Positions 1 to 64,000 of a DNA stretch of 64,000 bases are shown here, piece after piece. The stretch lies in the NCBI RefSeq assembly GCF_011064545.1, contig NZ_JAAMFG010000030.1, positions 62,001 through 126,000 of the forward strand, read 5' to 3'. Both the position numbers and the translations under genes were made by a program. The notes under the pieces were generated by a model. That model did not search any database. It was not told the DNA's origin and saw nothing but the letters and a program-made list of their open reading frames with translations. The DNA is from Wenzhouxiangella sp. XN24 (GTDB taxonomy: Bacteria > Pseudomonadota > Gammaproteobacteria > Steroidobacterales > XN24). The stretch's first letter is position 1; the number at the start of each line of letters is the position of its first letter.

Positions 1-290
1 CTCCACAGCGCATTGACCGCCAGGTGCACGACGAACAGCACGAGCGTCCCGCGCGTCGCCTCCAGCGGCGCCGCGCGCCAGACCAGCCACGCAGCCACAC
101 CCATCATCGTGAACAGCGTGGTCCAGACCGGGCCGAACACCCACGCCGGCGGACCCCAGGTCGGCTGGACCAGCTGGCCATAGAACTCCGGCGCGTTGAC
201 CGAGGCGATGGCGCCGATCGCGGCCGTGATGTACGCAAGGACGAGCCAGAAGACGAGGCCGAGGGCCTGGGTGATGGGGGTGCGAGACAT
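1..290 (-). CDS. tspO: TspO/MBR family membrane protein (partial, C-terminus outside window)
   Basis: The reverse strand runs off the left edge as the first 96 codons of a tryptophan-rich sensory protein. From the ATG at 290 there is a hydrophobic first helix (about residues 7-30), then the loop PTWGPPAWVFGPVWT typical of TspO, then a second helix and the start of a third (LFVVHLAVNALW). TspO proteins are five-helix membrane proteins of about 150-165 residues that bind porphyrins and related tetrapyrroles, so roughly two and a half helices lie outside. No neighbour on this strand is close enough to suggest an operon. The family call rests on the PTWxPPxWxFGPVWT signature. Confidence 0.88.
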   Translation of the reverse strand, partial: MSRTPITQALGLVFWLVLAYITAAIGAIASVNAPEFYGQLVQPTWGPPAWVFGPVWTTLFTMMGVAAWLVWRAAPLEATRGTLVLFVVHLAVNALW

Positions 291-335
291 GTTCGGATTC
301 ACCTGAAAATTTCAGTCATGAGATTTCTGTCCAGT

Positions 336-833
336 CTATCGCGGCGCGAGGCGTCGCATCCTGTGGGCTTGCGCCTTCGCTTGAAGAAGTAGCTGGTCCC
401 AGTTATCTGGCGGGTTCCCGCCCTGCAGCATCTTGCGGAACACCCGGTATGCGTCGTCGGCGCTACCGCATGCGCGTCGTGTGCCTTCGTCGTTGACCCA
501 TGCATAGACGATCACCCTGGCCTTGGCCTGGTAACGAAAGAATAGGCGATATTGCTGGTAGAACTTCGCGCGGAACCAGTGCTTGTGCTCGGCGCCCAGC
601 GCCTGGCCCTGACGGTATTCGGACCGCGAGGGATCCTGGGGAATGATCTCGAACGCCAGACGGGCAATCGCCGCAAGTCGTTTGGCGGCGTTCCTCCGGG
701 TATAGCCTGTCGGATCCCTATGCCTAAGATCGTCTACTTCGCGCGCGAGAGACTCCAGCTGGTCAAGAAACAGCGGATGCGCGAAAAGCGCCCAGCCGTT
801 GACGGCCACGCCGGCCGCACGCGGCTTGCTCAC
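336..833 (-). CDS. yhaV: YhaV-family mRNA-interferase toxin
   Basis: A 165-residue protein matching YhaV, the RelE-fold ribonuclease of the PrlF-YhaV type II toxin-antitoxin system. Visible landmarks are NGWALFAHP near the N-terminus, then YRLFFRYQAKARVIVYAWVN and a C-terminal stretch reading GSADDAYRVFRKML, all in family order and at family length. The start is GTG at 833, which overlaps the prlF stop by 4 nt (GTGA), so translation is coupled to the antitoxin. Nothing is truncated, so the module looks functional. Confidence 0.93.
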   Translation of the reverse strand: MSKPRAAGVAVNGWALFAHPLFLDQLESLAREVDDLRHRDPTGYTRRNAAKRLAAIARLAFEIIPQDPSRSEYRQGQALGAEHKHWFRAKFYQQYRLFFRYQAKARVIVYAWVNDEGTRRACGSADDAYRVFRKMLQGGNPPDNWDQLLLQAKAQAHRMRRLAPR

Positions 834-1159
834 TCATTCTCTTCCTGCAGTTCTGCATCGAGATCTATTTCAACGCCGCCCACCAGTGCCTCGATACGCG
901 CGACCAGGCCTGCATCCACCACCCCGACACGGTCGGGATTTTCAGCCATGTCGTGCGCCAGGAAATCGAGGAACTTCCCCAGCACCGGATCGTCTTCATC
1001 AGCCTGCGATGCCCGACTTAGAACCACCTCGCCGCCCGATCGGACCGTGTAGTGAATCTTGTCGCGCTTTCCGAGCTTCAATGCGCGGCGAACGAGTTCC
1101 GGCACCGTCGTCTGGTAACGGTCTGTCAGCGTGGACTCTGCTTCGAATTGGGTTGCCAT
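830..1159 (-). CDS. prlF: PrlF-family antitoxin
   Basis: A 109-residue antitoxin of the PrlF (SohA) type with an N-terminal AbrB/SpoVT-like swapped-hairpin DNA-binding domain (LTDRYQTTVPELVRRALKL, residues about 10-28) and an acidic C-terminal tail that would wrap the toxin. I chose the ATG at 1159, preceded by GGAG at good spacing, over an in-frame start 63 nt upstream because family members begin right before the beta-hairpin and because the upstream extension runs into the promoter. It is the first gene of prlF-yhaV and would repress its own promoter through the palindrome at 1199-1212. Confidence 0.92.
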   Translation of the reverse strand: MATQFEAESTLTDRYQTTVPELVRRALKLGKRDKIHYTVRSGGEVVLSRASQADEDDPVLGKFLDFLAHDMAENPDRVGVVDAGLVARIEALVGGVEIDLDAELQEENE

Positions 1160-1193
1160 GATCGGCTCCGGACAAGCTGGATGACAGGAAGAA

Positions 1194-1222
1194 AAGGTAA
1201 TGCAATTGCATTGCCTCGTCAA
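1194..1222 (-). promoter_or_regulatory. prlF-yhaV promoter with palindromic operator
   Basis: On the reverse strand TTGACG (1222-1217) and TACCTT (1199-1194) are separated by 17 nt. The spacer is almost filled by the perfect 14-bp palindrome AATGCAATTGCATT (1199-1212). A palindrome placed between -35 and -10 is what an autorepressed antitoxin operon would use. The palindrome is seen; its recognition by PrlF is inferred. Confidence 0.6.
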
Positions 1223-1305
1223 CGATGCATCCTGTCTTTATATACTGGAACCTTGGGCAGGCGGAGACCAGATATCCGGCCAATTAACCCGGGAAAGCAC
1301 CCCTA

Positions 1306-1530
1306 TCAAATATCCAGCAACCACTGGATCAACAGCTTCACCGCGAAGCCCAGCATGCCGAGCGCCAGCACCAGGAACAGCACGAAGGTGCCGAACAGCC
1401 CGGCCTTCGACTGGTAGGCGATCTGGCCGATGATGAACAGCATGTAGAGCATGAACGCGGTCAGCCCGAAGGTCAGGCCGAACCAGGAGATCTGCTGCTC
1501 CGTGAAGCCGAACAACTCGGCCGCGTTCAC
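1306..1530 (-). CDS. DUF2788 family small membrane protein
   Basis: A 74-residue protein with two hydrophobic helices (about residues 16-40 and 45-72) matching the DUF2788 family of short inner-membrane proteins (FGLTAFMLYMLFIIGQIAYQ). The start is GTG at 1530, overlapping the stop of the DUF2189 gene as GTGA, so the two are translationally coupled. The function of the family is unknown. I rejected the much longer upstream extension in this frame because it lies antisense-like over the DUF2189 coding region. Confidence 0.8.
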   Translation of the reverse strand: MNAAELFGFTEQQISWFGLTFGLTAFMLYMLFIIGQIAYQSKAGLFGTFVLFLVLALGMLGFAVKLLIQWLLDI

Positions 1531-2333
1531 GGCGCACCCCGCACCCGCTCCGGCAGCGCGCCCGCATCCACCGCGTCCGTATAGGCATGCCAGCTGGCGT
1601 GCCCCAACAACGGCACCACCACCAGGCTCCCGACCAGCGCCACCGCCAGCCCGGCCACCGACAGCCCGGCCAGCATCCCGGCCCACAGCGCCATGACCGC
1701 CGGGTTCCTGATCACCACCAGCCAGCTCGCCGTCACCGCCTCCAGCACCGTGACCTGGCGATCCAGCAGCAACGGCAAGGTGATCACGCTCGACGCGAAC
1801 ACCGGCGCGGCCAGCACCCCGCCGAGCATCATCCACAGCTCGAACAGGTAATGCTCCCGCGAGGCGACGACATGCCGCAGGAAGTCCACCGGGCTGTTGA
1901 TCGGCTCGGGCGACAGCGCCGTGATCAGCGCCGCGGAGGTCATCACCCAGCCGGTGCCCGCCAGCGCCAGCAGGCAACCGAAGATCACCAGCCGCCAGTC
2001 GTGCCGCGGCCGCCCGCGCCAGCTCATCCAGGCGTCGTACACGGTACGAAAGCCGCCCGGCCGCCCCGCCTCGAGCTCGCGGCTGATGGCATAAAGACCG
2101 ACCGCGATCACCGGCGCCACCAGCAGGAAGCCGCTGAACGCCCCGGCCAGCAACCAGAAATCATTGCCCGCGACGAGCAGCACGAGCAGCGCGAACGACA
2201 CCACCGCCGCGCCATGCGCGAGGCCGACCGGCCAGGTGCACAGGAAGTCGGCCCAGCCGGCCCGCAGCCAGCGCACGGGATGCCCCAGGGTCAGGCGGCG
2301 GACGCCGAGCGCTTGTTGGAACTGTGGGTTCAT
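1527..2333 (-). CDS. DUF2189 family integral membrane protein
   Basis: A 268-residue polytopic membrane protein with about six hydrophobic segments, starting with a soluble N-terminus ending HPVRWLRAGWADF and containing the family pattern PVIAVGLYAISRELEAGR after helix 2. DUF2189 proteins are widespread in proteobacteria and some are described as cytochrome c oxidase-associated membrane proteins, but no reaction is known. It lies upstream of and overlaps the DUF2788 gene by 4 nt, forming a two-gene unit. ATG at 2333 is the first in-frame start. Confidence 0.82.
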   Translation of the reverse strand: MNPQFQQALGVRRLTLGHPVRWLRAGWADFLCTWPVGLAHGAAVVSFALLVLLVAGNDFWLLAGAFSGFLLVAPVIAVGLYAISRELEAGRPGGFRTVYDAWMSWRGRPRHDWRLVIFGCLLALAGTGWVMTSAALITALSPEPINSPVDFLRHVVASREHYLFELWMMLGGVLAAPVFASSVITLPLLLDRQVTVLEAVTASWLVVIRNPAVMALWAGMLAGLSVAGLAVALVGSLVVVPLLGHASWHAYTDAVDAGALPERVRGAP

Positions 2334-2412
2334 CGGTGTCCTTGAGCCTGCTTTATGCAGCGATCCGCCTATTTTGTACCACTTGCTGTAGTCACTGGTG
2401 CCCGCTATGGTA

Positions 2413-2433
2413 ATGACTATCCCTCATGACTAT
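2413..2433. promoter_or_regulatory. direct-repeat operator candidate upstream of phd/vapC
   Basis: ATGACTAT occurs twice (2413-2420 and 2426-2433) with a 5-nt gap, 9 nt upstream of the antitoxin start. Short repeated sites at this position are common autoregulatory operators of Phd-type antitoxins. The repeat is seen; the role is inferred. Confidence 0.35.
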
Positions 2434-2442
2434 GGCGACACC

Positions 2443-2679
2443 ATGCGCGAGAAACGTGTTTCGAAGTCCGAGTTCAAGGCGAAGGCCCTGGAGTATTTCC
2501 GCGCTGTAGAAGCGTCGGGAGACGCCGTGATCGTCACCGACAATGGCCAACCGAAGATCGAGATACGGCGCTACCGGGCGGATGAGCGCTCACCGCTGGA
2601 GCGCCTCCGCGGCAGCATCCTGGAGTTCGAGGACCCGACCCGGCCGGTGGCGGCGGACGAGTGGTCGGCGGCGAAATGA
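2443..2679 (+). CDS. Phd/YefM-family antitoxin
   Basis: A 78-residue antitoxin of the Phd/YefM (prevent-host-death) fold: VSKSEFKAKALEYFRAVEAS is the N-terminal helix, followed by the strand-rich VIVTDNGQPKIEIRRY, then an acidic tail (LRGSILEFEDPTRPV) that would bind the PIN toxin. I start it at ATG 2443 because the family begins right before KxSEFKAK. An upstream in-frame ATG at 2398 would add 15 non-family residues. The stop overlaps the toxin start (ATGA at 2676-2679). Confidence 0.88.
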   Translation: MREKRVSKSEFKAKALEYFRAVEASGDAVIVTDNGQPKIEIRRYRADERSPLERLRGSILEFEDPTRPVAADEWSAAK

Positions 2680-3077
2680 TCGTCCTGGATACTCACGTCC
2701 TGCTCTGGTGGCTCAACGGAGATTCCTCGCTCTCATCCCGCGCGCGAAACGCTATCCGTCGTGAGCAAACAGGTGAACACGGCTCAATCCTGGTGTCCGC
2801 CATTTCCGCGTGGGAAATCGCCATGCTGGTGCAGAAGGAGCGACTGGCGCTGACGATGGACGTGGCGGACTGGCTGGATGTCGCCGCTGCAACCGAAGGA
2901 CTTCGATTCGTGCCGCTGGACAGCGACTTGCTGCTGCAATCGACACGGTTACCTGGCGCGTTCCACAGCGATCCGGCCGATCGCATGATCGTCGCCCTGG
3001 CGCGACATCTCAATGTGGCGCTGGTGACGTCAGACCAGCAGATCCGCAGCTACAAGCACGTGCGCACGATCTGGTAA
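2676..3077 (+). CDS. vapC: PIN-domain toxin ribonuclease (VapC-like)
   Basis: A 133-residue PIN domain beginning MIVLDTHVLLWWL with the first catalytic aspartate at residue 5. A conserved glutamate follows in SAISAWEIAML, and the C-terminal acidic pair is in HSDPADRMIVALA and LVTSDQQI. These residues bind the metal used for RNA cleavage in VapC toxins. The start at 2676 overlaps the antitoxin stop. The pair is complete and looks intact. Confidence 0.92.
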   Translation: MIVLDTHVLLWWLNGDSSLSSRARNAIRREQTGEHGSILVSAISAWEIAMLVQKERLALTMDVADWLDVAAATEGLRFVPLDSDLLLQSTRLPGAFHSDPADRMIVALARHLNVALVTSDQQIRSYKHVRTIW

Positions 3078-3088
3078 CGACAGGACGG

Positions 3089-3286
3089 TCACTTTTTCCT
3101 GCGATCCATGAGTAAAAAAATGACGGCCGCCAGCAGGACGCCCAGCAGCACCGCGCCCCAGAAACCGTAGCCGCCGAACCAGCCCGTGTGCCGGCCGCCC
3201 TCCATCATGTGTTCCGTCTGCGCCCACACGACGCTGCCGGCCAGCAGGCACCAGGCGCCCACGACCATGGAAATCAATGTCTTCAT
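3089..3286 (-). CDS. small secreted or membrane-anchored protein, unknown function
   Basis: A 65-residue protein with a cleavable-looking signal peptide (MKTLISMVVGAWCLLAGSVVWA, about 20 residues plus the cleavage region), a short Gly/His-rich loop (GGRHTGWFGGYGFWG) and a C-terminal transmembrane helix ending in MDRRKK, so its C-terminus would be cytoplasmic. I recognise no family; it resembles the many short one-helix membrane proteins around copper or cytochrome oxidase loci. ATG at 3286 was preferred over upstream starts because it begins the signal peptide. It converges with vapC. Confidence 0.55.
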   Translation of the reverse strand: MKTLISMVVGAWCLLAGSVVWAQTEHMMEGGRHTGWFGGYGFWGAVLLGVLLAAVIFLLMDRRKK

Positions 3287-3627
3287 AGGTACGCCCCGTT
3301 GTGTATTTCGGCATCCTCGTACCTGAAAGGTAGACGACCGACACCGCGTCCGCACGCGCCCGCAAGGCCGGTCGGGCCGCTAACGAGGTCGGTTCGCTGG
3401 CGCACGTTCGCTGGCAGACAGACGCAACGCTTCGGCGCGCCCAGACTGCGGCTATGGATTATTTCTCACCACGCATGCACCGTTGGGCTGTCGCCCGGCG
3501 AACCCCCGGGACGTCCACTGACGCACTGTCCCGGGCCCGCAACAGCGGGATGGCCTTGCTCGCGGGCGTACTGGCGGTCGTCTTCGCCAACCTCGTGTGC
3601 GGCTGACGCCGAGCCCGGCGCGCCCGG
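3287..3627. other. gene-free stretch
   Basis: About 340 nt between the small membrane protein and the HEPN gene. I see no plausible coding frame, RNA gene or strong hairpin here. It should contain the promoter of the leftward small gene near its left end. Confidence 0.4.
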
Positions 3628-4290
3628 CTACTCCACCACCGGATAACAAGCCTCCCCCCAGACCCCCTGCGCGTTCTCCATCATCAGGTGGATCACGATC
3701 GGCACCACGTCGCCGAGGATGTTGGCGCCGTCGCGGATCTGGTCGCGGTTGATGCTGCTGTCCCACGTCGCCCCGCCGTGCAGCACCTGGTTGCGCAGCA
3801 CGTAGAGCCGCTCGAAAGTCGCGGCGAACAGCTTCTTCGTGCGCCCCTCGCCCAGTGCCCGGCGCGCGGACGCCCGGCTGCGATCGAAGCGCCGCTGCCA
3901 CTCCGCCTCGCCGAGGTAACCGTTCACATGATCCCAGTACGGCTGGTAGACGAAGCGGTTGTCGATCAGCAGCCGGATGGACGACGGATAGCGCTTCCAC
4001 ACCAGTTCATAGAGCAGGTTCTCCCGGTCCGCATCGATCAGCCGATCGAGAAACTTCAACAACAGCCGCGTCTCGGAAAAGTCGCGCCGCTGCGGGAACT
4101 CCTGCGCGTAAGCCGCGTTGAACGCGATCCACAAGAAGATGAACCGCGCGTCATGATCGTCCGACTCCTGCTCGGCCCGGTGCAGCCAGCTCAGCGCGCG
4201 ATGCACGCGCAGGCCGAGGGACTCGGGGAAAGTGTGGCGGATGGCGCGTTGGCGGGTTTTGAGGGTGGTGTGGTCGAGTGCGTGGTTCAA
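3628..4290 (-). CDS. stand-alone HEPN-domain protein (Apea-like)
   Basis: A 220-residue all-alpha protein with the HEPN ribonuclease signature: arginine 166, asparagine 167 and histidine 171 in LRNQVLHGG, the R-x4-H pattern. Upstream it has FIFLWIAFNAAYAQEF, a segment common in Apea-like HEPN proteins. HEPN domains are metal-free RNases found in toxin-antitoxin and phage-defence systems, usually beside a nucleotidyltransferase or a larger sensor. No such partner is adjacent, so it is a solo HEPN. The first in-frame start is TTG at 4290 with a GGACGG-like site upstream. Confidence 0.75.
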   Translation of the reverse strand: MNHALDHTTLKTRQRAIRHTFPESLGLRVHRALSWLHRAEQESDDHDARFIFLWIAFNAAYAQEFPQRRDFSETRLLLKFLDRLIDADRENLLYELVWKRYPSSIRLLIDNRFVYQPYWDHVNGYLGEAEWQRRFDRSRASARRALGEGRTKKLFAATFERLYVLRNQVLHGGATWDSSINRDQIRDGANILGDVVPIVIHLMMENAQGVWGEACYPVVE

Positions 4291-4335
4291 GTCACCGTCC
4301 TTGTCCGAGGGATGCCATCCATGGCCCAGGCTCGC

Positions 4336-4404
4336 GGCCCGTCACGTCCCGGTGACGGGGCCAGTATCCGGGGGGCCGGGCTCATGGGGCGAGCCTGCCG
4401 GCCA
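4336..4404. repeat. dispersed two-hairpin repeat, copy 1
   Basis: Two stem-loops in a row. The first pairs GGCCCGTCAC with GTGACGGGGCC (one bulged G) around 4336-4362. The second pairs GGCTC with GAGCC around ATGGGGC (4380-4395), inside an outer CCGG pair. The same two-part arrangement recurs at 7162-7222, and the second hairpin alone recurs elsewhere. It sits between the divergent HEPN and DUF2267 genes. Confidence 0.6.
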
Positions 4405-4483
4405 GGTCACCGAGGCCTTTTGCCTGGCCGTGCCGGAGCCAGTATTTTACGGTCGAAACGCGTGGAGAGTAGAGGAACCCAAG

Positions 4484-4966
4484 ATGCCCGTGCCGGCAGA
4501 GTACTACCATGCCTCGAAACAGTTCGAGGAATTCATGCTGGACGCCCGCGACGCGGCGGACCTGCAGACCACGCACATGGCCTGGAACATGGTGGTCGGC
4601 GTATTACAGGCGTTTCGGCGTCGCCTGGCGGTCCGCGATGCGCTCAAGTTCGCCGGACTACTCCCGCCTGGCATCCGGGCCCTGTTCGTCGCCGACTGGG
4701 ATGCCGACGCACCGGCGCTTCCCTTTACCGATGAGGAATCCCTGCTGGCCGAGGTCCGGAGCGTTCGCGCCGCGCACAACTTCTCCCCCGCCAACGCCCG
4801 TGAAGCGGTGGCGATCGCCCTGCGGCACAACGTGGATACCGAGGCCCTGGATCGCTTCCTGCAAAGCATCAGTGAAGACGCTTACACCTTCTGGTTCGTG
4901 GAACCGGAGGTGATGCGCCGACTGCGCCGTGACCGCGACTTGTCGGTTGAGTCTCGGGCGGACTGA
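4484..4966 (+). CDS. DUF2267 domain protein
   Basis: A 160-residue soluble protein whose first 100 residues match DUF2267: a helical domain with DLQTTHMAWNMVVGVLQAFRRRL then FAGLLPPGIRALFVADWD. The C-terminal third (NFSPANAREAVAIALRHNV) is a second helical unit. Family members are widespread and often stress-related, but no activity is known. I chose ATG 4484, which follows AGAGGAA at a normal distance, over an upstream in-frame start that would read through the repeat element. Confidence 0.78.
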   Translation: MPVPAEYYHASKQFEEFMLDARDAADLQTTHMAWNMVVGVLQAFRRRLAVRDALKFAGLLPPGIRALFVADWDADAPALPFTDEESLLAEVRSVRAAHNFSPANAREAVAIALRHNVDTEALDRFLQSISEDAYTFWFVEPEVMRRLRRDRDLSVESRAD

Positions 4967-5026
4967 ACATGGCGGATGGCGCTGGTGAAGGTGGGTGGGC
5001 GCCCGCCGGCGCCCACCCTGTCCGGG

Positions 5027-5422
5027 TCACTCCTTGAAGTTCGGATACTCGAAGGAGTGGCAGTCGGCACACATATGTTGCCTGGCCTGGTGTTCCCCAT
5101 GACACTCCATGCACGGAACATCCCGGCCGTAATGCAGGTTGTCATGCGGGTTCTGGCCCTCTTCGCCGGCCGGTCGCGCGGTCGCCTCGACCAGGCTGTC
5201 CAGGTCGTGGCATGACTGGCACGCGTCATCCGCAGGGAGGCTGGTGGCGCGATTGGTCTCGTGACAGACGTCGCAAGACTCTCCGTCATAGAAGCTCGCG
5301 TGGTAGCTGCGCCCCTTGATCTTGTCGAATTGTTCGAGGGTGGAATCAGCAAGGCCGGCGCCGGCGACGAATGCGACCGTTACGGAAAGAAATACGAGTT
5401 TGCCAAGTTTTTTCATCATCAT
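5027..5422 (-). CDS. periplasmic tetraheme cytochrome c (flavocytochrome partner)
   Basis: A 131-residue protein with a Sec signal peptide (MMMKKLGKLVFLSVTVAFVA) and four CxxCH heme sites at residues 50-54, 68-72, 104-108 and 118-122. Spacing and length fit the small tetraheme domain that forms the N-terminus of Shewanella flavocytochrome c fumarate reductase. Extra histidines (H41, H93, H97, H111) can supply sixth heme ligands. AGGAGG lies 8 nt before the first ATG at 5422. Only 12 nt separate it from the flavoprotein gene upstream, so the two form an operon and very likely one electron-transfer complex. Confidence 0.88.
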   Translation of the reverse strand: MMMKKLGKLVFLSVTVAFVAGAGLADSTLEQFDKIKGRSYHASFYDGESCDVCHETNRATSLPADDACQSCHDLDSLVEATARPAGEEGQNPHDNLHYGRDVPCMECHGEHQARQHMCADCHSFEYPNFKE

Positions 5423-5434
5423 TGTCCCCGCCTC

Positions 5435-6964
5435 CTAAGCGCTCATCATGGTTTCAGCTGCAGTCATGCCCATGACCATGCAGTCGGGTATCGAGCAACT
5501 TCCCAAGCGGCTTTGACCATGCGTGCCGCCGGAGACCTCGCCGGCAGCGAAGAGCCCCGGGATGGGTTTCCAGGTGGAGGAATCAAGGACCCTGGCCTGT
5601 ACGTCGATCTGAGCGCCACCGTGGCAATAATGAACCTTGGGCCAGTTGCGGACCGTAACGAACGGCGCCTCGATGAATTTGCCTTTCGCCTTCTCCATCG
5701 ACTTGCCGAACTGCTCGTCCACACCGTTCTTGACGTAGGTGTTGTACTGGTCGACCTGCTTCTTGAGTTCCGCAAACGGTATGCCGTGGTGTTCGGCCAG
5801 TTCTTCGAGCGTGTCGAACTTCCAGCCCACGCCGTACTTCAGCACTTTCTTCACCGACGGGTGTGCCTTGGCATGCTCGTAGCTGGTGATGGTCACCGGC
5901 GGCATCGGATTGCCTTCGTCGTCGCGCCGGGCGAGTTGCGCATCGGCCCGCGTCTTGCGGTCCGCGATTTCATCCATGAAACGGCGGCCCGTCTTCACGT
6001 CGACCGAGATTGAGTGCGGGAAATTGAAGATCGAATAGTTGGAGACATAGCCGAACCCGCCCTCGTCGGGGGAGGCCCAGGGGCCTGTCTGGATGAACGC
6101 CATGTGGACCGGGACGGCCCCCACCCTGAACATCTCCAGCAAGGCCTCGCCGGTGGCGCCCGGGATATTGGTCGAGGGCACCTCCGCCGTCAGCGTCGGG
6201 TCCTGCGCCGAGCGCAAGCCGACATTGCTCGCGAAACCGCCCGCGGCGATCAACACGCCGCGCTGCGACCGCACCCTGACTGGCTTGCCCTTCCTGCCGC
6301 GGCCGAAATAGTAGCCCTCGTTGATCACCGCGCCGACGACAGCGCCCTTTTCATCAACGACGAATTTCTCGAACTTGGCGCGGTTGACGATCTTGACGCC
6401 GAGCCGCCGGCATTCCTTGATCAGCGGCTGGGTAATGCCGCCGCCGGAGGTCACCGTCGTCTGGTAGGTCCGCGGCACGGAATGTCCGCCGAGCTGCTGC
6501 AGGTACGGGAAGTATTCGGCGCCGGCATCGATGGTCAGCTGCAGCGCCTCGTTGGCCCGCGACGCAATGTGTTTCAGCAGGGCCTCGTCGGCGACGCCAC
6601 GGCCGGCTTTCATCTGGTCGCCGGCCATGATGTCAGCGGAATCCGTCACGCCTTCTTTCTTCTGCAATGGCGTTCCCGGGGCCGCGAACAGGCCGCCATT
6701 GATGGCCGAGTTGCCGCCAAGCACCGGCATTTTTTCGTAGATGACGACGTCCTTTGCGCCGAGTTTCTTGGCCTGGATCGCGGCCGCCAGGCCGGCGAAA
6801 CCAGAACCGATGATGACGATTTCGTGTTCGCGATCCCACTTGCTCTCCGGTTCGCTGCCCGAAGCCGCCAGCACCGGACCCGCGAACGCCGCGGACACGC
6901 CAGCAGCCCCCATGCCCAGCAAAAAAGCACGGCGGTCTTTCTGGTTTAAATCCTTATCTTTCAT
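5435..6964 (-). CDS. Tat-exported FAD fumarate-reductase-like flavoprotein subunit
   Basis: A 509-residue FAD protein of the flavocytochrome c/fumarate reductase family. It has a twin-arginine signal (QKDRRAFLLGMGAAG, residues 8-22), a dinucleotide-binding IIGSGFAGLAAA at 51-62, GGNSAINGG at 83-91, and the C-terminal cap HGQSRLGSCS. The catalytic-arginine region is kept (GRRFMDEIADRKTR) and so is a histidine in VHYCHGG, but the HPT substrate-binding segment of true fumarate reductases is replaced (FIQTGPWASP). It is therefore probably a reductase for another unsaturated acid, as in urocanate or methacrylate reductases. ATG 6964 was chosen for its distance to AGGAGG. Confidence 0.86.
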   Translation of the reverse strand: MKDKDLNQKDRRAFLLGMGAAGVSAAFAGPVLAASGSEPESKWDREHEIVIIGSGFAGLAAAIQAKKLGAKDVVIYEKMPVLGGNSAINGGLFAAPGTPLQKKEGVTDSADIMAGDQMKAGRGVADEALLKHIASRANEALQLTIDAGAEYFPYLQQLGGHSVPRTYQTTVTSGGGITQPLIKECRRLGVKIVNRAKFEKFVVDEKGAVVGAVINEGYYFGRGRKGKPVRVRSQRGVLIAAGGFASNVGLRSAQDPTLTAEVPSTNIPGATGEALLEMFRVGAVPVHMAFIQTGPWASPDEGGFGYVSNYSIFNFPHSISVDVKTGRRFMDEIADRKTRADAQLARRDDEGNPMPPVTITSYEHAKAHPSVKKVLKYGVGWKFDTLEELAEHHGIPFAELKKQVDQYNTYVKNGVDEQFGKSMEKAKGKFIEAPFVTVRNWPKVHYCHGGAQIDVQARVLDSSTWKPIPGLFAAGEVSGGTHGQSRLGSCSIPDCMVMGMTAAETMMSA

Positions 6965-7161
6965 CATCAGCCTCCTGTGTTCTGTTCTGCGCAGCGGATT
7001 CCCCATAAGCATTTCGCCCGCCCGACCGCGCCCCTCGTTACCCCGCGGAGTGACAGGAGGGAAACGCCGGCGACGGACGTGCTTTCGTGACGCACGCCAC
7101 CAAAACATAGGAGTGGGTATGGGGGGCGTATGTAGGTAATTGCCCCGGGCCCGGCACAAGG

Positions 7162-7222
7162 CCCGTCACGTCCGGGTGACGGGGGACGTATCCGCGGGTG
7201 GCGGGCTCAGGGGACGAGCCTG
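7162..7222. repeat. dispersed two-hairpin repeat, copy 2
   Basis: CCCGTCAC and GTGACGGG pair around a short loop (about 7162-7184). After about 20 nt, GGGCTCAGGGGACGAGCCTG forms the second hairpin (7203-7222). Order, spacing and sequence match the copy at 4336-4404. It lies upstream of the flavoprotein gene and downstream of the DUF2442 gene. Confidence 0.62.
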
Positions 7223-7243
7223 TTGGGTGTGACTTCTTGCAGG

Positions 7244-7543
7244 TCAGCCGCCGCGACCCGCGAGCCAACGACGCAGGGACGCCTGGGACTCATTAGACGG
7301 CAGGCCGCGCAGCAGCGAAAGGACGCTGATGTCCTCGTCGACGGCGGGCCAGTGGATGCCGGCACCGTCCCCGATTAGCTCCCAAACCTGCCGCTCTTCC
7401 CTCGTCGCGTGCTCCAGCCTTGGATACCAGGACAACGGAACAGAAATACTCCGGCCGTCAGTGAATTGCACCATCAGCTCGTCATCGGAGCTGCTGACTG
7501 ATACGGCGCGCGGCATTTCAACCTGCTCTGCTGAAGAACTCAT
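7244..7543 (-). CDS. DUF2442 protein, copy A (partner gene truncated)
   Basis: A 99-residue DUF2442 protein with the core VQFTDGRSISVPLSWYPRLE (residues about 25-44) and a C-terminal helix ending SQASLRRWLAGRGG. DUF2442 proteins commonly sit beside DUF4160 proteins in modules thought to be toxin-antitoxin-like. It is a close paralogue of the protein at 10363-10662, with the same length and nearly identical N- and C-termini. Here the upstream DUF4160 gene survives only as its last codons, so this copy is an orphan. Confidence 0.78.
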   Translation of the reverse strand: MSSSAEQVEMPRAVSVSSSDDELMVQFTDGRSISVPLSWYPRLEHATREERQVWELIGDGAGIHWPAVDEDISVLSLLRGLPSNESQASLRRWLAGRGG

Positions 7544-7609
7544 CCCAGGCCTCCAGAAGCTGTGGACGATTTGCGTCGATGATACTCCCGATGCGTCGCA
7601 GCGCCGAAG
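7518..7609 (-). pseudogene. 3' remnant of a DUF4160 gene
   Basis: The last 28 or so codons of a DUF4160 gene, reading LRRIGSIIDANRPQLLEA and ending at the TGA at 7518. The DNA is almost identical to the intact gene at 10637-10879 up to about 7609, where similarity stops abruptly. The remaining two thirds of the gene is absent, so this is a recombination or deletion scar. Confidence 0.8.
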
Positions 7610-7633
7610 GTGAGTTATCACCGGAAAACGCGT

Positions 7634-7680
7634 AACGCCCCTACCGCACCTCGACATGCCGGCGGCTGATATCCGCGATC
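7634..7680 (-). pseudogene. duplicated 3' tip of the alpha-hydroxy-acid oxidase gene
   Basis: About 47 nt nearly identical to the end of the oxidase gene at 8973. In frame it reads IADISRRHVEVR followed by TAG (7641-7643), against IEDISRRHVGVR and stop in the intact gene, and the match continues a few nt past the stop. It is joined on one side to a lipoprotein-like fragment and on the other to the DUF4160 remnant. Confidence 0.75.
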
Positions 7681-7953
7681 GAGCACGTCGACGAGAATCG
7701 TCGCCGGCAGGTCGAGGGCTGCAGAGATCAGGCCGCGGGCCATCAGGCGCTGAAACTCAAGCCCGTCGAAGTCCTCGAGGGGTCGCAAGTCGACCCACGT
7801 GCGAAGCGCGAGGCCTTGCCCGGGAATCCCTAGGAAATACCCCGGATAAGGGGCTCCATGGAAGCAGGGAGGGTCTTCGCGCCGGCCATATGCACGACTG
7901 GTGAGCAAGCGGGCGACGCAGTCACCGGAGGAATCCACTGCCAACCCCAGAAA
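7675..7953 (-). pseudogene. possible YceK/YidQ-type lipoprotein remnant
   Basis: An open stretch without a convincing start reads CVARLLTSRAYGRRED, then APYPGYFLGIPG and finally ALDLPATILVDVLD before fusing into the copied oxidase tip. The order C-x-LLTRAYG, PYPG, then DLPxxxxxDxLLLP is that of YceK/YidQ lipoproteins, but the lipobox (SSGDC) is imperfect and an in-frame TAG at 7954 cuts off a proper signal peptide. I read it as a damaged copy; the family assignment is tentative. Confidence 0.35.
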
Positions 7954-8055
7954 CTACTTGGGCTTGAGCAGGCTGGTTTCGCAGTCGAGGTAGAACTGCT
8001 CATGCCGGAAAACTCGTCCGGGGGCCACGGCGCAGTCTCGGCAGGCAAGCCTGGC

Positions 8056-8406
8056 TCAGTGACGCTGCGCGTCCGCCGCAGCGATGCTCTCAAACTCCGC
8101 GGCGGACGCAAGAATCTCTTCCCGGTCGGGTTGCTCGTCGGGGATGGCGAGCGAATACGGGATTCGCGCATTCTTGCCGCGACCGTTGTCCCAGATCTTC
8201 GACCACGGGCCCAGCTCATCGTGAGTGAAACTGACCAGCGGCCTGGTCAGCTCACCCTCGAACCGGGTCGCCAGCTCCGACAACAGGCGCAACTCCCGCT
8301 TCGTAAACGGACCCTCGTCGAACTCAACCTTCGGTACGCCCTTCTCTCGGACGTGGATCAGTTTTGTTCGGTTGGCCGATTTGAGCATCGTTTGGCACCG
8401 AAGCAA
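8056..8406 (-). pseudogene. C-terminal part of a Panacea/SocA-like (DUF4065) antitoxin
   Basis: The frame encodes about 110 residues resembling only the second half of a Panacea-domain antitoxin: FTKRELRLLSELATRFEG, then SFTHDELGPWSKIWDNG, then ARIPYSLAIPDE. The N-terminal half of the domain, which normally starts with an alpha-helical segment before the W-x-YGP motif, is missing and the reading frame starts abruptly. No toxin gene is beside it. It therefore looks like a 5'-truncated relic, though it may still be translated. Confidence 0.5.
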
Positions 8407-8421
8407 CCGTGCGACACCATA

Positions 8422-8640
8422 TCAGGCGACCGCAGTTTCCACCTTCCCGGGCAAACGGCTCAATACAAGCCTGCCCAGGTCGACTTTCGCCGAAGCATTG
8501 TCGATATCGATCCCAACCAGCTGCCCGTCTGAATCATAATCGAGCACCACGCCCTCGGAGATCTCACGACTCTCAGCGCTCGGCCGATCTGACAGGTCGA
8601 TGTACAGTGAATCCGTCTCGGCGTGGTAGCTCAGCTTCAT
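8422..8640 (-). CDS. DUF2283 family protein
   Basis: A 72-residue protein of the DUF2283 family. It has the repeated YHAETDSLYIDLSD and GVVLDYDSDGQLVGIDIDNAS strands found throughout this group. DUF2283 genes are usually paired with a small toxin-like gene and are regarded as candidate antitoxins. The start at 8640 overlaps the stop of the preceding gene by 4 nt (ATGA). It appears complete. Confidence 0.82.
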   Translation of the reverse strand: MKLSYHAETDSLYIDLSDRPSAESREISEGVVLDYDSDGQLVGIDIDNASAKVDLGRLVLSRLPGKVETAVA

Positions 8641-8879
8641 GGCCGGACCCCCCGGTCGGGGAAAGCGTTGTGGATAGTCACTCTATCCTCGAGGGTGACC
8701 ACTCTCAAGTACCTGTTGCCAAGCTCAGGTATTGGCGCCCAGAAGCGAAACCTGTTCTGGCCCTGACGTTCCCAGCGAACCGGATTCTCGATCACACGGA
8801 TGCACCAGCTCTTCTCAATATAGGGCCGCTTACGCAGCACTTCTCGCTCGAAGTAGCTTGTGAACATGTAAACGGCCAC
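8637..8879 (-). CDS. small basic protein paired with DUF2283 (DUF4258-like)
   Basis: An 80-residue basic protein (FEREVLRKRPYIEKSWCIRV, then RYLRVVTLEDRVTIHNAFPD) of the type that precedes DUF2283 genes. Its pattern of a charged helix followed by a sheet ending TIHNAFPDR recalls DUF4258/BrnT-like toxins. It overlaps the DUF2283 gene by 4 nt. A toxin role is inferred from gene pairing only. Confidence 0.65.
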   Translation of the reverse strand: MAVYMFTSYFEREVLRKRPYIEKSWCIRVIENPVRWERQGQNRFRFWAPIPELGNRYLRVVTLEDRVTIHNAFPDRGVRP

Positions 8880-8972
8880 TACTCCAGCGTGCAGCGGCCA
8901 TGCTCCAAGCTCCAGCGTCAGAATCCGAGGCGTTTAACCGGAAATGCGACCGCCTGAGCGGCGCTGACGCCC

Positions 8973-10187
8973 CTACCGCACCCCGACATGCCGGCGGCTG
9001 ATGTCCTCGATCGAGACCGCGCCCACCTGCCCCATCACCATCGCCAGCTCCGCCTTCAGCATCTCCAGGACTTTCTCGACGCCCGCTTGGCCGAACGCCG
9101 CCAGGCCCCAGATATACGGCCGGCCGATACACACCGCATCCGCGCCCAGCGCCAGGGCCTTGAAGATGTCGGTGCCGCGGCGGAACCCGCTGTCGATCAT
9201 GACCGGGACGCGGCCGTTCACGGTCTCCACGACCTCGGGCAGGCTCTCGAGCGCGCCCCAGCCGCTGGCCTCGGCGCGCCCGCCGTGGTTGGAGACGTAG
9301 ACCGCGTCGGCCCCCGCCTCCACCGCGCTGGCCGCATCCTCGCGCGTGACGATGCCCTTCACCACGATCTTCATCGAGGTGGCCCCGCGAATCCGGTCGA
9401 GGTAGTCCCAGGTCATGTCGGCCATGGCGAAATTGGCGTACGTCGCTCGCGATCCCTGGTACATCGGGTTCATGCGCAGGAAGTCCTCGACGCTGCCCGT
9501 GCCGTGGCACGTCGTGCAGTCGCGATCGTCGGTGCGCACATGCTGGCCCAGCAACACCCGGTTGCTGCCGGAGTTGAGGTCCACGGTCAGCACCACCACC
9601 CGCGCCCCGGCTCGCTCGGCCCGTTCCAGCATCATCTGCGCCGTCGACCACTGGTTGGTCGGGTAGAACTGGAACCAGACCGGCTCGCCGCGCGCGGCCA
9701 TCACGTCCTCGATCGGCGTGGTCGCCACGTTCGACAGGAGCTGCAGGTGGCCCTGCGCCCTGGCGGCCCGCGCCGTGGCGAGCTCCGCATCCGGATGAAA
9801 AGCGCCCTGGCTGCCGACCGGGGCCAGCACAATCGGTGACTGGAGCGACTCACCGAGCAGCGTGGTCTCGAGGCTGATCCTGCTGGTGTCCACCATGCGG
9901 CTCGGCCGGAGGTAAACCTGCTCGAAAGCGCGGCGGTTGGCTGTCAGGGTCTCGTTGCCGTCCGTGCCGGTGGCGAGGTAACCGTAGTGGGCCGGCGGCA
10001 GCGTGTGCTTCGCCACCGCGTGGAAATCGAACACATCCAGCGCATCGGCCGGCGACCCGATGAGGTAGTCGGGCAGCTCGATGGCGTCCAACGACTCCTC
10101 GGCCAGCAGCCGCCCTGCCGCTGTGCAGTACAGCAGGGGACTGGCCGCGAGAAATTTCAGCAACTGCCGGCGGGCTGGGTTGTCCAA
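8973..10187 (-). CDS. Tat-exported FMN alpha-hydroxy-acid oxidase with a CxxCH insertion
   Basis: A 404-residue FMN TIM-barrel enzyme of the lactate/glycolate oxidase family, which oxidises 2-hydroxy acids to 2-oxo acids. Catalytic landmarks are Y175 (FQFYPTN), K277 (IVVKG), H301 and R304 (SNHGGR) and the phosphate site near DSGFRRGTDIFKALALG. Two things are unusual. A twin-arginine-like leader (ARRQLLKFLAASPLL) predicts export. A heme c motif CTTCH lies at 224-228, in the loop where related membrane enzymes vary. The start is TTG 10187, preceded by GAGGA. Its last codons are duplicated at 7634-7680. Confidence 0.85.
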   Translation of the reverse strand: MDNPARRQLLKFLAASPLLYCTAAGRLLAEESLDAIELPDYLIGSPADALDVFDFHAVAKHTLPPAHYGYLATGTDGNETLTANRRAFEQVYLRPSRMVDTSRISLETTLLGESLQSPIVLAPVGSQGAFHPDAELATARAARAQGHLQLLSNVATTPIEDVMAARGEPVWFQFYPTNQWSTAQMMLERAERAGARVVVLTVDLNSGSNRVLLGQHVRTDDRDCTTCHGTGSVEDFLRMNPMYQGSRATYANFAMADMTWDYLDRIRGATSMKIVVKGIVTREDAASAVEAGADAVYVSNHGGRAEASGWGALESLPEVVETVNGRVPVMIDSGFRRGTDIFKALALGADAVCIGRPYIWGLAAFGQAGVEKVLEMLKAELAMVMGQVGAVSIEDISRRHVGVR

Positions 10188-10362
10188 GCTAGTGTCCTCG
10201 AGTCGGCGTGCTGCCGAGCCTCGGGAGAACCTAGCACCTGTCCCCGGCTGGCGGTAGTCTCCGATGATCGAAGGCGCGCAAGCGGGCGGCGGAGTGAGTT
10301 TGTCTCGGACAGACTCGCCACTGGCCCCACCAGGCTACGAAGCAGCGACTCGACGCGTCCGC

Positions 10363-10662
10363 TCAACGCTCACGTCCCGCCAGCCACCGGCGTAACGACG
10401 CCTGGGACTCGTTCGAAGGCAAGCCACGCAGCAGCGAATCGACGCTGATATCCTCATCGACCGCCGGCCAATGGATGCCGGTGCCGTGTGCGATCAGCTC
10501 CCAGTCCCGCCGCTCTTCACTCGTCGCGTGCTCCAGGCGTGGATACCACGACAGCGGAACAGAAATCGTCCGGCCGTCACTGAACTGGACGGTCAGCTCG
10601 TCATCGGAACTGGTTACTGACACGGCGCGCGGCGTTTCAACCTGCTCTGCTGAAGAATTCAT
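10363..10662 (-). CDS. DUF2442 protein, copy B
   Basis: A 99-residue DUF2442 protein (VQFSDGRTISVPLSWYPRLE in the core, RRWLAGRER at the end). It overlaps the DUF4160 gene by 26 nt, the arrangement normal for this gene pair. It is the intact counterpart of the copy at 7244-7543; the two differ at about 15 residues, mostly in the middle. ATG at 10662 matches the start used for copy A. Confidence 0.82.
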   Translation of the reverse strand: MNSSAEQVETPRAVSVTSSDDELTVQFSDGRTISVPLSWYPRLEHATSEERRDWELIAHGTGIHWPAVDEDISVDSLLRGLPSNESQASLRRWLAGRER

Positions 10663-10879
10663 CCCAGGCCTCCAGAAGCTGTGGACGATTTGCGTCGATG
10701 ATACTCCCGATGCGCCGCAGCTCCGAGGGCCGGTAGCCGACGCTTCGCCCCAGCCGCAGCGGGTCAAGCCAGAACTTCGCCTCCGCCTGGCCGCGCTGCA
10801 CGTGCACATGCGGCGGCTCCTCTCCATCGCTGGAATAGAAGAAAAACCGGTACGGGCCAGATCGGAGAACGGTTGGCAT
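10637..10879 (-). CDS. DUF4160 protein
   Basis: An 80-residue DUF4160 protein: MPTVLRSGPYRFFFYSSDGE, then the metal- or acid-rich PPHVHVQRG, then AKFWLDPLRLG and a C-terminal helix (LLEAWDEFF). These proteins pair with DUF2442 and are suspected toxins of a small module, without biochemical proof known to me. I start it at ATG 10879, which fits the family; ATG 10891 is four codons upstream. Translation continues directly into the overlapping DUF2442 gene. Confidence 0.82.
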   Translation of the reverse strand: MPTVLRSGPYRFFFYSSDGEEPPHVHVQRGQAEAKFWLDPLRLGRSVGYRPSELRRIGSIIDANRPQLLEAWDEFFSRAG

Positions 10880-11019
10880 CCCTGCGTCCACACGGCATGA
10901 ACGAAGGAGCGTCCGTCAGTTCAACAGGAATTCGAACCCCCAGTTTCGACACGAAGAGGATGCTTTCGAAAGCACCTCGGTCCGCCACCGGAAAATGCGT
11001 CACTTCCCTGGCAAAAGCG

Positions 11020-11035
11020 CGTTTCCGCGGAAACG
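11020..11035. repeat. 16-bp palindrome CGTTTCCGCGGAAACG, intergenic copy
   Basis: A perfect 16-bp palindrome just past the stop of the SRPBCC gene. The identical 16-mer occurs three more times in this window, all inside the HNH gene near 39 kb. Confidence 0.8.
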
Positions 11036-11041
11036 CCGAGA

Positions 11042-11536
11042 TCAAAGCAGTAGCTTGCGAATGGTCCGACCACGAAACACGAAGATCCGGTTCAGCTGAC
11101 GACGCACCAGCGGCAACGCCAGCCCCGACACGGGATGCAGCGGCAGCCGGTAATCCACCCGGTCCGTCATGCGCGTGCTGTCCTCGACCGCCTCGAAGGT
11201 GTGGCGATGAATCCACGTGTGATACGGACCGCGCAGCTGCTCATCGACGAAGCACAGCGGCGGCTCCCACACGCTGATGCGCGACCGCCAGCCGAACGGA
11301 ACGCCGAACAGCCCCAGGCGGTAATCGACCAGCGTATCCAGGCCGATCGCCACCGGCCCCGGCGTGAGCACGCGAAACGCCAACTCCGGCGGCGTGATGC
11401 GTTCCAGGTTCTGCACGTCGCAGAAGAACGGAAACACCTCCTCGACCGGCAGCGGAAAGTGCGTGACGGTCTCGAGGGCATGGCGACCGTTGCCGAGTTG
11501 GTGATGGTGGACGATGGGGGTGGGAGTGTTGGGCAT
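11042..11536 (-). CDS. SRPBCC (START-like) family protein
   Basis: A 164-residue protein of the SRPBCC/polyketide-cyclase-like fold: VTHFPLPVEEVFPFFCDVQN starts the first strand and helix, then ITPPELAFRVL, then RISVWEPPLCFVDEQLRGPYH and WIHRHTFEA. Proteins of this group bind hydrophobic ligands in a deep pocket and are often annotated as cell-division-inhibitor-like SRPBCC proteins next to SDR genes. No ligand can be deduced. ATG 11536 is the first start. It is followed immediately by the palindromic repeat at 11020. Confidence 0.8.
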   Translation of the reverse strand: MPNTPTPIVHHHQLGNGRHALETVTHFPLPVEEVFPFFCDVQNLERITPPELAFRVLTPGPVAIGLDTLVDYRLGLFGVPFGWRSRISVWEPPLCFVDEQLRGPYHTWIHRHTFEAVEDSTRMTDRVDYRLPLHPVSGLALPLVRRQLNRIFVFRGRTIRKLLL

Positions 11537-11557
11537 CCTGTTACAGGACCTCGTCCT

Positions 11558-11860
11558 TCATTCTTCAGGCACAAGCCTCACTTCCAGCTTGCAGCCCACG
11601 GCATGCGCATAACGCTTGAGGGTGCTCAGGGACGGCGCGTGCTTGCCGGCCGCTTCGAGGCGGGAAATCGCACTCTTTGTGGTGCCCATGAGTTCTGCCA
11701 CGGCGTCCTGGGTAAGGCCAGCACGCGCTCGAGCCCTGAGCAGCTGGTCTGCGACCTGGTATTCGATCTCCAGGTTCTCGTAGTCCTCGGAGAACCCTTT
11801 CCGCTTCCGCGCGCGCTCGATGAACGCCTTGTGATCGTGCTTCACGGGGTGGTACTTCAC
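11558..11860 (-). CDS. higA: HigA-type XRE antitoxin, orphaned
   Basis: A 100-residue antitoxin with an N-terminal toxin-contacting segment and a C-terminal helix-turn-helix (AGLTQDAVAELMGTTKSAISRLEAAG, given here as the HTH span of about residues 48-73). It then ends in a family-typical strand (GCKLEVRLVPEE). The start is GTG 11860. In intact modules the RelE-like toxin gene lies immediately upstream and overlaps it. Here only the first 17 codons of that toxin remain (11871-11921), so the antitoxin persists without its toxin. Confidence 0.85.
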   Translation of the reverse strand: MKYHPVKHDHKAFIERARKRKGFSEDYENLEIEYQVADQLLRARARAGLTQDAVAELMGTTKSAISRLEAAGKHAPSLSTLKRYAHAVGCKLEVRLVPEE

Positions 11861-11870
11861 TCAGGCAACC

Positions 11871-11921
11871 CTCGATCGTGGCCAGGACCTTCGGATGGTA
11901 GTACTCGATCTCGAAGATCAC
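11871..11921 (-). pseudogene. 5' remnant of the HigB/RelE toxin gene
   Basis: From GTG at 11921 the frame reads VIFEIEYYHPKVLATIE, the standard N-terminus of this RelE-family toxin, and then continues out of family into the antitoxin start. About 80 codons are missing. The clean break between the toxin start and the antitoxin start suggests a single internal deletion. Confidence 0.75.
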
Positions 11922-11929
11922 GGTGGATA

Positions 11930-11945
11930 TTAGCAATCTTGCTAA
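11930..11945. promoter_or_regulatory. inverted repeat upstream of the higBA remnant
   Basis: TTAGCA-ATCT-TGCTAA, a 6-bp inverted repeat 8 nt upstream of the toxin-remnant start. It is a plausible HigA operator that outlived the toxin. Confidence 0.45.
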
Positions 11946-12060
11946 CTTGCGGCAATCAATGGAAGCATGGCGCCGACGACCGGTGTCACGCATAAGAGCG
12001 GCATGGCTACTGACAATGCTTGCAGCTACAGATGAAGCTGAACAGGTCGCGATTCTCGCG

Positions 12061-12312
12061 CTAGTGCGACGATTCTCGCGCTGGCGGGGCTTCCATGGCC
12101 CGCCAGATGAACTTGGCACGCTCGATTCTGAAATGAAGCTTCAGCGCCGTTGAGAAGTAGTACATGAACGGATTCTCGACAATCCGCTGTGCCTCGGACT
12201 CCGTGATCGGGACGACGACACCCTTCGCCAGATAGAAAATCTCAACGTTCGTCCTGATGACCAGGGCTCGATAGTCGTCCTCGGGCCCGGCATCGTACAC
12301 GCCCCTGGCCAA
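12061..12312 (-). CDS. hypothetical protein, 83 residues
   Basis: A short frame with coding-like composition (DDYRALVIRTNVEIFYLAKG, then RIVENPFMYYFSTALKLHF) that ends inside the GC-rich stretch before the higBA remnant. I recognise no family. It has no clear ribosome site. It lies alone between a toxin-antitoxin scar and a second unknown gene, so it could also be a gene fragment. Confidence 0.4.
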   Translation of the reverse strand: MARGVYDAGPEDDYRALVIRTNVEIFYLAKGVVVPITESEAQRIVENPFMYYFSTALKLHFRIERAKFIWRAMEAPPARESSH

Positions 12313-12335
12313 CGTTTAAGACCGCGTCCAGGAAT

Positions 12336-12956
12336 TCACTCCCCCTCCTCCTCCAACACCGGAAACGCCTCCACCACCCTCACCCGGCACAGCGCATCCA
12401 GCTCCGGATAAAAGTCCGACTCCGCCACGAAGAAGCCGAGCATGCTCTCGGTGTCGCCCTCGAAGTTCATGTCGAGAACCTCGTGGAACGGCCAGGCGCT
12501 CGTGAAGAAGTCATACAAATCGCCGAGCGTGAGCGGTCGGGTCGACTCGCAGGTCGTCTTGCCCTGGAGCGTATCGCCGCCGTACTCGTCCACCACCCGG
12601 TAGTGGATCTGCGGGCCGGCCATGCGGGCGTAGACGGCGGTCACGTCGCCCGTGGTCGAGTGGATGAAGATGCGCGCGATCTCGACCTCCCCGGAATCGG
12701 AGCCCGGGAGATAGTTGCCGCCCATCAGGAGCGGGTGCACGCCGCCGAGCGCCCGGCACTCCTCCTCGGGCACGCCGTGTTCCCGCAACAGCTGCGCCAC
12801 CTCGTCATGCTCGTTGGACGCCAGCAGCTCGCGCAGGCGCGCCTTCACCACCGCGCCCTTCACCCGCGACAGGACATAGTCCTCCAGTGACTGCGGACGG
12901 AAGTAGCCGGCGGGACGGTAGTCGAGATCAATTGCCGGGAAGGTACGAGTAGTCAT
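12336..12956 (-). CDS. hypothetical acidic protein, 206 residues
   Basis: A well-formed 206-residue soluble protein, strongly acidic at the C-terminus (VLEEEGE). The N-terminal 60 residues are helical (SLEDYVLSRVKGAVVKARLRELLASN) and the rest mixes strands and helices (IARIFIHSTTGDVTAVYARM). I do not recognise the family and see no catalytic motif. ATG 12956 was chosen because the extension upstream has non-coding composition. It is transcribed alone, downstream of the hairpins at 13063-13205. Confidence 0.6.
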   Translation of the reverse strand: MTTRTFPAIDLDYRPAGYFRPQSLEDYVLSRVKGAVVKARLRELLASNEHDEVAQLLREHGVPEEECRALGGVHPLLMGGNYLPGSDSGEVEIARIFIHSTTGDVTAVYARMAGPQIHYRVVDEYGGDTLQGKTTCESTRPLTLGDLYDFFTSAWPFHEVLDMNFEGDTESMLGFFVAESDFYPELDALCRVRVVEAFPVLEEEGE

Positions 12957-13062
12957 GGGTCCAGCCTCCAATGCGTTGTCGTTGCAAAGGAAACTGACGC
13001 GCGTTGTGGAATGGACCCGGTTCGTTGCCTGGGTCGGCCACATCCCCCTTTCGGGGCAGCCA

Positions 13063-13091
13063 CCTTGCCCGGGTCGGGCAGGTTGGCGGAG
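13063..13091. terminator. imperfect hairpin, possible terminator
   Basis: CCACCTTGCCC pairs with GGGCAGGTTGG around GGGTC with one mismatch and one G-T pair. It lies about 120 nt beyond the stop of the leftward VWA gene. There is no clear T-run, so its role in termination is uncertain. Confidence 0.35.
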
Positions 13092-13172
13092 CGTCAGCTC
13101 ACTCTTGATGCGTGATCGAATTTAAATCTGCCTGCGGCGCTAAGCAAGCTGCAGGCTTGGAACCAGTGTGCC

Positions 13173-13205
13173 GCCCCGGTGGCTCAGGAGATGAGCCACC
13201 GGGGC
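13173..13205. terminator. perfect 14-bp hairpin after the VWA gene (hairpin-repeat family)
   Basis: GCCCCGGTGGCTCA and TGAGCCACCGGGGC pair perfectly around GGAGA. It begins 8 nt past the VWA stop codon, the position of a terminator or transcript-stabilising hairpin, but lacks a T-run. Its core GGCTCA-GGAGA-TGAGCC is the motif found at four other places in the window. Confidence 0.65.
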
Positions 13206-13212
13206 ATCACGT

Positions 13213-14556
13213 TTACCGCGGGTCCCGCCGCCGCGGCTCGGCCTTGCCCTGCGCACGCTTGCGGCGCAGGTAGTCGGGCGCATCCATGTCGCCCGGATCC
13301 CGACACTCGTTCACCGGCGCCAGCCGGCTGCTCACGCGGCGCGCGCTGTACATCGCCTCCTTGGCAAACATCATCTCGTCGCGCTGGCGGGCGAGCTCCT
13401 CGAGCTCCCCGACGACGCCCTGCAGCCACGGATTGTCGGCCGCCAACTGTCGCGCTTGCGCGAGGGCCAGGTTCACCGCGTTCCAGTCGTGCCGGCGTGC
13501 CGCCTCCCGCGCGGTCTGCTGCATGCCCGCCACCGTCAACTCGTCGACGCGCCGGCGCACCAGCGGATCCTCGGCCACCGCGGCATAAGCCGCCGCCGGC
13601 ATCACGGGCAGCGCCAGCGATTCTCGACTCGTCTCGTGCTCGACCCCGTCGAGGTCACGCCAGGCCGCGCGCACCTTCACCAGGTCGCGCACCTCGCCCG
13701 CCGTCGCGGTACCCGTCTCGACGATGAGCTGCAGCACGGCCCAGGCCTCGCCCTCGTACGCCACGTCCGGCAGGCGCCAGCCGCCGCGCGCGCCGCGCCG
13801 GTAGCCGTTGAGCACCTTGGCCGAAACGCCCGCCGCGGTCTCCACCAGCAACTCCACCTCGCGGGCGCACAGCGCGCCCATCAGCGCCAGCTCCTCCTGG
13901 AACGGGTCGGCCAGGTCGTCCGCGCTCTGGCCGTAGTAGGCATTGCCGCGGCCGGCATCGGCCATCGCGGTCATGAGCTCCTCGTTGAAGTGATGCCCGA
14001 GGCCGTAGGTCGAGGTGGTCACGCCGGCGTCCGCGAGTTGCGCCACCTGCTCGGTGATCCTGCCGACATCGGTGATGCCCTTGTTGGCCCGGCCGTCCGA
14101 CAGGAGGATCACGCGCGACAGGATGCCCGTGCCGGTGTGCGGCGCGAGGGTCTCGGCGCCGGCCAGCCAGCCGCCGTGCAGGTTGGTGCAGCCGCCTGAG
14201 CCGATCGAGTCGATCGCACGTCGCAGCGTGTCGCGCTCGTCCATGCCCAGCAGCTCGGTCAGGCGCTCGACCGAGTCGTCGTAGATCACGATGGCGGCCT
14301 TGTCCCCCGGGTTCAGTCCGTCCACCACCATGCGCGCACAGCGCTTGGCCTCGGCGAGCGGCTTGCCCGACATGCTGCCGGAGCGATCCACTACCAGCGC
14401 CACGTGCACCGGGCCGCGTGCGGGGCGGTCCTTCTCGGGCTGGGGCGGCGCCTGCACGCGGACCAGCACGTCCACCGTGCTGCGATGATCGGCCAGCACC
14501 GCAGCGCGCGCCGGCGTCATCACCAGATTCAGTTCGTTCTTCAGTTCCCTGTTCAT
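13213..14556 (-). CDS. VWA-domain protein
   Basis: A 447-residue von Willebrand factor A protein. The MIDAS metal site is intact: DRSGSMSG (about residues 57-64), the T of GGCTNLHGG (about 121-129) and the aspartate of ILLSDGRANKG (about 151-161). The domain spans roughly 45-240, followed by a strand-rich region and a helical tail. VWA proteins of this layout bind partner proteins in a metal-dependent way. Its start overlaps the upstream MerR-like gene (ATGA), and this MerR-VWA gene pair is commonly conserved, which suggests joint function. Confidence 0.87.
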   Translation of the reverse strand: MNRELKNELNLVMTPARAAVLADHRSTVDVLVRVQAPPQPEKDRPARGPVHVALVVDRSGSMSGKPLAEAKRCARMVVDGLNPGDKAAIVIYDDSVERLTELLGMDERDTLRRAIDSIGSGGCTNLHGGWLAGAETLAPHTGTGILSRVILLSDGRANKGITDVGRITEQVAQLADAGVTTSTYGLGHHFNEELMTAMADAGRGNAYYGQSADDLADPFQEELALMGALCAREVELLVETAAGVSAKVLNGYRRGARGGWRLPDVAYEGEAWAVLQLIVETGTATAGEVRDLVKVRAAWRDLDGVEHETSRESLALPVMPAAAYAAVAEDPLVRRRVDELTVAGMQQTAREAARRHDWNAVNLALAQARQLAADNPWLQGVVGELEELARQRDEMMFAKEAMYSARRVSSRLAPVNECRDPGDMDAPDYLRRKRAQGKAEPRRRDPR

Positions 14557-15290
14557 TTCCGTTCTCCTCGGGTCATCCTTGCCTCGCGCAGCGCCTCAGC
14601 GAGCGCCTTCCCAAGCGCCTCCGCGTCCGCCGGCCCCAGCCGGCGCAGCTCGCGCGCGTCCACGTAAACCGTCGCCCACGGCGTCAGCCGCAGTTGCACC
14701 ATCTCCTCCCGCTCCACGACCCCGGACTCGTTGCCGAGCTCCCGCAGGGTCTCCTCCAGGCCCATACGCCGCGCCGCGAGGCCGGCCGCCCGGGCCAGCG
14801 AGTCAGAGCGCGGCGGCTCACGATCCGAGATGGACCGCTTGCTCATGTGCATCGGTGGTTCCACCGGCGGCGCACTCCGGCGTCGCGAGACCTTGTCCGG
14901 AGCGGCCTGCGACGCCCTGATCCGGGCGATCGCCCGCTCGGCCTCGGTCGGCGACTCCGGCTCGCCCTCCTGCAATGCGGGGATGGGCAGGTCGTATGTC
15001 TGCATCAGTTCCCCGATCTTCGCCAGCGGCCAGCCGTCCTTGAGGAGCTTCCTGGCGATCACGAACTCGGCCGCCTGCCGCGCCCCGTAAACCGCCTCCC
15101 GGCCCTGCCGGACCGGCGGCGTCAGGACCTCGACGGAGACGTAGTGGCGGACCAGGCGCTCGTTGGCGACCTCGCCATCCTCGATCCCGTTGTCCTGCAG
15201 GAGCTGGTTGCAGAGCTCCGCGAGCTCGGTCGCCGAGCCTTTGAAATCAAGGGCTTCGTCGGGGATAGCGATCGGGAAGACCTGCGACAT
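14553..15290 (-). CDS. MerR/HTH_17-like regulator paired with VWA
   Basis: A 245-residue protein whose residues about 30-115 form a MerR-type DNA-binding domain (LVRHYVSVEVLTPPV with YGARQAAEFVIARKLLKDGW and LAKIGELMQTYDLP). A low-complexity linker follows, then a C-terminal VQLRLTPWATVYVDARELRRLG domain that likely senses or contacts the VWA partner. ATG 15290 follows the promoter at 15317-15345 at a short distance. The gene overlaps the VWA gene by 4 nt. Autoregulation is likely because the promoter carries an inverted GTTGAC/GTCAAC pair. Confidence 0.8.
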   Translation of the reverse strand: MSQVFPIAIPDEALDFKGSATELAELCNQLLQDNGIEDGEVANERLVRHYVSVEVLTPPVRQGREAVYGARQAAEFVIARKLLKDGWPLAKIGELMQTYDLPIPALQEGEPESPTEAERAIARIRASQAAPDKVSRRRSAPPVEPPMHMSKRSISDREPPRSDSLARAAGLAARRMGLEETLRELGNESGVVEREEMVQLRLTPWATVYVDARELRRLGPADAEALGKALAEALREARMTRGERK

Positions 15291-15316
15291 TGACAATCTC
15301 CGTTGACGATGACAGC

Positions 15317-15345
15317 AGATTAGTCTCGCCAACGGGCTTTGTCAA
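15317..15345 (-). promoter_or_regulatory. sigma-70 promoter of the merR-VWA operon
   Basis: On the reverse strand TTGACA (15345-15340) and TAATCT (15322-15317) are spaced by 17 nt, close to consensus. GTTGAC at the -35 and GTCAAC near +10 form an inverted pair that could bind the MerR-like protein. Confidence 0.65.
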
Positions 15346-15382
15346 CGTCAATCACTGTGTCGTGGAGATTATCTCAGGGGGG

Positions 15383-15401
15383 AGGCTCAGGGGGTGAGCC
15401 T
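15383..15401. repeat. hairpin repeat AGGCTCA-GGGGG-TGAGCCT
   Basis: A perfect 7-bp stem with a GGGGG loop, belonging to the hairpin family also seen at 4380, 7203, 13181 and 34245. It lies between the MerR-VWA promoter and the left edge of the lower-GC island. Confidence 0.7.
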
Positions 15402-15621
15402 GTGCGGCATTCCGGTAATTCGGTAGGCCCCATTAAGGGATTTGGGGTACGGCTCATTCTTTGGCATGTCCTCTATCACCCCAGCTTTTCGTATTGGTAG
15501 ATGCCGAAACCTGTGAATCTGGTCACCGTAGTTCCGTTACCCGCTCACCCAAAATCTCAGCAATCCGTTTGGCGAACAGCTGGATGTTGTTGCCGTAGTC
15601 GAAGCGCTAAGGAGAGCCAAC
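15402..15621. other. left boundary of the island, no intact gene
   Basis: Composition changes from GC-rich to more balanced here. On the reverse strand 15529-15608 reads FDYGNNIQLFAKRIAEILGE then a stop, which looks like the C-terminal tip of some lost protein. No integrase, tRNA or clear attachment repeat is visible. Confidence 0.35.
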
Positions 15622-16245
15622 GTGAAGCATGCGGACCAGTACCTACCTGAATTACTAACGATAGAGCAAGCCGCCATCAAGGGGCTCCGTATCGATCGCG
15701 TTCACGGGACCGAGTTTCGTGTCAAACCGCGCCTATACCAAGTTCGTGATAACAACCTGAAAAGCCGCGGCCCGTGGTTCATTGAACTATTCCCCAAGCA
15801 GGTAACGAACAAAGACGGTGTGACCCACGAAGCACTCGTGATCTCGCCTTTCCTCGCGCCTTCGAATGCTAGCAATCGCACGGCGCAGCTCACCCGGCAA
15901 TCAATCATGGTCCAACCAGCGACGGCGGGAGCCTACGCTGGACGTCCCTATGCCCACATAACTTTCAGAGAACCCGGTTCCTGGGGTGGAAAAAGAACTG
16001 CAGGCAAAGGCGAGAAGGAGAATCTCCCTGCCTGGTTCTTATCGTTATACAAGCGAAAGATCCGGCTTAGGAAGACGGTGCAGGGCAAGGTCCAATCTGA
16101 TGATGAAATCGGACAACGGTTATCGAAATTCCATGACATTAAGCAAGTAGTGGTTTTCGACGAATGGAACGATCACGATTTCATCCGGTTTTTCATGGCC
16201 ATGAGAGTTTTTTCGGCTGAACGGGGGTTCGCTTTCCGCCACTAG
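15622..16245 (+). CDS. hypothetical island protein, 207 residues
   Basis: The first rightward gene of the island. GTG 15622 follows AAGGAGAG. The 207-residue product is basic and looks soluble (RVHGTEFRVKPRLYQVRDNN, then KYRLRK-like basic segments and VVVFDEWNDHDFIRFF near the end). I recognise no family and no catalytic motif. It lies 1.75 kb upstream of the DUF6884-dpdB-dpdA genes on the same strand, so a role in the modification system is possible but unproven. Confidence 0.55.
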   Translation: MKHADQYLPELLTIEQAAIKGLRIDRVHGTEFRVKPRLYQVRDNNLKSRGPWFIELFPKQVTNKDGVTHEALVISPFLAPSNASNRTAQLTRQSIMVQPATAGAYAGRPYAHITFREPGSWGGKRTAGKGEKENLPAWFLSLYKRKIRLRKTVQGKVQSDDEIGQRLSKFHDIKQVVVFDEWNDHDFIRFFMAMRVFSAERGFAFRH

Positions 16246-16312
16246 ACGTCCGATCCGCCCTGTCCTGCACCCCGAGACGTAACGGCATGTCATGAACTGC
16301 TAAGAAAATGAA

Positions 16313-16861
16313 ATGAAACTCGGAACCATCAGTATCGCGGAGCATGGACAGAAGGGCTTGAGCCTGGCGCCCGTCGTGGGACCACAGGAGCGCGCGACTG
16401 CGCACCTCTACCGCATCCAGGCACTCAGCGGATGGGATCTCTTGGTGGCCTACACGGCTTTCCGAAGTAGCACCGATGTCCGCTGCCTCGAGTACTCCAA
16501 ATCAACGCCAGAAGTACTGCATCGACTTACGCACGGATTGAGAATGTCTGTATTGGGATCTATTAATCCGGTCGTTCAGTGGGCTGAACTGAGCCAGGCT
16601 CGACTGGACAAAACTGTTACGCCCCCTTGGTCAACCCTAAGAAAGGCCTCTGAACAAGAACTAAACGCCGCTGCTGGTATCTCTGTGCGCACTGTGCTCG
16701 ACCAGATTGGCGGCACACTCGGCACGCGGACTGATCAAATTGACGACGACAGCCGGCGACGGTCCTATATGTGCACACTGTTTCCGAAACGAGATCGCTA
16801 CGTGCCGGTTGCTGCCTACGTATTGACCAGGGTTTTACCACTTGCGAACGGGTGGAGTTAG
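16313..16861 (+). CDS. hypothetical island protein, 182 residues
   Basis: A 182-residue frame starting at ATG 16313 with a weak purine-rich site upstream. The product (LYRIQALSGWDLLVAYTAFR, then LMSVLGSIN-like helices and SYMCTLFPKRDRYVPVAAYV) has no domain I recognise. It ends 5 nt before the next start, so the two genes are co-transcribed. Composition matches the rest of the island. Confidence 0.5.
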   Translation: MKLGTISIAEHGQKGLSLAPVVGPQERATAHLYRIQALSGWDLLVAYTAFRSSTDVRCLEYSKSTPEVLHRLTHGLRMSVLGSINPVVQWAELSQARLDKTVTPPWSTLRKASEQELNAAAGISVRTVLDQIGGTLGTRTDQIDDDSRRRSYMCTLFPKRDRYVPVAAYVLTRVLPLANGWS

Positions 16862-16866
16862 AGTCA

Positions 16867-17136
16867 ATGGCCAAACTCGATACCCTGAAGAATGCGAAAC
16901 ACGCAACGATAAAAAATTGGATCGTTCAAGCACTTCGGACCACAGAGAGTGGGCGGTCGAATCAAGACACCCTGGTCAAAAAGATCTGTTCTATGCGGAG
17001 TGTAAGCACCCTGCGCGGGACTCCAAGGACGGACTTTGCAGCAAAGGTCAACAAAGCTATAGGCGCGATGCTCAGGGAAAAGCCTCCGCGTATAGAACGA
17101 TGCGGGGCAGGTCTTCGATCTATTAAACTGTCCTGA
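16867..17136 (+). CDS. small basic hypothetical protein, 89 residues
   Basis: An 89-residue, strongly basic protein (KNAKHATIKNWIVQALRTTE, then LREKPPRIERCGAG) with the feel of a small winged-helix or nucleic-acid-binding domain, though I cannot name a family. ATG 16867 is preceded by GGTGGAG. It follows the previous gene directly. About 230 nt separate it from the DUF6884-like gene. Confidence 0.5.
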   Translation: MAKLDTLKNAKHATIKNWIVQALRTTESGRSNQDTLVKKICSMRSVSTLRGTPRTDFAAKVNKAIGAMLREKPPRIERCGAGLRSIKLS

Positions 17137-17369
17137 CGTCCACGCAATTCGCATGCAAAACCCGGGGCAGGCCATCTTCATGGCTCCTCGCTCCCCCGGC
17201 AAGGGGCATCTTCTCTAGAATCAATTGGTCCGCCAATCGGCAGGCAGGTCACCTCCATTTAATGCGAGTCATTGTCTGGCCCATTCTTGGTGATTAATGC
17301 AACTTATGGTGGTAGAGTAGCGACCCGAATATAGCTAGCCTTGAAGAAAACCCAGCGGGAGCAATTGGG

Positions 17370-18314
17370 ATGGGCGGGACGTACACCGCGGCTTACCTCT
17401 TTACCAACTGTACCGCCCGAAAGAGCAGACCCGCCACCTCGGCACTTTCTCTTCGCACTCTTCCCCGGCAGACACTCCGAGGTCTCGCCCGCGACTGGGT
17501 CCGCAGACTTGATAAAGCTCCGGATCGGCTTCCAGCTACTCAACTTTATCAAGGCCGAGCGATGCGAGAAGCCCAGGCGGCCGCAGAGCAATCATCGGCG
17601 CAATTGATGATTGTCTCTGCCGGTGTCGGACTTGTCGGCGCTAAAACCTTAATCCCTCCCTACGAGGCCACAATCACTCGTGGCCATGCTCAGAACCCCC
17701 AAAACCGAACGAAGGAGACTGCTACCTCTGCAGATTGGTGGTCCGAACTGACAAAAGCATTAGGTCGACCTTCGCCAGTTGCAGAGTTGATTCTTGGGAC
17801 CAAACCAAACTCATTGGCCATTTTCGCTATTTCTCGGCCTTATTTAGAGATGCTCGCAGGTGAAATGTCGAACCTGGGTCCAGAGCAGGTGGGACGTATT
17901 AGAATCATCTCCCACGGCCCTCAATCATGGCTGCCTATTCATCTTCGTGGTCAGACGATCGTCTACTCGGCGAGTTTCGATGGCCCGCGTAGCCCAAACC
18001 CTGGAACGAAGTCGGATTTTGTTCAAAGAGCGGCGCGCCATTTCGTAACCGAGATACTGCCCAACTGTCCTGGCGGTAGTGCCTCAGATCAGCAACGCAT
18101 GGTTAACCACACATTGGACGAACTGCCAATACCGCAGGTACACACGCGCAGACGGCTTACGGACGATGCAATCATAGAAATCATCAAGCGGGACCTTACG
18201 CTTGTCGGGGGACAGAGTTCTCGGATGCTTCGGCATCTCCGGGACAATCTCTATGTCAGTTGCGAACAGGGACGATTCCGGGATCTCTTCAAGAAAGCGG
18301 CGGCTCTAGATTAA
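17370..18314 (+). CDS. DUF6884/YaaA-like protein of the dpd island
   Basis: A 314-residue protein. Its N-terminal half has the DUF6884-type pattern: a cysteine motif (TNCTARKSRP), LYQGRAMREA, then VSAGVGLVGAKTLIPPYEAT. Related domains occur in YaaA-like proteins and in enzymes of 7-deazaguanine metabolism. The C-terminal half (LAIFAISRPYLEMLAGEMSN, RRLTDDAIIEIIKRDLTLVG) is not familiar. It lies 22 nt upstream of dpdB1 with dpdA following, so a role in tailoring preQ0 on DNA, comparable to DpdC of known islands, is a reasonable inference, not a demonstrated fact. Confidence 0.6.
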   Translation: MGGTYTAAYLFTNCTARKSRPATSALSLRTLPRQTLRGLARDWVRRLDKAPDRLPATQLYQGRAMREAQAAAEQSSAQLMIVSAGVGLVGAKTLIPPYEATITRGHAQNPQNRTKETATSADWWSELTKALGRPSPVAELILGTKPNSLAIFAISRPYLEMLAGEMSNLGPEQVGRIRIISHGPQSWLPIHLRGQTIVYSASFDGPRSPNPGTKSDFVQRAARHFVTEILPNCPGGSASDQQRMVNHTLDELPIPQVHTRRRLTDDAIIEIIKRDLTLVGGQSSRMLRHLRDNLYVSCEQGRFRDLFKKAAALD

Positions 18315-18336
18315 GCCCAAGAGTGGAGTCTTGAAC

Positions 18337-19464
18337 ATGGCGACAAAGAAGCCTTTGGCGATTCGGGCAGTGCGAGCGTATCAAGGCGAGGGCCGAGAGC
18401 TCTTCGCTTTCTTCATGCCTGGCAACCTAATTACGAAGATAGCTGACATTAGCCGAGTGGGGAGGGACGAGTCCGAATCTCTCCAAGGCTTCCAGAGGAA
18501 GGCTATTAAGAATCACATTCGCCAGATCACGGCTTATCTCGACCAAGGAGGCGTCCTTTTCCCGAATGCGATCCTCCTAGCTTTTGGTCCTGAAGTTAAG
18601 TTTAGCCGCGCCAGGGGCCGTGACCCAAAGGGCGTTCACAATGTCGGGGAAGTTGGCACCTTGACCATTCCATGGCCAGGCAACCAAGGGCATATCGCTT
18701 GGATCGTCGACGGACAGCAGCGCTCACTGGCGCTTAGTGAGAGCACGAATGGAGATGTCCCCGTGCCGGTTATCGGATTCGTAGGTAACCTCAAGGTACA
18801 GCGCGAGCAGTTCATCTTGGTGAACAAAGCCAAACCACTCCCTACCCGGCTCATTAATGAGTTACTTCCCGAGGTAGACATTCACCTACCGAGGGACTTG
18901 GCCGCGCGAAAGATACCTAGTGAACTTTGCCGATTGCTCCACATCCACCCCGCCTCCCCCTTCAAAGGGTTGGTTCGATTCGAATCTGAGCCGAAATCAA
19001 AGACGGCGATAGTGAGTGATAGTGCTCTGATCGAGACCGTCCGCGCGAGCATCAGCAATCCGTTGGGCGCTCTCTCGCAGTACAAGGCCAGGGGAGACCA
19101 GCCCGCTGACGTGGAAGGGATGTTTTCTGCGCTAGTGCTTTACTGGACAGCTGTTGAGTCTGTATTCGCTGACGCCTGGGGTAAATCACCGACAAGAAGT
19201 CGTTTGATGCATGGAGCCGGCATTAAGGCCATGGGGACGCTCATGGATCACATCATGCCTCGGACCTATGGGGCACGAGATCCTGCATCAGTCATTAGTG
19301 AATCGCTCTCCCGGATTGCCCCTGCGTGTTGTTGGACTTCGGGAACCTGGGAAGACCTTGGCCTTCGCTGGAACCAAGTTCAAAACACGCGCGGCCACGT
19401 TAAGGAACTCGCGGGAGAACTCATACGCTTGGACTATGAGGCTACCCGAAGCGAGCGCGCGTGA
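18337..19464 (+). CDS. dpdB: DpdB-like DGQHR-family protein, paralogue 1
   Basis: A 375-residue protein with the hallmark DGQQR (125-129) of the DndB/DpdB DGQHR group, whose fold is related to ParB/sulfiredoxin nucleases. Other family blocks are GFQRKAIKNHI (51-61), EQFILVNKAKPLPTRL and SRLMHGAGIKAMG. In known dpd islands DpdB acts with DpdA to insert preQ0 into DNA. I use ATG 18337 with GGAG upstream rather than TTG 18331. Its stop overlaps the dpdA start by 4 nt (GTGA), so expression is coupled. Confidence 0.85.
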   Translation: MATKKPLAIRAVRAYQGEGRELFAFFMPGNLITKIADISRVGRDESESLQGFQRKAIKNHIRQITAYLDQGGVLFPNAILLAFGPEVKFSRARGRDPKGVHNVGEVGTLTIPWPGNQGHIAWIVDGQQRSLALSESTNGDVPVPVIGFVGNLKVQREQFILVNKAKPLPTRLINELLPEVDIHLPRDLAARKIPSELCRLLHIHPASPFKGLVRFESEPKSKTAIVSDSALIETVRASISNPLGALSQYKARGDQPADVEGMFSALVLYWTAVESVFADAWGKSPTRSRLMHGAGIKAMGTLMDHIMPRTYGARDPASVISESLSRIAPACCWTSGTWEDLGLRWNQVQNTRGHVKELAGELIRLDYEATRSERA

Positions 19465-20747
19465 AATTCATCTACGCCGATAGCCTTGATGTAGTCGATC
19501 CAGGCTACGATTTTCTTAAGGACACCCATACGCCAGGGCGTCAGCCCTATTGGGACGACCAGTATCCCCACGAAATCCTGAGCAGCCCCCCGTATGACGG
19601 CCTATTGGTGTCTCGTGCAATCGTAGGGGACAAAATTCCAGGCAAATATACACTCGATCAGCGAATGCGATTCCGACGCGAAGGCGCAAGACGATTTCTA
19701 CGGTTAGAAGATCAGAAGTTCCGCGAAATGCTGCTTTTTGGAGACTGCGGCGCCTTTTCTTATCACAAGGAGGAGCGGCCACCGTACACCGTCGATGACA
19801 CGCTGGCTTTCTATCACGACGGGGGCTTCACCCATGGCTTCTCCGTGGACCATGTAATTTTCGAGTTCGATGGCCGTCATCGCGATATGGAAGGAGGTTC
19901 GCATACGGCTCGGACCAGATTCGATATGACCTTGGCGCTAGCCGACGAGTTTCTACGCGCAAGCAAACACATGCCTTCTGAATTCACCCCAATAGGAGTA
20001 ATACAGGGCTGGTCACCGGGAAGCATGGCAGCCGCAGCAAAGGCATTAAAAAAAATGGGCTATACGTACATGGCAGTCGGTGGAATCGTGCCGTTGAAAC
20101 CGGTGCAGATCCATTGGGCGCTAGATGCAATTAGAAGTGCTGTACCAAAGCAAAGTGCCGCCATGCACCTGCTCGGATTTGCGAAGGCTGACCATATTGA
20201 TGAGTTCGTCCGCTACGGAATTACAAGCTTTGACTCAACATCTCCACTTCTCCGTGCATTCAAGGATTCACGAAAGAACTACTACGCGCCCACCGAATCG
20301 GGGAATCTAGAGTACTTTTCTGCTATCCGAATACCACAGGCACTGGAGAACGCTAAGCTAAAGAGGCAGGTCCAAGAGGGTCGTCTTAGGCAAGAAGACC
20401 TACAGAATCTGGAGTTGAATGCCCTGGAGGCCGTGCGTGGTTACGCAGTGCATCGAAACGGACTCACCCACACGCTGCATTCGGTACTCGAATACAACAG
20501 CAAATTGCTTGAGTCAGATTGCACGGATCGGTCCACCAAAGATCGTAAACTGCAGAAACTAAAAATTGAGTATGAAAACACGCTGCAGAAACGCCCATGG
20601 GAGTCATGCGGGTGCGAGATTTGCAGGCATGCCGGGATCGAGGTTGTCATCTTCCGGGCGAGTAACAGAAACAAGCGTCGCGGTATACATAATCTTCATG
20701 TGTTCTATAACCATGTTCGAACGCTGCATTCGGCTGGGACCCCTTGA
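19461..20747 (+). CDS. dpdA: DpdA, DNA-directed guanine transglycosylase homologue
   Basis: A 428-residue TGT-superfamily enzyme that would exchange guanine in DNA for a 7-deazaguanine base. D95 in FGDCGAFSY fits the general acid/base aspartate, and D258 in YGITSFDSTSPLL corresponds to the TGT nucleophile region. VGGIVPLK is the base-binding glycine loop. The C-terminal zinc site is C383, C385, C388 (CGCEICRHAG) and H410. It is longer and less tRNA-like than bacterial Tgt and sits between two dpdB genes, the context of DpdA. Start GTG 19461 overlaps dpdB1; its stop abuts dpdB2. Confidence 0.9.
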   Translation: MKFIYADSLDVVDPGYDFLKDTHTPGRQPYWDDQYPHEILSSPPYDGLLVSRAIVGDKIPGKYTLDQRMRFRREGARRFLRLEDQKFREMLLFGDCGAFSYHKEERPPYTVDDTLAFYHDGGFTHGFSVDHVIFEFDGRHRDMEGGSHTARTRFDMTLALADEFLRASKHMPSEFTPIGVIQGWSPGSMAAAAKALKKMGYTYMAVGGIVPLKPVQIHWALDAIRSAVPKQSAAMHLLGFAKADHIDEFVRYGITSFDSTSPLLRAFKDSRKNYYAPTESGNLEYFSAIRIPQALENAKLKRQVQEGRLRQEDLQNLELNALEAVRGYAVHRNGLTHTLHSVLEYNSKLLESDCTDRSTKDRKLQKLKIEYENTLQKRPWESCGCEICRHAGIEVVIFRASNRNKRRGIHNLHVFYNHVRTLHSAGTP

Positions 20748-21818
20748 ATGAAGTCTTTTACATATCAATGCCTTATCCCGCACCAGGCCACAGGTCGCGA
20801 TATCTTCACATTTTGCGCATCGGTAGACGAGATTTTGCAATTCGCGACGGTGGAGAGAATAGGCCGGACTGCGAGTGGCCAATTAAAGGGTTTTCAAAGG
20901 CCTCACGTAGCAAAACACATCGCGGAGATCCGAGACTATCTAACTGAACCCGACGCCATCTTGCCCAACGCAGTCGTTATCGCCTTTCCTGGAAACGCGG
21001 CACTTTCAGCCTTGGGCAATCGTACTGGCAAACTGACCATTGACTGCAACTCAAACACATACGCTTACGTGGTAGATGGACAGCAACGACTTGCTGCGCT
21101 CAACTCTCTAAAAGGAAAGAGATTCGAGGTTCTCGTTGCCGGGTTCATGTGCGAGGACCTGGAAGAACTAAAGCGTCAGTTTATCCTCATAAACAATGCG
21201 CGCCCTCTTTCAAAGTCCCTAATTTACGAACTCCTACCCACTTCTGGGCAGATGCCCTCGCGCCTTTCGGTAAGGACAAAAGCCGCCCAAATCGTGGAAC
21301 GCCTCAACTTCGATGAGTCATCAAGTCTGTTCCACGAAATTCGGATGCACACGAATCCCGCCGGCGTAATTCGCGATACAGCAATACAACGTGTAGCAAT
21401 GTCGTCATTGAACGACGGCGCGTTGCGTCATCTCGCCGCGAACGACAATTCCCTAGACAAACCCTTTCAACTTCTCAGCAATTTTTATGGCGCTGTCAAG
21501 GAAGCCTTCAAAGACGATTGGCGTGAAAAGACCCCGAGAACATCACGACTGGTACACGGGGTCGGAGTAGTAAGCCTCGGTTATGTTGCGGAATTTCTAC
21601 ACTCGAAGAATCAAGCCTTCGAACAGAGCGATTTTTCCACCGGGTTGTACCCCCTGGTCGGAAGAACTCGATGGTCTTCAGGGTCATGGGAGTTTGGAAT
21701 CGGGGACACGAGGCCCTGGGACTCGCTGCAAAATGTTGCTCGTGACTGGATCCAACTCGCAGACCACCTAATTGGCATTTTGGTCTCGACGACCGCCAAG
21801 AAGGCCAGTCCGAAATAA
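20748..21818 (+). CDS. dpdB: DpdB-like DGQHR-family protein, paralogue 2
   Basis: A 356-residue DGQHR protein with DGQQR at 110-114, GFQRPHVAKHI at 49-59, RQFILINNARPLSKSL and SRLVHGVGVVSLG. It shares the family frame with paralogues 1 and 3 but diverges most, especially near the N-terminus. ATG 20748 directly follows the dpdA stop (TGAATG). It ends the rightward operon and is followed by a strong hairpin. A heteromeric DpdB1-DpdB2 partner for DpdA is a reasonable guess. Confidence 0.84.
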   Translation: MKSFTYQCLIPHQATGRDIFTFCASVDEILQFATVERIGRTASGQLKGFQRPHVAKHIAEIRDYLTEPDAILPNAVVIAFPGNAALSALGNRTGKLTIDCNSNTYAYVVDGQQRLAALNSLKGKRFEVLVAGFMCEDLEELKRQFILINNARPLSKSLIYELLPTSGQMPSRLSVRTKAAQIVERLNFDESSSLFHEIRMHTNPAGVIRDTAIQRVAMSSLNDGALRHLAANDNSLDKPFQLLSNFYGAVKEAFKDDWREKTPRTSRLVHGVGVVSLGYVAEFLHSKNQAFEQSDFSTGLYPLVGRTRWSSGSWEFGIGDTRPWDSLQNVARDWIQLADHLIGILVSTTAKKASPK

Positions 21819-21820
21819 GT

Positions 21821-21848
21821 CCTTGATCCACCTTGAGATGGATCAAGG
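21821..21848. terminator. hairpin between convergent dpdB2 and dpdB3
   Basis: CCTTGATCCA and TGGATCAAGG form a perfect 10-bp stem around 8 nt, 3 nt past the dpdB2 stop. It can terminate the rightward operon. There is no strong T-run, so it may also act in both directions with the leftward operon ending at 21947. Confidence 0.6.
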
Positions 21849-21946
21849 TAAACCGAGGGCATGTTAAGCATGTGGCATTCCGGCCAATGGCAATCATTTC
21901 TTCCAAGGCAAAAGTACTGGTCCTATTTGGAACACCCTTTGCTTTA

Positions 21947-23065
21947 CTAACGCGCCAACTTGTCGTATTCGGAGACAAGGTAAGCCGCCAACCGCCGCTT
22001 GTCCTGACTCGTGTTCTGTATCTCGTTCCATGCACAATTTAGTCTGGGCCATTGCCCACTTGTCCATGCGCACCGACGTTGCACGATGAGAAGTCGGCCT
22101 TTTACTGACTCTACGGAACGCTCGCTTGTGAGGTTGACATCTCGCATAACCCGATCCATCAGGCACCCCATGGCATAGATACCCGCCCCGTGCACCAGAC
22201 GGCTATTACGGGGACTTCCCAACCATGCTTCGGGCCAAACACTAGATACACCTTGAAAAAAAGTGCTGACAACATTTGCAGCCCCCTCAATATCTGTATC
22301 TTCATAGGAGTTGCCTGAACAGGTGGCCAACACGCCGCCGTGCTTTATGCTTCTCTCAATGAGACCCACGATTGCCGCCTGGCTGATGTTGCACCCGTCG
22401 CCGATGGATCCAAGCCCTCTAATCCGTCCACAAAAGGGGGAATTTTTATCGAACCTAAGAACCTCAAGGATTGCGGCGGCAACCCGACGTAGACGCAGGT
22501 TATCGGGAAGGTGAGCGTCTATGTGCGGCAATAACTCGTTCAACAGATCCTTAGGCAGCGGCTTAGTTCTGTTTACCAGCACAAACTGTTCTCTCTGAAC
22601 GCTGGGCGCATCCGAACAAAACCCAACTACCACGACAGGAAACGGTCGAGATGGTTCTAATTCAGATAGGGCGGCGACCCGTTGTTGTCCATCGACGATG
22701 AACCCTGGCTTTGTCTCGCGCGGACCCGACAGTGGAATCGACAGGGTGCCGAAGGTTCCCCATTCACTTCGTAATTGGTTCGAGAGTGGAGTAAAGGCAA
22801 CGGTCTTATTGAAAGCAATTACGATAGCGTTTGGCAGGAGTGCGCCCTCCTGCTGCAAGTACGCATGGATGGCGGCTATATGTCGCGAGACTCGCTCCCT
22901 TTGATATCCTGCAAGCTCACCGTCTTCGACCCTCTGCGCAAAATGGACAGATGCGAACTGGTGAATCATTCGCCCGTTGACCCCGAAGACGACCAACGGC
23001 ACATCCTTCCGTTGCTCGATCCGCAAAGCGTTCACTCTCACGACTCGCGGGGCTTCCTTATCCAT
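21947..23065 (-). CDS. dpdB: DpdB-like DGQHR-family protein, paralogue 3
   Basis: A 372-residue DGQHR protein with DGQQR at 125-129, GYQRERVSRHI at 53-63, REQFVLVNRTKPLPKDL and SRLVHGAGIYAMG. It is closer to paralogue 1 (both end W-TSG-W then WNxxQNT) than to paralogue 2. Unlike those two it is the last gene of the leftward operon, starting 4 nt after the stop of the unknown gene at 23070. It is thus linked to the ATPase/nuclease genes rather than to dpdA, which suggests a separate role, for example in sensing modification. Confidence 0.82.
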   Translation of the reverse strand: MDKEAPRVVRVNALRIEQRKDVPLVVFGVNGRMIHQFASVHFAQRVEDGELAGYQRERVSRHIAAIHAYLQQEGALLPNAIVIAFNKTVAFTPLSNQLRSEWGTFGTLSIPLSGPRETKPGFIVDGQQRVAALSELEPSRPFPVVVVGFCSDAPSVQREQFVLVNRTKPLPKDLLNELLPHIDAHLPDNLRLRRVAAAILEVLRFDKNSPFCGRIRGLGSIGDGCNISQAAIVGLIERSIKHGGVLATCSGNSYEDTDIEGAANVVSTFFQGVSSVWPEAWLGSPRNSRLVHGAGIYAMGCLMDRVMRDVNLTSERSVESVKGRLLIVQRRCAWTSGQWPRLNCAWNEIQNTSQDKRRLAAYLVSEYDKLAR

Positions 23066-23069
23066 TGAA

Positions 23070-24344
23070 TTACTGGGTCAATCCTAATTCTGTTTCTGCA
23101 ATGTGGATATTCTGAGGATCACGGCTGTATCGACCACCAGAAAGGGATACACCGGGAGCTTTAGCTGCGTAGTCGATAATGTCTTTATGAACTTCGCCAA
23201 ACGATACATCGTGCTCAGAGAGCAATGCCGTCAATAAGGTGACATCTCTTAGCGAACTCGGGCCAACTCGACGCCTCAGAAGTTTATAGGCTTTCAAAAG
23301 GGACTCTGGGAAGGGCATTGGACCAATCCGCTCGCGAAAATGGTTCCAGCTAGGATTGCTACGCCATTGACCGCTCGCCACAGAAGATTCCATCTCCTTC
23401 TCGCCGAATCTTGCGTCCAAATCAGAGAGCAACTGCACAGCCTCGGGCATGACTCGGTATTCAAAGGTATTCTTTCGTATACCGTCTTTACTTAAGTAAC
23501 CCAAATCAACAAGCCACTCTAACCTTGGCGATACTCTGTGTTCCAAAACGCCAGGGGCACGGCGTGACGTGCTTGCCTTAGCGGCAGTTCTTTCAATCAG
23601 CTTTCTATGCTTAATGGCCTCTGCCAGTATTGCGCGCGGAATCCGGCTGCCGATTTCTTCCAGCGCACGCCTGACTATAACGGGATACTGATCGGCAACT
23701 TGATCACGAGAGACAGTCTGCCCAAGCTCAACAATGCACCGCAGGAGTTCGCGCGTCACTGGACCGTCGGTCTCAAGGAGCTGCCTAAGGAGTGCGACTC
23801 GCTCTATCCCTATAATGAAAGGATTTCGTTCTGTTAGTCCTTCGATGACCGATAACTGGCGCAGCGACTGAACTAGGTATCCGGCGCTAGATAGCGCATT
23901 CGTCGGCTTCGTAAGCAAACGAAGTTGCCGCGCAAGACCGAGGATCTCAGTCGCGACCTCGGGCGTCGGAACACCTACTGTAGAAGGGACCGCCGGATCA
24001 GACATCCAGATATCCGTCTCATGGACGGGAAGGGAGCCTATCTCTTTTCCATGTCTGTCTAACGCTACCCAGCGGTCACACGACTTCTTCAGCCCGTATC
24101 CACGATAGCGCCCTTCAACTCGCGGGCGCTCGCCTATAAGTCCCTTTTGAACCAAATAACGAAACGTACCGTCATTGCTGCCATCTTCAACGTCAAGTGA
24201 CCTCGAACTGTCCAAGTCGTCTTTCAACCTGGAGATCAGCGTCTGTTCCCGCTGATTTGCAAGCGTACACCTATCAAGAACCAGATTTACGGAACCCAGT
24301 CTCGAGCGGAAGATGGTTAGGTATGTTAGGAACGGCTCATGCAT
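23070..24344 (-). CDS. unknown protein of the putative restriction operon
   Basis: A 424-residue soluble protein of no family I can name. It has an N-terminal region that reads like a winged-helix (TFRYLVQKGLIGERPRVEG) and a second one near residues 275-300 (RLEWLVDLGYLSKDG), separated by a long helical region. Such tandem winged-helix architecture fits a DNA-binding adaptor. It begins 12 nt after the HerA-like stop and ends 4 nt before dpdB3. It could correspond to DpdG of known islands, but I cannot show that from sequence. Confidence 0.6.
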   Translation of the reverse strand: MHEPFLTYLTIFRSRLGSVNLVLDRCTLANQREQTLISRLKDDLDSSRSLDVEDGSNDGTFRYLVQKGLIGERPRVEGRYRGYGLKKSCDRWVALDRHGKEIGSLPVHETDIWMSDPAVPSTVGVPTPEVATEILGLARQLRLLTKPTNALSSAGYLVQSLRQLSVIEGLTERNPFIIGIERVALLRQLLETDGPVTRELLRCIVELGQTVSRDQVADQYPVIVRRALEEIGSRIPRAILAEAIKHRKLIERTAAKASTSRRAPGVLEHRVSPRLEWLVDLGYLSKDGIRKNTFEYRVMPEAVQLLSDLDARFGEKEMESSVASGQWRSNPSWNHFRERIGPMPFPESLLKAYKLLRRRVGPSSLRDVTLLTALLSEHDVSFGEVHKDIIDYAAKAPGVSLSGGRYSRDPQNIHIAETELGLTQ

Positions 24345-24356
24345 TATCGAATGAGG

Positions 24357-25760
24357 CTAGAGCTCGATTCCACCATGCACCGTCGCACGGGGCCTAACGT
24401 TCACAACAAGTGCTCTGCGGACGGTAGTATCCATGTCGGCAGCCGAAACAAGACAATACCCTGGAGGCAGCTGACGAAGTAGATCAGACAGGCTCAGCTT
24501 ATTGGCACCGGAGCTGATTGAGTCAGGTAGGCTGGATTTCAGATTGTCCTTTACCGCTCGGATATCCGGCTCCGTTACCAGTTGATGGGCCACAAAGGTC
24601 TCGACTTGGCTCAGGACTCGCTGGTCTAAGGCGGATGGCTGCTGAGTGGCTAATACGGCAGACAGGCCCATGTTGCGCCCCTCCTTAACCAAGCGAATAA
24701 ATAGATCTCTTGCAGAATTACTTGGCCCAGGCGCGAGAAACGACTGCGCTTCGTCTAACATCACGACTGTCTTAGGGATGCCTGATTCCACAACACTGGT
24801 TAATGCGGCGCGAGTAGTGTCGTCCAACGTAGAGTCAAGAACCAGCCTTTTCTCAGCAAACGACGTGTCGTTGCGAACCGATATCAACATACGAGTGAGG
24901 ACAGCAACTACCGCAGCTCGGTATCCCTCAGGCAGGCGTCCCAACATCACTATTGTTACGCGTCCTGGTGCCAGCAGTTCACGTATCCTGGTGCCCTCTG
25001 CCGAAAAGAGCCCTGTCGAATGCAAAGCTCCGAGGCGTTGCGAGAGTGCTCGGATCGTTTCAGGGTGGTAGATCCCAGCTAATTCCTCCGACCGGGCGGC
25101 CCGTGAAAGGTGGAGCAGATCAAAATCGGTCCTTGGATCAGTCACTTCCCCCTCGCTTGTGAATCCTCTATCTCGCGTGAAAACCAAAGCGTCGGCAAGC
25201 GCTTGCCCAATCGGTTGAGTCATAATGTTTACGTCAAGCAGGAGTTCCCATTCTTCAAGTCCCATCGCTGAAACAGGTAACTGGAGGGTTTTGAACCAAT
25301 CGGGATCTGCCTGGCGGCGGTTCTGGCTACCCGGAACCCACGCCTCTACATTGAATCCCAGCCCGAGCAGATCAGCTGACTTAGCCATCTGGTAATGACG
25401 CGAAACTTCCTTGTTGCCGGTAGGCTGTACTGAGTACCGCGTTGTCCAATAAACATCCAGCGGATCAAAAAGGAGAACGGCGCGGGGCGCATCCTGACGT
25501 CCGAGTACAGCGCCCTCCATTACTCCTAAGCCTTCCGCTATCACGCCCAATGTGAAGGACTTTCCACTACCACGCTTCCCAACCACTGCAACCACTTGCT
25601 CCTTCGCAGTGGCGAGCCAGACCTTCGGCTGACTGCCAGTAGTGGCTTCCGCGAGAGTTCCAAGCCATAGCGCTCCGCCTTTTGAATCACCTGAACCGAG
25701 GTGAATAGCCTTTTGAGTTGGATCAAGCTGCGGCCGAATTTTATATTGTCTTGTAACCAT
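24357..25760 (-). CDS. HerA/FtsK-like ATPase
   Basis: A 467-residue HerA-type P-loop ATPase. Walker A is GKRGSGKS at 61-68, followed by FTLGVIAEGL; Walker B is TVVMLDEAQ near 330-340; a sensor-like ATQQPSALD follows. HerA ATPases form hexameric rings that pump DNA and are frequent engines of anti-phage systems, usually with a nuclease. Here the candidate nuclease is the PLD protein two genes upstream. ATG 25760 lies 4 nt after the AAA gene stop. Confidence 0.83.
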   Translation of the reverse strand: MVTRQYKIRPQLDPTQKAIHLGSGDSKGGALWLGTLAEATTGSQPKVWLATAKEQVVAVVGKRGSGKSFTLGVIAEGLGVMEGAVLGRQDAPRAVLLFDPLDVYWTTRYSVQPTGNKEVSRHYQMAKSADLLGLGFNVEAWVPGSQNRRQADPDWFKTLQLPVSAMGLEEWELLLDVNIMTQPIGQALADALVFTRDRGFTSEGEVTDPRTDFDLLHLSRAARSEELAGIYHPETIRALSQRLGALHSTGLFSAEGTRIRELLAPGRVTIVMLGRLPEGYRAAVVAVLTRMLISVRNDTSFAEKRLVLDSTLDDTTRAALTSVVESGIPKTVVMLDEAQSFLAPGPSNSARDLFIRLVKEGRNMGLSAVLATQQPSALDQRVLSQVETFVAHQLVTEPDIRAVKDNLKSSLPDSISSGANKLSLSDLLRQLPPGYCLVSAADMDTTVRRALVVNVRPRATVHGGIEL

Positions 25761-25764
25761 GAAC

Positions 25765-26916
25765 TTAGGCGTTCACAACTGAGGACACGTAGCCATGGGA
25801 CAGAATTCGACGTTGCTCGTCTATTGCACGGTTCAACAAGTCATCAAGGGTTTGTTGTATATCTCTGGGAAGCGTCGACCCACCAGTGCGGCAGGCATAC
25901 TGAACAGCAAGCTCTAAGCCTTCATTGGTGAAGGGGAAAGTGCCCTCATCGACTTCTTCGCCTTGTGTTTCGGAGCCAAACTGATTAATCAAGTCAACTC
26001 TCTTATCGCTATCTACCCATTCAGACAGCAGTGATCTAATGAACTCCCGCGTCTCATCTTCATTCATCCTATGAAGCATGATGTAGTGAGATTCACCAAA
26101 TCTCGAAACGACCTGCTGGTCTTGAAGCGAATAAGCCATATTCTCTAGGTCTATCCATGACCCGGAAGCTACGAAGCCGATCTCCTTTGTCTGCTGATCG
26201 GCTATCAATTTGAGCGCATTGGTCCAGTGGTGAATCGAGTCTTGGTTGACCACCGCATCAAGCTTCGTAGCCTCATCAAGCATAAAGACAAGCATCTTGT
26301 CTTCTGCCTCCGAGCAAAGAAACCCGAGTAACTGAAGTACCCTAACAAATTCATTCGACTGACTAAGCGCGGGACCCAGGCCAGCGCTTCTGGCATCCGC
26401 GGCACTAAGCGTCACCCCCCGAAGCCAGTCCCACGCCGATCTACTGCTATCCCCGCGTCCAACCAAAATCAACCCGAAGGCTGCCGCGATATCTCCCGAC
26501 TGCGTACGTTCCTTGATTATTTCCTCGAAGTCATCAGGATGCTTCGTCATGAACTTTTTCATCCAATCCCGCGCCAACTCAAACCCGAGCGCATCCAACA
26601 AAGCCGCGTGCGCGACCTGAAAGGTGGACTTCGACGTGATGTCCGGAAGTTCCCTGAAGACAACCCGGGCCGGAAACTCATCGGTGGTCTCGATGACATA
26701 TTCGAGATGCCTCATGGTGTGTGTCTTGCCGACGCCCCAATCACCATAAAGGACCATCTTGGGTGGGTTACCCGTGCGAAAAGACCTTCTTAACAGGCCC
26801 ATCAACTGTCTGTTGAGTTCATGACGAGCAAAGAAAAGCCTTGCGTCAGCGTCAGTCTCAATCGCAAAGTCATTGTGTTCATCCTTGAGGCCGAACCATG
26901 CTTGCATCGTTTCCAT
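25765..26916 (-). CDS. AAA ATPase (ORC/CDC6-like) of the restriction operon
   Basis: A 383-residue AAA+ ATPase with Walker A GDWGVGKT at 58-65 and Walker B FMLDEATKLD near 208-217, followed by an IGFVASGSWID sensor block. The C-terminal 100 residues are helical (FTNEGLELAVQYACRTGGST). I chose ATG 26916, which has GGAG 8 nt upstream and lies 13 nt after the PLD stop. An upstream in-frame start at 27003 would overlap the PLD gene. It is likely a regulatory or loading ATPase for the HerA ring. Confidence 0.78.
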   Translation of the reverse strand: METMQAWFGLKDEHNDFAIETDADARLFFARHELNRQLMGLLRRSFRTGNPPKMVLYGDWGVGKTHTMRHLEYVIETTDEFPARVVFRELPDITSKSTFQVAHAALLDALGFELARDWMKKFMTKHPDDFEEIIKERTQSGDIAAAFGLILVGRGDSSRSAWDWLRGVTLSAADARSAGLGPALSQSNEFVRVLQLLGFLCSEAEDKMLVFMLDEATKLDAVVNQDSIHHWTNALKLIADQQTKEIGFVASGSWIDLENMAYSLQDQQVVSRFGESHYIMLHRMNEDETREFIRSLLSEWVDSDKRVDLINQFGSETQGEEVDEGTFPFTNEGLELAVQYACRTGGSTLPRDIQQTLDDLLNRAIDEQRRILSHGYVSSVVNA

Positions 26917-26929
26917 AACTCTTTCTCCA

Positions 26930-28177
26930 CTAGCCAGCGACGTCGAATTTTGCTTTGTAGGCAAGAGTTCTTCCTGGAGTTCGGTAGATCCTCTCGGCTT
27001 CACGGTCTAACCGAGAAATGACCTGCTTCCCCTGCATAAAGGCGTTCACTAATACACCTATCTCTTCGGCCTCCAAAGACCGCTCAGTAAAATTTGCAGA
27101 ACCAAGGAGCGCGAACCTCCCAGTATTTGTCAACGCGGTGTAGAGCTTCGCGTGCATATTCTCAACGTACACAATATTGGCTCTACCAGTATCAGCAAGC
27201 ATCGAAACAGCCCTCTTGTGCCAGTCCAAGTTTGGCGGCCGAGTGACAACATATACCGTAGCCTTGTCTTCGTTGATTCGCTGCAGCAAGGCGCTGAACG
27301 ATAGTGTTCTGGATGACGTGACTTCGGAAATCCACGGGCTCACCAGAAAGATCCGCTTCCACCCTACGGCGTCTGCCAACTGTTTGAGAAACGTGTCTAT
27401 AACACGAACTGTGGCGACCTTGAGCCAAGCGGGATGTGCAGACTCGGGCCTTTCTAGCGCTGTGCTACCCGCCGACTCCGTTTTGATCGCCTTTGAGAGA
27501 ATCCCAAGCTCTGCTGATAACTCCTGCAGCCGCGATTGGAGAATCGCACTGTTGGCTGTGCCGACCGACGGCGAATCACCACGCACAGGCATTCCTGGCT
27601 CTTGGTCATCGGGTGCGGCACCCGAAAGGCGAAGCACCACTGCTTCAGCAATCCTTTGTACATCTGGCTCTGGAATCCTGATCTCCGACCGAAATCTATG
27701 CTGAATATAGCTGTGCGACTCCTTCACATTCAGCGGTCTGCTAGCATTGCCATCGCGAATATAAAACTCTCGTTTCTCTCCATCCTGAAAATAAACTGGA
27801 TCTCGACTAGGGCTGCAATCAATTCTTGCCACCAATTGCCCGTGTGACGGCACAAACTCAATCGAAGTCGCTGCTGACTGGGTCACCCCCAGGTGCTTTC
27901 CTATACAGTTCCTAATTGTCAACTCGTAATAGTCTGCAGTCTTCCTTGAAAGGGTGTTGATGTCGGCGCCAATACCCACTACATCACCATTGTCGTCTAC
28001 GCCGATAAGCAGGGTTCCGCCACTTGAATTAAAGAAAGCAGCCAGTGTCTTCGGAACGACCTTGGCCAGATCTCGATTGACCTGTTGAGTAGCAAAGTCA
28101 AATCGCATAGACGACTTGAACTCAAGTTCCTGGCCCTCGCCGCGCAAAATAAATTCGTGTACCTCGTCCGTGCTCAT
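26930..28177 (-). CDS. Schlafen-AlbA plus phospholipase-D-like nuclease (DpdK-like)
   Basis: About 415 residues with two domains. The N-terminus is a Schlafen/AlbA_2 domain (GQELEFKSSMRFD, then GGTLLIGVDDNGDVVGI and REFYIRDGNASRPL). The C-terminus is a single PLD-type nuclease repeat with NMHAKLYTAL and LLGSANFTERSLEAEE, so the active site probably forms by dimerisation. The aspartate of the classical HxKx4D motif is replaced. Dpd islands encode a PLD protein, DpdK, which this may represent with an added AlbA head. It is the first gene of the operon running to dpdB3. ATG 28177 was taken for its upstream GGGATGG. Confidence 0.8.
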   Translation of the reverse strand: MSTDEVHEFILRGEGQELEFKSSMRFDFATQQVNRDLAKVVPKTLAAFFNSSGGTLLIGVDDNGDVVGIGADINTLSRKTADYYELTIRNCIGKHLGVTQSAATSIEFVPSHGQLVARIDCSPSRDPVYFQDGEKREFYIRDGNASRPLNVKESHSYIQHRFRSEIRIPEPDVQRIAEAVVLRLSGAAPDDQEPGMPVRGDSPSVGTANSAILQSRLQELSAELGILSKAIKTESAGSTALERPESAHPAWLKVATVRVIDTFLKQLADAVGWKRIFLVSPWISEVTSSRTLSFSALLQRINEDKATVYVVTRPPNLDWHKRAVSMLADTGRANIVYVENMHAKLYTALTNTGRFALLGSANFTERSLEAEEIGVLVNAFMQGKQVISRLDREAERIYRTPGRTLAYKAKFDVAG

Positions 28178-28537
28178 CGTCGGAACCATCCCATTGCGTC
28201 GGGAGCTAGAGTCAGCCCATGCTATCGGTTGAAAGAACAAGCTGCCGATAAAAATGCAGCGAACTGAAACAAGATAGGTGACCAATAGGCGTCATCTGAG
28301 ATAGGAGTCCGGTGACTTGGCTCAGCCGAGTGGAACCAAGACTCTTAATCAAGGCTTCATGTCGTGAATAAATACGCATTCCACATCGGTGGGCGTCGTG
28401 CGCGATCCGGCCGGTAGATTCTGCGGCAGTGGTCGACCTTATATCGCTGGGAAAATGCATGAAAGGCCCAGGTAGCCATCCGGAGAAAAATGCAACCATA
28501 TGGCGCGGTTTCCGTGTACTGCGGCCCAAGAAGAGCA
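28178..28537. other. gene-free stretch upstream of the PLD operon
   Basis: About 360 nt between queE and the AlbA-PLD gene. A leftward frame of 123 codons crosses it but has no family resemblance or good start. It presumably holds the promoter of the five-gene operon. No clear hairpin was seen. Confidence 0.4.
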
Positions 28538-29188
28538 TTACGGCATACCTATTAACTTGTGGATCTGGAGTGACAGACGCCACTTAGGATTTGACATGCA
28601 GTATGCGGCAGCCCTTTTTGTATTTAAAACGGCATCGGGGCCATCTAAGGGCTGCAGAAACAAATGGTCGAACCCCAATTTTTCAAATTGGGCTGGTTGC
28701 GCCTCGAGTTGCTCTTGCGGGAATACGAGCTTCAACTCATTCCCCGTCTGCTGCAGAAGCTCTGGCCCCGGCTTAGGGCTCACACATATCCAGTCGAGGC
28801 CAGGAGGAGCGAGAATCGTCCCATTGGTTTCAACACCAACCTCAAACCCCGCTTCATGTAACGCTTCTATTGCCGCCGCATCTAACTGAAGCAAGGGTTC
28901 ACCCCCGGTACAAACCACATACGGCTTGCCCTGATCCAAATCAGGCCAGTGTCGCGCTACAGCCTTAGCTAACTCTTCTGCAGTAGCGAACTTGCCGCCA
29001 CCAGGCCCATCAGTGCCCACGAAGTCCGTGTCACACCATCTAGAGCACCCCCCCGGTCCTTTGTGACGATCTTGCTCTCGCCCACTCCAAAGGTTGCAAC
29101 CGGCAAAGCGCAGGAACACGGCTGGACGTCCCGCCTGGGCGCCCTCCCCCTGCAGCGTGTAATAGATCTCTTTTACGGAGTAAGCCAT
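28538..29188 (-). CDS. queE: QueE, 7-carboxy-7-deazaguanine synthase
   Basis: A 216-residue radical-SAM enzyme that rearranges 6-carboxytetrahydropterin to 7-carboxy-7-deazaguanine, the second of the three pathway steps encoded here. The family N-terminus YYTLQGEGAQAGRPAVFLRF is followed by an unusual cluster motif: C-NLWSG, 16 residues, C, 3 residues, C (WCDTDFVG). It is longer than the C-x14-C-x2-C form of QueE enzymes with an insertion. VVCTGGEPLLQLD and ETNGT are the SAM-binding blocks. ATG overlaps the queD stop by one base (TAATG). Confidence 0.92.
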   Translation of the reverse strand: MAYSVKEIYYTLQGEGAQAGRPAVFLRFAGCNLWSGREQDRHKGPGGCSRWCDTDFVGTDGPGGGKFATAEELAKAVARHWPDLDQGKPYVVCTGGEPLLQLDAAAIEALHEAGFEVGVETNGTILAPPGLDWICVSPKPGPELLQQTGNELKLVFPQEQLEAQPAQFEKLGFDHLFLQPLDGPDAVLNTKRAAAYCMSNPKWRLSLQIHKLIGMP

Positions 29189-30294
29189 TAGCGAAGGTCC
29201 GCCGGCAGCGCCGGTCCGTTCTCACCCCATTGCAGAAAACCACCGCATCCTGGGCTCTCGTAAAGATCGATCCGGTCCAATTGCGGCAAAGTCTCGGCCA
29301 TTTGACTCCGAATCCAACGAAGTACAGATGGGGTGTTGCCACTTTCCATTCCGGCAATTTCATCAAGGCGAAAGTGATCGAGCTGATCGTAGGCTGGTTT
29401 GAATAAGCTCTTGACGTCGCCGTAGTCCACGGTCCAACCCAAAAGCTCGTCCAGTGGCGCTGTCAGATGCAGTCGCACGATATAACTGTGGCCATGCAGC
29501 GATCTCCTCGGATCCCCCTCTGGAGCATGACTTAGCCGTGTCGCCGCTTCGAAGCGTCGCTCTTTCCAAATTCGATAGTGCTGTCCGTCGTAGTGGCAAC
29601 CCGCTGTCACGGTCTCGTAGACAGTGACCCATGAAAGCTCCGGCATATCCGACTTTAGCTTGTCCCAGATCCAACGAGCGATGTGCTCGCTGGTCGGATT
29701 TTCGAGGCCTGGAATATCATTGAGGCATGCGAGGTGGAGCTGAGCGTGCAACGGCGCCCACTTCGCCTCAAGCTGATCGAAATCGATCCCCATATCTCGC
29801 ACGCCAAGTGACTGGTTGGCGTGCAGGATTACCTCGAACCCATGACCATGCATCCGTCCACACTGATGCCCTTCCGGGACGTTCGGGAGTTGATGTGCAG
29901 CCTCAAACCGGAAGCGCCGCCAGATATGAGCCCGATTAAGCTCATCCAGATCGGCACCTTCGTTGGATGTACTCTGGACACCCACCAAATCAATGCCAGG
30001 GACGTCCCGAACGCGCGATCTAACCCAGCGAGCGATATTCTCATCCGTTGGAACATTGATGATCTCGTTCAATAGCCTGTAGTCCAGGTGTCCAACGCAC
30101 TCGGCGAGTTGCCTCTCAAGAAATGACGCCTCATCGCCGGGGAAGTCCACCCAGTTCTCAGGCAACGCCGCCCGAAGCCGAGCCACGAAACTATGGCCAT
30201 GCAAGCGGCGGGAGCGATGACCCTCGGGTAGGACATCCACGTGGCGGGCGGCTTCAAAAGGCGCAGCCGCGAGAATGAACAGCTGCTCGTTCAC
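29188..30294 (-). CDS. queD: QueD-type 6-carboxytetrahydropterin synthase with three tandem domains
   Basis: A 368-residue protein made of three consecutive PTPS/QueD domains (about 1-120, 125-245, 248-368); normal QueD has one domain of about 120 residues. Each carries an HGHS/HGHG zinc motif. Only the middle one keeps the full set: EAAHQLPNVPEGHQCGRMHGH with the catalytic cysteine and both zinc histidine blocks. Domain 1 lacks the cysteine. Domain 3 lacks the first zinc histidine (EAATRLSH) and the cysteine. The middle domain is thus likely the catalyst, the others structural. Start GTG 30294 overlaps queC by 4 nt. Confidence 0.9.
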   Translation of the reverse strand: MNEQLFILAAAPFEAARHVDVLPEGHRSRRLHGHSFVARLRAALPENWVDFPGDEASFLERQLAECVGHLDYRLLNEIINVPTDENIARWVRSRVRDVPGIDLVGVQSTSNEGADLDELNRAHIWRRFRFEAAHQLPNVPEGHQCGRMHGHGFEVILHANQSLGVRDMGIDFDQLEAKWAPLHAQLHLACLNDIPGLENPTSEHIARWIWDKLKSDMPELSWVTVYETVTAGCHYDGQHYRIWKERRFEAATRLSHAPEGDPRRSLHGHSYIVRLHLTAPLDELLGWTVDYGDVKSLFKPAYDQLDHFRLDEIAGMESGNTPSVLRWIRSQMAETLPQLDRIDLYESPGCGGFLQWGENGPALPADLR

Positions 30295-30965
30295 TGGGCG
30301 AATCTCTGAATCAATGGGTCAGGCATCCCAGCTTCTTCGAATCCTCGGGCACGGATGACACAGGCTGGGCAGGTCCCGCAAGGAGGACGCTGCCCGTTAT
30401 AACATGTGTGCGTCAGGGCCATTGCCTCCAGGCCACCTAACTCGGAAACCATTCTTACAGTGTCAGCCTTGGACAGATGCATTAGCGGTGTATGGATGGA
30501 GATCTCGTACTCCATCCCAAGCCCAACGGCCTTCTCGAGAGCCTTGATCGTCTCTTCGCGACAGTCCGGATAACCGCTGTAGTCGGTCTGAGCAACACCC
30601 GTCACTAGGTGATGGATACCCCTTTGGTAAGCAAACGCGGCGGCGTAGGTCAGGAAAATCAGGTTTCTACCAGGCACAAACGTGTTCGGCAGATTGTTTT
30701 CCGGGTTGAGCTCCGAACGGACTGCGATCTCGTCTGCCGTCAGCGCACTGCCACCAAGCGCCCGCAACGTATCGATGGGAAGCACCGTGTTCGGGACGCC
30801 AGAGAACTGCGCCACGTCGCGCGCGGCTTCAAGTTCGGTCCGATGCCTCTGGCCATAGTCGAACGTCAATGTCTGAACGTTCTCACGACCCCAGCGGTCG
30901 ATGGCCCAATAGAGGCAGGTGGTTGAATCCTGCCCGCCGGACAGAACGACTAACGCTCTACTCAT
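30291..30965 (-). CDS. queC: QueC, 7-cyano-7-deazaguanine (preQ0) synthase
   Basis: A 224-residue adenine-nucleotide alpha-hydrolase with the PP-loop LSGGQDSTTCLYWA near the N-terminus, the family block PGRNLIFLTYAAAFA, and a C-terminal zinc cluster (CYNGQRPPCGTCPACVIRAR, four cysteines). It converts carboxydeazaguanine to preQ0 with ATP and ammonia, the product DpdA would use. I chose ATG 30965, right before the PP-loop strand. It is first in queC-queD-queE, each overlapping the next. No folE-like gene is in the window. Confidence 0.93.
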   Translation of the reverse strand: MSRALVVLSGGQDSTTCLYWAIDRWGRENVQTLTFDYGQRHRTELEAARDVAQFSGVPNTVLPIDTLRALGGSALTADEIAVRSELNPENNLPNTFVPGRNLIFLTYAAAFAYQRGIHHLVTGVAQTDYSGYPDCREETIKALEKAVGLGMEYEISIHTPLMHLSKADTVRMVSELGGLEAMALTHTCYNGQRPPCGTCPACVIRARGFEEAGMPDPLIQRFAQ

Positions 30966-31118
30966 TCCAGTTCCCACTACCAAACCCAAGCCGCACTATT
31001 CGTGCTACTAAGAGGTAAAAGCTGAGATTCCCGCAGCATTTCCGCCTCTTCCGAAATCAGTTGCCGATAAAAATCGCCTCTGACATCACCAGACTCTGCT
31101 GAATTAGCCCTCCTTCGA

Positions 31119-33119
31119 TTACCATCCCGATAATTGACTCTCGAGGAAACGAAAATGGAGTCGCAATTGTGTAAAGTCGTCGCTGGTTACACCCTTTGCA
31201 TGGCAATCCGGGCGACCACTTTCGTTAATATCTCGCAGAGCATTCATAACCTTGTCCTTTCTCCCTTCGAAAACCTTCTCAAACATCTCCCAATTTCTAT
31301 TAATTAATTCGATGATGTCTAAAAGAAACAGAGGACTATGTTCCGCATCCAATAACGCCTCGGCGGTATAGCCTGATAACTTCTCCCTACGCGAACTGGG
31401 TATCGAAGAAAGCACCGCATCCTTTACTTTCGACTTGCCCAGACTCAAAACAAAAACTTTGTAAGCCAAGTCCCGCAAGCTTGTTTCGAGATCGTTACGA
31501 CGCACTGAAATCTCGGTACGCATATCCTCTAAGGAGAGGTTGACCCGGTCATACTTATGCTTATTCGAGACATGCGCTTTGATCGACTCGATGTTAAAGG
31601 CGTAGCGACTTTGATCTTTCAGTATCACTCCATAGCCAATCAAATGCCTTACCGCACTCGGATTATTGTTAGCAAATTCATTGAAGCCTTCGAAATCATC
31701 GGCCGCCAATATTCGCAATAAGTCATATTCATCCGCGAAATTGTCGCGCAAGACCGCCAAAATCATCTCAAGATATTCCGCGATCTTAATTTGCGCATCC
31801 TTCTTAACCGCAAGATAGAGAGGCTTTCTTACAGTGATCGGCCTGTCACCCCTACATTGGCGATTCAATTCGCTACAGAACTGACGGATAAGGAATGGGT
31901 GACCGCCAAAATCGTCGCAAAGTGCCGTATAAATCTGTTCGTCAAACTTGAGTCCCATGTATCGACCGAGTTTACGAACCATCTCGCGAACTTTCGACAC
32001 GTCAAACGGAGGCACATAAGAGTCGGGGACTGATGCAAAAAGGGGGTTCTCGTGGCCATTAAGAACTGGGCTTTCAACGCATTTTGGATTTGTGCCGACG
32101 AGCAAGTATGTAAATACTTGTGGATTCCGCTGATAAAACGCACGCATCGTTTGCCAGAAGTATACAAAGTCATCCCCATCGCGCCAGTGAACTGATGAGC
32201 CCGTACCGGGCGAGATACGCTCAATTTCGTCAAAAATAAACATCGTGGACGACGACTTTTTCGATTCGTAGATCCTATGCATATCCTTCCAGAATTGATC
32301 TGCGCAGTTCTTCTCGTCGTACTGTTCCACGCTAGGAGCCTTGATCTTGGACTCCCTAGCTCGGTGATACAGCAAAGCAACCCGATGCAGTAGTTCATTC
32401 CACCGCAACTGGTGCACGGATGGACTTTCGCAGTCCAAAGAGACGAAATAGGAGCCTATAGACTTCAATCGCCGCTCGATGGCATAAATAACTGATGTCT
32501 TTCCACTCTTCCTTAAGCCAAACAGACCGGAGTGCTCGCCGCTGGCGTGGCGATTTATTTGTTCCAGGATTAAATCGGAACGACCAAAAAAGTAGAGGTC
32601 TTTCTTCAGAGGGGATAGGAAGCCGAAAAGATCGCGAGTGTAGAAAAACTTCCGGAATCTGTTCTTTATGAAATCTTCATCGCATCCATCAAGTTCGTCG
32701 TAAGTAAACGGGATAACAATAGGGCTTTCGGGGTCATTTTTAAGAAGGTCCTTAATCTTCTCCTCGACGTCCGGATCACCACTCACAACTATTCGGCAAA
32801 TCGATTCCACCCGTAAGTTCTGATATGTCCGAGCCGCACTATCCATTGCGTCCAAGGTTCTTGGTTCGAAATTCTCATAATCAGAAAAAACACAAATTAT
32901 TTCTCGGTCCAGATTGAAGCCTTCGGCGAATGAGGTCGTGGGCTTCATCAAGAAAAAATTCATTCTGGCATTCGCCCCCAGTACTACCTCCTCCCCGCTG
33001 TTCGTAAGGTACCACCACCCGGATAGCCTTCTCAGGATGTGCCTTTCTCGCTCGCCGAAGCGCTCGATTAGAAAATTTTTGTGAATGCCTGCATTTGACT
33101 TCGTTTTGTCGAGGTCCAT
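31119..33119 (-). CDS. AAA/STAND ATPase with C-terminal Swt1-like HEPN domain
   Basis: A 666-residue protein. The first 160 residues are unfamiliar; they are followed by a P-loop ATPase (FGLRKSGKTSVIYAIERR near 195-212; Walker B MFIFDEIERIS near 290-300). The last 120 residues resemble the HEPN domain of Swt1-like proteins: NESGRPDCHAKGV followed by FTQLRLHFRFLESQL. The pattern is an ATPase sensor coupled to a HEPN RNase, the layout of abortive-infection effectors. ATG 33119 has GGAGG upstream. It lies 153 nt upstream of queC on the same strand. Confidence 0.75.
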   Translation of the reverse strand: MDLDKTKSNAGIHKNFLIERFGERERHILRRLSGWWYLTNSGEEVVLGANARMNFFLMKPTTSFAEGFNLDREIICVFSDYENFEPRTLDAMDSAARTYQNLRVESICRIVVSGDPDVEEKIKDLLKNDPESPIVIPFTYDELDGCDEDFIKNRFRKFFYTRDLFGFLSPLKKDLYFFGRSDLILEQINRHASGEHSGLFGLRKSGKTSVIYAIERRLKSIGSYFVSLDCESPSVHQLRWNELLHRVALLYHRARESKIKAPSVEQYDEKNCADQFWKDMHRIYESKKSSSTMFIFDEIERISPGTGSSVHWRDGDDFVYFWQTMRAFYQRNPQVFTYLLVGTNPKCVESPVLNGHENPLFASVPDSYVPPFDVSKVREMVRKLGRYMGLKFDEQIYTALCDDFGGHPFLIRQFCSELNRQCRGDRPITVRKPLYLAVKKDAQIKIAEYLEMILAVLRDNFADEYDLLRILAADDFEGFNEFANNNPSAVRHLIGYGVILKDQSRYAFNIESIKAHVSNKHKYDRVNLSLEDMRTEISVRRNDLETSLRDLAYKVFVLSLGKSKVKDAVLSSIPSSRREKLSGYTAEALLDAEHSPLFLLDIIELINRNWEMFEKVFEGRKDKVMNALRDINESGRPDCHAKGVTSDDFTQLRLHFRFLESQLSGW

Positions 33120-33500
33120 CCCGCCTCCAAATTGATCATCGCAACGACTTTACTGACCCGGACAATCGCTCCGGGCGTAATTTGAGTTCCTCAGCAAGGG
33201 AATCTTCTTTCACATTATTCGACGATTTATCACTCGACACCCATCATTCGGGCGATGCAAACGTACAGCGCTCCGGCGGAAGAGTCGCGGGCCCCGGTTG
33301 CGACTCCCCCGGGTCAGCAGCGCACGACCTTCGGAATCAGGCCTCGGCTCATACACTTAGCAAACAACGGCTTGGTCTTCTTAGCGGACCGGTGAGTGCT
33401 TAGCCCACCCATAGGCGGGCTTGGGTCCTTCTTGGGCTTTCTAGCCCAATAACGGCCTTGGACTCAATACGTACTGCCTCACTACGCCTATGCCCGAAGC
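33120..33500. other. right boundary of the island, no gene
   Basis: About 380 nt between the ATPase-HEPN gene and the readthrough tail of the HD gene. The only structure I see is a pair of hairpins around 33405-33449. GC content rises again to the right. No integrase, tRNA or clear attachment repeat was recognised. Confidence 0.4.
33432..33449. terminator. hairpin TTGGGCT-TTCT-AGCCCAA
   Basis: A perfect 7-bp stem with a 4-nt loop. A weaker GCCC/GGGC pair precedes it at about 33411-33420. It lies between the leftward HD gene tail and the start of the leftward ATPase-HEPN gene, where it could end transcription entering from the HD side. Confidence 0.4.
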
Positions 33501-33641
33501 TCACAATTCGCTTCCCGCAACTCCTACGATGTCCTCCGTAGCACTCTCCAACTCGCCCGCTAGTCTAGCGAGGCGCCGCTGCCTCACCTCACGCGCCTCG
33601 TCCGCCGCCTTGCGCGAAATCACGTCCGCCAGCGACTGGTA
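33501..33641 (-). pseudogene. detached C-terminal tail of the HD-domain protein
   Basis: Directly after the TAA at 33642-33644 the same frame stays open for 46 codons (YQSLADVISRKAADEARE and on) to a TGA at 33501. HD proteins of this type normally continue ILWYYxSLADV, so the TAA sits exactly where a tyrosine codon is expected. This tail is the natural C-terminus cut off by a nonsense change. Confidence 0.75.
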
Positions 33642-34190
33642 TTACCAGAGGATCTCCGGCACGCGGCGCTCGAGATCCGCATCCGGCTTGTCGGCCACGA
33701 AGCGGAGCCAGAACTCCGCCTGCGGCCGGCCGTCGCGCTGGCAGGTCCTGAGGTCGGTGAGGATCGCGCGGGTGTTGTGCAGCTTGTCGGCGGCGGTGAC
33801 CAGCAGCGCGCGATAGTCGTCCTTGTGCTCGAGCGTCGCGAGATAGGCCTGCTTGCGCTCGGCCCAGGGCGCCTTCTGCTCGCCCGGCTCCGGCATCGCG
33901 TCGGTGCAGTGCTCGACGATGTCGCCGACACGGTCGCCGAAGCGCGCCCGCACGTCGCGGAGTCGTGGCGGACCGCCGCAGTCCTCGACCACGTCGTGCA
34001 GCAGGCCGGCGATGACCAGGTCCTCGAAGTCCTCGGGGATCTCGCCGTCGCCGTCGGCCGCCGCCTCCATGACGAGGCTGGCCACGCCCATCAGGTGTGA
34101 GAGATAGGGAATCTGCGTGCCCTTGCGGCAGTGGCCGGCGTGGGCGTCGGCCGCGTAGGCGAACGCGGCCTGGATCTTGGTCGTCAGCAT
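33642..34190 (-). CDS. HD-domain phosphohydrolase (RelA/SpoT hydrolase-like), C-terminally truncated
   Basis: A 182-residue HD-domain protein of the small (p)ppGpp-hydrolase-like group: TQIPYLSHLMGVASLV supplies the first histidine, LLHDVVEDCGG the HD pair, and VTAADKLHNTRAILTDL the distal aspartate. All metal ligands are present. The product ends at ILW followed by TAA, where relatives read ILWYY and then have a helical tail of about 45 residues, still encoded downstream. The core may remain active without that tail. Confidence 0.8.
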   Translation of the reverse strand: MLTTKIQAAFAYAADAHAGHCRKGTQIPYLSHLMGVASLVMEAAADGDGEIPEDFEDLVIAGLLHDVVEDCGGPPRLRDVRARFGDRVGDIVEHCTDAMPEPGEQKAPWAERKQAYLATLEHKDDYRALLVTAADKLHNTRAILTDLRTCQRDGRPQAEFWLRFVADKPDADLERRVPEILW

Positions 34191-34244
34191 GGGAGTCCTC
34201 TCGGAGTCAGTCCGGGGTGGACGCTGCCAGTTTATGGGCGGGCG

Positions 34245-34261
34245 GGCTCAGGGGGTGAGCC
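34245..34261. repeat. hairpin repeat GGCTCA-GGGGG-TGAGCC
   Basis: A perfect 6-bp stem with a GGGGG loop, the same motif as at 15384-15400, between the HD gene and the XRE antitoxin gene. Confidence 0.68.
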
Positions 34262-34344
34262 TGGGGATTCCGCCGTGGCGGCCAAGCGGGTGATCGCGTT
34301 CCAGATCGCTGAGCTCGGCTGAGACAAGCGCAACACGGCGTGCC

Positions 34345-34372
34345 TTGCGTTCTATATCTGAACGGATATAGT
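34345..34372 (+). promoter_or_regulatory. promoter and palindromic operator of the orphan XRE antitoxin
   Basis: TTGCGT (34345-34350) and TATAGT (34367-34372) are 16 nt apart. The palindrome CTATATC-TGAACG-GATATAG (34352-34371) covers the spacer and the -10. Three nt later comes the start of the toxin remnant. Binding by the antitoxin is inferred. Confidence 0.6.
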
Positions 34373-34374
34373 TT

Positions 34375-34416
34375 ATGCCCGAGAAACGAAAGCCGCTGTA
34401 CTGGAAGGGGTCCTTC
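34375..34416 (+). pseudogene. 5' remnant of a Gp49/HigB-like toxin gene
   Basis: ATG 34375 begins MPEKRKPLYWKGS, the standard first residues of a phage Gp49-like RelE/HigB toxin (KPLxWxGSS). It then runs straight into the antitoxin start at 34417 in the same frame. About 90 codons of toxin are missing. The remnant could be translated as an N-terminal extension of the antitoxin. Confidence 0.65.
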
Positions 34417-34737
34417 ATGCCACGCAAATTCCGTCCGCAGGGCACCGACAACGTGCTTGCAGACCTCGGGTTCGAAGATGCGGAAGAGCTGTCGGCGAAG
34501 GCCGCGCTCGCGGTCAAGCTGAACGACCTGATCCAGCGGCGCGGCCTGAGCCAGACGGAGGCCGCCCGAATCACCGGCATGACGCAGCCGAAGATCTCCC
34601 AGGTCAGGCGCTACAAGCTGCAGAACATCTCGCTGGAACGCCTGATGCAGGCACTGGTGTCGCTCGACCAGGAGGTGGAGATCGTGGTGCGTCGGGCATC
34701 GCGCTCGCGTGCAGCGGGAATCACGGTTGCCGCTTAG
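34417..34737 (+). CDS. HigA-like XRE antitoxin, orphaned
   Basis: A 106-residue antitoxin with the family N-terminus DNVLADLGFEDAEELSAKAA and a helix-turn-helix at about residues 45-75 (RGLSQTEAARITGMTQPKIS). A strand pairing segment follows (DQEVEIVVRRA). Partners of this family are Gp49-like toxins, of which only 14 codons remain upstream. Its stop overlaps the stop of the convergent higA at 34734 (shared TTAG). The operator upstream is intact, so it is probably still expressed. Confidence 0.83.
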   Translation: MPRKFRPQGTDNVLADLGFEDAEELSAKAALAVKLNDLIQRRGLSQTEAARITGMTQPKISQVRRYKLQNISLERLMQALVSLDQEVEIVVRRASRSRAAGITVAA

Positions 34738-35018
34738 CGGCGCACCCGCGAAACCTGCCGCAGGTCCGTCTCCCGGCGCGCCTTCCACAGGTCATGGGCG
34801 CACTGCATGGCCAGCCAGCTCTCAGGCGTGCGGCCCAGGCACTTGGACAGCCGCAACGCCATCTCGGGACTAATCCCGCTGGCACCGGTGAGCACCCGGC
34901 TCAGCGTCGAGGGCGCCACGCCCAGCCGCGCAGCCAGCGCTCTCCCGCTCATCCCGTGGGGAGCGAGGTAGACCTCGGAGATAAACTCGCCGGGGTGGGG
35001 AGGGTTGTGCATGGCCAT
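34734..35018 (-). CDS. higA: HigA/VapI-type XRE antitoxin without toxin
   Basis: A 94-residue antitoxin of the HigA/VapI group: HPGEFISEVYLAPHGMSGRA, then a helix-turn-helix (ARLGVAPSTLSRVLTG at about 30-45), ISPEMALRLSKCLGRTPESW, and a C-terminal helix LWKARRETDLRQV. The usual partner, a GraT/HigB toxin ending in DYH, should lie immediately upstream, but that stretch holds only promoter and operator. It is the third antitoxin here with no intact toxin. Confidence 0.86.
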   Translation of the reverse strand: MAMHNPPHPGEFISEVYLAPHGMSGRALAARLGVAPSTLSRVLTGASGISPEMALRLSKCLGRTPESWLAMQCAHDLWKARRETDLRQVSRVRR

Positions 35019-35061
35019 CAGTGGTAGTCCCACGTGTCCGGAAGTTTGGCTCAACGCCGCG

Positions 35062-35090
35062 AGTGTAGGGTGTTGCGCATCACGCAACAA
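35062..35090 (-). promoter_or_regulatory. promoter with palindromic operator of the leftward higA
   Basis: On the reverse strand TTGTTG (35090-35085) and TACACT (35067-35062) are 17 nt apart. TGTTGCG-CATCA-CGCAACA (35071-35089) is a perfect inverted repeat inside it. This fits HigA autorepression. Confidence 0.6.
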
Positions 35091-35162
35091 GCGGGCACGC
35101 CGGATATCTGCGGAACTCCGAGGCAAATACTTGGGACACCAGCTAACCAGTGATAGGCTGAG

Positions 35163-35181
35163 GTTATCTTTAGATGATAAC
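35163..35181. promoter_or_regulatory. inverted repeat GTTATC-N7-GATAAC upstream of a regulator gene
   Basis: A 6-bp inverted repeat with a 7-nt centre ends 9 nt before the ATG of the winged-helix gene at 35190. It is a likely autoregulatory site. Confidence 0.5.
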
Positions 35182-35189
35182 TCTCTGCC

Positions 35190-35570
35190 ATGAAGCCCAG
35201 CGTCATCAATGTCGGCATCATCTCGCGCGACGACTACGTCCGGCGCACGGTTGCGATCGCCCGCGGAGAGCACAAGCCCGGTTCGAGCGAGCCAAAGGTA
35301 TGGTTCGAGTCCCTGCGGTCCATGGCAGAGGCCCTGAGCCCAGACAACCAGGAACTGCTGCGCCTGATCGCCGCAGAGAACCCGCAATCCCTTGCCGAGC
35401 TGGAGCAGCTCTCGGGTCGCAAAAAGAGCAATCTCTCCCGGACGCTCAAGATGCTCGAGGGTTACGGCATCGTCTCGCTCGACCGGAAGAACCATAGGCT
35501 CATCCCCAAGGTCCACGCCACGGACTTCAGGGTGGAGTTCGGGGTCAACGTAGGCAATTGGAGGCCATGA
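35190..35570 (+). CDS. winged-helix (MarR/HVO_A0114-like) regulator
   Basis: A 126-residue protein. Residues about 45-105 form a winged helix: DNQELLRLIAAENPQSLAEL, then SGRKKSNLSRTLKMLEGYGI and VSLDRKNHRL. The N-terminal SRDDYVRRTVAIARGE segment is typical of the HVO_A0114-like DNA-binding family, often an antitoxin or regulator next to a small partner gene. The next gene starts 1 nt after its stop with GGAGG inside this gene, so they are coupled, but that partner is a secreted YciI-like protein and not a known toxin. Confidence 0.75.
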   Translation: MKPSVINVGIISRDDYVRRTVAIARGEHKPGSSEPKVWFESLRSMAEALSPDNQELLRLIAAENPQSLAELEQLSGRKKSNLSRTLKMLEGYGIVSLDRKNHRLIPKVHATDFRVEFGVNVGNWRP

Positions 35571-35571
35571 C

Positions 35572-36045
35572 ATGAAAGCAATCCGACCCGCGGCCCTCGC
35601 CGCATTGCTGCTGCTGGGCGGCGGTGCCCTCGCCCAGGATGCTGCCGCCCCGATGAGCCCGACCTTCGACGAGGCGCTCGCCGACGCGCTCGGCGCGGAT
35701 GAGTACGGCATGCGCCAGTACGTGCTAGTGATCCTGAAGACCGGCCCAACGCCGGTGCCCGCCGGCGCGGCGCGCGACGAGATGTTCCGCGGCCACTTCG
35801 CCAACATGAAGCGGCTCGCGGCGGAAGGGAAGTTAGCTTTAGCAGGCCCGCTCGACGGCGTGGACGGCTGGCGCGGCCTGTTCATCCTGGCGGTCGACGA
35901 CCTGGAAGAGGCCGCGACGCTCGTCGCCACCGACCCGGTCATCATCCACGGCGAGATGATCGCCGAGTACCACGCCTACTACGGCTCGGCGGCCCTGATG
36001 CTCGTCAACGAGACCCACGAGAAGGTGGCGCGGAAGGGGTTTTAG
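35572..36045 (+). CDS. secreted YciI-like protein
   Basis: A 157-residue protein with a Sec signal peptide (MKAIRPAALAALLLLGGGALA, about 20 residues plus cleavage) and a YciI-related ferredoxin-like fold: YVLVILKTGPTPVPAG, then HFANMKRLAAEGKLALAGPL and LVATDPVIIHGEM. The conserved histidine of YciI (H in FRGHFANM) is present. Family members outside the cytoplasm are poorly known. It is translated from GGAGG overlapping the end of the regulator gene and converges on the DUF2442 gene with a 4-nt overlap. Confidence 0.78.
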   Translation: MKAIRPAALAALLLLGGGALAQDAAAPMSPTFDEALADALGADEYGMRQYVLVILKTGPTPVPAGAARDEMFRGHFANMKRLAAEGKLALAGPLDGVDGWRGLFILAVDDLEEAATLVATDPVIIHGEMIAEYHAYYGSAALMLVNETHEKVARKGF

Positions 36046-36272
36046 GCATCGCTCTTGAGCGGGAAGCGCTCGGGGTGCCGGATGGTCTCCAGGCCGAGAT
36101 CGACATCCAGGTCCGGCCAGTAGAGGTGCCCCGCCACAGGCTCCTCGATACGTGACACCGCATCCGCCGACGCCCCCCGGAACCACGGAAAGTCATCGAA
36201 GGGCATGAACAGCTCTTCGCCGCGCACCAGCAGCCAGACGCCGTGCGGCGAGACCTGGGTCACCTCAACCAT
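36042..36272 (-). CDS. DUF2442-like protein, short type
   Basis: A 76-residue protein of the short DUF2442-like group: SPHGVWLLVRGEELFMPFDD and a C-terminal LYWPDLDVDLGLETIRHPER. Its C-terminal part is duplicated as a fragment at 36735-36813. It starts 3 nt after the TAG of the ParE-like remnant. In intact loci of this kind the gene is paired with a DUF4160 partner, which is not present here. Confidence 0.75.
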   Translation of the reverse strand: MVEVTQVSPHGVWLLVRGEELFMPFDDFPWFRGASADAVSRIEEPVAGHLYWPDLDVDLGLETIRHPERFPLKSDA

Positions 36273-36274
36273 TG

Positions 36275-36400
36275 CTAATTACGATCACGCCAATAGCCTG
36301 GGCGTCGAGATTGGTGCGCCACCGCGACAACCAGAATCTCGTCGTATTGCTCTCGCACAACGACGTCATACGGAAAGCGCCTGAGAATCAGCCTCTTGGC
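36275..36400 (-). pseudogene. C-terminal remnant of a ParE/RelE toxin
   Basis: 41 codons without a start read AKRLILRRFPYDVVVREQYD, EILVVAVAHQSRRPGYWRDR, N, stop. That is the conserved C-terminal half of ParE-like toxins. The N-terminal half is gone and the frame emerges from the last codons of the antitoxin gene, so one deletion removed the antitoxin tail end and the first half of the toxin. Confidence 0.8.
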
Positions 36401-36636
36401 CCCGCCGGAATACGCGCCTGCATTAGCCTGTTGAACTCACTGCGATCCAACAGCTTCGCCGTACCCGCGTCGATCTCGGCGAGGCGGCGTGCGATCTCCC
36501 GCTCCCAAGCCTCGCCTGCATCGGGATCGGCCGGCGAATCCAGGCTCTTGACCAAGGTGCGCGCAAGTTCAGCGCGATCCGCCTCAGGAAGCGAAAGCGC
36601 ATCGGAACGTAACTTGCTCAAAGGATCAGTACTCAT
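36388..36636 (-). CDS. addiction-module antitoxin (TIGR02574-like), toxin broken
   Basis: An 82-residue antitoxin of the putative addiction-module component family: LRSDALSLPEADRAELARTL, then SLDSPADPDAGEAWEREIAR and RLAEIDAGTAKLLDRSEF. ATG 36636 is the family start. The last few residues (RIPAGPRG) are not family-like and come from the deletion junction, after which the toxin's C-terminal half continues in another frame. Confidence 0.82.
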   Translation of the reverse strand: MSTDPLSKLRSDALSLPEADRAELARTLVKSLDSPADPDAGEAWEREIARRLAEIDAGTAKLLDRSEFNRLMQARIPAGPRG

Positions 36637-36734
36637 GGGCCGAAGTTTATAACGAACCGCGATCCTGGACGAATACCCCGAATCTATGGGTCTAAGCGAG
36701 AAATTAGGCTGCCGAATAAATTTGCCAAATTGGC

Positions 36735-36813
36735 TTACTCGCGGCGCTCCGGGCGCCGGATAGTCTCGAGGCCGAGATCGACGTCGAGATCGGGCCAGTA
36801 GAGGCAACCCGCC
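36735..36813 (-). pseudogene. C-terminal fragment of a DUF2442-like gene
   Basis: Reads AGCLYWPDLDVDLGLETIRR, PERRE, stop. This matches the end of the protein at 36042-36272. It has no start and abuts the stop of the DUF6557 gene. It is a second, partial copy. Confidence 0.78.
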
Positions 36814-37389
36814 TCAGTCCTCCATCCCTTTTCGAAGTTCCGCCATGACCTGTTCGAACGGGATAAGTTTCTCGGCCTTCTCTTCCTCCGACATGGCGTC
36901 AACCTCCGCGACCCTGCGGAGCAACTCCTGGTGGGTGTCCTGGACGCTCGCCTCGCAGAAGCCGTGAAACGTCATGTCGTACAGGCAGTGCGCTACCACA
37001 TGTGCCGGCGAATGAGCGTCGAGGGTGGCCGGCTCGATGGTCATGCCAAGCCACGCGTGCCAGGGGTGAAACGACAGGGACCATCTGGTCTGCTCGGCGC
37101 CGTGCTCGGCTCGGGCGCGCTCGTCCCAGTGGGCGAACTCCTCCAGGTCGCGGTTGCACGCGCCATTTCGCCCGATCACCTCGAGGGCCGGTTCCTCGTC
37201 AGGTTCCAGGCGTGGTGCGCACTCGATCGCGATCCGCATGGAACTTGCTTCAGGCCGCAACGTGCGAAGCTCCCGCAGGACACGACGATATTCATCCAGT
37301 CGCGGGCGTTCGTCGGGGTAAAGCCACGCCAGCGCGGCCTTGATTTCCGTCCACCTGGTGGCGGATGTCAGTTCTGCGAGTGTCGTCAT
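36814..37389 (-). CDS. DUF6557 family protein
   Basis: A 191-residue protein. The N-terminus ATRWTEIKAALAWLYPDERP, RLDEYRRVLRELR is followed by a domain with WSLSFHPWHAWLGMTIEPAT and VAHCLYDMTFHGF, a combination I recognise from the DUF6557 family of immunity-like small proteins. The C-terminal helix is acidic. No function is established. ATG 37389 is the first in-frame start. It stands alone, flanked by a gene fragment and a divergent VapBC-like pair. Confidence 0.72.
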   Translation of the reverse strand: MTTLAELTSATRWTEIKAALAWLYPDERPRLDEYRRVLRELRTLRPEASSMRIAIECAPRLEPDEEPALEVIGRNGACNRDLEEFAHWDERARAEHGAEQTRWSLSFHPWHAWLGMTIEPATLDAHSPAHVVAHCLYDMTFHGFCEASVQDTHQELLRRVAEVDAMSEEEKAEKLIPFEQVMAELRKGMED

Positions 37390-37521
37390 TTCTGTGCGCC
37401 CTCACCAGTTTTTTTCCGCTGCGCCAGGCCCGGTGATCGTGCATTCTGCCGAGACTTGGGCAGCGGAATCGAAACGGATACCATATTGGCACCATTTCGG
37501 TTTTGCCCAGGACCGCCCCTC

Positions 37522-37767
37522 ATGAGCACGTCCATCACTTTGAAGAATATCCCCGAACCCCTGTACCGGCGAATCCGGATGGCCGCCGACCGGCATCACC
37601 GCAGCCTCAACAGCGAGATCATTGCCCGGCTGGAGCAGGCGCTGGCGCCCCATCCCGTAGACGTCGAGGAATCGCTGCAACAGGCGCGTCGCCTGCGGGA
37701 GCGCTACACGGGCCCGCCGCTGACGCTCGATGACATCGAGGCGGCGATCGACCAGGGGCGGCGGTGA
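37522..37767 (+). CDS. FitA/Arc-type antitoxin
   Basis: An 81-residue ribbon-helix-helix antitoxin: SITLKNIPEPLYRRIRMAAD, then HRSLNSEIIARLEQALAP (the two helices), and a C-terminal toxin-binding tail ending LTLDDIEAAIDQGRR. It is the standard partner of the PIN toxin that follows. ATG 37522 lies right after the promoter region. The stop overlaps the toxin start (GTGA). Confidence 0.9.
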   Translation: MSTSITLKNIPEPLYRRIRMAADRHHRSLNSEIIARLEQALAPHPVDVEESLQQARRLRERYTGPPLTLDDIEAAIDQGRR

Positions 37768-38153
37768 TCGTCGTCGACACCAACGTGATTGCTTATCTCC
37801 TCTTGCCGGGTGACCGCACGAAGGCGGCGGAGGCTTTGCATCGCCGGGACGCGGAGTGGGCGGCGCCGCTGTTGTGGCGCAGCGAGTTTCGTAACGTGCT
37901 TGCGACGCTCATTCGCCTGGGGCGCATCGAACTGCCGATTGCCCAGGCCATCCAGGAACAAGCCGAACGGCTGCTGGCGCCACTGGAGTTCGCGGTGGAT
38001 TCCGAATCGGTGCTCGCATTGGCCGCGAGCTCGGGTTGCTCGGCCTACGATTGCGAATTTGTCGCGCTGGCGGACTACCTGGATGTGCCTCTCGTCAGCG
38101 CCGACCGGAAGCTCAAGGCAAAGTTTGGCAAGCGGGTAAGACCGCTGTCGTGA
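37764..38153 (+). CDS. vapC: PIN-domain toxin ribonuclease (VapC/FitB-like)
   Basis: A 129-residue PIN domain with the catalytic aspartate at residue 5 (MIVVDTNVIAYLLLPGD), the glutamate in LWRSEFRNVL, and the C-terminal acidic residues in YDCEFVALA and PLVSADRKL. All four metal ligands are present. GTG 37764 overlaps the antitoxin stop. Together with the antitoxin it is an intact pair, in contrast with the broken modules on either side. Confidence 0.92.
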   Translation: MIVVDTNVIAYLLLPGDRTKAAEALHRRDAEWAAPLLWRSEFRNVLATLIRLGRIELPIAQAIQEQAERLLAPLEFAVDSESVLALAASSGCSAYDCEFVALADYLDVPLVSADRKLKAKFGKRVRPLS

Positions 38154-38231
38154 GCATCTGAAAAAACCAGCACTTTCTCGCCGGCATCGATAGAAAAAAC
38201 CGATTGCGATTCAATGGCTTCCGGGTAATAA

Positions 38232-38251
38232 TACTGTATGTTTGAACAGTT
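38232..38251 (+). promoter_or_regulatory. LexA (SOS) box upstream of the HNH gene
   Basis: TACTGTATGTTTGAACAGTT contains CTGT-N8-ACAG, the gammaproteobacterial LexA consensus. It lies 15 nt before the HNH start codon, where LexA would block transcription. SOS control is inferred. Confidence 0.7.
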
Positions 38252-38266
38252 ACCTGGAGACCCGGA

Positions 38267-39649
38267 ATGCTCCACGAGGACATCCGCAAACTGAACCCCG
38301 AGGGCTTCGCCCGCCAGTCCCGCGCGGCCGAGCTCGAGGGCGAGATCGCGTTGCTGGCCGCCCAGATCAACGCCGCCACTTTCCGGCTCATCGAGATGCT
38401 GCGGGAGTTCGACGAGCTCAGCGGCTGGAACGGCTGGCCGACGGCGGCGCACTGGCTGCACTGGCGCTGCGGCTATTCGCTCGGCGCCGCGCGGGAACGG
38501 TTCCGCGTCGCGCGCGCATTGCCCGAGCTGCCACTCATCCGCGAGGCCTTCCGCGCCGGGCATCTCTCCTTCGCCCAGGTGCGCGCGATCAGCCGCATCG
38601 CGACGCCGGAGAACGAGGCGACCCTGCTCATGTGGGCGCAGCATTCCACGGCCTCGCAGATGGAACGGTTCGCCCGCCTGTATCGCCGTTACGGCGAGAA
38701 CGCCGCGGCCATGGGCCAGCACCGTGACCGCTCCTTCTCTTCGTGGGAGGAGGATGACGGCATGGTGTCGTTTCGCATTCGCCTGCCGGCCGAGCAGGCG
38801 GCGGTGGTGTTGCAGGCCGTCGAGGCGGCGAAGGCGTCGCTCGAGGGCCACGACCGGGAAGACGACATCACCCCGGAATCGCTGCCCTCGCCCTGGGAGG
38901 ATCCACCCGCCCATCCCGACGAGAACGTTTCCGCGGAAACGCGGCACGCGCGCCGGGCCGACGCGCTGGTGCGTGTCGCGGAGTCGTACCTCGAGCCCGA
39001 CGGCCGGCCGCGCTCGCTGGCGGAGAAGTACCAGGTGCATGTGCACCTCGATTTCAGGCGCGATGCGGACGGGCCGGTGGCGGATCCGGACGCACCGGCC
39101 CTGGCCGAGGAGACCATCCGCCGGCTGGGTTGCGAGGCCGGGCTGGTGCCGGTGCTGCACGACGGCGAGGAGATCCTGTCCGTGGGGCGCAAGACGCGGG
39201 CCGTGCCGCCGTCGATCCGGCGGGCGTTACGCCTGCGCGACCGCGGCTGCCGCTTCCCGGGCTGCACGCACACCCGCCACGTGGACGCGCATCACGTGCG
39301 CCACTGGGCCGACGGCGGCGAGACGAAGCTGTCCAACCTGGTGGAACTCTGCAGTGGGCATCACCGGCTGTTGCACGAGGGCGGCTACGGGCTGCGCGTC
39401 ACCGACGACGGCGCGCTGGTGTTCACGCGTCCGGACGGCGAGCGCATTCCCGAGGTGCCGCGGCCGCTGGTGCTGACGGGCGATCCGCAGGCGGTGTGCG
39501 CCGCCGGCCAGCATCGCAACGACGTTTCCGCGGAAACGTCTGGACCCGGCGTTTCCGCGGAAACGTTTCGCCACCATTGGGACGGCAAGCCGCCGGATTA
39601 CGGGGCCATGGTGCGGTTGCTGGACGAGCGTGCCGGGTCGGGCGGGTGA
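38267..39649 (+). CDS. DUF222/HNH-endonuclease-domain protein carrying palindromic insertions
   Basis: A 460-residue DUF222-HNH protein. The N-terminal helical DUF222 part runs to about 230 (WLHWRCGYSLGAARERFRVA; FRAGHLSFAQVRAISRIATP). The HNH nuclease is CRFPGCTHTRHVDAHHVRHW, then TKLSNLVELCSGHHRLLHEG. These proteins are abundant, possibly selfish or SOS-related. Three copies of a 16-bp palindrome lie in frame at 38926, 39523 and 39550, each read as VSAET, in linkers outside the HNH fold. A LexA box is upstream. Confidence 0.88.
   Translation: MLHEDIRKLNPEGFARQSRAAELEGEIALLAAQINAATFRLIEMLREFDELSGWNGWPTAAHWLHWRCGYSLGAARERFRVARALPELPLIREAFRAGHLSFAQVRAISRIATPENEATLLMWAQHSTASQMERFARLYRRYGENAAAMGQHRDRSFSSWEEDDGMVSFRIRLPAEQAAVVLQAVEAAKASLEGHDREDDITPESLPSPWEDPPAHPDENVSAETRHARRADALVRVAESYLEPDGRPRSLAEKYQVHVHLDFRRDADGPVADPDAPALAEETIRRLGCEAGLVPVLHDGEEILSVGRKTRAVPPSIRRALRLRDRGCRFPGCTHTRHVDAHHVRHWADGGETKLSNLVELCSGHHRLLHEGGYGLRVTDDGALVFTRPDGERIPEVPRPLVLTGDPQAVCAAGQHRNDVSAETSGPGVSAETFRHHWDGKPPDYGAMVRLLDERAGSGG
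38926..38941. repeat. 16-bp palindrome inside the HNH gene, copy 1
   Basis: CGTTTCCGCGGAAACG, read in frame as part of NVSAET between the DUF222 and HNH parts. Confidence 0.8.
39523..39538. repeat. 16-bp palindrome inside the HNH gene, copy 2
   Basis: CGTTTCCGCGGAAACG, read as DVSAET in the C-terminal linker. Confidence 0.8.
39550..39565. repeat. 16-bp palindrome inside the HNH gene, copy 3
   Basis: CGTTTCCGCGGAAACG, read as GVSAET, 11 nt after copy 2 and in the same frame and orientation. Confidence 0.8.
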
Positions 39650-39690
39650 ATGATTGCGGCGAATGTCTCACCGGCGATACATTCGTGGGC

Positions 39691-39927
39691 ATGACCGAGG
39701 TGACCATAAGGGACTTGCGCGACCAAGGCGGCAAAGTGCTTGAACGAGTCGAGCGCGGCGAAGTGCTGACGGTGACGCGCGATGGCCGGCCCGTGGCGGA
39801 GCTGCGGCCGCTGCCGCGACGACCCGTACCGGTAGAGACCCTGCTGAGTCGTTGGCGCGGGCTGCCGGCGGTCGATCCGGAGCACCTGCGTGCGGACCTC
39901 GAAAGTCTCCTGGATTCCTCGCTGTAA
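39691..39927 (+). CDS. Phd/YefM-type antitoxin without toxin
   Basis: A 78-residue Phd/YefM antitoxin: VTIRDLRDQGGKVLERVERG, then EVLTVTRDGRPVAELRPLPR, and a C-terminal toxin-binding tail (LRADLESLLDSSL). ATG 39691 is the family start. A PIN or Doc toxin should overlap its stop, but the next 100 nt hold no gene, so it is an orphan. Confidence 0.83.
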   Translation: MTEVTIRDLRDQGGKVLERVERGEVLTVTRDGRPVAELRPLPRRPVPVETLLSRWRGLPAVDPEHLRADLESLLDSSL

Positions 39928-40031
39928 TGTCGGCCAACGAGATCCGTCTACACGTGTAATCCAGCCGACTTCGCAGGCATCGACGGGCTAGAGATCGTGC
40001 CGGTATCCGTCCCTGCCTGAAGCAGCACCGG

Positions 40032-41492
40032 CTAGTTCGTAGCCGCCGCTCGCTCGGCCTCCTCCAGCGCTTCCGCCCGCCGCGCGATCTCCGCCACGGC
40101 GCCGTTGACCAGCGGGCTGTACAGCGGCAGGTGGCCGTACCAGTACGACAGGCCCCAGAACCCGGCGGGGTGCCAGTAGGAACAGAGCTCCACCACGCGC
40201 CGGTCGCCTTTCTCGCGGATGTTGAACTCCTGCAGGCCCGAGCCGGGCGCGCGCATCAGCATCGACAGCGTCAACCGCTCGTTCGGCTTGATGCCGAGGA
40301 CGCGCCAGCCGTCCACCACGTCGCCCATGCGCAGGGTCTCGGGATCGCGCCGCCCGGTGCGGAAGCTCGGGCCGCCGATCAGCCAGTCGAAGGCGCGGCG
40401 CAGCCACCACAGCGGGCGGTACGAAAAGAAATCGCCGTCGCGGCCGAATTGCTGCAGCACCTTGAACAGCGACTCGCGCGACGCGGTGGTTTCCTGCTGG
40501 CCGCAGAACTTCTTGGCATAGAAGGAGTACTGCGGGTTCCAGTCGCGGCAGGCGATGGAGCCCTCGACCCAGCGCGCGGGCGTCTGGCGGGTCTTCTCCG
40601 CCTCCAGCGTGACGGCGATGGATTCGCGCAGGGTGAGCAGGTGCTGCGGCACGAGCTTGCGCATCTCCGCGTCTTCGCCGACGTAGTCGTGCGCCATGCC
40701 CTCGACCAGCGACATGGCGGTGGTCGGCGGCACGGAGGTGACGAAATACAGCCAGTAGCTGGAGAGTCTCGGCGTGAGCACGGGCACGGGAAGCACGAGC
40801 GGCTTCTTGCCCACGAACTCGCCGTAGATGTCCATGATCTCCTGGTAGGTGAGGACTTCGGGCCCGGCGATCTCCAGGATGCGGTCGCCTTCGAAGGGCA
40901 GGTCCGCGGCCGCGATCGTGTAGGTGAGCACGTTCTCGAGCGCGATCGGCGTGGAGCGGCGGCGCACCCACTTCGGGGTGATCATGAAGGGCAGGTGGTT
41001 GACGAGGTCGCGGATGACTTCGAAGGCCGCCGAGCCGGGTCCGACGATCATCGCCGCCTGCAGCTCGATCACCTGGATCGGGCCTTCGCGAAGCGCATCG
41101 CCGACGACCATCCGGCCCTCCATGTGCCGCGACCGCTTTTCCTTCGGCATGATGCCGCCGAGGTAGACGATGCGGCGCACGCCTGCGGCCTCGCAGGCCT
41201 TGCGCGCGTTCTCGGCGGCGCGGCGCTCGACCGGGACGAAATCGCCGCCGGTCCACATCATGTGCACGAGGTAGTAGACGACGTCCGCGCCCTCGAGCAC
41301 CGGCGCGAGCGTCTCGGGCTCGAGGACGTCCGCCGACCAGCATTCGACGCCCGGCCACTCGCGGGCTTCGAGCACGGCCTTGTTTCGCGCCACCGCGCGC
41401 ACGTGCCAGCCGGCCTCGCTCAAGGCCGGCGCCAGGTTGGAGCCCATGTAGCCGCTCGCGCCGAGCACCACGGCGATCTTCGGCGTCGTCAT
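40032..41492 (-). CDS. SDR-family NAD(P)-binding protein with C-terminal DUF2867
   Basis: A 486-residue fusion. The N-terminal 300 residues are an atypical SDR (VVLGASGYMGSNLAPAL with the glycine motif; ELQAAMIVGPGSAAFEVIRD), as in YbjT-like oxidoreductases. The last 150 residues are DUF2867 (WRVLGIKPNERLTLSMLMRA, then ELCSYWHPAGFWGLSYWYGH). Such fusions are linked to ubiquinone/redox or cell-envelope genes without a firm substrate. ATG 41492 begins the Rossmann strand. It follows the DUF427 gene by 6 nt in one operon. Confidence 0.82.
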   Translation of the reverse strand: MTTPKIAVVLGASGYMGSNLAPALSEAGWHVRAVARNKAVLEAREWPGVECWSADVLEPETLAPVLEGADVVYYLVHMMWTGGDFVPVERRAAENARKACEAAGVRRIVYLGGIMPKEKRSRHMEGRMVVGDALREGPIQVIELQAAMIVGPGSAAFEVIRDLVNHLPFMITPKWVRRRSTPIALENVLTYTIAAADLPFEGDRILEIAGPEVLTYQEIMDIYGEFVGKKPLVLPVPVLTPRLSSYWLYFVTSVPPTTAMSLVEGMAHDYVGEDAEMRKLVPQHLLTLRESIAVTLEAEKTRQTPARWVEGSIACRDWNPQYSFYAKKFCGQQETTASRESLFKVLQQFGRDGDFFSYRPLWWLRRAFDWLIGGPSFRTGRRDPETLRMGDVVDGWRVLGIKPNERLTLSMLMRAPGSGLQEFNIREKGDRRVVELCSYWHPAGFWGLSYWYGHLPLYSPLVNGAVAEIARRAEALEEAERAAATN

Positions 41493-41498
41493 CGCGCC

Positions 41499-41972
41499 CT
41501 ACCAGCCACGGGTGCCGGGCCCGCCCTTGAACGGCCCCTTCACCCAGGAGGTGATCCAGCCGCCGTAGAAGTCGCCGTCCTGGGGCTGCACGCGTTCGCC
41601 GGCCACGTAGCAGGCCTCGACCCGGCCGGCGTAGAAGGACACGTGATCGCGGATGCGCTCGTCGGTCGGCTCCGGATACGCCCAGCAGACGTCTTCGACG
41701 AGCCCGGCCTCGGTGCGCAGGTGCCAGTAGCGCGCCCATCCTTTCCACTCGCAGAAGGTGCGCGTGGCGCTGGGCTCGAGCCGGGAAAAGTCGACGTCCC
41801 CCGGCGGGAAGTAATAGCACGGCGGATGGGAGGTCTCGAGCACCCGCAGTCCGTCAGTGGTGGCGGCCAGGATCATGCCTCCATCTTCGACCTTGAGCGG
41901 CCAGTCGATTCGCTCGATCCGCGGCGGACGCGGGTACTCCCAGGCGGATTCTTCGGCGGGCAGGGTTGTCAT
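41499..41972 (-). CDS. DUF427 domain protein
   Basis: A 157-residue protein matching DUF427: the pairs AATTDGLRVLETSHPPCYYF and WARYWHLRTEAG, and CEWKGWA, YPEPTDERIRDHVSFYAG. DUF427 proteins are small beta-barrel-like domains of unknown function, often beside SDR genes as here. ATG 41972 is the first start. It is the first gene of a two-gene unit with the SDR-DUF2867 gene. Confidence 0.85.
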   Translation of the reverse strand: MTTLPAEESAWEYPRPPRIERIDWPLKVEDGGMILAATTDGLRVLETSHPPCYYFPPGDVDFSRLEPSATRTFCEWKGWARYWHLRTEAGLVEDVCWAYPEPTDERIRDHVSFYAGRVEACYVAGERVQPQDGDFYGGWITSWVKGPFKGGPGTRGW

Positions 41973-42070
41973 GGCGGAAGGGCTCGTTCACTGGCGACGC
42001 ATGCACACTATAAACCGCCGCCCGACCCGCCGTTGACCTGTCGACAGCCGCCGGGAACCGCGATAAGATG

Positions 42071-42087
42071 CAAATGATTCTTGTTTG
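42071..42087 (+). promoter_or_regulatory. Fur-box-like site upstream of the FecI sigma gene
   Basis: CAAATGATTCTTGTTTG, flanked by CAAA/TTTG symmetry and close to known Fur sites of the type CAAATGA-N-TTG, lies 18 nt before the sigma factor ATG. Iron repression of the operon is inferred. Confidence 0.5.
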
Positions 42088-42104
42088 TGTTGACATCGCC
42101 TCCC

Positions 42105-42629
42105 ATGAATACCCGCGTGGACTCCCTGCAAGACGGACATGCTGCCATCGAGCGGGCCTATGTCGATCACCATGGCTGGCTGAGCGGCTGGTTGCAGTCG
42201 CGTCTCGGCTGTCCGGACGTGGCCGCCGATCTCACCCAGGACACCTTCCTGCGCGTCATCGCGCGCCGCGAGGAGCTGCGCCGGGCGCCGCTGCGCCAGC
42301 CGCGGGCTTTCCTGCGGGTGATCGCCGGCGGGCTCCTGGTGGATCACCTGCGCCGGCGTGACCTGGAGCGTGCTTTTCTCGCCGCGCTCGCCACGCAGCC
42401 GGACGCCGAAGCGATGTCGGCCGAGGAGCGCGAGATCCTGCTCGAGACCCTGGACCGGATGGACCTGTTGCTCGACCGGCTGTCCACCCCGGTACGGAAA
42501 GCGTTCCTCATGTCACAGCTCGACGGGCTTCGCTATGCCTGCATCGCCCGGCAGATGGGCGTTTCGGAACGCACCGTCAAGCGCTACATGCAACAGGCTT
42601 ACAGGCAATGCCTCGCGGCGCTGCTCTGA
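42105..42629 (+). CDS. FecI-type ECF sigma factor
   Basis: A 174-residue ECF sigma factor of the iron group: sigma-2 (LTQDTFLRVIARREEL; RAFLRVIAGGLLVDHLRRRD) and sigma-4 (LSTPVRKAFLMSQLDGLRYA; IARQMGVSERTVKRYMQQAY). It would direct transcription of the TonB receptor when released by FecR. I start it at ATG 42105, after a Fur-like site; TTG 42081 upstream would add 8 residues. It overlaps the FecR gene by 22 nt. Confidence 0.9.
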   Translation: MNTRVDSLQDGHAAIERAYVDHHGWLSGWLQSRLGCPDVAADLTQDTFLRVIARREELRRAPLRQPRAFLRVIAGGLLVDHLRRRDLERAFLAALATQPDAEAMSAEEREILLETLDRMDLLLDRLSTPVRKAFLMSQLDGLRYACIARQMGVSERTVKRYMQQAYRQCLAALL

Positions 42630-43576
42630 AGCTCGCGTCGGGATCCGACACGATCCTCGACGAGGCCGCGTCGTGGCTCGCGCTGGCGCAGCAGCGATCC
42701 CTGGACGACCGCGAGGCGGCCGAGCTGGAAGCCTGGCGCCGGCACAGCGAAGCGCACGAGAAAGCATGGCAGGCCGCCCTCGAGCTGCAGCGCATGTTCG
42801 ACGGGGTGCCGGCCGAGATCGGCGCGGAGGTGCTCGGGCGCCATCGCAGGGATCGTCGCGCGGTGCTGAAGTCGCTCGCGGTCCTGGCCTTCGCGGCCCC
42901 GGCCGGTTATGCGGCCTGGCTGCACGCGCCCCGGTTGACGGCCGATTACCGGACGGCCACCGGCGAGCGCCACGACGTGACACTGCCCGACGGCAGCCGG
43001 CTGGCGTTGAACACGGCGTCGGCCGTGCGCCTCGAGTTTTCCGCCGGGGAGCGGCGGCTGGTGCTCGTCGAGGGCGAAATCATGGTCTCGACGAACCCGG
43101 ACGGCGCCCGCGACGAGCGCGCGTTCATCGTCCAGACGCGACATGGCACGGTCCGCGCCCTGGGGACCCGCTTCACTGTCCGCGACCTCGACGACGGACG
43201 CACCCGGGTCGCCGTGTTCGAGCACGCCGTCGCGGTCCGGCCGCTCGGCGCCGCCCAGGCGCATCGCCTGGACGCGGGCGGGACGCTGGTCTTCGATGCG
43301 CAGCAGGTGTTCCCGTCCAGGGGCCACGACGAGACCGGGCCCGCCTGGTCTCGCGGGCAGCTCGTCAGCCGCAACCAGCGCCTGGAGGATTTTCTCGCGG
43401 AGCTGTCCCGTTACCGGCCCGGCCTCCTGCGCTGCGACCCGGCGGTGGCGGAGCTGCGCCTGTCGGGGGTGTTCCAGCTCGACGACACGGATCGCGTCCT
43501 CGAGCTGCTCGGCGAAACGCTGCCCGTGCGGATCGAACGCCGCACCCCGTTCTGGGTCACCGTCGCAGCCCGCTGA
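42608..43576 (+). CDS. FecR-family anti-sigma regulator
   Basis: A 322-residue FecR-type protein. The N-terminal cytoplasmic DUF4880 part (EAASWLALAQQRSLDDREAA) is followed by a single membrane helix near 85-100 (KSLAVLAFAAPAGYAAWLHA). The periplasmic FecR domain contains DVTLPDGSRLALNTASAV and GTVRALGTRFTVRDLDDGRT. A STN-like C-terminal part (LSRYRPGLLRCDPAVAELRL; LELLGETLPVRIERRTPFWV) would contact the receptor. It senses receptor occupancy and frees the sigma factor. It overlaps the sigma gene. Confidence 0.9.
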   Translation: MPRGAALKLASGSDTILDEAASWLALAQQRSLDDREAAELEAWRRHSEAHEKAWQAALELQRMFDGVPAEIGAEVLGRHRRDRRAVLKSLAVLAFAAPAGYAAWLHAPRLTADYRTATGERHDVTLPDGSRLALNTASAVRLEFSAGERRLVLVEGEIMVSTNPDGARDERAFIVQTRHGTVRALGTRFTVRDLDDGRTRVAVFEHAVAVRPLGAAQAHRLDAGGTLVFDAQQVFPSRGHDETGPAWSRGQLVSRNQRLEDFLAELSRYRPGLLRCDPAVAELRLSGVFQLDDTDRVLELLGETLPVRIERRTPFWVTVAAR

Positions 43577-43611
43577 CCCTTTTTTCGACTTCGTCCGGCA
43601 TGGTCAATGAA

Positions 43612-43630
43612 AACGCCAATGATTGGCATT
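43612..43630 (+). promoter_or_regulatory. Fur-like 6-1-6 inverted repeat before the TonB receptor gene
   Basis: GCCAAT-G-ATTGGC is a perfect 6-1-6 inverted repeat, the geometry of Fur sites, 26 nt before the receptor ATG. Its sequence departs from the AT-rich consensus, so the call is moderate. Confidence 0.4.
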
Positions 43631-43655
43631 CAGAAACCTACTGGATACCGGAACC

Positions 43656-46085
43656 ATGCAATCGAACGATTTTTTCTCGCTCCTCAAGTCCTCCGCCGCA
43701 CTGGTGGCGGCCATGCTGCTCGGCGCGGTGACCACCCTGGCGTCGCCGGGATCGGCCCTCGCCCAGGAGGCCTCGGCCCAGGCGCCCGCGGGCGGCGCCC
43801 AGCAACTCTTCTCGATTCCGGCGGGTCCGCTGGGCGAGTCGCTGAACCGCCTGGCCAGCGAGGCGGGCTTCAGCCTGTCCTACGCACCTGAGCTGGTGGC
43901 CGGGAAACAGGCCCCCGCGCTGCAGGGCGAGTACACGCCCGAGAACGCCTTGCGCGTGCTGCTCGCCGGCAGCGGCGTGACGTACCGTTTCACCGGGCCT
44001 GGCAGCGTCGTGTTGTCGGCCGCACCCGCCGGGCCGATGATGGTGGATGCGATTCGCGTGGAAGGCTGGCGACCCTCGCGCAACGTCGGCTACCGGCCGG
44101 ACTGGGTCAGCTCCGCGAGCAAGACCGATGCGCCCCTGATCGAAACGCCCGCCTCCGTCGCGGTGGTTCCCGAGGCGGTGATCCGCGACCAGAACGCGCG
44201 TACCGTCGAGGAAGCCCTGCGTAACGTCGCGGGTGTCGGCGCCGGCGCCAACGCCGCCAACGTGTCGGTGCAGGAATCGTTCTCCATCCGCGGCTTCAAC
44301 TCCCTGCTGATCCGGGTCAACGGCGTGCAGCGGCGCTCCACCGGCCCGCTGAGCCTGGCCAACGTCGAGAGCGTCGAGGTTCTGAAGGGACCGTTCTCGG
44401 TGCTCTACGGCGACCTCGCGCCCGGCGGTTTCGTCAACATCCAGACCAAGCGCCCCCAGCAGGAGGCGGCGGCGTCCCTGTCGCTCGGCGGCAGCGCCGT
44501 GAGTTCCGGCAGCGAAGGCTTCGGCAGCATCGACTTCACCGGGCCGATCGGCGACGGCGGACAGCTGCTGTATCGCTTCATCGCCTCGGCCGAGGGCGGC
44601 GACACCTTCGTCGACACCGCGGAGCGCGAGCAGTACTTCATCGCGCCGTCGCTGTCGTATCTCGGCGCCGACGACCGGCTGCGGCTCGACCTCGACCTGA
44701 GCTACCTGAAGAACGACGAGAGCTTCCTGTTCGGCATCCCGACGCGGGACGGTCGCCCGGATGCGCGGATTCCGCTCGATGCGCAGCTCGGCAGCAGCGA
44801 GAACGCGAAGCTCACCGAGGATTACAGCGCGGAGCTGCGCGGCACCTACGAGGTCTCGGACAACACGCGCATCGACAGCGCGCTGACCTGGCACCTGACC
44901 GATCATTTCTCCTATGCCCTGCGTCCCTTCGGCAGCCTCGGACAGATCGTCGCCGACGACGATACCGTGCGGCGCAGCGTGAGCCTGCGCAGCTACGAGT
45001 CCACCGACCTGCAGTTCGAGACGAACCTGGTCCACGAGTTCGCCTGGGGCGACAGCGACTGGCGACTGTTGTTCGGCGCGGACATCCGCCGCACCGAGTT
45101 CGACCACGCCGGCCGCGGCTTCGCCAACATCGCCAATTTCGATTTCGTGAACGTCCTGGAGCCGAACACGGGCGTCTCGCTGCCGCCGACCGATGACCCG
45201 GCGTTCTCGTTCTTCGACCGGGCCACGCAAACCACCGACACCTTCGGCTTCTACACGCAGGCCGAAGTGTGGGTGACGGAGCAGCTCAAGCTGCTCGCCG
45301 GGCTGCGCTACACCGAGCTCGAGTACGTCTACGAGGATGCCTTCCCGTTCCGCTTCGAGGAGAACCCGGACAACGTCGATCCGCGCCTGGGCCTGCTGTA
45401 CAAGCTCACCCCGGCCGCCTCCGTCTATCTCAGCTACAGCTCCTCCTTCGAGCAGTCCTTCAGTTTCGACGAGGCCAACAGCGACCCGCTGGAAGCCACG
45501 CAGTTCGAGGCGGGCTACAAGCACGACTTCCTCGATGGCGCCCTGTCGACGACGTTCTCCGTCTACGAGCTGGTGCAGAAGAACCTGGTCACGACGAATC
45601 CGGACACGCTGCTCGACGAGCAGATCGGCGAGGCCCGCTCGCGCGGTTTCGAGGCCGGGCTCGGCGGGCAGCTCTCGCCGCGGACAAGCATCACGGCCAG
45701 CTACGCCTTTCTCGACAACGAGATCACGCAAGACAACAACGGCTTCGAGGGCAATCGCCTGCCCAACACGCCGGAGCACGAGGCGAGCCTCTGGGTGAAC
45801 CACGCGCTGTTCGATCGCGCCTCGGGGCGCCTCGAGGCGGGCGCGGGCGTCTTTTACGAGGGCGAGCGTTTCACCGGCAGCCGCAACACCGTGCCGCTGC
45901 CCAGCTACACGACGGTCGATGCCGCGCTGAGCTACAGCTTCAAGAGCGGCGGGCGACCGATGGCGCTGCAGGGCGGCGTGCGCAACCTGCTCAACGAGGA
46001 CTATTTCGTCAGCGGCTTCGGCGAAGGGATCGCGTTCGCCGGCACGCCGCGCACCATCTACCTGCGACTGGACATGACGCTCTGA
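43656..46085 (+). CDS. TonB-dependent siderophore receptor with STN signalling domain
   Basis: An 809-residue outer-membrane receptor. After a signal peptide ending ALA (about 37) comes an STN domain (FSIPAGPLGESLNRLASEAG; GEYTPENALRVLLAGSG) that talks to FecR. A TonB box/plug follows (ETPASVAVVPEAVIRDQNAR; FSIRGFNSLLIRVNGVQRRS; VEVLKGPFSVLYGDLAPGGF). A 22-strand barrel ends in NLLNEDYFVS and TPRTIYLRLDMTL with terminal leucine. It belongs to the ferrichrome-type siderophore receptors. ATG 43656 was chosen by the signal peptide. Confidence 0.93.
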   Translation: MQSNDFFSLLKSSAALVAAMLLGAVTTLASPGSALAQEASAQAPAGGAQQLFSIPAGPLGESLNRLASEAGFSLSYAPELVAGKQAPALQGEYTPENALRVLLAGSGVTYRFTGPGSVVLSAAPAGPMMVDAIRVEGWRPSRNVGYRPDWVSSASKTDAPLIETPASVAVVPEAVIRDQNARTVEEALRNVAGVGAGANAANVSVQESFSIRGFNSLLIRVNGVQRRSTGPLSLANVESVEVLKGPFSVLYGDLAPGGFVNIQTKRPQQEAAASLSLGGSAVSSGSEGFGSIDFTGPIGDGGQLLYRFIASAEGGDTFVDTAEREQYFIAPSLSYLGADDRLRLDLDLSYLKNDESFLFGIPTRDGRPDARIPLDAQLGSSENAKLTEDYSAELRGTYEVSDNTRIDSALTWHLTDHFSYALRPFGSLGQIVADDDTVRRSVSLRSYESTDLQFETNLVHEFAWGDSDWRLLFGADIRRTEFDHAGRGFANIANFDFVNVLEPNTGVSLPPTDDPAFSFFDRATQTTDTFGFYTQAEVWVTEQLKLLAGLRYTELEYVYEDAFPFRFEENPDNVDPRLGLLYKLTPAASVYLSYSSSFEQSFSFDEANSDPLEATQFEAGYKHDFLDGALSTTFSVYELVQKNLVTTNPDTLLDEQIGEARSRGFEAGLGGQLSPRTSITASYAFLDNEITQDNNGFEGNRLPNTPEHEASLWVNHALFDRASGRLEAGAGVFYEGERFTGSRNTVPLPSYTTVDAALSYSFKSGGRPMALQGGVRNLLNEDYFVSGFGEGIAFAGTPRTIYLRLDMTL

Positions 46086-46111
46086 TGGCAGGACCTTCGG
46101 GCGCCGTATAC

Positions 46112-46139
46112 GCAGGCGCGGCTCTCGGGCCGCGCCTGC
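46112..46139 (+). terminator. hairpin terminator after the TonB receptor gene
   Basis: GCAGGCGCGGC and GCCGCGCCTGC form a perfect 11-bp stem around TCTCGG, 27 nt after the receptor stop and followed by TTCATT. It probably ends or attenuates receptor transcription. Confidence 0.65.
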
Positions 46140-46152
46140 TTCATTACCGGCC

Positions 46153-47466
46153 GTGACGCGGGCGCGACTGTTTTTCCTGGTCCACAGCTGCACCGGCGTG
46201 GCGGCCGGCCTGGTGCTGTTCGTCATCTGCTGGAGCGGCACGTTCGCCGTGTTCGCGCACGAGTTCGACTGGCTGGTCACGCCGCAGGCGCGTGTGCAAC
46301 CCGGCGCAGAACAGCGCAGCTGGGACGAATGGCTGCAGGCCGTGCGCGAGGCGCACCCGGAGGCCGAGATCTTCGGCATCGAAGCGCCCCGCTATGCGCG
46401 CAGCGCCGCGACGGCGCTCATCGTGGACGCGCGCGGCCAGTCGCGCTTCGTCTACGTCGACCCGTATCGCGCCACCGTCCTCGGGGACAGCAGCACGTAC
46501 ACCCTGCACCGCTTCCTGCGCAACCTGCACATGTCGTTCTTCATGGCTTCGGCGGGCATCTACGTCGTCTCCGTGTTCGCCCTGTTCCTGTTGCTGTCGA
46601 TGGTCTCGGCGCTGTATTTCTACCGGCGCTGGTGGCGCCGCTTCCTGTTCATGCCGCGCGGCCGGGGACACGCTTACTGGAGCGGGCTGCACCGGACGAC
46701 GGGCTTATGGTCACTGCTGTTCGTGCTGCTGATCGGCCTGACCAGCGTCTGGTACGCGGCCGAATTGCTGCGGGTCGACGTGATCGACGGCAAGTTCAGC
46801 CATGCCGGCGCCGGGGATTCCGCGGTCCTCCAGATCCCTGCGCCGGCCTCCGCATCGGCCCCGGCACTGCCGCTGTCGACGCTGCTCGAAAAGGCCCGCG
46901 CGGCGCGCCCGGACCTGGCGATCCGCCAGATCGGCTTCGGCTTCTACCACGAGGGCGCCCTGTACCTGGAAGGCCAGGCCGGCCACGTGCTGGTGCGCGA
47001 CCGCGCCAACCAGCTGCACCTCGACATGCAGACCGGCGAGGTGCTCTACGACCAGTCGGCCGGCCGGCTGCCGTTGTACTGGCGGTGGTCGGAGACCGCC
47101 GACCCGCTGCACTTCGGCGACTTCGCCGGCCTGTGGAGCAAGTCGCTGTGGTTTTTGTTCGGCGTCATGCTGTGCGGGCTGATCCTCACCGGCGCGTGGC
47201 TGCACGCCGGGCGCCTCCACCGGGACGCCGACCAGCGCTACCGCTGGCGCGTCATGCCGGCGGCGCTGGCGGCCTCTGCCGGGCTGTTCGCGCTGGCCGC
47301 GTACGCCGGCGTCGACCAGGCGGCCATCTATGGCTACACCGAGGACGGCGTGCAGCGGCTTCCGGACCTGTTGCCGGGCGTGCGATGGGCGATGGTGAGC
47401 TGGCTGTCGCTCACGCTGGTTATCATCGGCGCCTGGCTGTGGTTGCTGGGCAGGATTCGTTCATGA
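46153..47466 (+). CDS. PepSY-associated membrane protein (PiuB/FhuF-like iron uptake)
   Basis: A 437-residue inner-membrane protein of the PepSY_TM group: helix 1 VHSCTGVAAGLVLFVICWSG, then FLRNLHMSFFMASAGIYVV, YWSGLHRTTGLWSLLFVLLI, and later helices LFGVMLCGLILTGAW and two more at the end. Histidines within helices fit heme or iron-reduction roles. These proteins accompany TonB siderophore receptors and help reductive iron release. GTG 46153 is the first start after the hairpin. It overlaps the next gene by 4 nt. Confidence 0.86.
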   Translation: MTRARLFFLVHSCTGVAAGLVLFVICWSGTFAVFAHEFDWLVTPQARVQPGAEQRSWDEWLQAVREAHPEAEIFGIEAPRYARSAATALIVDARGQSRFVYVDPYRATVLGDSSTYTLHRFLRNLHMSFFMASAGIYVVSVFALFLLLSMVSALYFYRRWWRRFLFMPRGRGHAYWSGLHRTTGLWSLLFVLLIGLTSVWYAAELLRVDVIDGKFSHAGAGDSAVLQIPAPASASAPALPLSTLLEKARAARPDLAIRQIGFGFYHEGALYLEGQAGHVLVRDRANQLHLDMQTGEVLYDQSAGRLPLYWRWSETADPLHFGDFAGLWSKSLWFLFGVMLCGLILTGAWLHAGRLHRDADQRYRWRVMPAALAASAGLFALAAYAGVDQAAIYGYTEDGVQRLPDLLPGVRWAMVSWLSLTLVIIGAWLWLLGRIRS

Positions 47467-49592
47467 AGATCCTCGCACGGTGTGTGGCGCTGCTGGCGGG
47501 GCTGCTGGCTGGAGCGGACGCGGCGGACGCGACGCCGGGCGCGCGCCTCGCCGCTGACGAGCGCCTGCGCCTCGACGGCGTGCTGGACGAGGCCGCGTGG
47601 CAGCGCGCCGCGGCGCTCGACGACCTGCGCCAGAGCCAACCCGTCCCCGGGGCGCCCGGCACCCAGCGCACGGTCGTGCGGCTGGCCTGGGACGATGCGA
47701 ATCTCTTCGTTGCGGTCGAGGCCTTCGACACCGAGCCGGGCCGGATCGTGGCGCGACAGATGCAGCGCGACAGCGAGCTGTTCTTCGACGACCACGTCAC
47801 CGTCGTGCTGGATCCCCACGGGCGCGGCCGCGAGGGCTACCTGTTTCGCGTCAACCCGCTCGGCGCGCGCAGCGACGCGATGATCTTCGAAGGCCAGGAG
47901 CAGGACGGCGACTGGGACGGCCGCTGGCGCGCCGCGACGCGCGTGCACGAGGCGGGCTGGACGGCGGAGATCGCCATCCCGTTCACCACGCTGTCGGTCG
48001 ACACGAACACGGCGGCGTGGGGCGTCAACGTGGAACGGCGGGTCGCGCGCAGCAACGAGCGCGTGCGCCTGGCGGGCGACCTGCGGGAAACGCCGATCAG
48101 CTCGCTGGCCGAGCTGCTGACGCTGAGCGGCATCCAGGTTGCGTCGCCCGGCCTCGGGCTGCGGCTGGAGCCCTACCTCGTGCTGCGTGAGTCCTTCGAC
48201 CATGCAGGCGACGACAGCCGGAGCGAGCTCTCGCCCGGGATCGACATGTTCTACCGGGTCACTCCGGCGATCACGGCCGCGTTGACCATCAACACGGATT
48301 TCGCCGAAGCCGAGGTCGACGAACAGCGCGTCAACCTGACCCGCTTTCCGCTGTTCTTTCCCGAGAAGCGCGAGTTCTTCCTGCAGGACACGGCCCTGTT
48401 CCGCTTCGCGGGGCTGGGACAATCGCCGCTGCCCTTCTTCTCCCGCCGCATCGGCCTGGACGAGGCCGGCAACCCGGTCGATATCGACGTGGGCGGCAAG
48501 CTCTCGGGCCGCCAGGGACGCCTCGCTTTCGGCACGCTGGGAGCCCGCGTGGCTGCAGGCCCGAACACGCCCGCGGCGACGCTGGGCGTGGCGCGCGCCG
48601 CCTACGAGCTCGCGCCGGGACTGTCGGCGGGCGTCATCGGCACGGCCGGCGATCCCCGCGCGGACCGTGACGCGCATACGCTCGGCGCGGACCTGCAGTA
48701 CCGCAACAGCGATGTCGCCGGCACGGGCAGGTCGCTCTACACCGAGGCCTGGTGGCAGGACACCCACACCGAGGGATTGCCGGGGGGCGGCGCCTGGGGC
48801 TTCGCCGTCGACTACCCGAACACGGGCCCGACCGCCAACGCCCGTTTCAACCACATCGACGAGGACTACGATCCGGCCCTCGGTTTCGTCTTCCAGACCG
48901 GTATCCGCGAGGGCTTCGGCGAGCTTGGCTACTGGCTGCGCCCGGCCGGCTACGACGCCGTGATTCCGGAGTTCGACTGGGTGGTGCGAGAGCGCTTCGA
49001 CGGCGGGCTGGAATACGTGCTGTACAACCCCGAGGTGTACGTCGAGAACCGCGCCGGCGATTACGTGTTCCCCGAGCTGCGCTTCGAACGGGAGCGGCTG
49101 TTCGAACCTTTCGAGATCCTGCCGGGCATCGTCATCCCGGCCGGCGACTATCGCTATAACCGCGCCGTGCTCAGCGCAGGCACCAGCCGCGATCGCGCTC
49201 TCTCGGTCGAAGCCTCGGTGCTCGCCGGGGACTATTTCACCGGGCAGCGGCGCGACTACGAGCTCGAGTTCCTCTGGCAGCCCACCCAGCGCTACAACAT
49301 CGCCCTGGAGTACGAAGTCACCGACATCGACCTGCCGGAGGGGCGTTTCATCGTGCGCGTCACGGAGGCCGACCTGAACGTCAACTTCAGCACGCGCCTG
49401 GTGCTCAATCTCACCGCGCAGCATGACAACGTTTCCGAGCGGCTCGGGCTGAACGGCCGCCTGCGCTGGAGCTTCGCGGAACATCACGACCTGTTCCTGG
49501 TCGTGAATCATGATCTCAGCACGCTCGACGACGATTTCCGGCGGCTGAACACGGAGACCATCGCGAAAGTGGCGCTGAGCGTGGCGCTCTGA
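47463..49592 (+). CDS. CBM9-like/DUF5916 outer-membrane protein
   Basis: A 709-residue secreted protein. After a signal peptide (MKILARCVALLAGLLAGADA) comes a CBM9/DOMON-like beta domain (RLDGVLDEAAWQRAAALDDL; DANLFVAVEAFDTEPG; ARSDAMIFEG). Then the DUF5916 barrel follows (FYRVTPAITAALTINTDFAE; FFPEKREFFLQDTALFRF). The C-terminus ends in barrel-like strands with terminal leucine. DUF5916 proteins lie in the outer membrane; their substrate is unknown. Overlap with the PepSY gene (ATGA) ties it to this iron-uptake operon. Confidence 0.84.
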   Translation: MKILARCVALLAGLLAGADAADATPGARLAADERLRLDGVLDEAAWQRAAALDDLRQSQPVPGAPGTQRTVVRLAWDDANLFVAVEAFDTEPGRIVARQMQRDSELFFDDHVTVVLDPHGRGREGYLFRVNPLGARSDAMIFEGQEQDGDWDGRWRAATRVHEAGWTAEIAIPFTTLSVDTNTAAWGVNVERRVARSNERVRLAGDLRETPISSLAELLTLSGIQVASPGLGLRLEPYLVLRESFDHAGDDSRSELSPGIDMFYRVTPAITAALTINTDFAEAEVDEQRVNLTRFPLFFPEKREFFLQDTALFRFAGLGQSPLPFFSRRIGLDEAGNPVDIDVGGKLSGRQGRLAFGTLGARVAAGPNTPAATLGVARAAYELAPGLSAGVIGTAGDPRADRDAHTLGADLQYRNSDVAGTGRSLYTEAWWQDTHTEGLPGGGAWGFAVDYPNTGPTANARFNHIDEDYDPALGFVFQTGIREGFGELGYWLRPAGYDAVIPEFDWVVRERFDGGLEYVLYNPEVYVENRAGDYVFPELRFERERLFEPFEILPGIVIPAGDYRYNRAVLSAGTSRDRALSVEASVLAGDYFTGQRRDYELEFLWQPTQRYNIALEYEVTDIDLPEGRFIVRVTEADLNVNFSTRLVLNLTAQHDNVSERLGLNGRLRWSFAEHHDLFLVVNHDLSTLDDDFRRLNTETIAKVALSVAL

Positions 49593-49660
49593 TGATATGG
49601 CGACACTTGATGATTAACGACCCTGCGACGGCGGGGCCAACGACAGAAAGGCCTGGTGTG

Positions 49661-50437
49661 ATGCGATCAGTTATTTTTACAGCCTGTTTTCTTGCCGCCC
49701 TCTCCCCGCGCGTGGCGAAGGCCGAGGGTCCCGTCGCGGACATCGCGTCGTTCTTCGACACCGGCGGGCCGGTCGTCATGATCCTGCTGGGCATGTCGGT
49801 GCTGGCGCTGACGCTGGTGCTGCTCAAGCTGATCCAGTTCCGGCGCTGCCGCGTCGGCGCGACGAGGCCGGCGCGGGAAGCGCTCGCCCTGTGTCGCGCC
49901 GGCCGGACGGAGGAAGCGATCGAGCGGGCGGCGGCCAGCCCCGACCCGACGTCGCAGGCGCTGGCGCGCGCCTTGCGCGGGCAGCAACGCGCCCTGGCCG
50001 AACCGGTGGTCCGCGAGGAAGTGCTCCGTTACGGGAGCAACGTGCTGTTCGAACTGCGTCGCGGCCTGCGGCCGCTGGAAGTCATCGGCTCGCTGGCGCC
50101 GCTGCTCGGGCTGCTGGGCACGGTGCTGGGCATGATCGAGGCCTTCCGCCAGCTCGAGGCGGCCGGCAACCAGGTGAACCCGGCGATCCTGTCGGGAGGC
50201 ATCTGGGAGGCGCTCCTGACCACGGCCGTCGGCCTGTGCGTGGCCATTCCCGTGGTCGCCGTGCTGAACTGGCTGGAGCGGCGCGTGGATCACCTGGCGC
50301 ACGAAATGGACGACGTGGTGACGCAGGCCTTCACCGTGGATCTCGGCGAAGGCGCGCCGGCCGCGCAGCCGGCGACGTTCCCGCACGACACCGGAAGGAC
50401 GGTTCATGCAGCCTCCCTCGCGACTCGCCACGCCTAG
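49661..50437 (+). CDS. exbB: ExbB/TolQ-family proton-channel protein
   Basis: A 258-residue ExbB protein: a signal-like N-terminus, helix 1 GGPVVMILLGMSVLALTLVL, a cytoplasmic loop of about 90 residues (GRTEEAIERAAASPDPTSQA), then LEVIGSLAPLLGLLGTVLGM and ILSGGIWEALLTTAVGLCVA, the two pore helices. It forms the motor pentamer with ExbD. I start at ATG 49661 with AAAGG upstream rather than at ATG 49592, which overlaps the previous stop. It is the first gene of exbB-exbD-exbD-tonB. Confidence 0.9.
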   Translation: MRSVIFTACFLAALSPRVAKAEGPVADIASFFDTGGPVVMILLGMSVLALTLVLLKLIQFRRCRVGATRPAREALALCRAGRTEEAIERAAASPDPTSQALARALRGQQRALAEPVVREEVLRYGSNVLFELRRGLRPLEVIGSLAPLLGLLGTVLGMIEAFRQLEAAGNQVNPAILSGGIWEALLTTAVGLCVAIPVVAVLNWLERRVDHLAHEMDDVVTQAFTVDLGEGAPAAQPATFPHDTGRTVHAASLATRHA

Positions 50438-50861
50438 GTTCGCCGCGGGCGCCGGGCGACGGCGCGCCGTGATCAGCCTGACGCCACTGGTGGACGTGGT
50501 GTTCATCCTGCTCGTGTTCTTCATGCTGGCGTCGAGCTTCCTCGACTGGCGCTACGTGACGATGGACACTCCGGCGGCGCGGGCCGCGGCGCCGCCGAGC
50601 GATGTGCCGGCCCTGGTCCTCGTCGTGAGCCGCGACGGCATACTGCTCGAGGATACGGCGGTGAGCGCGGCCGAGGCGATCGCTGCCGCGGACCGGCACC
50701 TGGCGCAACACCCGGATGTCGCGGTGCGGCTGCAGCCTGCGGGGGACACGCCGCTGCAGGCGGTGATGGACGTGCTCGATGCGCTCTCGGCCGCCGGGCT
50801 CGAACCGCTCAAGCTGGTGCGCGATCCCGCCTGGCAGGACGACCGGGAGGCGATGGACTGA
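50406..50861 (+). CDS. exbD: ExbD/TolR-family protein 1
   Basis: A 151-residue ExbD. The single membrane helix [20 protein letters not shown] holds the essential proton-path aspartate (LVDVVF), followed by a periplasmic domain ([30 protein letters not shown]). It overlaps exbB by 32 nt and the second exbD by 1 nt. Both ExbD copies retain the helix core, but only this one has the aspartate. Confidence 0.88.
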
Positions 50862-51267
50862 TGCATTTCCCCGAGCGCCGTCCCGACCCGACCGAGGAAC
50901 GCATCCTGCCGCTGATCAACGTGGTGTTCCTGCTGCTGATCTTCTTCATGCTGGCGGGCACCCTCACGGTCCGCGAGCCTTTCGAAGTGGCCGCGCCGGC
51001 GTCCTCCAGCGAGACCCGTCCCGAGCCCGAGCCGCTGCGCCTGCTGCTCGGCGCCGACGGGCGGCTGGCCCTGGAAGGCGAAGTGCTGCGGGAGGCCGAG
51101 GCGCTGGAGGCCCTGGCGGCGGCGCTGGCCGAAGATCCGGCGCTGCGCGTCGAACTCAAGGCCGATGCCGGAACCCCGGGCAACCGGGTGGTGGCGTTGC
51201 TGGAAGCCCTGCACGCCGCCGGGCTGGAGAAAGTCTCCCTCATGACGCAGGCCCGGGGGGAAGACTG

Positions 51268-51268
<1 letters not shown>
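50861..51268 (+). CDS. exbD: ExbD/TolR-family protein 2, pore aspartate replaced by asparagine
   Basis: A 135-residue ExbD-like protein with helix [20 protein letters not shown]. The aspartate conserved in the ExbD helix (LVDVVF in copy 1) is asparagine here (LINVVF), so it probably cannot pass protons alone. A periplasmic domain follows ([31 protein letters not shown]). Two tandem exbD genes before tonB are a known arrangement, in which a mixed dimer may form. Start overlaps copy 1; stop overlaps tonB (ATG at 51268). Confidence 0.86.
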
Positions 51269-52026
<758 letters not shown>

Positions 52027-52055
52027 TCTCGTGAGGCCGGATCAGGGAGTGGAAC

Positions 52056-53189
52056 TCAAAGCCCGATCGCGGCCTGTCCCGGCACGGCGTGCAGGAACCA
52101 TCGCTCGGTGACGACCCGACGGGTGAACCAGCGATTGCGCATCAATGCTGGCGCCAGCGCGTGCTTGAGCCACTCGGGCACGGCGCGTTGCGGCTGGTCG
52201 CCGCGCCGGCCGAAGTGCGCGCGCAAGGCCCGCTCGTAGTCGCCGGCCGCGCCTTCGTCGGCACCATTCGTCCTTGCGCCATGCCGCAGCAGCGCCCGCG
52301 CCGCGAGCAGCGCCGACTCGACCGCCGGGCGGATTCCCTCGCCGCTTTGGGTGTACGCGAGTCCCGCCGCGTCGCCGATCAGCAGGCAGCCCGGCCCCGC
52401 CAGCGGGCGGCGTGCGTGGCCGTACAGCAGGTAGGCATGTCCCTTGAATCGTGCCGGCAGGTCCGCCGGGATCCGTCCCGCCGACTGCATGGCCGCGACG
52501 AACTCGTCGAGGTGTTCGGCGAGGCGATGATGGTCTTCGCGCCCGAGCCCGATGTTGAGGTAGTCGCCCTTGCGGAACACCCAGCCGTAGCCCTTGAGAT
52601 CGCGGCAGAACCAGAGCTCCGGGACTTCACCGCGCACCTTGCAGGCCGCAGCATCGGACGGGCTCATGCGGAACTCGATCTCCTTGGCCGTGACCGCGAG
52701 CTCGTGGCCGCCCGGCCCGTCGCCGAGGTGGGTCGCCACGGGGCAGAAATGACCGCCCGCACCCACCAGCCACGGCGCCCGGTAGCGCTCGTTGACATGC
52801 CACCGGCCGTCCTCGCGGACCATCTCGCGGGCCTGTTCGCCGAGCGCGGTCTCGACGCCGCTGTGCTGCAGGAGGTAATGATCGAACTCGCAGCGCCGGA
52901 TGCCGTAGCTCACCGGCTCGTCGCCGTGCCGGTTCTCGCAGGCCGGCTCGCCCATCAGGCCGATGCGAAAGCCGTGGATCGGCTGCAACACGCGCCCCTG
53001 CGCGTAATCCGCGCGGTCCACCTGCAGGGCGTCGAACACCGCGGGCGTCACCCATCCGGCGCAGGTCTTGTCGCGGGGAAACTCGGCCTTGTCGAGCAGC
53101 AGCACGCGCCAGCCGCCGTCCCGCAACGCGCGGCCCATGGTCGAGCCGGCCGGCCCGCCGCCGACCACGATGGCGTCGTAGTCACGCAT
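52056..53189 (-). CDS. FAD-dependent oxidoreductase (geranylgeranyl-reductase-like)
   Basis: A 377-residue FAD enzyme of the geranylgeranyl reductase/aromatic hydroxylase-like group: DYDAIVVGGGPAGSTMGRAL at the start, EFPRDKTCAGWVTPAV, and GPGCLLIGDAAGLAYTQSGE as the second FAD block. Members reduce or hydroxylate lipids or quinones. ATG 53189 overlaps the end of the cyclopropane-synthase-like gene by 8 nt, so both are in one operon and may act on the same lipid. It converges on tonB, 30 nt away. Confidence 0.8.
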   Translation of the reverse strand: MRDYDAIVVGGGPAGSTMGRALRDGGWRVLLLDKAEFPRDKTCAGWVTPAVFDALQVDRADYAQGRVLQPIHGFRIGLMGEPACENRHGDEPVSYGIRRCEFDHYLLQHSGVETALGEQAREMVREDGRWHVNERYRAPWLVGAGGHFCPVATHLGDGPGGHELAVTAKEIEFRMSPSDAAACKVRGEVPELWFCRDLKGYGWVFRKGDYLNIGLGREDHHRLAEHLDEFVAAMQSAGRIPADLPARFKGHAYLLYGHARRPLAGPGCLLIGDAAGLAYTQSGEGIRPAVESALLAARALLRHGARTNGADEGAAGDYERALRAHFGRRGDQPQRAVPEWLKHALAPALMRNRWFTRRVVTERWFLHAVPGQAAIGL

Positions 53190-54492
53190 CCAGCGGGACC
53201 GCGGCCGAGGCATACAGGTCCCGCCGCGTGGCCGGCACCCGGTTGCTCTCGCCGGGCGCGAACACCACCTGGAACAGCTGCAGCGTGCCGGCGATGAAGG
53301 CCGCACGCGCGCCCGCCAGGTAGAGCGTCCAGGCGCGGGCGAACTCGTCGTCGTAGTCGGCACGCACGGCGTCGCGCGCAGCAAGGTAGCGCGCCTGCCA
53401 GTGCCGCAGGGTCTCGGCGTAGTGCAGCCGCAGGTTCTCGACGTCGAGCACGGAGAATCCGCCCTCTTCGAACAGGCGCATCAGCTCGGTGATCGACGGC
53501 ACGTGGGTGCCGGGGAAGATGCGTTTCTCGATCCAGGCGTTGACGGGCGCGGGGCGATTGCGGCCGATCGTGTGAATCAGTCCCAGCCCGCCGGGCGCGA
53601 GGGTGCGCTCGATGGCCTCGGCCAATGCACCGTAGTTCGCCGGGCCGACATGTTCGAGCATGCCGACCGAGACGAAGGCGTCGCAGCGCCCTTCGATGTT
53701 GCGGTAGTCGTCCTCGACGTATTCGACGCGATCCTCGAGGCCTTCGCGCGCCGCCTGCTCGCGGGCCCAGGCGACCTGCTCGCGCGAGATGTTCCAGGCC
53801 CGCACATGCACGCCGTAATGCTTCGCCATGTAGCGCGCGAGGCCACCCCAGCCGCAGCCCGCCTCGATCACCTGCTGGCCCGGCTGGAGGCGCAGCTTGC
53901 GGCACACGTGCTCGAGCTTGGCGAGCTGGGCCTGCTCGAGACTGAGCTCGCGGGTCTCGAAATACGCGCAGGTGTATTGCATGGCCGCGGTGTCCAGCCA
54001 CCGCCGGTAGAACGCGTTGCCGAGGTCGTAGTGGCGGTGGATGTTGTGACGGGCATCACCGAGTCCGGCACCGTTGCGCGGCGGGTCGCGCCACAGGGCG
54101 GTGAGCCAGCCGGGCCACGCGCCGCGCATCCGGCCGATGTGCCGGTAGAGTTCGACGAGCAACTCGGTCAGGTCGCCGTGCACCTCGAGCCGTCCGCGGC
54201 TGTACAGCTCGCCGAAGCCGATGTTCGGGTGGCGCAGCAATTCGTACAGCGCGCGGCGGTCGTTCAGCACCAGCGTGAAGCGCGCGGCCGGAGCGCCGAC
54301 CGCGAATCCGTCCCAGAGGCGCAGCCGGACCGGCGGCCCGCCGGCAAGCTGGTGCAGGCGCTGCAGCAAGGCACGCTCCGCCAGCGTCGCGGGCCGGCTG
54401 CCCGATGCGGCCGGGGCGACCTTCGCTGCGGGTGATGTCTGCTGCAGATCTCGTGGCGGGGGCCGCCCGGGCCGGGTACTTTCGCGTCGCAT
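53182..54492 (-). CDS. cyclopropane-fatty-acyl-phospholipid synthase-like methyltransferase
   Basis: A 436-residue SAM-dependent enzyme of the CFA synthase family: N-terminal lipid-binding domain (LRHPNIGFGELYSRGRLEVH), then DARHNIHRHYDLGNAFYRRW, LQPGQQVIEAGCGWGGLARY (SAM motif), SVGMLEHVGPANY and HTIGRNRPAPVNAWIEKRIF. Members methylate or cyclopropanate acyl chains. ATG 54492 has AGGAGG 5 nt upstream, better than GTG 54498. It lies 16 nt after the MBL-rhodanese gene and overlaps the FAD gene. Confidence 0.88.
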   Translation of the reverse strand: MRRESTRPGRPPPRDLQQTSPAAKVAPAASGSRPATLAERALLQRLHQLAGGPPVRLRLWDGFAVGAPAARFTLVLNDRRALYELLRHPNIGFGELYSRGRLEVHGDLTELLVELYRHIGRMRGAWPGWLTALWRDPPRNGAGLGDARHNIHRHYDLGNAFYRRWLDTAAMQYTCAYFETRELSLEQAQLAKLEHVCRKLRLQPGQQVIEAGCGWGGLARYMAKHYGVHVRAWNISREQVAWAREQAAREGLEDRVEYVEDDYRNIEGRCDAFVSVGMLEHVGPANYGALAEAIERTLAPGGLGLIHTIGRNRPAPVNAWIEKRIFPGTHVPSITELMRLFEEGGFSVLDVENLRLHYAETLRHWQARYLAARDAVRADYDDEFARAWTLYLAGARAAFIAGTLQLFQVVFAPGESNRVPATRRDLYASAAVPLDA

Positions 54493-54508
54493 GTCCACCT
54501 CCTGTGTC

Positions 54509-55906
54509 TCAGGCCGCCTCGGTCTCGAGGCCGGCGCTCTCCCATCCCGTCATGCCTCCCAGCACGTTGACCACGCTTTCGTAGCCGCGCCGTTGCAACA
54601 GGCTGGCGATGACCGAGGACCGATAGCCGCTGCCGCAGATGACGGCGATCTGCGGGCCTCGCGGGATCTCGTCGAGGCGGTCCGGCACCTCGCCGCCACT
54701 GATGTGCGTGGCCCCCGGCACGTGGCCGGCCGACCATTCCGCGGGCTGGCGCACGTCGAGCACGAACAGCTCGCCATCGCGGGCCATCACCCGGCACAAT
54801 TCGAAGATCGTCCACTGGGGCAGCCCCGCGATGTCACGCCCGTGCGTGCGCCATGCCTTCATGCCGCCGGCCAGCCAGCCGCTGGGCATGTCGTAACCGA
54901 TGCGCAGCAGTTGCCAGTAGAGTTCCGGCAATTCCTCCGGGTGCTCCACCACCAGGAGGGTGCGCGCCCCGTCGGGCAGCACGGTGCCGGCCCAAGTGGG
55001 GAAGGAGGAACCGGAGGACACGTTCAACGCGCGCGGAATGTGCGCGGAGAAGGCCTCGGGCGAGCGGCAGTCGAGGATGTAGTAGCCGTCCTCGCGACCC
55101 AGCCGCTCGAATGCTTCAGGCTGCAGCGCGGGCGGGGCCGCCAGCATGCCGAGCAGCGGCGGCCCCTCCATGTTCTGCCGGCGCATGCGGCGCCAGTAGG
55201 GCGGCACGGTGGGCAAATCGCCGAGGTCCAGGCAGTTGGCGACGAAGCCCTCGGCATCGGCCAGCTGCGCGAGCTGGCGGTTCATGCGCCGCTCGTAGCC
55301 GATGGTCGTGGAAAGCATGCTGCCGATGCTGCCGCCGCACAGGGAGCCGGCGACGTGCGTCGGGTAGACCTGCACGTGATCGGGAAGGCGCAGGATCTTC
55401 TCCTGCAGCGTGTGACAGAATTCCCGTGCCCCTTCGCGTGCAGCCGCCTCGCCGCCGAGCAGGTCCGGCCGCGCGATGTCGTCCACCAGCAATGCGCCGC
55501 CCGACAGCAACAGCGCCGGTTCGTGTCCGCGCGCGCGGTCGAACACCAGGAGTGAGATGTGCTCCGGCGTGTGGCCCGGCGTGTGCAGCACCTCGATCTC
55601 GACCTCGCCCATCTGCAGGCGCTCGCCGTCGTCCATGTAGCGCACCGGGTAGGCGAGCTCGGCGCGCCCGCCGGCGAGCAATTGCACCTCGCCCCGGGCG
55701 GGGAGTTCGCAGATCCCTGACAGGTAGTCGTTGTGCTGGTGGGTGTCGGCTGCATACGCGAGGCGCATGCCGTGGCGTTGCGCGGTATCGAAGTAGCCGT
55801 CGACGTCCCGGCGCACATCCAGCACCAGTGCCTCGCCGGTGTCCTCGGCGCCGATGAAGTACGAGGCATGACCCAGGCTCTCTTCGTAGAATTGCTTGAA
55901 AATCAT
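54509..55906 (-). CDS. metallo-beta-lactamase persulfide-dioxygenase-like protein with two rhodanese domains
   Basis: A 465-residue protein. An ETHE1/BlhA-like MBL domain (ADTHQHNDYLSGI, VLHTPGHTPEHISLLVF, and the YPTHVAGSL histidine) is followed by two rhodanese domains. The first (DGYYILDCRSPEAFSAHIPR) lacks a catalytic cysteine. The second (LFVLDVRQPAEWSAGHVPGA) has it in VICGSGYRSSVIASLL. It would oxidise glutathione or protein persulfides to sulfite and move sulfur. ATG 55906 is the family start. It is first in the operon with the CFA-like and FAD genes. Confidence 0.86.
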   Translation of the reverse strand: MIFKQFYEESLGHASYFIGAEDTGEALVLDVRRDVDGYFDTAQRHGMRLAYAADTHQHNDYLSGICELPARGEVQLLAGGRAELAYPVRYMDDGERLQMGEVEIEVLHTPGHTPEHISLLVFDRARGHEPALLLSGGALLVDDIARPDLLGGEAAAREGAREFCHTLQEKILRLPDHVQVYPTHVAGSLCGGSIGSMLSTTIGYERRMNRQLAQLADAEGFVANCLDLGDLPTVPPYWRRMRRQNMEGPPLLGMLAAPPALQPEAFERLGREDGYYILDCRSPEAFSAHIPRALNVSSGSSFPTWAGTVLPDGARTLLVVEHPEELPELYWQLLRIGYDMPSGWLAGGMKAWRTHGRDIAGLPQWTIFELCRVMARDGELFVLDVRQPAEWSAGHVPGATHISGGEVPDRLDEIPRGPQIAVICGSGYRSSVIASLLQRRGYESVVNVLGGMTGWESAGLETEAA

Positions 55907-55994
55907 TGCCCTCTTCCCTCCTCCGAGCGCGGCTGATGACACCCCCTGATCTGAGACTAGACTAAGAACGAGGGGCGTGAAGTAAGGGGCGACC

Positions 55995-56897
55995 ATGAGC
56001 CAGGGAATCATCAGTGTCTTCGGCGGCACGGGCTTTCTGGGCGACAACATCGCCCGGGCGCTGGTGACGTCGGGCTACCCTGTCCGGATCGTGGCGCGGC
56101 ACCCGGCACGCCCCGGCTGGGCGCGGGAAAACCACGAGATCGAGCTGGAAAAGGCCGATATCCGTGACGAAGCCGGTGTCGAGCGCGCCGTGGCGGGTGC
56201 TGCGGCCGTGGTCAACGCGGTCAGCCTGTACGTGGAGTCCGGCGGCCGGGACACTTTCGAGGCGATGCATGTCCAGGGCGCCCGGCAGCTGGCCCGTGCG
56301 GCCCGTGACGGCGGGGCCAGCCGTTTCGTGCTGGTCTCCGGGATCGGGTCCGACAAGCAGTCACCGTCGCACTACATCCGTGCCCGCGCCCAGGGCGAGG
56401 AGGTCGTGCGTGAAGCGTTCCCCGGTGCGACGATCGTCCGCCCGAGCGTCATTTTCGGGCGTGGCGACGCATTCCTGTCCGCGCTGGTGCGCGTCACCCG
56501 TGCTCCCGTCGTGCCGTTGTTCGGCCATGGGGAAACCCGCCTCCAGCCCGTGTGGGTGCGCGATGTGGCCAGGGCCGTGGCGGCGATCATCCGCGGGCGT
56601 GGCGGGGATGAAGAAGTGTTCGAGCTGGGCGGCACGATCTATCGCTACCGCAAGGTGGTGGAGATGGTGCTCGAGGCGCTGGGCCGGCGCCGCCTGCTGC
56701 TGCCCGTGCCCTTCGCCTTGTGGCGCGGCGGGGCGACTTTGCTGCAGCCGCTGCCCAACCCGCCGCTGACGCGCGACCAGGCGCTCATGATGCAGTGGGA
56801 CAACGTGGTCAACGGCACGCGAGGCACATTCCAGGATCTCGGCCTGGCGCCCAGTTCGTTGCGCGAACGAATCGGGGAAATCCTCGCGCCCCGTTGA
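55995..56897 (+). CDS. NDUFA9-like SDR (NAD-dependent epimerase-type protein)
   Basis: A 300-residue SDR of the complex I NDUFA9-like group: ISVFGGTGFLGDNIARALVT (NAD-binding glycine loop), SRFVLVSGIGSDKQSPSHYI and ATIVRPSVIFGRGDAFLSAL. C-terminal FGRHETRLQPVW-type and PLPNPPLTRDQALMMQWDNV blocks follow. Bacterial members are usually monocistronic, and a quinone-related role is assumed. It is divergent from the MBL-rhodanese gene with an 88-nt promoter gap. Confidence 0.83.
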   Translation: MSQGIISVFGGTGFLGDNIARALVTSGYPVRIVARHPARPGWARENHEIELEKADIRDEAGVERAVAGAAAVVNAVSLYVESGGRDTFEAMHVQGARQLARAARDGGASRFVLVSGIGSDKQSPSHYIRARAQGEEVVREAFPGATIVRPSVIFGRGDAFLSALVRVTRAPVVPLFGHGETRLQPVWVRDVARAVAAIIRGRGGDEEVFELGGTIYRYRKVVEMVLEALGRRRLLLPVPFALWRGGATLLQPLPNPPLTRDQALMMQWDNVVNGTRGTFQDLGLAPSSLRERIGEILAPR

Positions 56898-56923
56898 GCA
56901 GGCACGCCCGGGCCCGCGCGCCG

Positions 56924-57392
56924 TCAGCCGGCCTCGTGCTCCAGGATGTCCGCGACCCGGGTCTCCAGCTTCTCGAGATCCGGCACCAGCGGCGTCTCGT
57001 TCATCACCGTGACGCGACAGAGCACCGGCGAATCCTCGTCCTGCTCCGCGTCTTCCTCGAGGCGCAACACTTCCTCGCTGACCCGCACGAGCTGCGGCAG
57101 GCCCTGGCACAGCAACGCCAGGCCGCCGCGACCGAGCTTCCCGGTGAGGCTGCGCAGGATCAGCGCCCGGCTGCGCCCGCCGATGTCCGGCACCGCATCG
57201 CCGCAGGCCGCCTCGAACGACACCAGCGGCACCACGCGATCGGTCCACGCGACATCCCCCAGCAACCACTCGGGCTCCTGCTCCCGAAGGCGGAAACGGC
57301 CGAGACCGATGACTTCCGCGACGCAGGCCCGCGGCACGATGAGCCGCCGTCCCACCAGCGGCACCAGCAGGCAGTGCAAGAGTTCCTGTTCC

Positions 57393-57400
<8 letters not shown>
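56924..57400 (-). CDS. CheW-like protein of the Chp cluster
   Basis: A 158-residue CheW-domain protein: QELLHCLLVPLVGRRLIVPR then ACVAEVIGLGRFRLREQEPE and WLLGDVAWTDRVVPLVSFEA. The last 40 residues are acidic and variable. CheW scaffolds couple chemoreceptors to CheA-type kinases, here ChpA, whose gene it overlaps by 8 nt (57393-57400). This C-terminal, extra CheW gene matches the chpC position in pil-chp clusters. ATG 57400 is the family start. Confidence 0.83.
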
Positions 57401-63166
<5,766 letters not shown>

Positions 63167-63170
<4 letters not shown>

Positions 63171-64000
63171 TTCGGCGGCGGCTCCGGCAGCCGGAACCCG
63201 GCCACGGAATTACGCAGCTGCGTCGCGAGCCCGGCCAGCTTGCCGATCGACTGCGAGGTCGCCCCGGTGGCATCGGCGGTCTGCTCGCTGACTTCGCGCA
63301 GCACGTTCATGTTGCGCGTGATGTCGCCGGCGGCCGTCGCCTGGTCGCGGGCCGAGCGCGAGATGTTCTGCACCAGGTTGGCGATCTGGTTGGAGACGCT
63401 CTCGATCTCGTCGAGCGCCGCGCCGGCGTTCTCCGCCAGCAGCGCGCCGCCCACCACGTCGGTCGTGCTGCGCTCCATGGAGATGACCGCCTCGTTGGTG
63501 TCGGACTGGATGGTCTTCACCAGCACTTCGATCTGGCGCGTGGCGTTGGCTGCACGCTCGGAGAGGCGCTGCACCTCGTCGGCCACCACGGCGAAACCGC
63601 GGCCCGCCTCGCCGGCCATCGAGGCCTGGATCGAGGCGTTGAGGGCGAGGATGTTGGTCTGTTCGGCGATGTCGTTGATCAGCTCGATGATGTTGCCGAT
63701 TTCCTGGGAGCTCTCGCCGAGGCGCTTGATGCGCTTCGAGGTGTCCTGGATGGTCTCGCGGATGGCGTTCATGCCCTCGATCGTGCGGCGCACGGCCGCG
63801 CCGCCCTTGTGCGCCACGTCCACCGAGTGGCGCGCCACGTCGGCCGCGCGCTCGGCGTCGCCGGACACGGCCTCGATGGAGGCCGCCATGCGCGCCGTGG
63901 ACTCGGTGGCGTCGCCGGCCTGGCGCAGCTGCGTGTCGCTGGCATCGGCCATGTGGGTGGCGGTCGCCTGGGTCTGCTTGGCGGCGGCATCGAGCTTGAT
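63167..64000 (-). CDS. pilJ: PilJ-type methyl-accepting chemotaxis protein (partial)
   Basis: The C-terminal 277 residues of a chemoreceptor signalling domain, entering from the right edge. The hairpin tip is intact: IIELINDIAEQTNILALNAS, IQASMAGEAGRGFAVVADEV and QRLSERAANATRQIEVLVKT. It overlaps chpA by 4 nt, the pilJ-chpA arrangement of pil-chp clusters. The sensor and membrane parts lie outside the window. No methylation pentapeptide at the C-terminus is evident. Confidence 0.9.

What the first reader, a model, noticed from the sequence alone, without database searches (positions are those of the whole stretch)
18337..23065. Three DpdB-like paralogues, one tied to the restriction operon
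Two dpdB-like genes flank dpdA and are translationally coupled to it; a third ends the opposite-strand operon with PLD, AAA and HerA genes. All keep DGQQR, FQR/YQR, a QF-x-LxN block and SRLxHG. I know of dpd islands with a single dpdB. Inference: a mixed DpdB1/DpdB2 insertion complex plus a DpdB3 that guides or inhibits the nuclease complex.
Basis: partly seen in the sequence, partly recalled or inferred. Interest (0 to 1): 0.82.

Follow-up and report, generated by a model that had tools for sequence, protein, structure and literature searches.

The report
Third DpdB in odd restriction operon
A bacterial DNA-marking defence island carries the usual pair of DpdB helper proteins around the marking enzyme, plus a rarer third DpdB tied to an unusual set of DNA-cutting genes, which suggests this protein family may serve restriction as well as marking.

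Summary
All three genes exceed the NCBI DpdB equivalog cut-off; B1 and B2 flank dpdA with coupled junctions, and B3 ends an opposite-strand operon with a PLD nuclease, AAA ATPase, HerA ATPase and an orphan gene. Half of it is ordinary: the order dpdB1-dpdA-dpdB2 occurs in 73 of 80 related DpdA loci, B1 and B2 form two old, well supported clades, and extra dpdB copies are already reported (PMC11888242). The unusual part is B3: none of 78 DpdA-bearing genomes has three over-cut-off DpdBs in one island, B3 belongs to neither the B1 nor the B2 clade, it has lost an arginine kept by 179 of 180 DpdBs, and its operon partners have no relatives beside any other dpd locus examined. The restriction operon is non-canonical: no DpdD-J, an AlbA_2-PLD protein resembling DpdK, and HerA related to a BREX-related capture system. 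In ten other dpd islands a distant third DGQHR protein always lies beside an HNH nuclease gene, like split SspE or GmrSD. I infer that B1/B2 serve insertion and that B3 is an NTP-driven modification sensor for restriction. No function was tested.

The parts
17370..18314 (+). dpdC (DUF6884), presumed dPreQ0-to-dADG hydrolase
   Evidence: PADLOC DpdC 277 bits; Pfam DUF6884
18331..19464 (+). dpdB1, member of the upstream B1 clade
   Evidence: NF041060 430 bits; tree, proteobacterial B1 clade 99/99
19461..20747 (+). dpdA, TGT-family DNA base exchange enzyme
   Evidence: NF041059 539 bits; 51-57% identical to the nearest plasmid-borne DpdAs
20748..21818 (+). dpdB2, member of the downstream B2 clade
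   Evidence: NF041060 349 bits; tree, B2 clade 99/99
21947..23065 (-). dpdB3, last gene of the opposite-strand restriction operon; R42F and D229Q
   Evidence: NF041060 364 bits; conserved residues; model pLDDT 94 with ParB N-terminal fold
23070..24344 (-). gene X, 424 aa, orphan
   Evidence: no family above cut-off in Pfam, PADLOC or NCBIfam; no tblastn match in plasmids; no homologue at other dpd loci; model without alignment unusable, pLDDT 38
24357..25760 (-). HerA/DUF87 ATPase, Walker A GKRGSGKS
   Evidence: Pfam DUF87, PADLOC mad8/HerA; 29% to HerA of a haloarchaeal locus with a TGT and queE/queD
25765..27003 (-). AAA_16 ATPase, weakly like SspG/BrxD; true start probably near 26916
   Evidence: Pfam AAA_16 1.5e-8; PADLOC SspG/BrxD about 1e-3
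26930..28285 (-). Schlafen/AlbA_2 domain fused to a DpdK-like PLD nuclease domain; true start probably 28177-28189
   Evidence: AlbA_2 3e-17; NF041068 DpdK 1e-7, below cut-off; SPWIS, HxK and GSxNxT motifs
28538..29188 (-). queE, preQ0 synthesis
   Evidence: Radical_SAM 9.3e-6; 57-60% to queE of B1-A-B2 islands
29188..30294 (-). queD as a fusion of three PTPS repeats
   Evidence: PTPS, 3 stretches
30291..30989 (-). queC, preQ0 synthesis
   Evidence: QueC 5e-77

Best explanation
This is a dpd island: QueC/D/E help make preQ0, DpdA exchanges it into DNA and DpdC converts it towards dADG. DpdB1 and DpdB2 are two old, non-redundant subunits flanking DpdA in one translationally coupled operon and most likely form a mixed DpdB1-DpdA-DpdB2 insertase; this layout is normal for the clade. 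DpdB3 is a separately derived DpdB that has joined a non-canonical restriction operon (AlbA_2-PLD nuclease, ORC/BrxD-like AAA, HerA ATPase, orphan X). It most likely works as that complex's NTP-binding modification sensor, reading dPreQ0/dADG or its absence and licensing the nuclease, as the DGQQR domain of SspE does. Shown: genes, order, families, phylogeny, predicted fold and conserved motifs. Inferred: the base made, complex formation, what B3 senses, and nuclease licensing.
For: Family scores. B1-A-B2 in 73 of 80 loci; 4-nt B1/A overlap in 64 of 75. Separate B1 and B2 clades, B3 outside both. B3 is last in the nuclease operon, 4 nt after X. All 10 distant third DGQHR proteins found in other dpd islands lie beside an HNH nuclease gene, usually just downstream and overlapping or nearly so (L023). 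B3 is modelled at pLDDT 94; residues 25-169 align to ParB-CTP structures at Z 8.1, 2.5 A over 94 residues. The DGQQR domain of SspE couples modification recognition through GTP hydrolysis to DNA cleavage (PMC13251355); GmrS pairs DGQQR with an HNH partner (PMC4619093). DpdB-family genes occur with no dpdA nearby on plasmids and in (pro)phages.
Against: No biochemistry. The HNH-associated proteins are far from DpdB3 in sequence (36-126 bits on my profile) and have a different partner nuclease, so the analogy is indirect. B3 is sister to B1 at 92/91, which leaves an insertion role open. No second example of this operon was found, so it may be non-functional or a chance assembly. Residue R42, kept even by DpdBs without a nearby DpdA, is lost in B3 and could mean loss of activity.
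Confidence: 0.5

Rival explanations
1. DpdB3 is an alternative insertion subunit: DpdA is swapped between DpdB partners to mark other sites or to raise the modification level when restriction is expressed.
For: B3 keeps 48 of 52 residues conserved in both B1 and B2, including DGQQR; sister of B1 at 92/91.
Against: Not in the dpdA operon; no other island examined has a third over-cut-off DpdB; unique loss of R42.
Confidence: 0.2
2. DpdB3 is a repressor or antagonist that balances restriction against modification, like DndB, which binds the dnd promoter and lowers modification.
For: DndB is a DGQHR-family regulator of its own operon (PMC4507180); B3 lies between the two convergent operons.
Against: DpdB in dpd systems is described as an ATPase for base insertion (PMC12839542); no operator-like site was sought or shown; the conserved NTPase motif suggests more than DNA binding.
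Confidence: 0.17
3. DpdB3 is a relic or passenger, brought in with the operon and no longer needed.
For: Only one example; long branch; loss of R42 and D229.
Against: Intact 372-aa frame, tight operon spacing, nearly all invariant residues kept, including all of DGQQR.
Confidence: 0.13

Closest known systems
dpd island with canonical DpdD-K (Enterobacter cloacae plasmid L027; dpdB1-A-B2 version in G102 and Agrobacterium vitis plasmid L023)
   Same: DpdA, DpdB and DpdC; in G102 and A. vitis the same dpdC-dpdB1-dpdA-dpdB2 order; preQ0 genes nearby
   Different: Restriction operon DpdD-K is replaced by AlbA_2-PLD, AAA, HerA and X; a third full DpdB
HNH-DGQHR cassettes beside dpd operons (L056, L076, L098, L109, L111, L048, L023, L042, L105, L107)
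   Same: An extra DGQHR-family protein next to a nuclease gene in a dpd island
   Different: The DGQHR protein is far below the DpdB cut-off; HNH instead of PLD nuclease; no relative of the window's HerA, AAA or X there
SspE / GmrSD / BrxU type IV-like enzymes
   Same: DGQQR ParB/Srx-fold NTPase domain linked to DNA cleavage
   Different: They carry an HNH nuclease domain or partner; B3 is a single-domain protein in a PLD/HerA operon
BREX-related capture (BRC) systems (PMC12839542; Haloplanus locus L030)
   Same: HerA ATPase plus ORC-like AAA, TGT and preQ0 genes nearby
   Different: BRC has PglZ and DUF6079, and no DpdB or DpdC

Membership tests
DpdB (NF041060) | score over the curated cut-off of 300 bits | tested here: met
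   430, 349 and 364 bits
DpdB (NF041060) | DGQ(Q/H)R motif and ParB/Srx fold | tested here: met
   motif in all three; fold modelled for B3 only
DpdB (NF041060) | needed for preQ0 insertion by DpdA | not testable with these tools
   needs deletion or reconstitution
Upstream B1 / downstream B2 orthologue groups | B3 falls inside one of the two clades | tested here: not met
   B1 clade 100/99 and B2 clade 99/99 exclude B3; holding B3 inside proteobacterial B1 gives p-AU 0.039; a B3+B2 clade is not rejected, p 0.20
Canonical Dpd restriction module DpdD-K | DpdD to DpdJ genes present | tested here: not met
   no hit of DpdD and DpdF-K seeds from L027 or DpdD-I and DpdK seeds from G102 in the window at E 1e-4; DpdJ model gives only weak 47-residue matches in the genome
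DpdK (NF041068) | score over the cut-off of 100 bits | tested here: not met
   31.7 bits for the PLD domain; so DpdK-like only
BRC system | HerA present | tested here: met
   29% over 89% with Haloplanus HerA
BRC system | PglZ and DUF6079 present | tested here: not met
   no such match among the ten island proteins scanned
SspE / GmrSD | HNH nuclease domain or adjacent partner | tested here: not met
   no HNH match in the five proteins of the B3 operon

The most novel reading that the evidence does not exclude
DpdB-type DGQHR NTPases have been recruited more than once as base-modification sensors of restriction in dpd islands, once with a PLD nuclease, AAA and HerA module (B3) and in other islands with HNH nucleases; the window island is a new restriction type that reads dPreQ0/dADG through its third DpdB.
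Probability: 0.35. Interest if true: 0.7.

Novelty: new variant of a known kind. Interest (0 to 1): 0.5.

Why it matters
How dpd restriction tells marked from unmarked DNA is, to my knowledge, open. If extra DpdB-family NTPases act as the sensor, as in SspE, that question becomes testable with a compact operon. The survey also corrects the picture of one dpdB per island: two specialised DpdBs flanking DpdA are the rule in this clade, so single-DpdB reconstitutions may not represent it.

Tried and rejected
Recent duplication of the three genes: rejected by phylogeny. B1-A-B2 as unusual: rejected, it is the clade's rule. Relatives of X, AAA or the full PLD protein elsewhere: X and AAA have no tblastn match in plasmids, the PLD protein matches plasmids only over the AlbA_2 half, X and HerA gave nothing in viral contigs, AAA none in 398 genomes of the phylum, X and PLD none and AAA only one marginal hit in a haloarchaeal plasmid among the fetched loci. 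HerA in 50 dpd genomes: one weak partial match. Structure of X without an alignment: unusable. Foldseek on B3: no match at E 0.001 or better; the second look listed ParB, Srx, and at low Z SspE and BrxU. A genome scan with DpdB3 alone found nothing. Exact placement of B3 (with B1 or B2) is unresolved. Core dpd papers (Thiaville 2016, Yuan 2018, Gedara 2023, the 2024 review) are not held; statements on DpdA/B/C function come from PMC11888242, PMC12839542 and general knowledge.

Full report
What is there. The window holds a lower-GC island (about 46-57% per gene against 63-72% outside) from about 15404 to 33606. On the plus strand lie dpdC, dpdB1, dpdA and dpdB2; on the minus strand an ATPase gene, queC, a triple queD, queE, then AlbA_2-PLD, AAA, HerA, gene X and dpdB3. 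The three DpdBs exceed the NCBIfam DpdB cut-off and are the only DndB-family genes found in the genome. The B1/A junction overlaps by 4 nt, A and B2 abut, and X and B3 are 4 nt apart. About 250 nt or more separate queE from the PLD gene, so the restriction genes may have their own promoter.

The site is a defence hotspot. In a same-genus genome (G408) the left flank matches up to window 15403 at 91% and the right flank from 33607 at 92%, and the space between holds DrmA, DrmB, DrmMII and DrmD of a DISARM system.

B1 and B2 are ordinary. A genome scan with a DpdA alignment gave 206 relatives; the best 80 were kept, so the sample leans towards this DpdA clade. 73 of 80 show B1-A-B2; four lack B1 next to A, two lack B2, one lacks both; one of these has a broken B2 and some may reflect short contigs. 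In 64 of 75 loci B1 overlaps A by 4 nt. NCBI annotation already names both as DpdB on several plasmids, and PMC11888242 reports dpdB as the dpd gene with most extra copies, n=801. In the trees B1 and B2 are separate clades, and an actinobacterial locus also has two DpdBs around its DpdA, one of them in the B1 clade.

B3 is unusual. Counted over whole genomes, 78 DpdA-bearing genomes have at most two over-cut-off DpdBs per island; the two genomes with more carry two islands. B3 is 31-39% identical to other DpdBs, lies outside the B1 and B2 clades, and is sister to B1 at 92/91 on a long branch; joining it to B2 is not rejected (p-AU 0.20), placing it inside proteobacterial B1 is weakly rejected (p-AU 0.039). 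Of 52 residues conserved in both B1 and B2 groups it keeps 48. R42 is kept in 179 of 180 DpdBs and only B3 differs (F, codon TTT); D229 is kept in 175 of 180. DGQQR, QR, H62, N165, R289 and four tryptophans are intact.

Fold. AlphaFold2 with 58 sequences models B3 at pLDDT 94. Its N-terminal part aligns to ParB-CTP structures at Z about 8 (2.5 A over 94 residues), to sulfiredoxin at 5.6, and weakly to BrxU 3.9 and SspE 3.8. The tool warns that Z near 8 alone can be a common arrangement; the agreement with the published ParB/Srx assignment of DGQHR-like domains (PMC4619093) is what supports it.

The restriction operon is not the canonical one. No DpdD-J was detected in the window and DpdJ is not credible elsewhere in the genome. 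The PLD domain has DpdK motifs but scores below the DpdK cut-off and is fused to an AlbA_2 domain. HerA is nearest to a haloarchaeal locus with a TGT, queE and queD that fits the BRC description (PMC12839542). No relative of X, AAA or the PLD protein was found at the other bacterial dpd loci.

A recurrent parallel. Ten other dpd islands carry a third, distant DGQHR protein; in all ten an HNH-nuclease gene lies beside it on the same strand (in L023 an IS element and a small gene intervene), and my HNH profile hit only one further locus, at a contig end. Five of these HNH genes were checked against Pfam and match HNH families, some only weakly; L023's is annotated HNH endonuclease. This looks like a split SspE or GmrSD. 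The pattern was seen after the search, not predicted, so it is a lead rather than a test.

Mechanism. DGQQR domains in SspE hydrolyse GTP on meeting the modification and then license the nuclease (PMC13251355). I infer the same logic for B3 with the PLD/AAA/HerA complex, with B1 and B2 serving DpdA. What B3 reads, and whether it activates or restrains, is unknown.

Noticed in passing
29188-30294: QueD is a fusion of three PTPS repeats; by eye only the middle repeat keeps the AAH and Cys residues expected for activity. Similar fusions occur in G102, L054, L076, L096 and L114.
   Followed up: partly
L023, L042, L048, L056, L076, L098, L105, L107, L109, L111: A distant third DGQHR protein beside an HNH nuclease gene in ten dpd islands.
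   Followed up: partly
L125, L132, L133, L128, L028, L127, L136: DpdB-family genes with no dpdA in the fetched stretch, including a DUF6884-DpdB fusion (L132, similar in L133) and a gene of Myxococcus phage Mx4.
   Followed up: partly
G408:C23:207665-234367 (L129, L130): A same-genus genome holds DISARM genes at the same chromosomal site.
   Followed up: partly
31119-33119: 666-aa AAA/STAND-like ATPase gene, lowest GC of the island (0.464), no PADLOC or NCBIfam match.
   Followed up: no
15622-17136: Three small ORFs upstream of dpdC with no Pfam family above cut-off.
   Followed up: no
L126, L134, L131: Complete dpdC-dpdB1-dpdA-dpdB2 stretches in records filed as viral.
   Followed up: no
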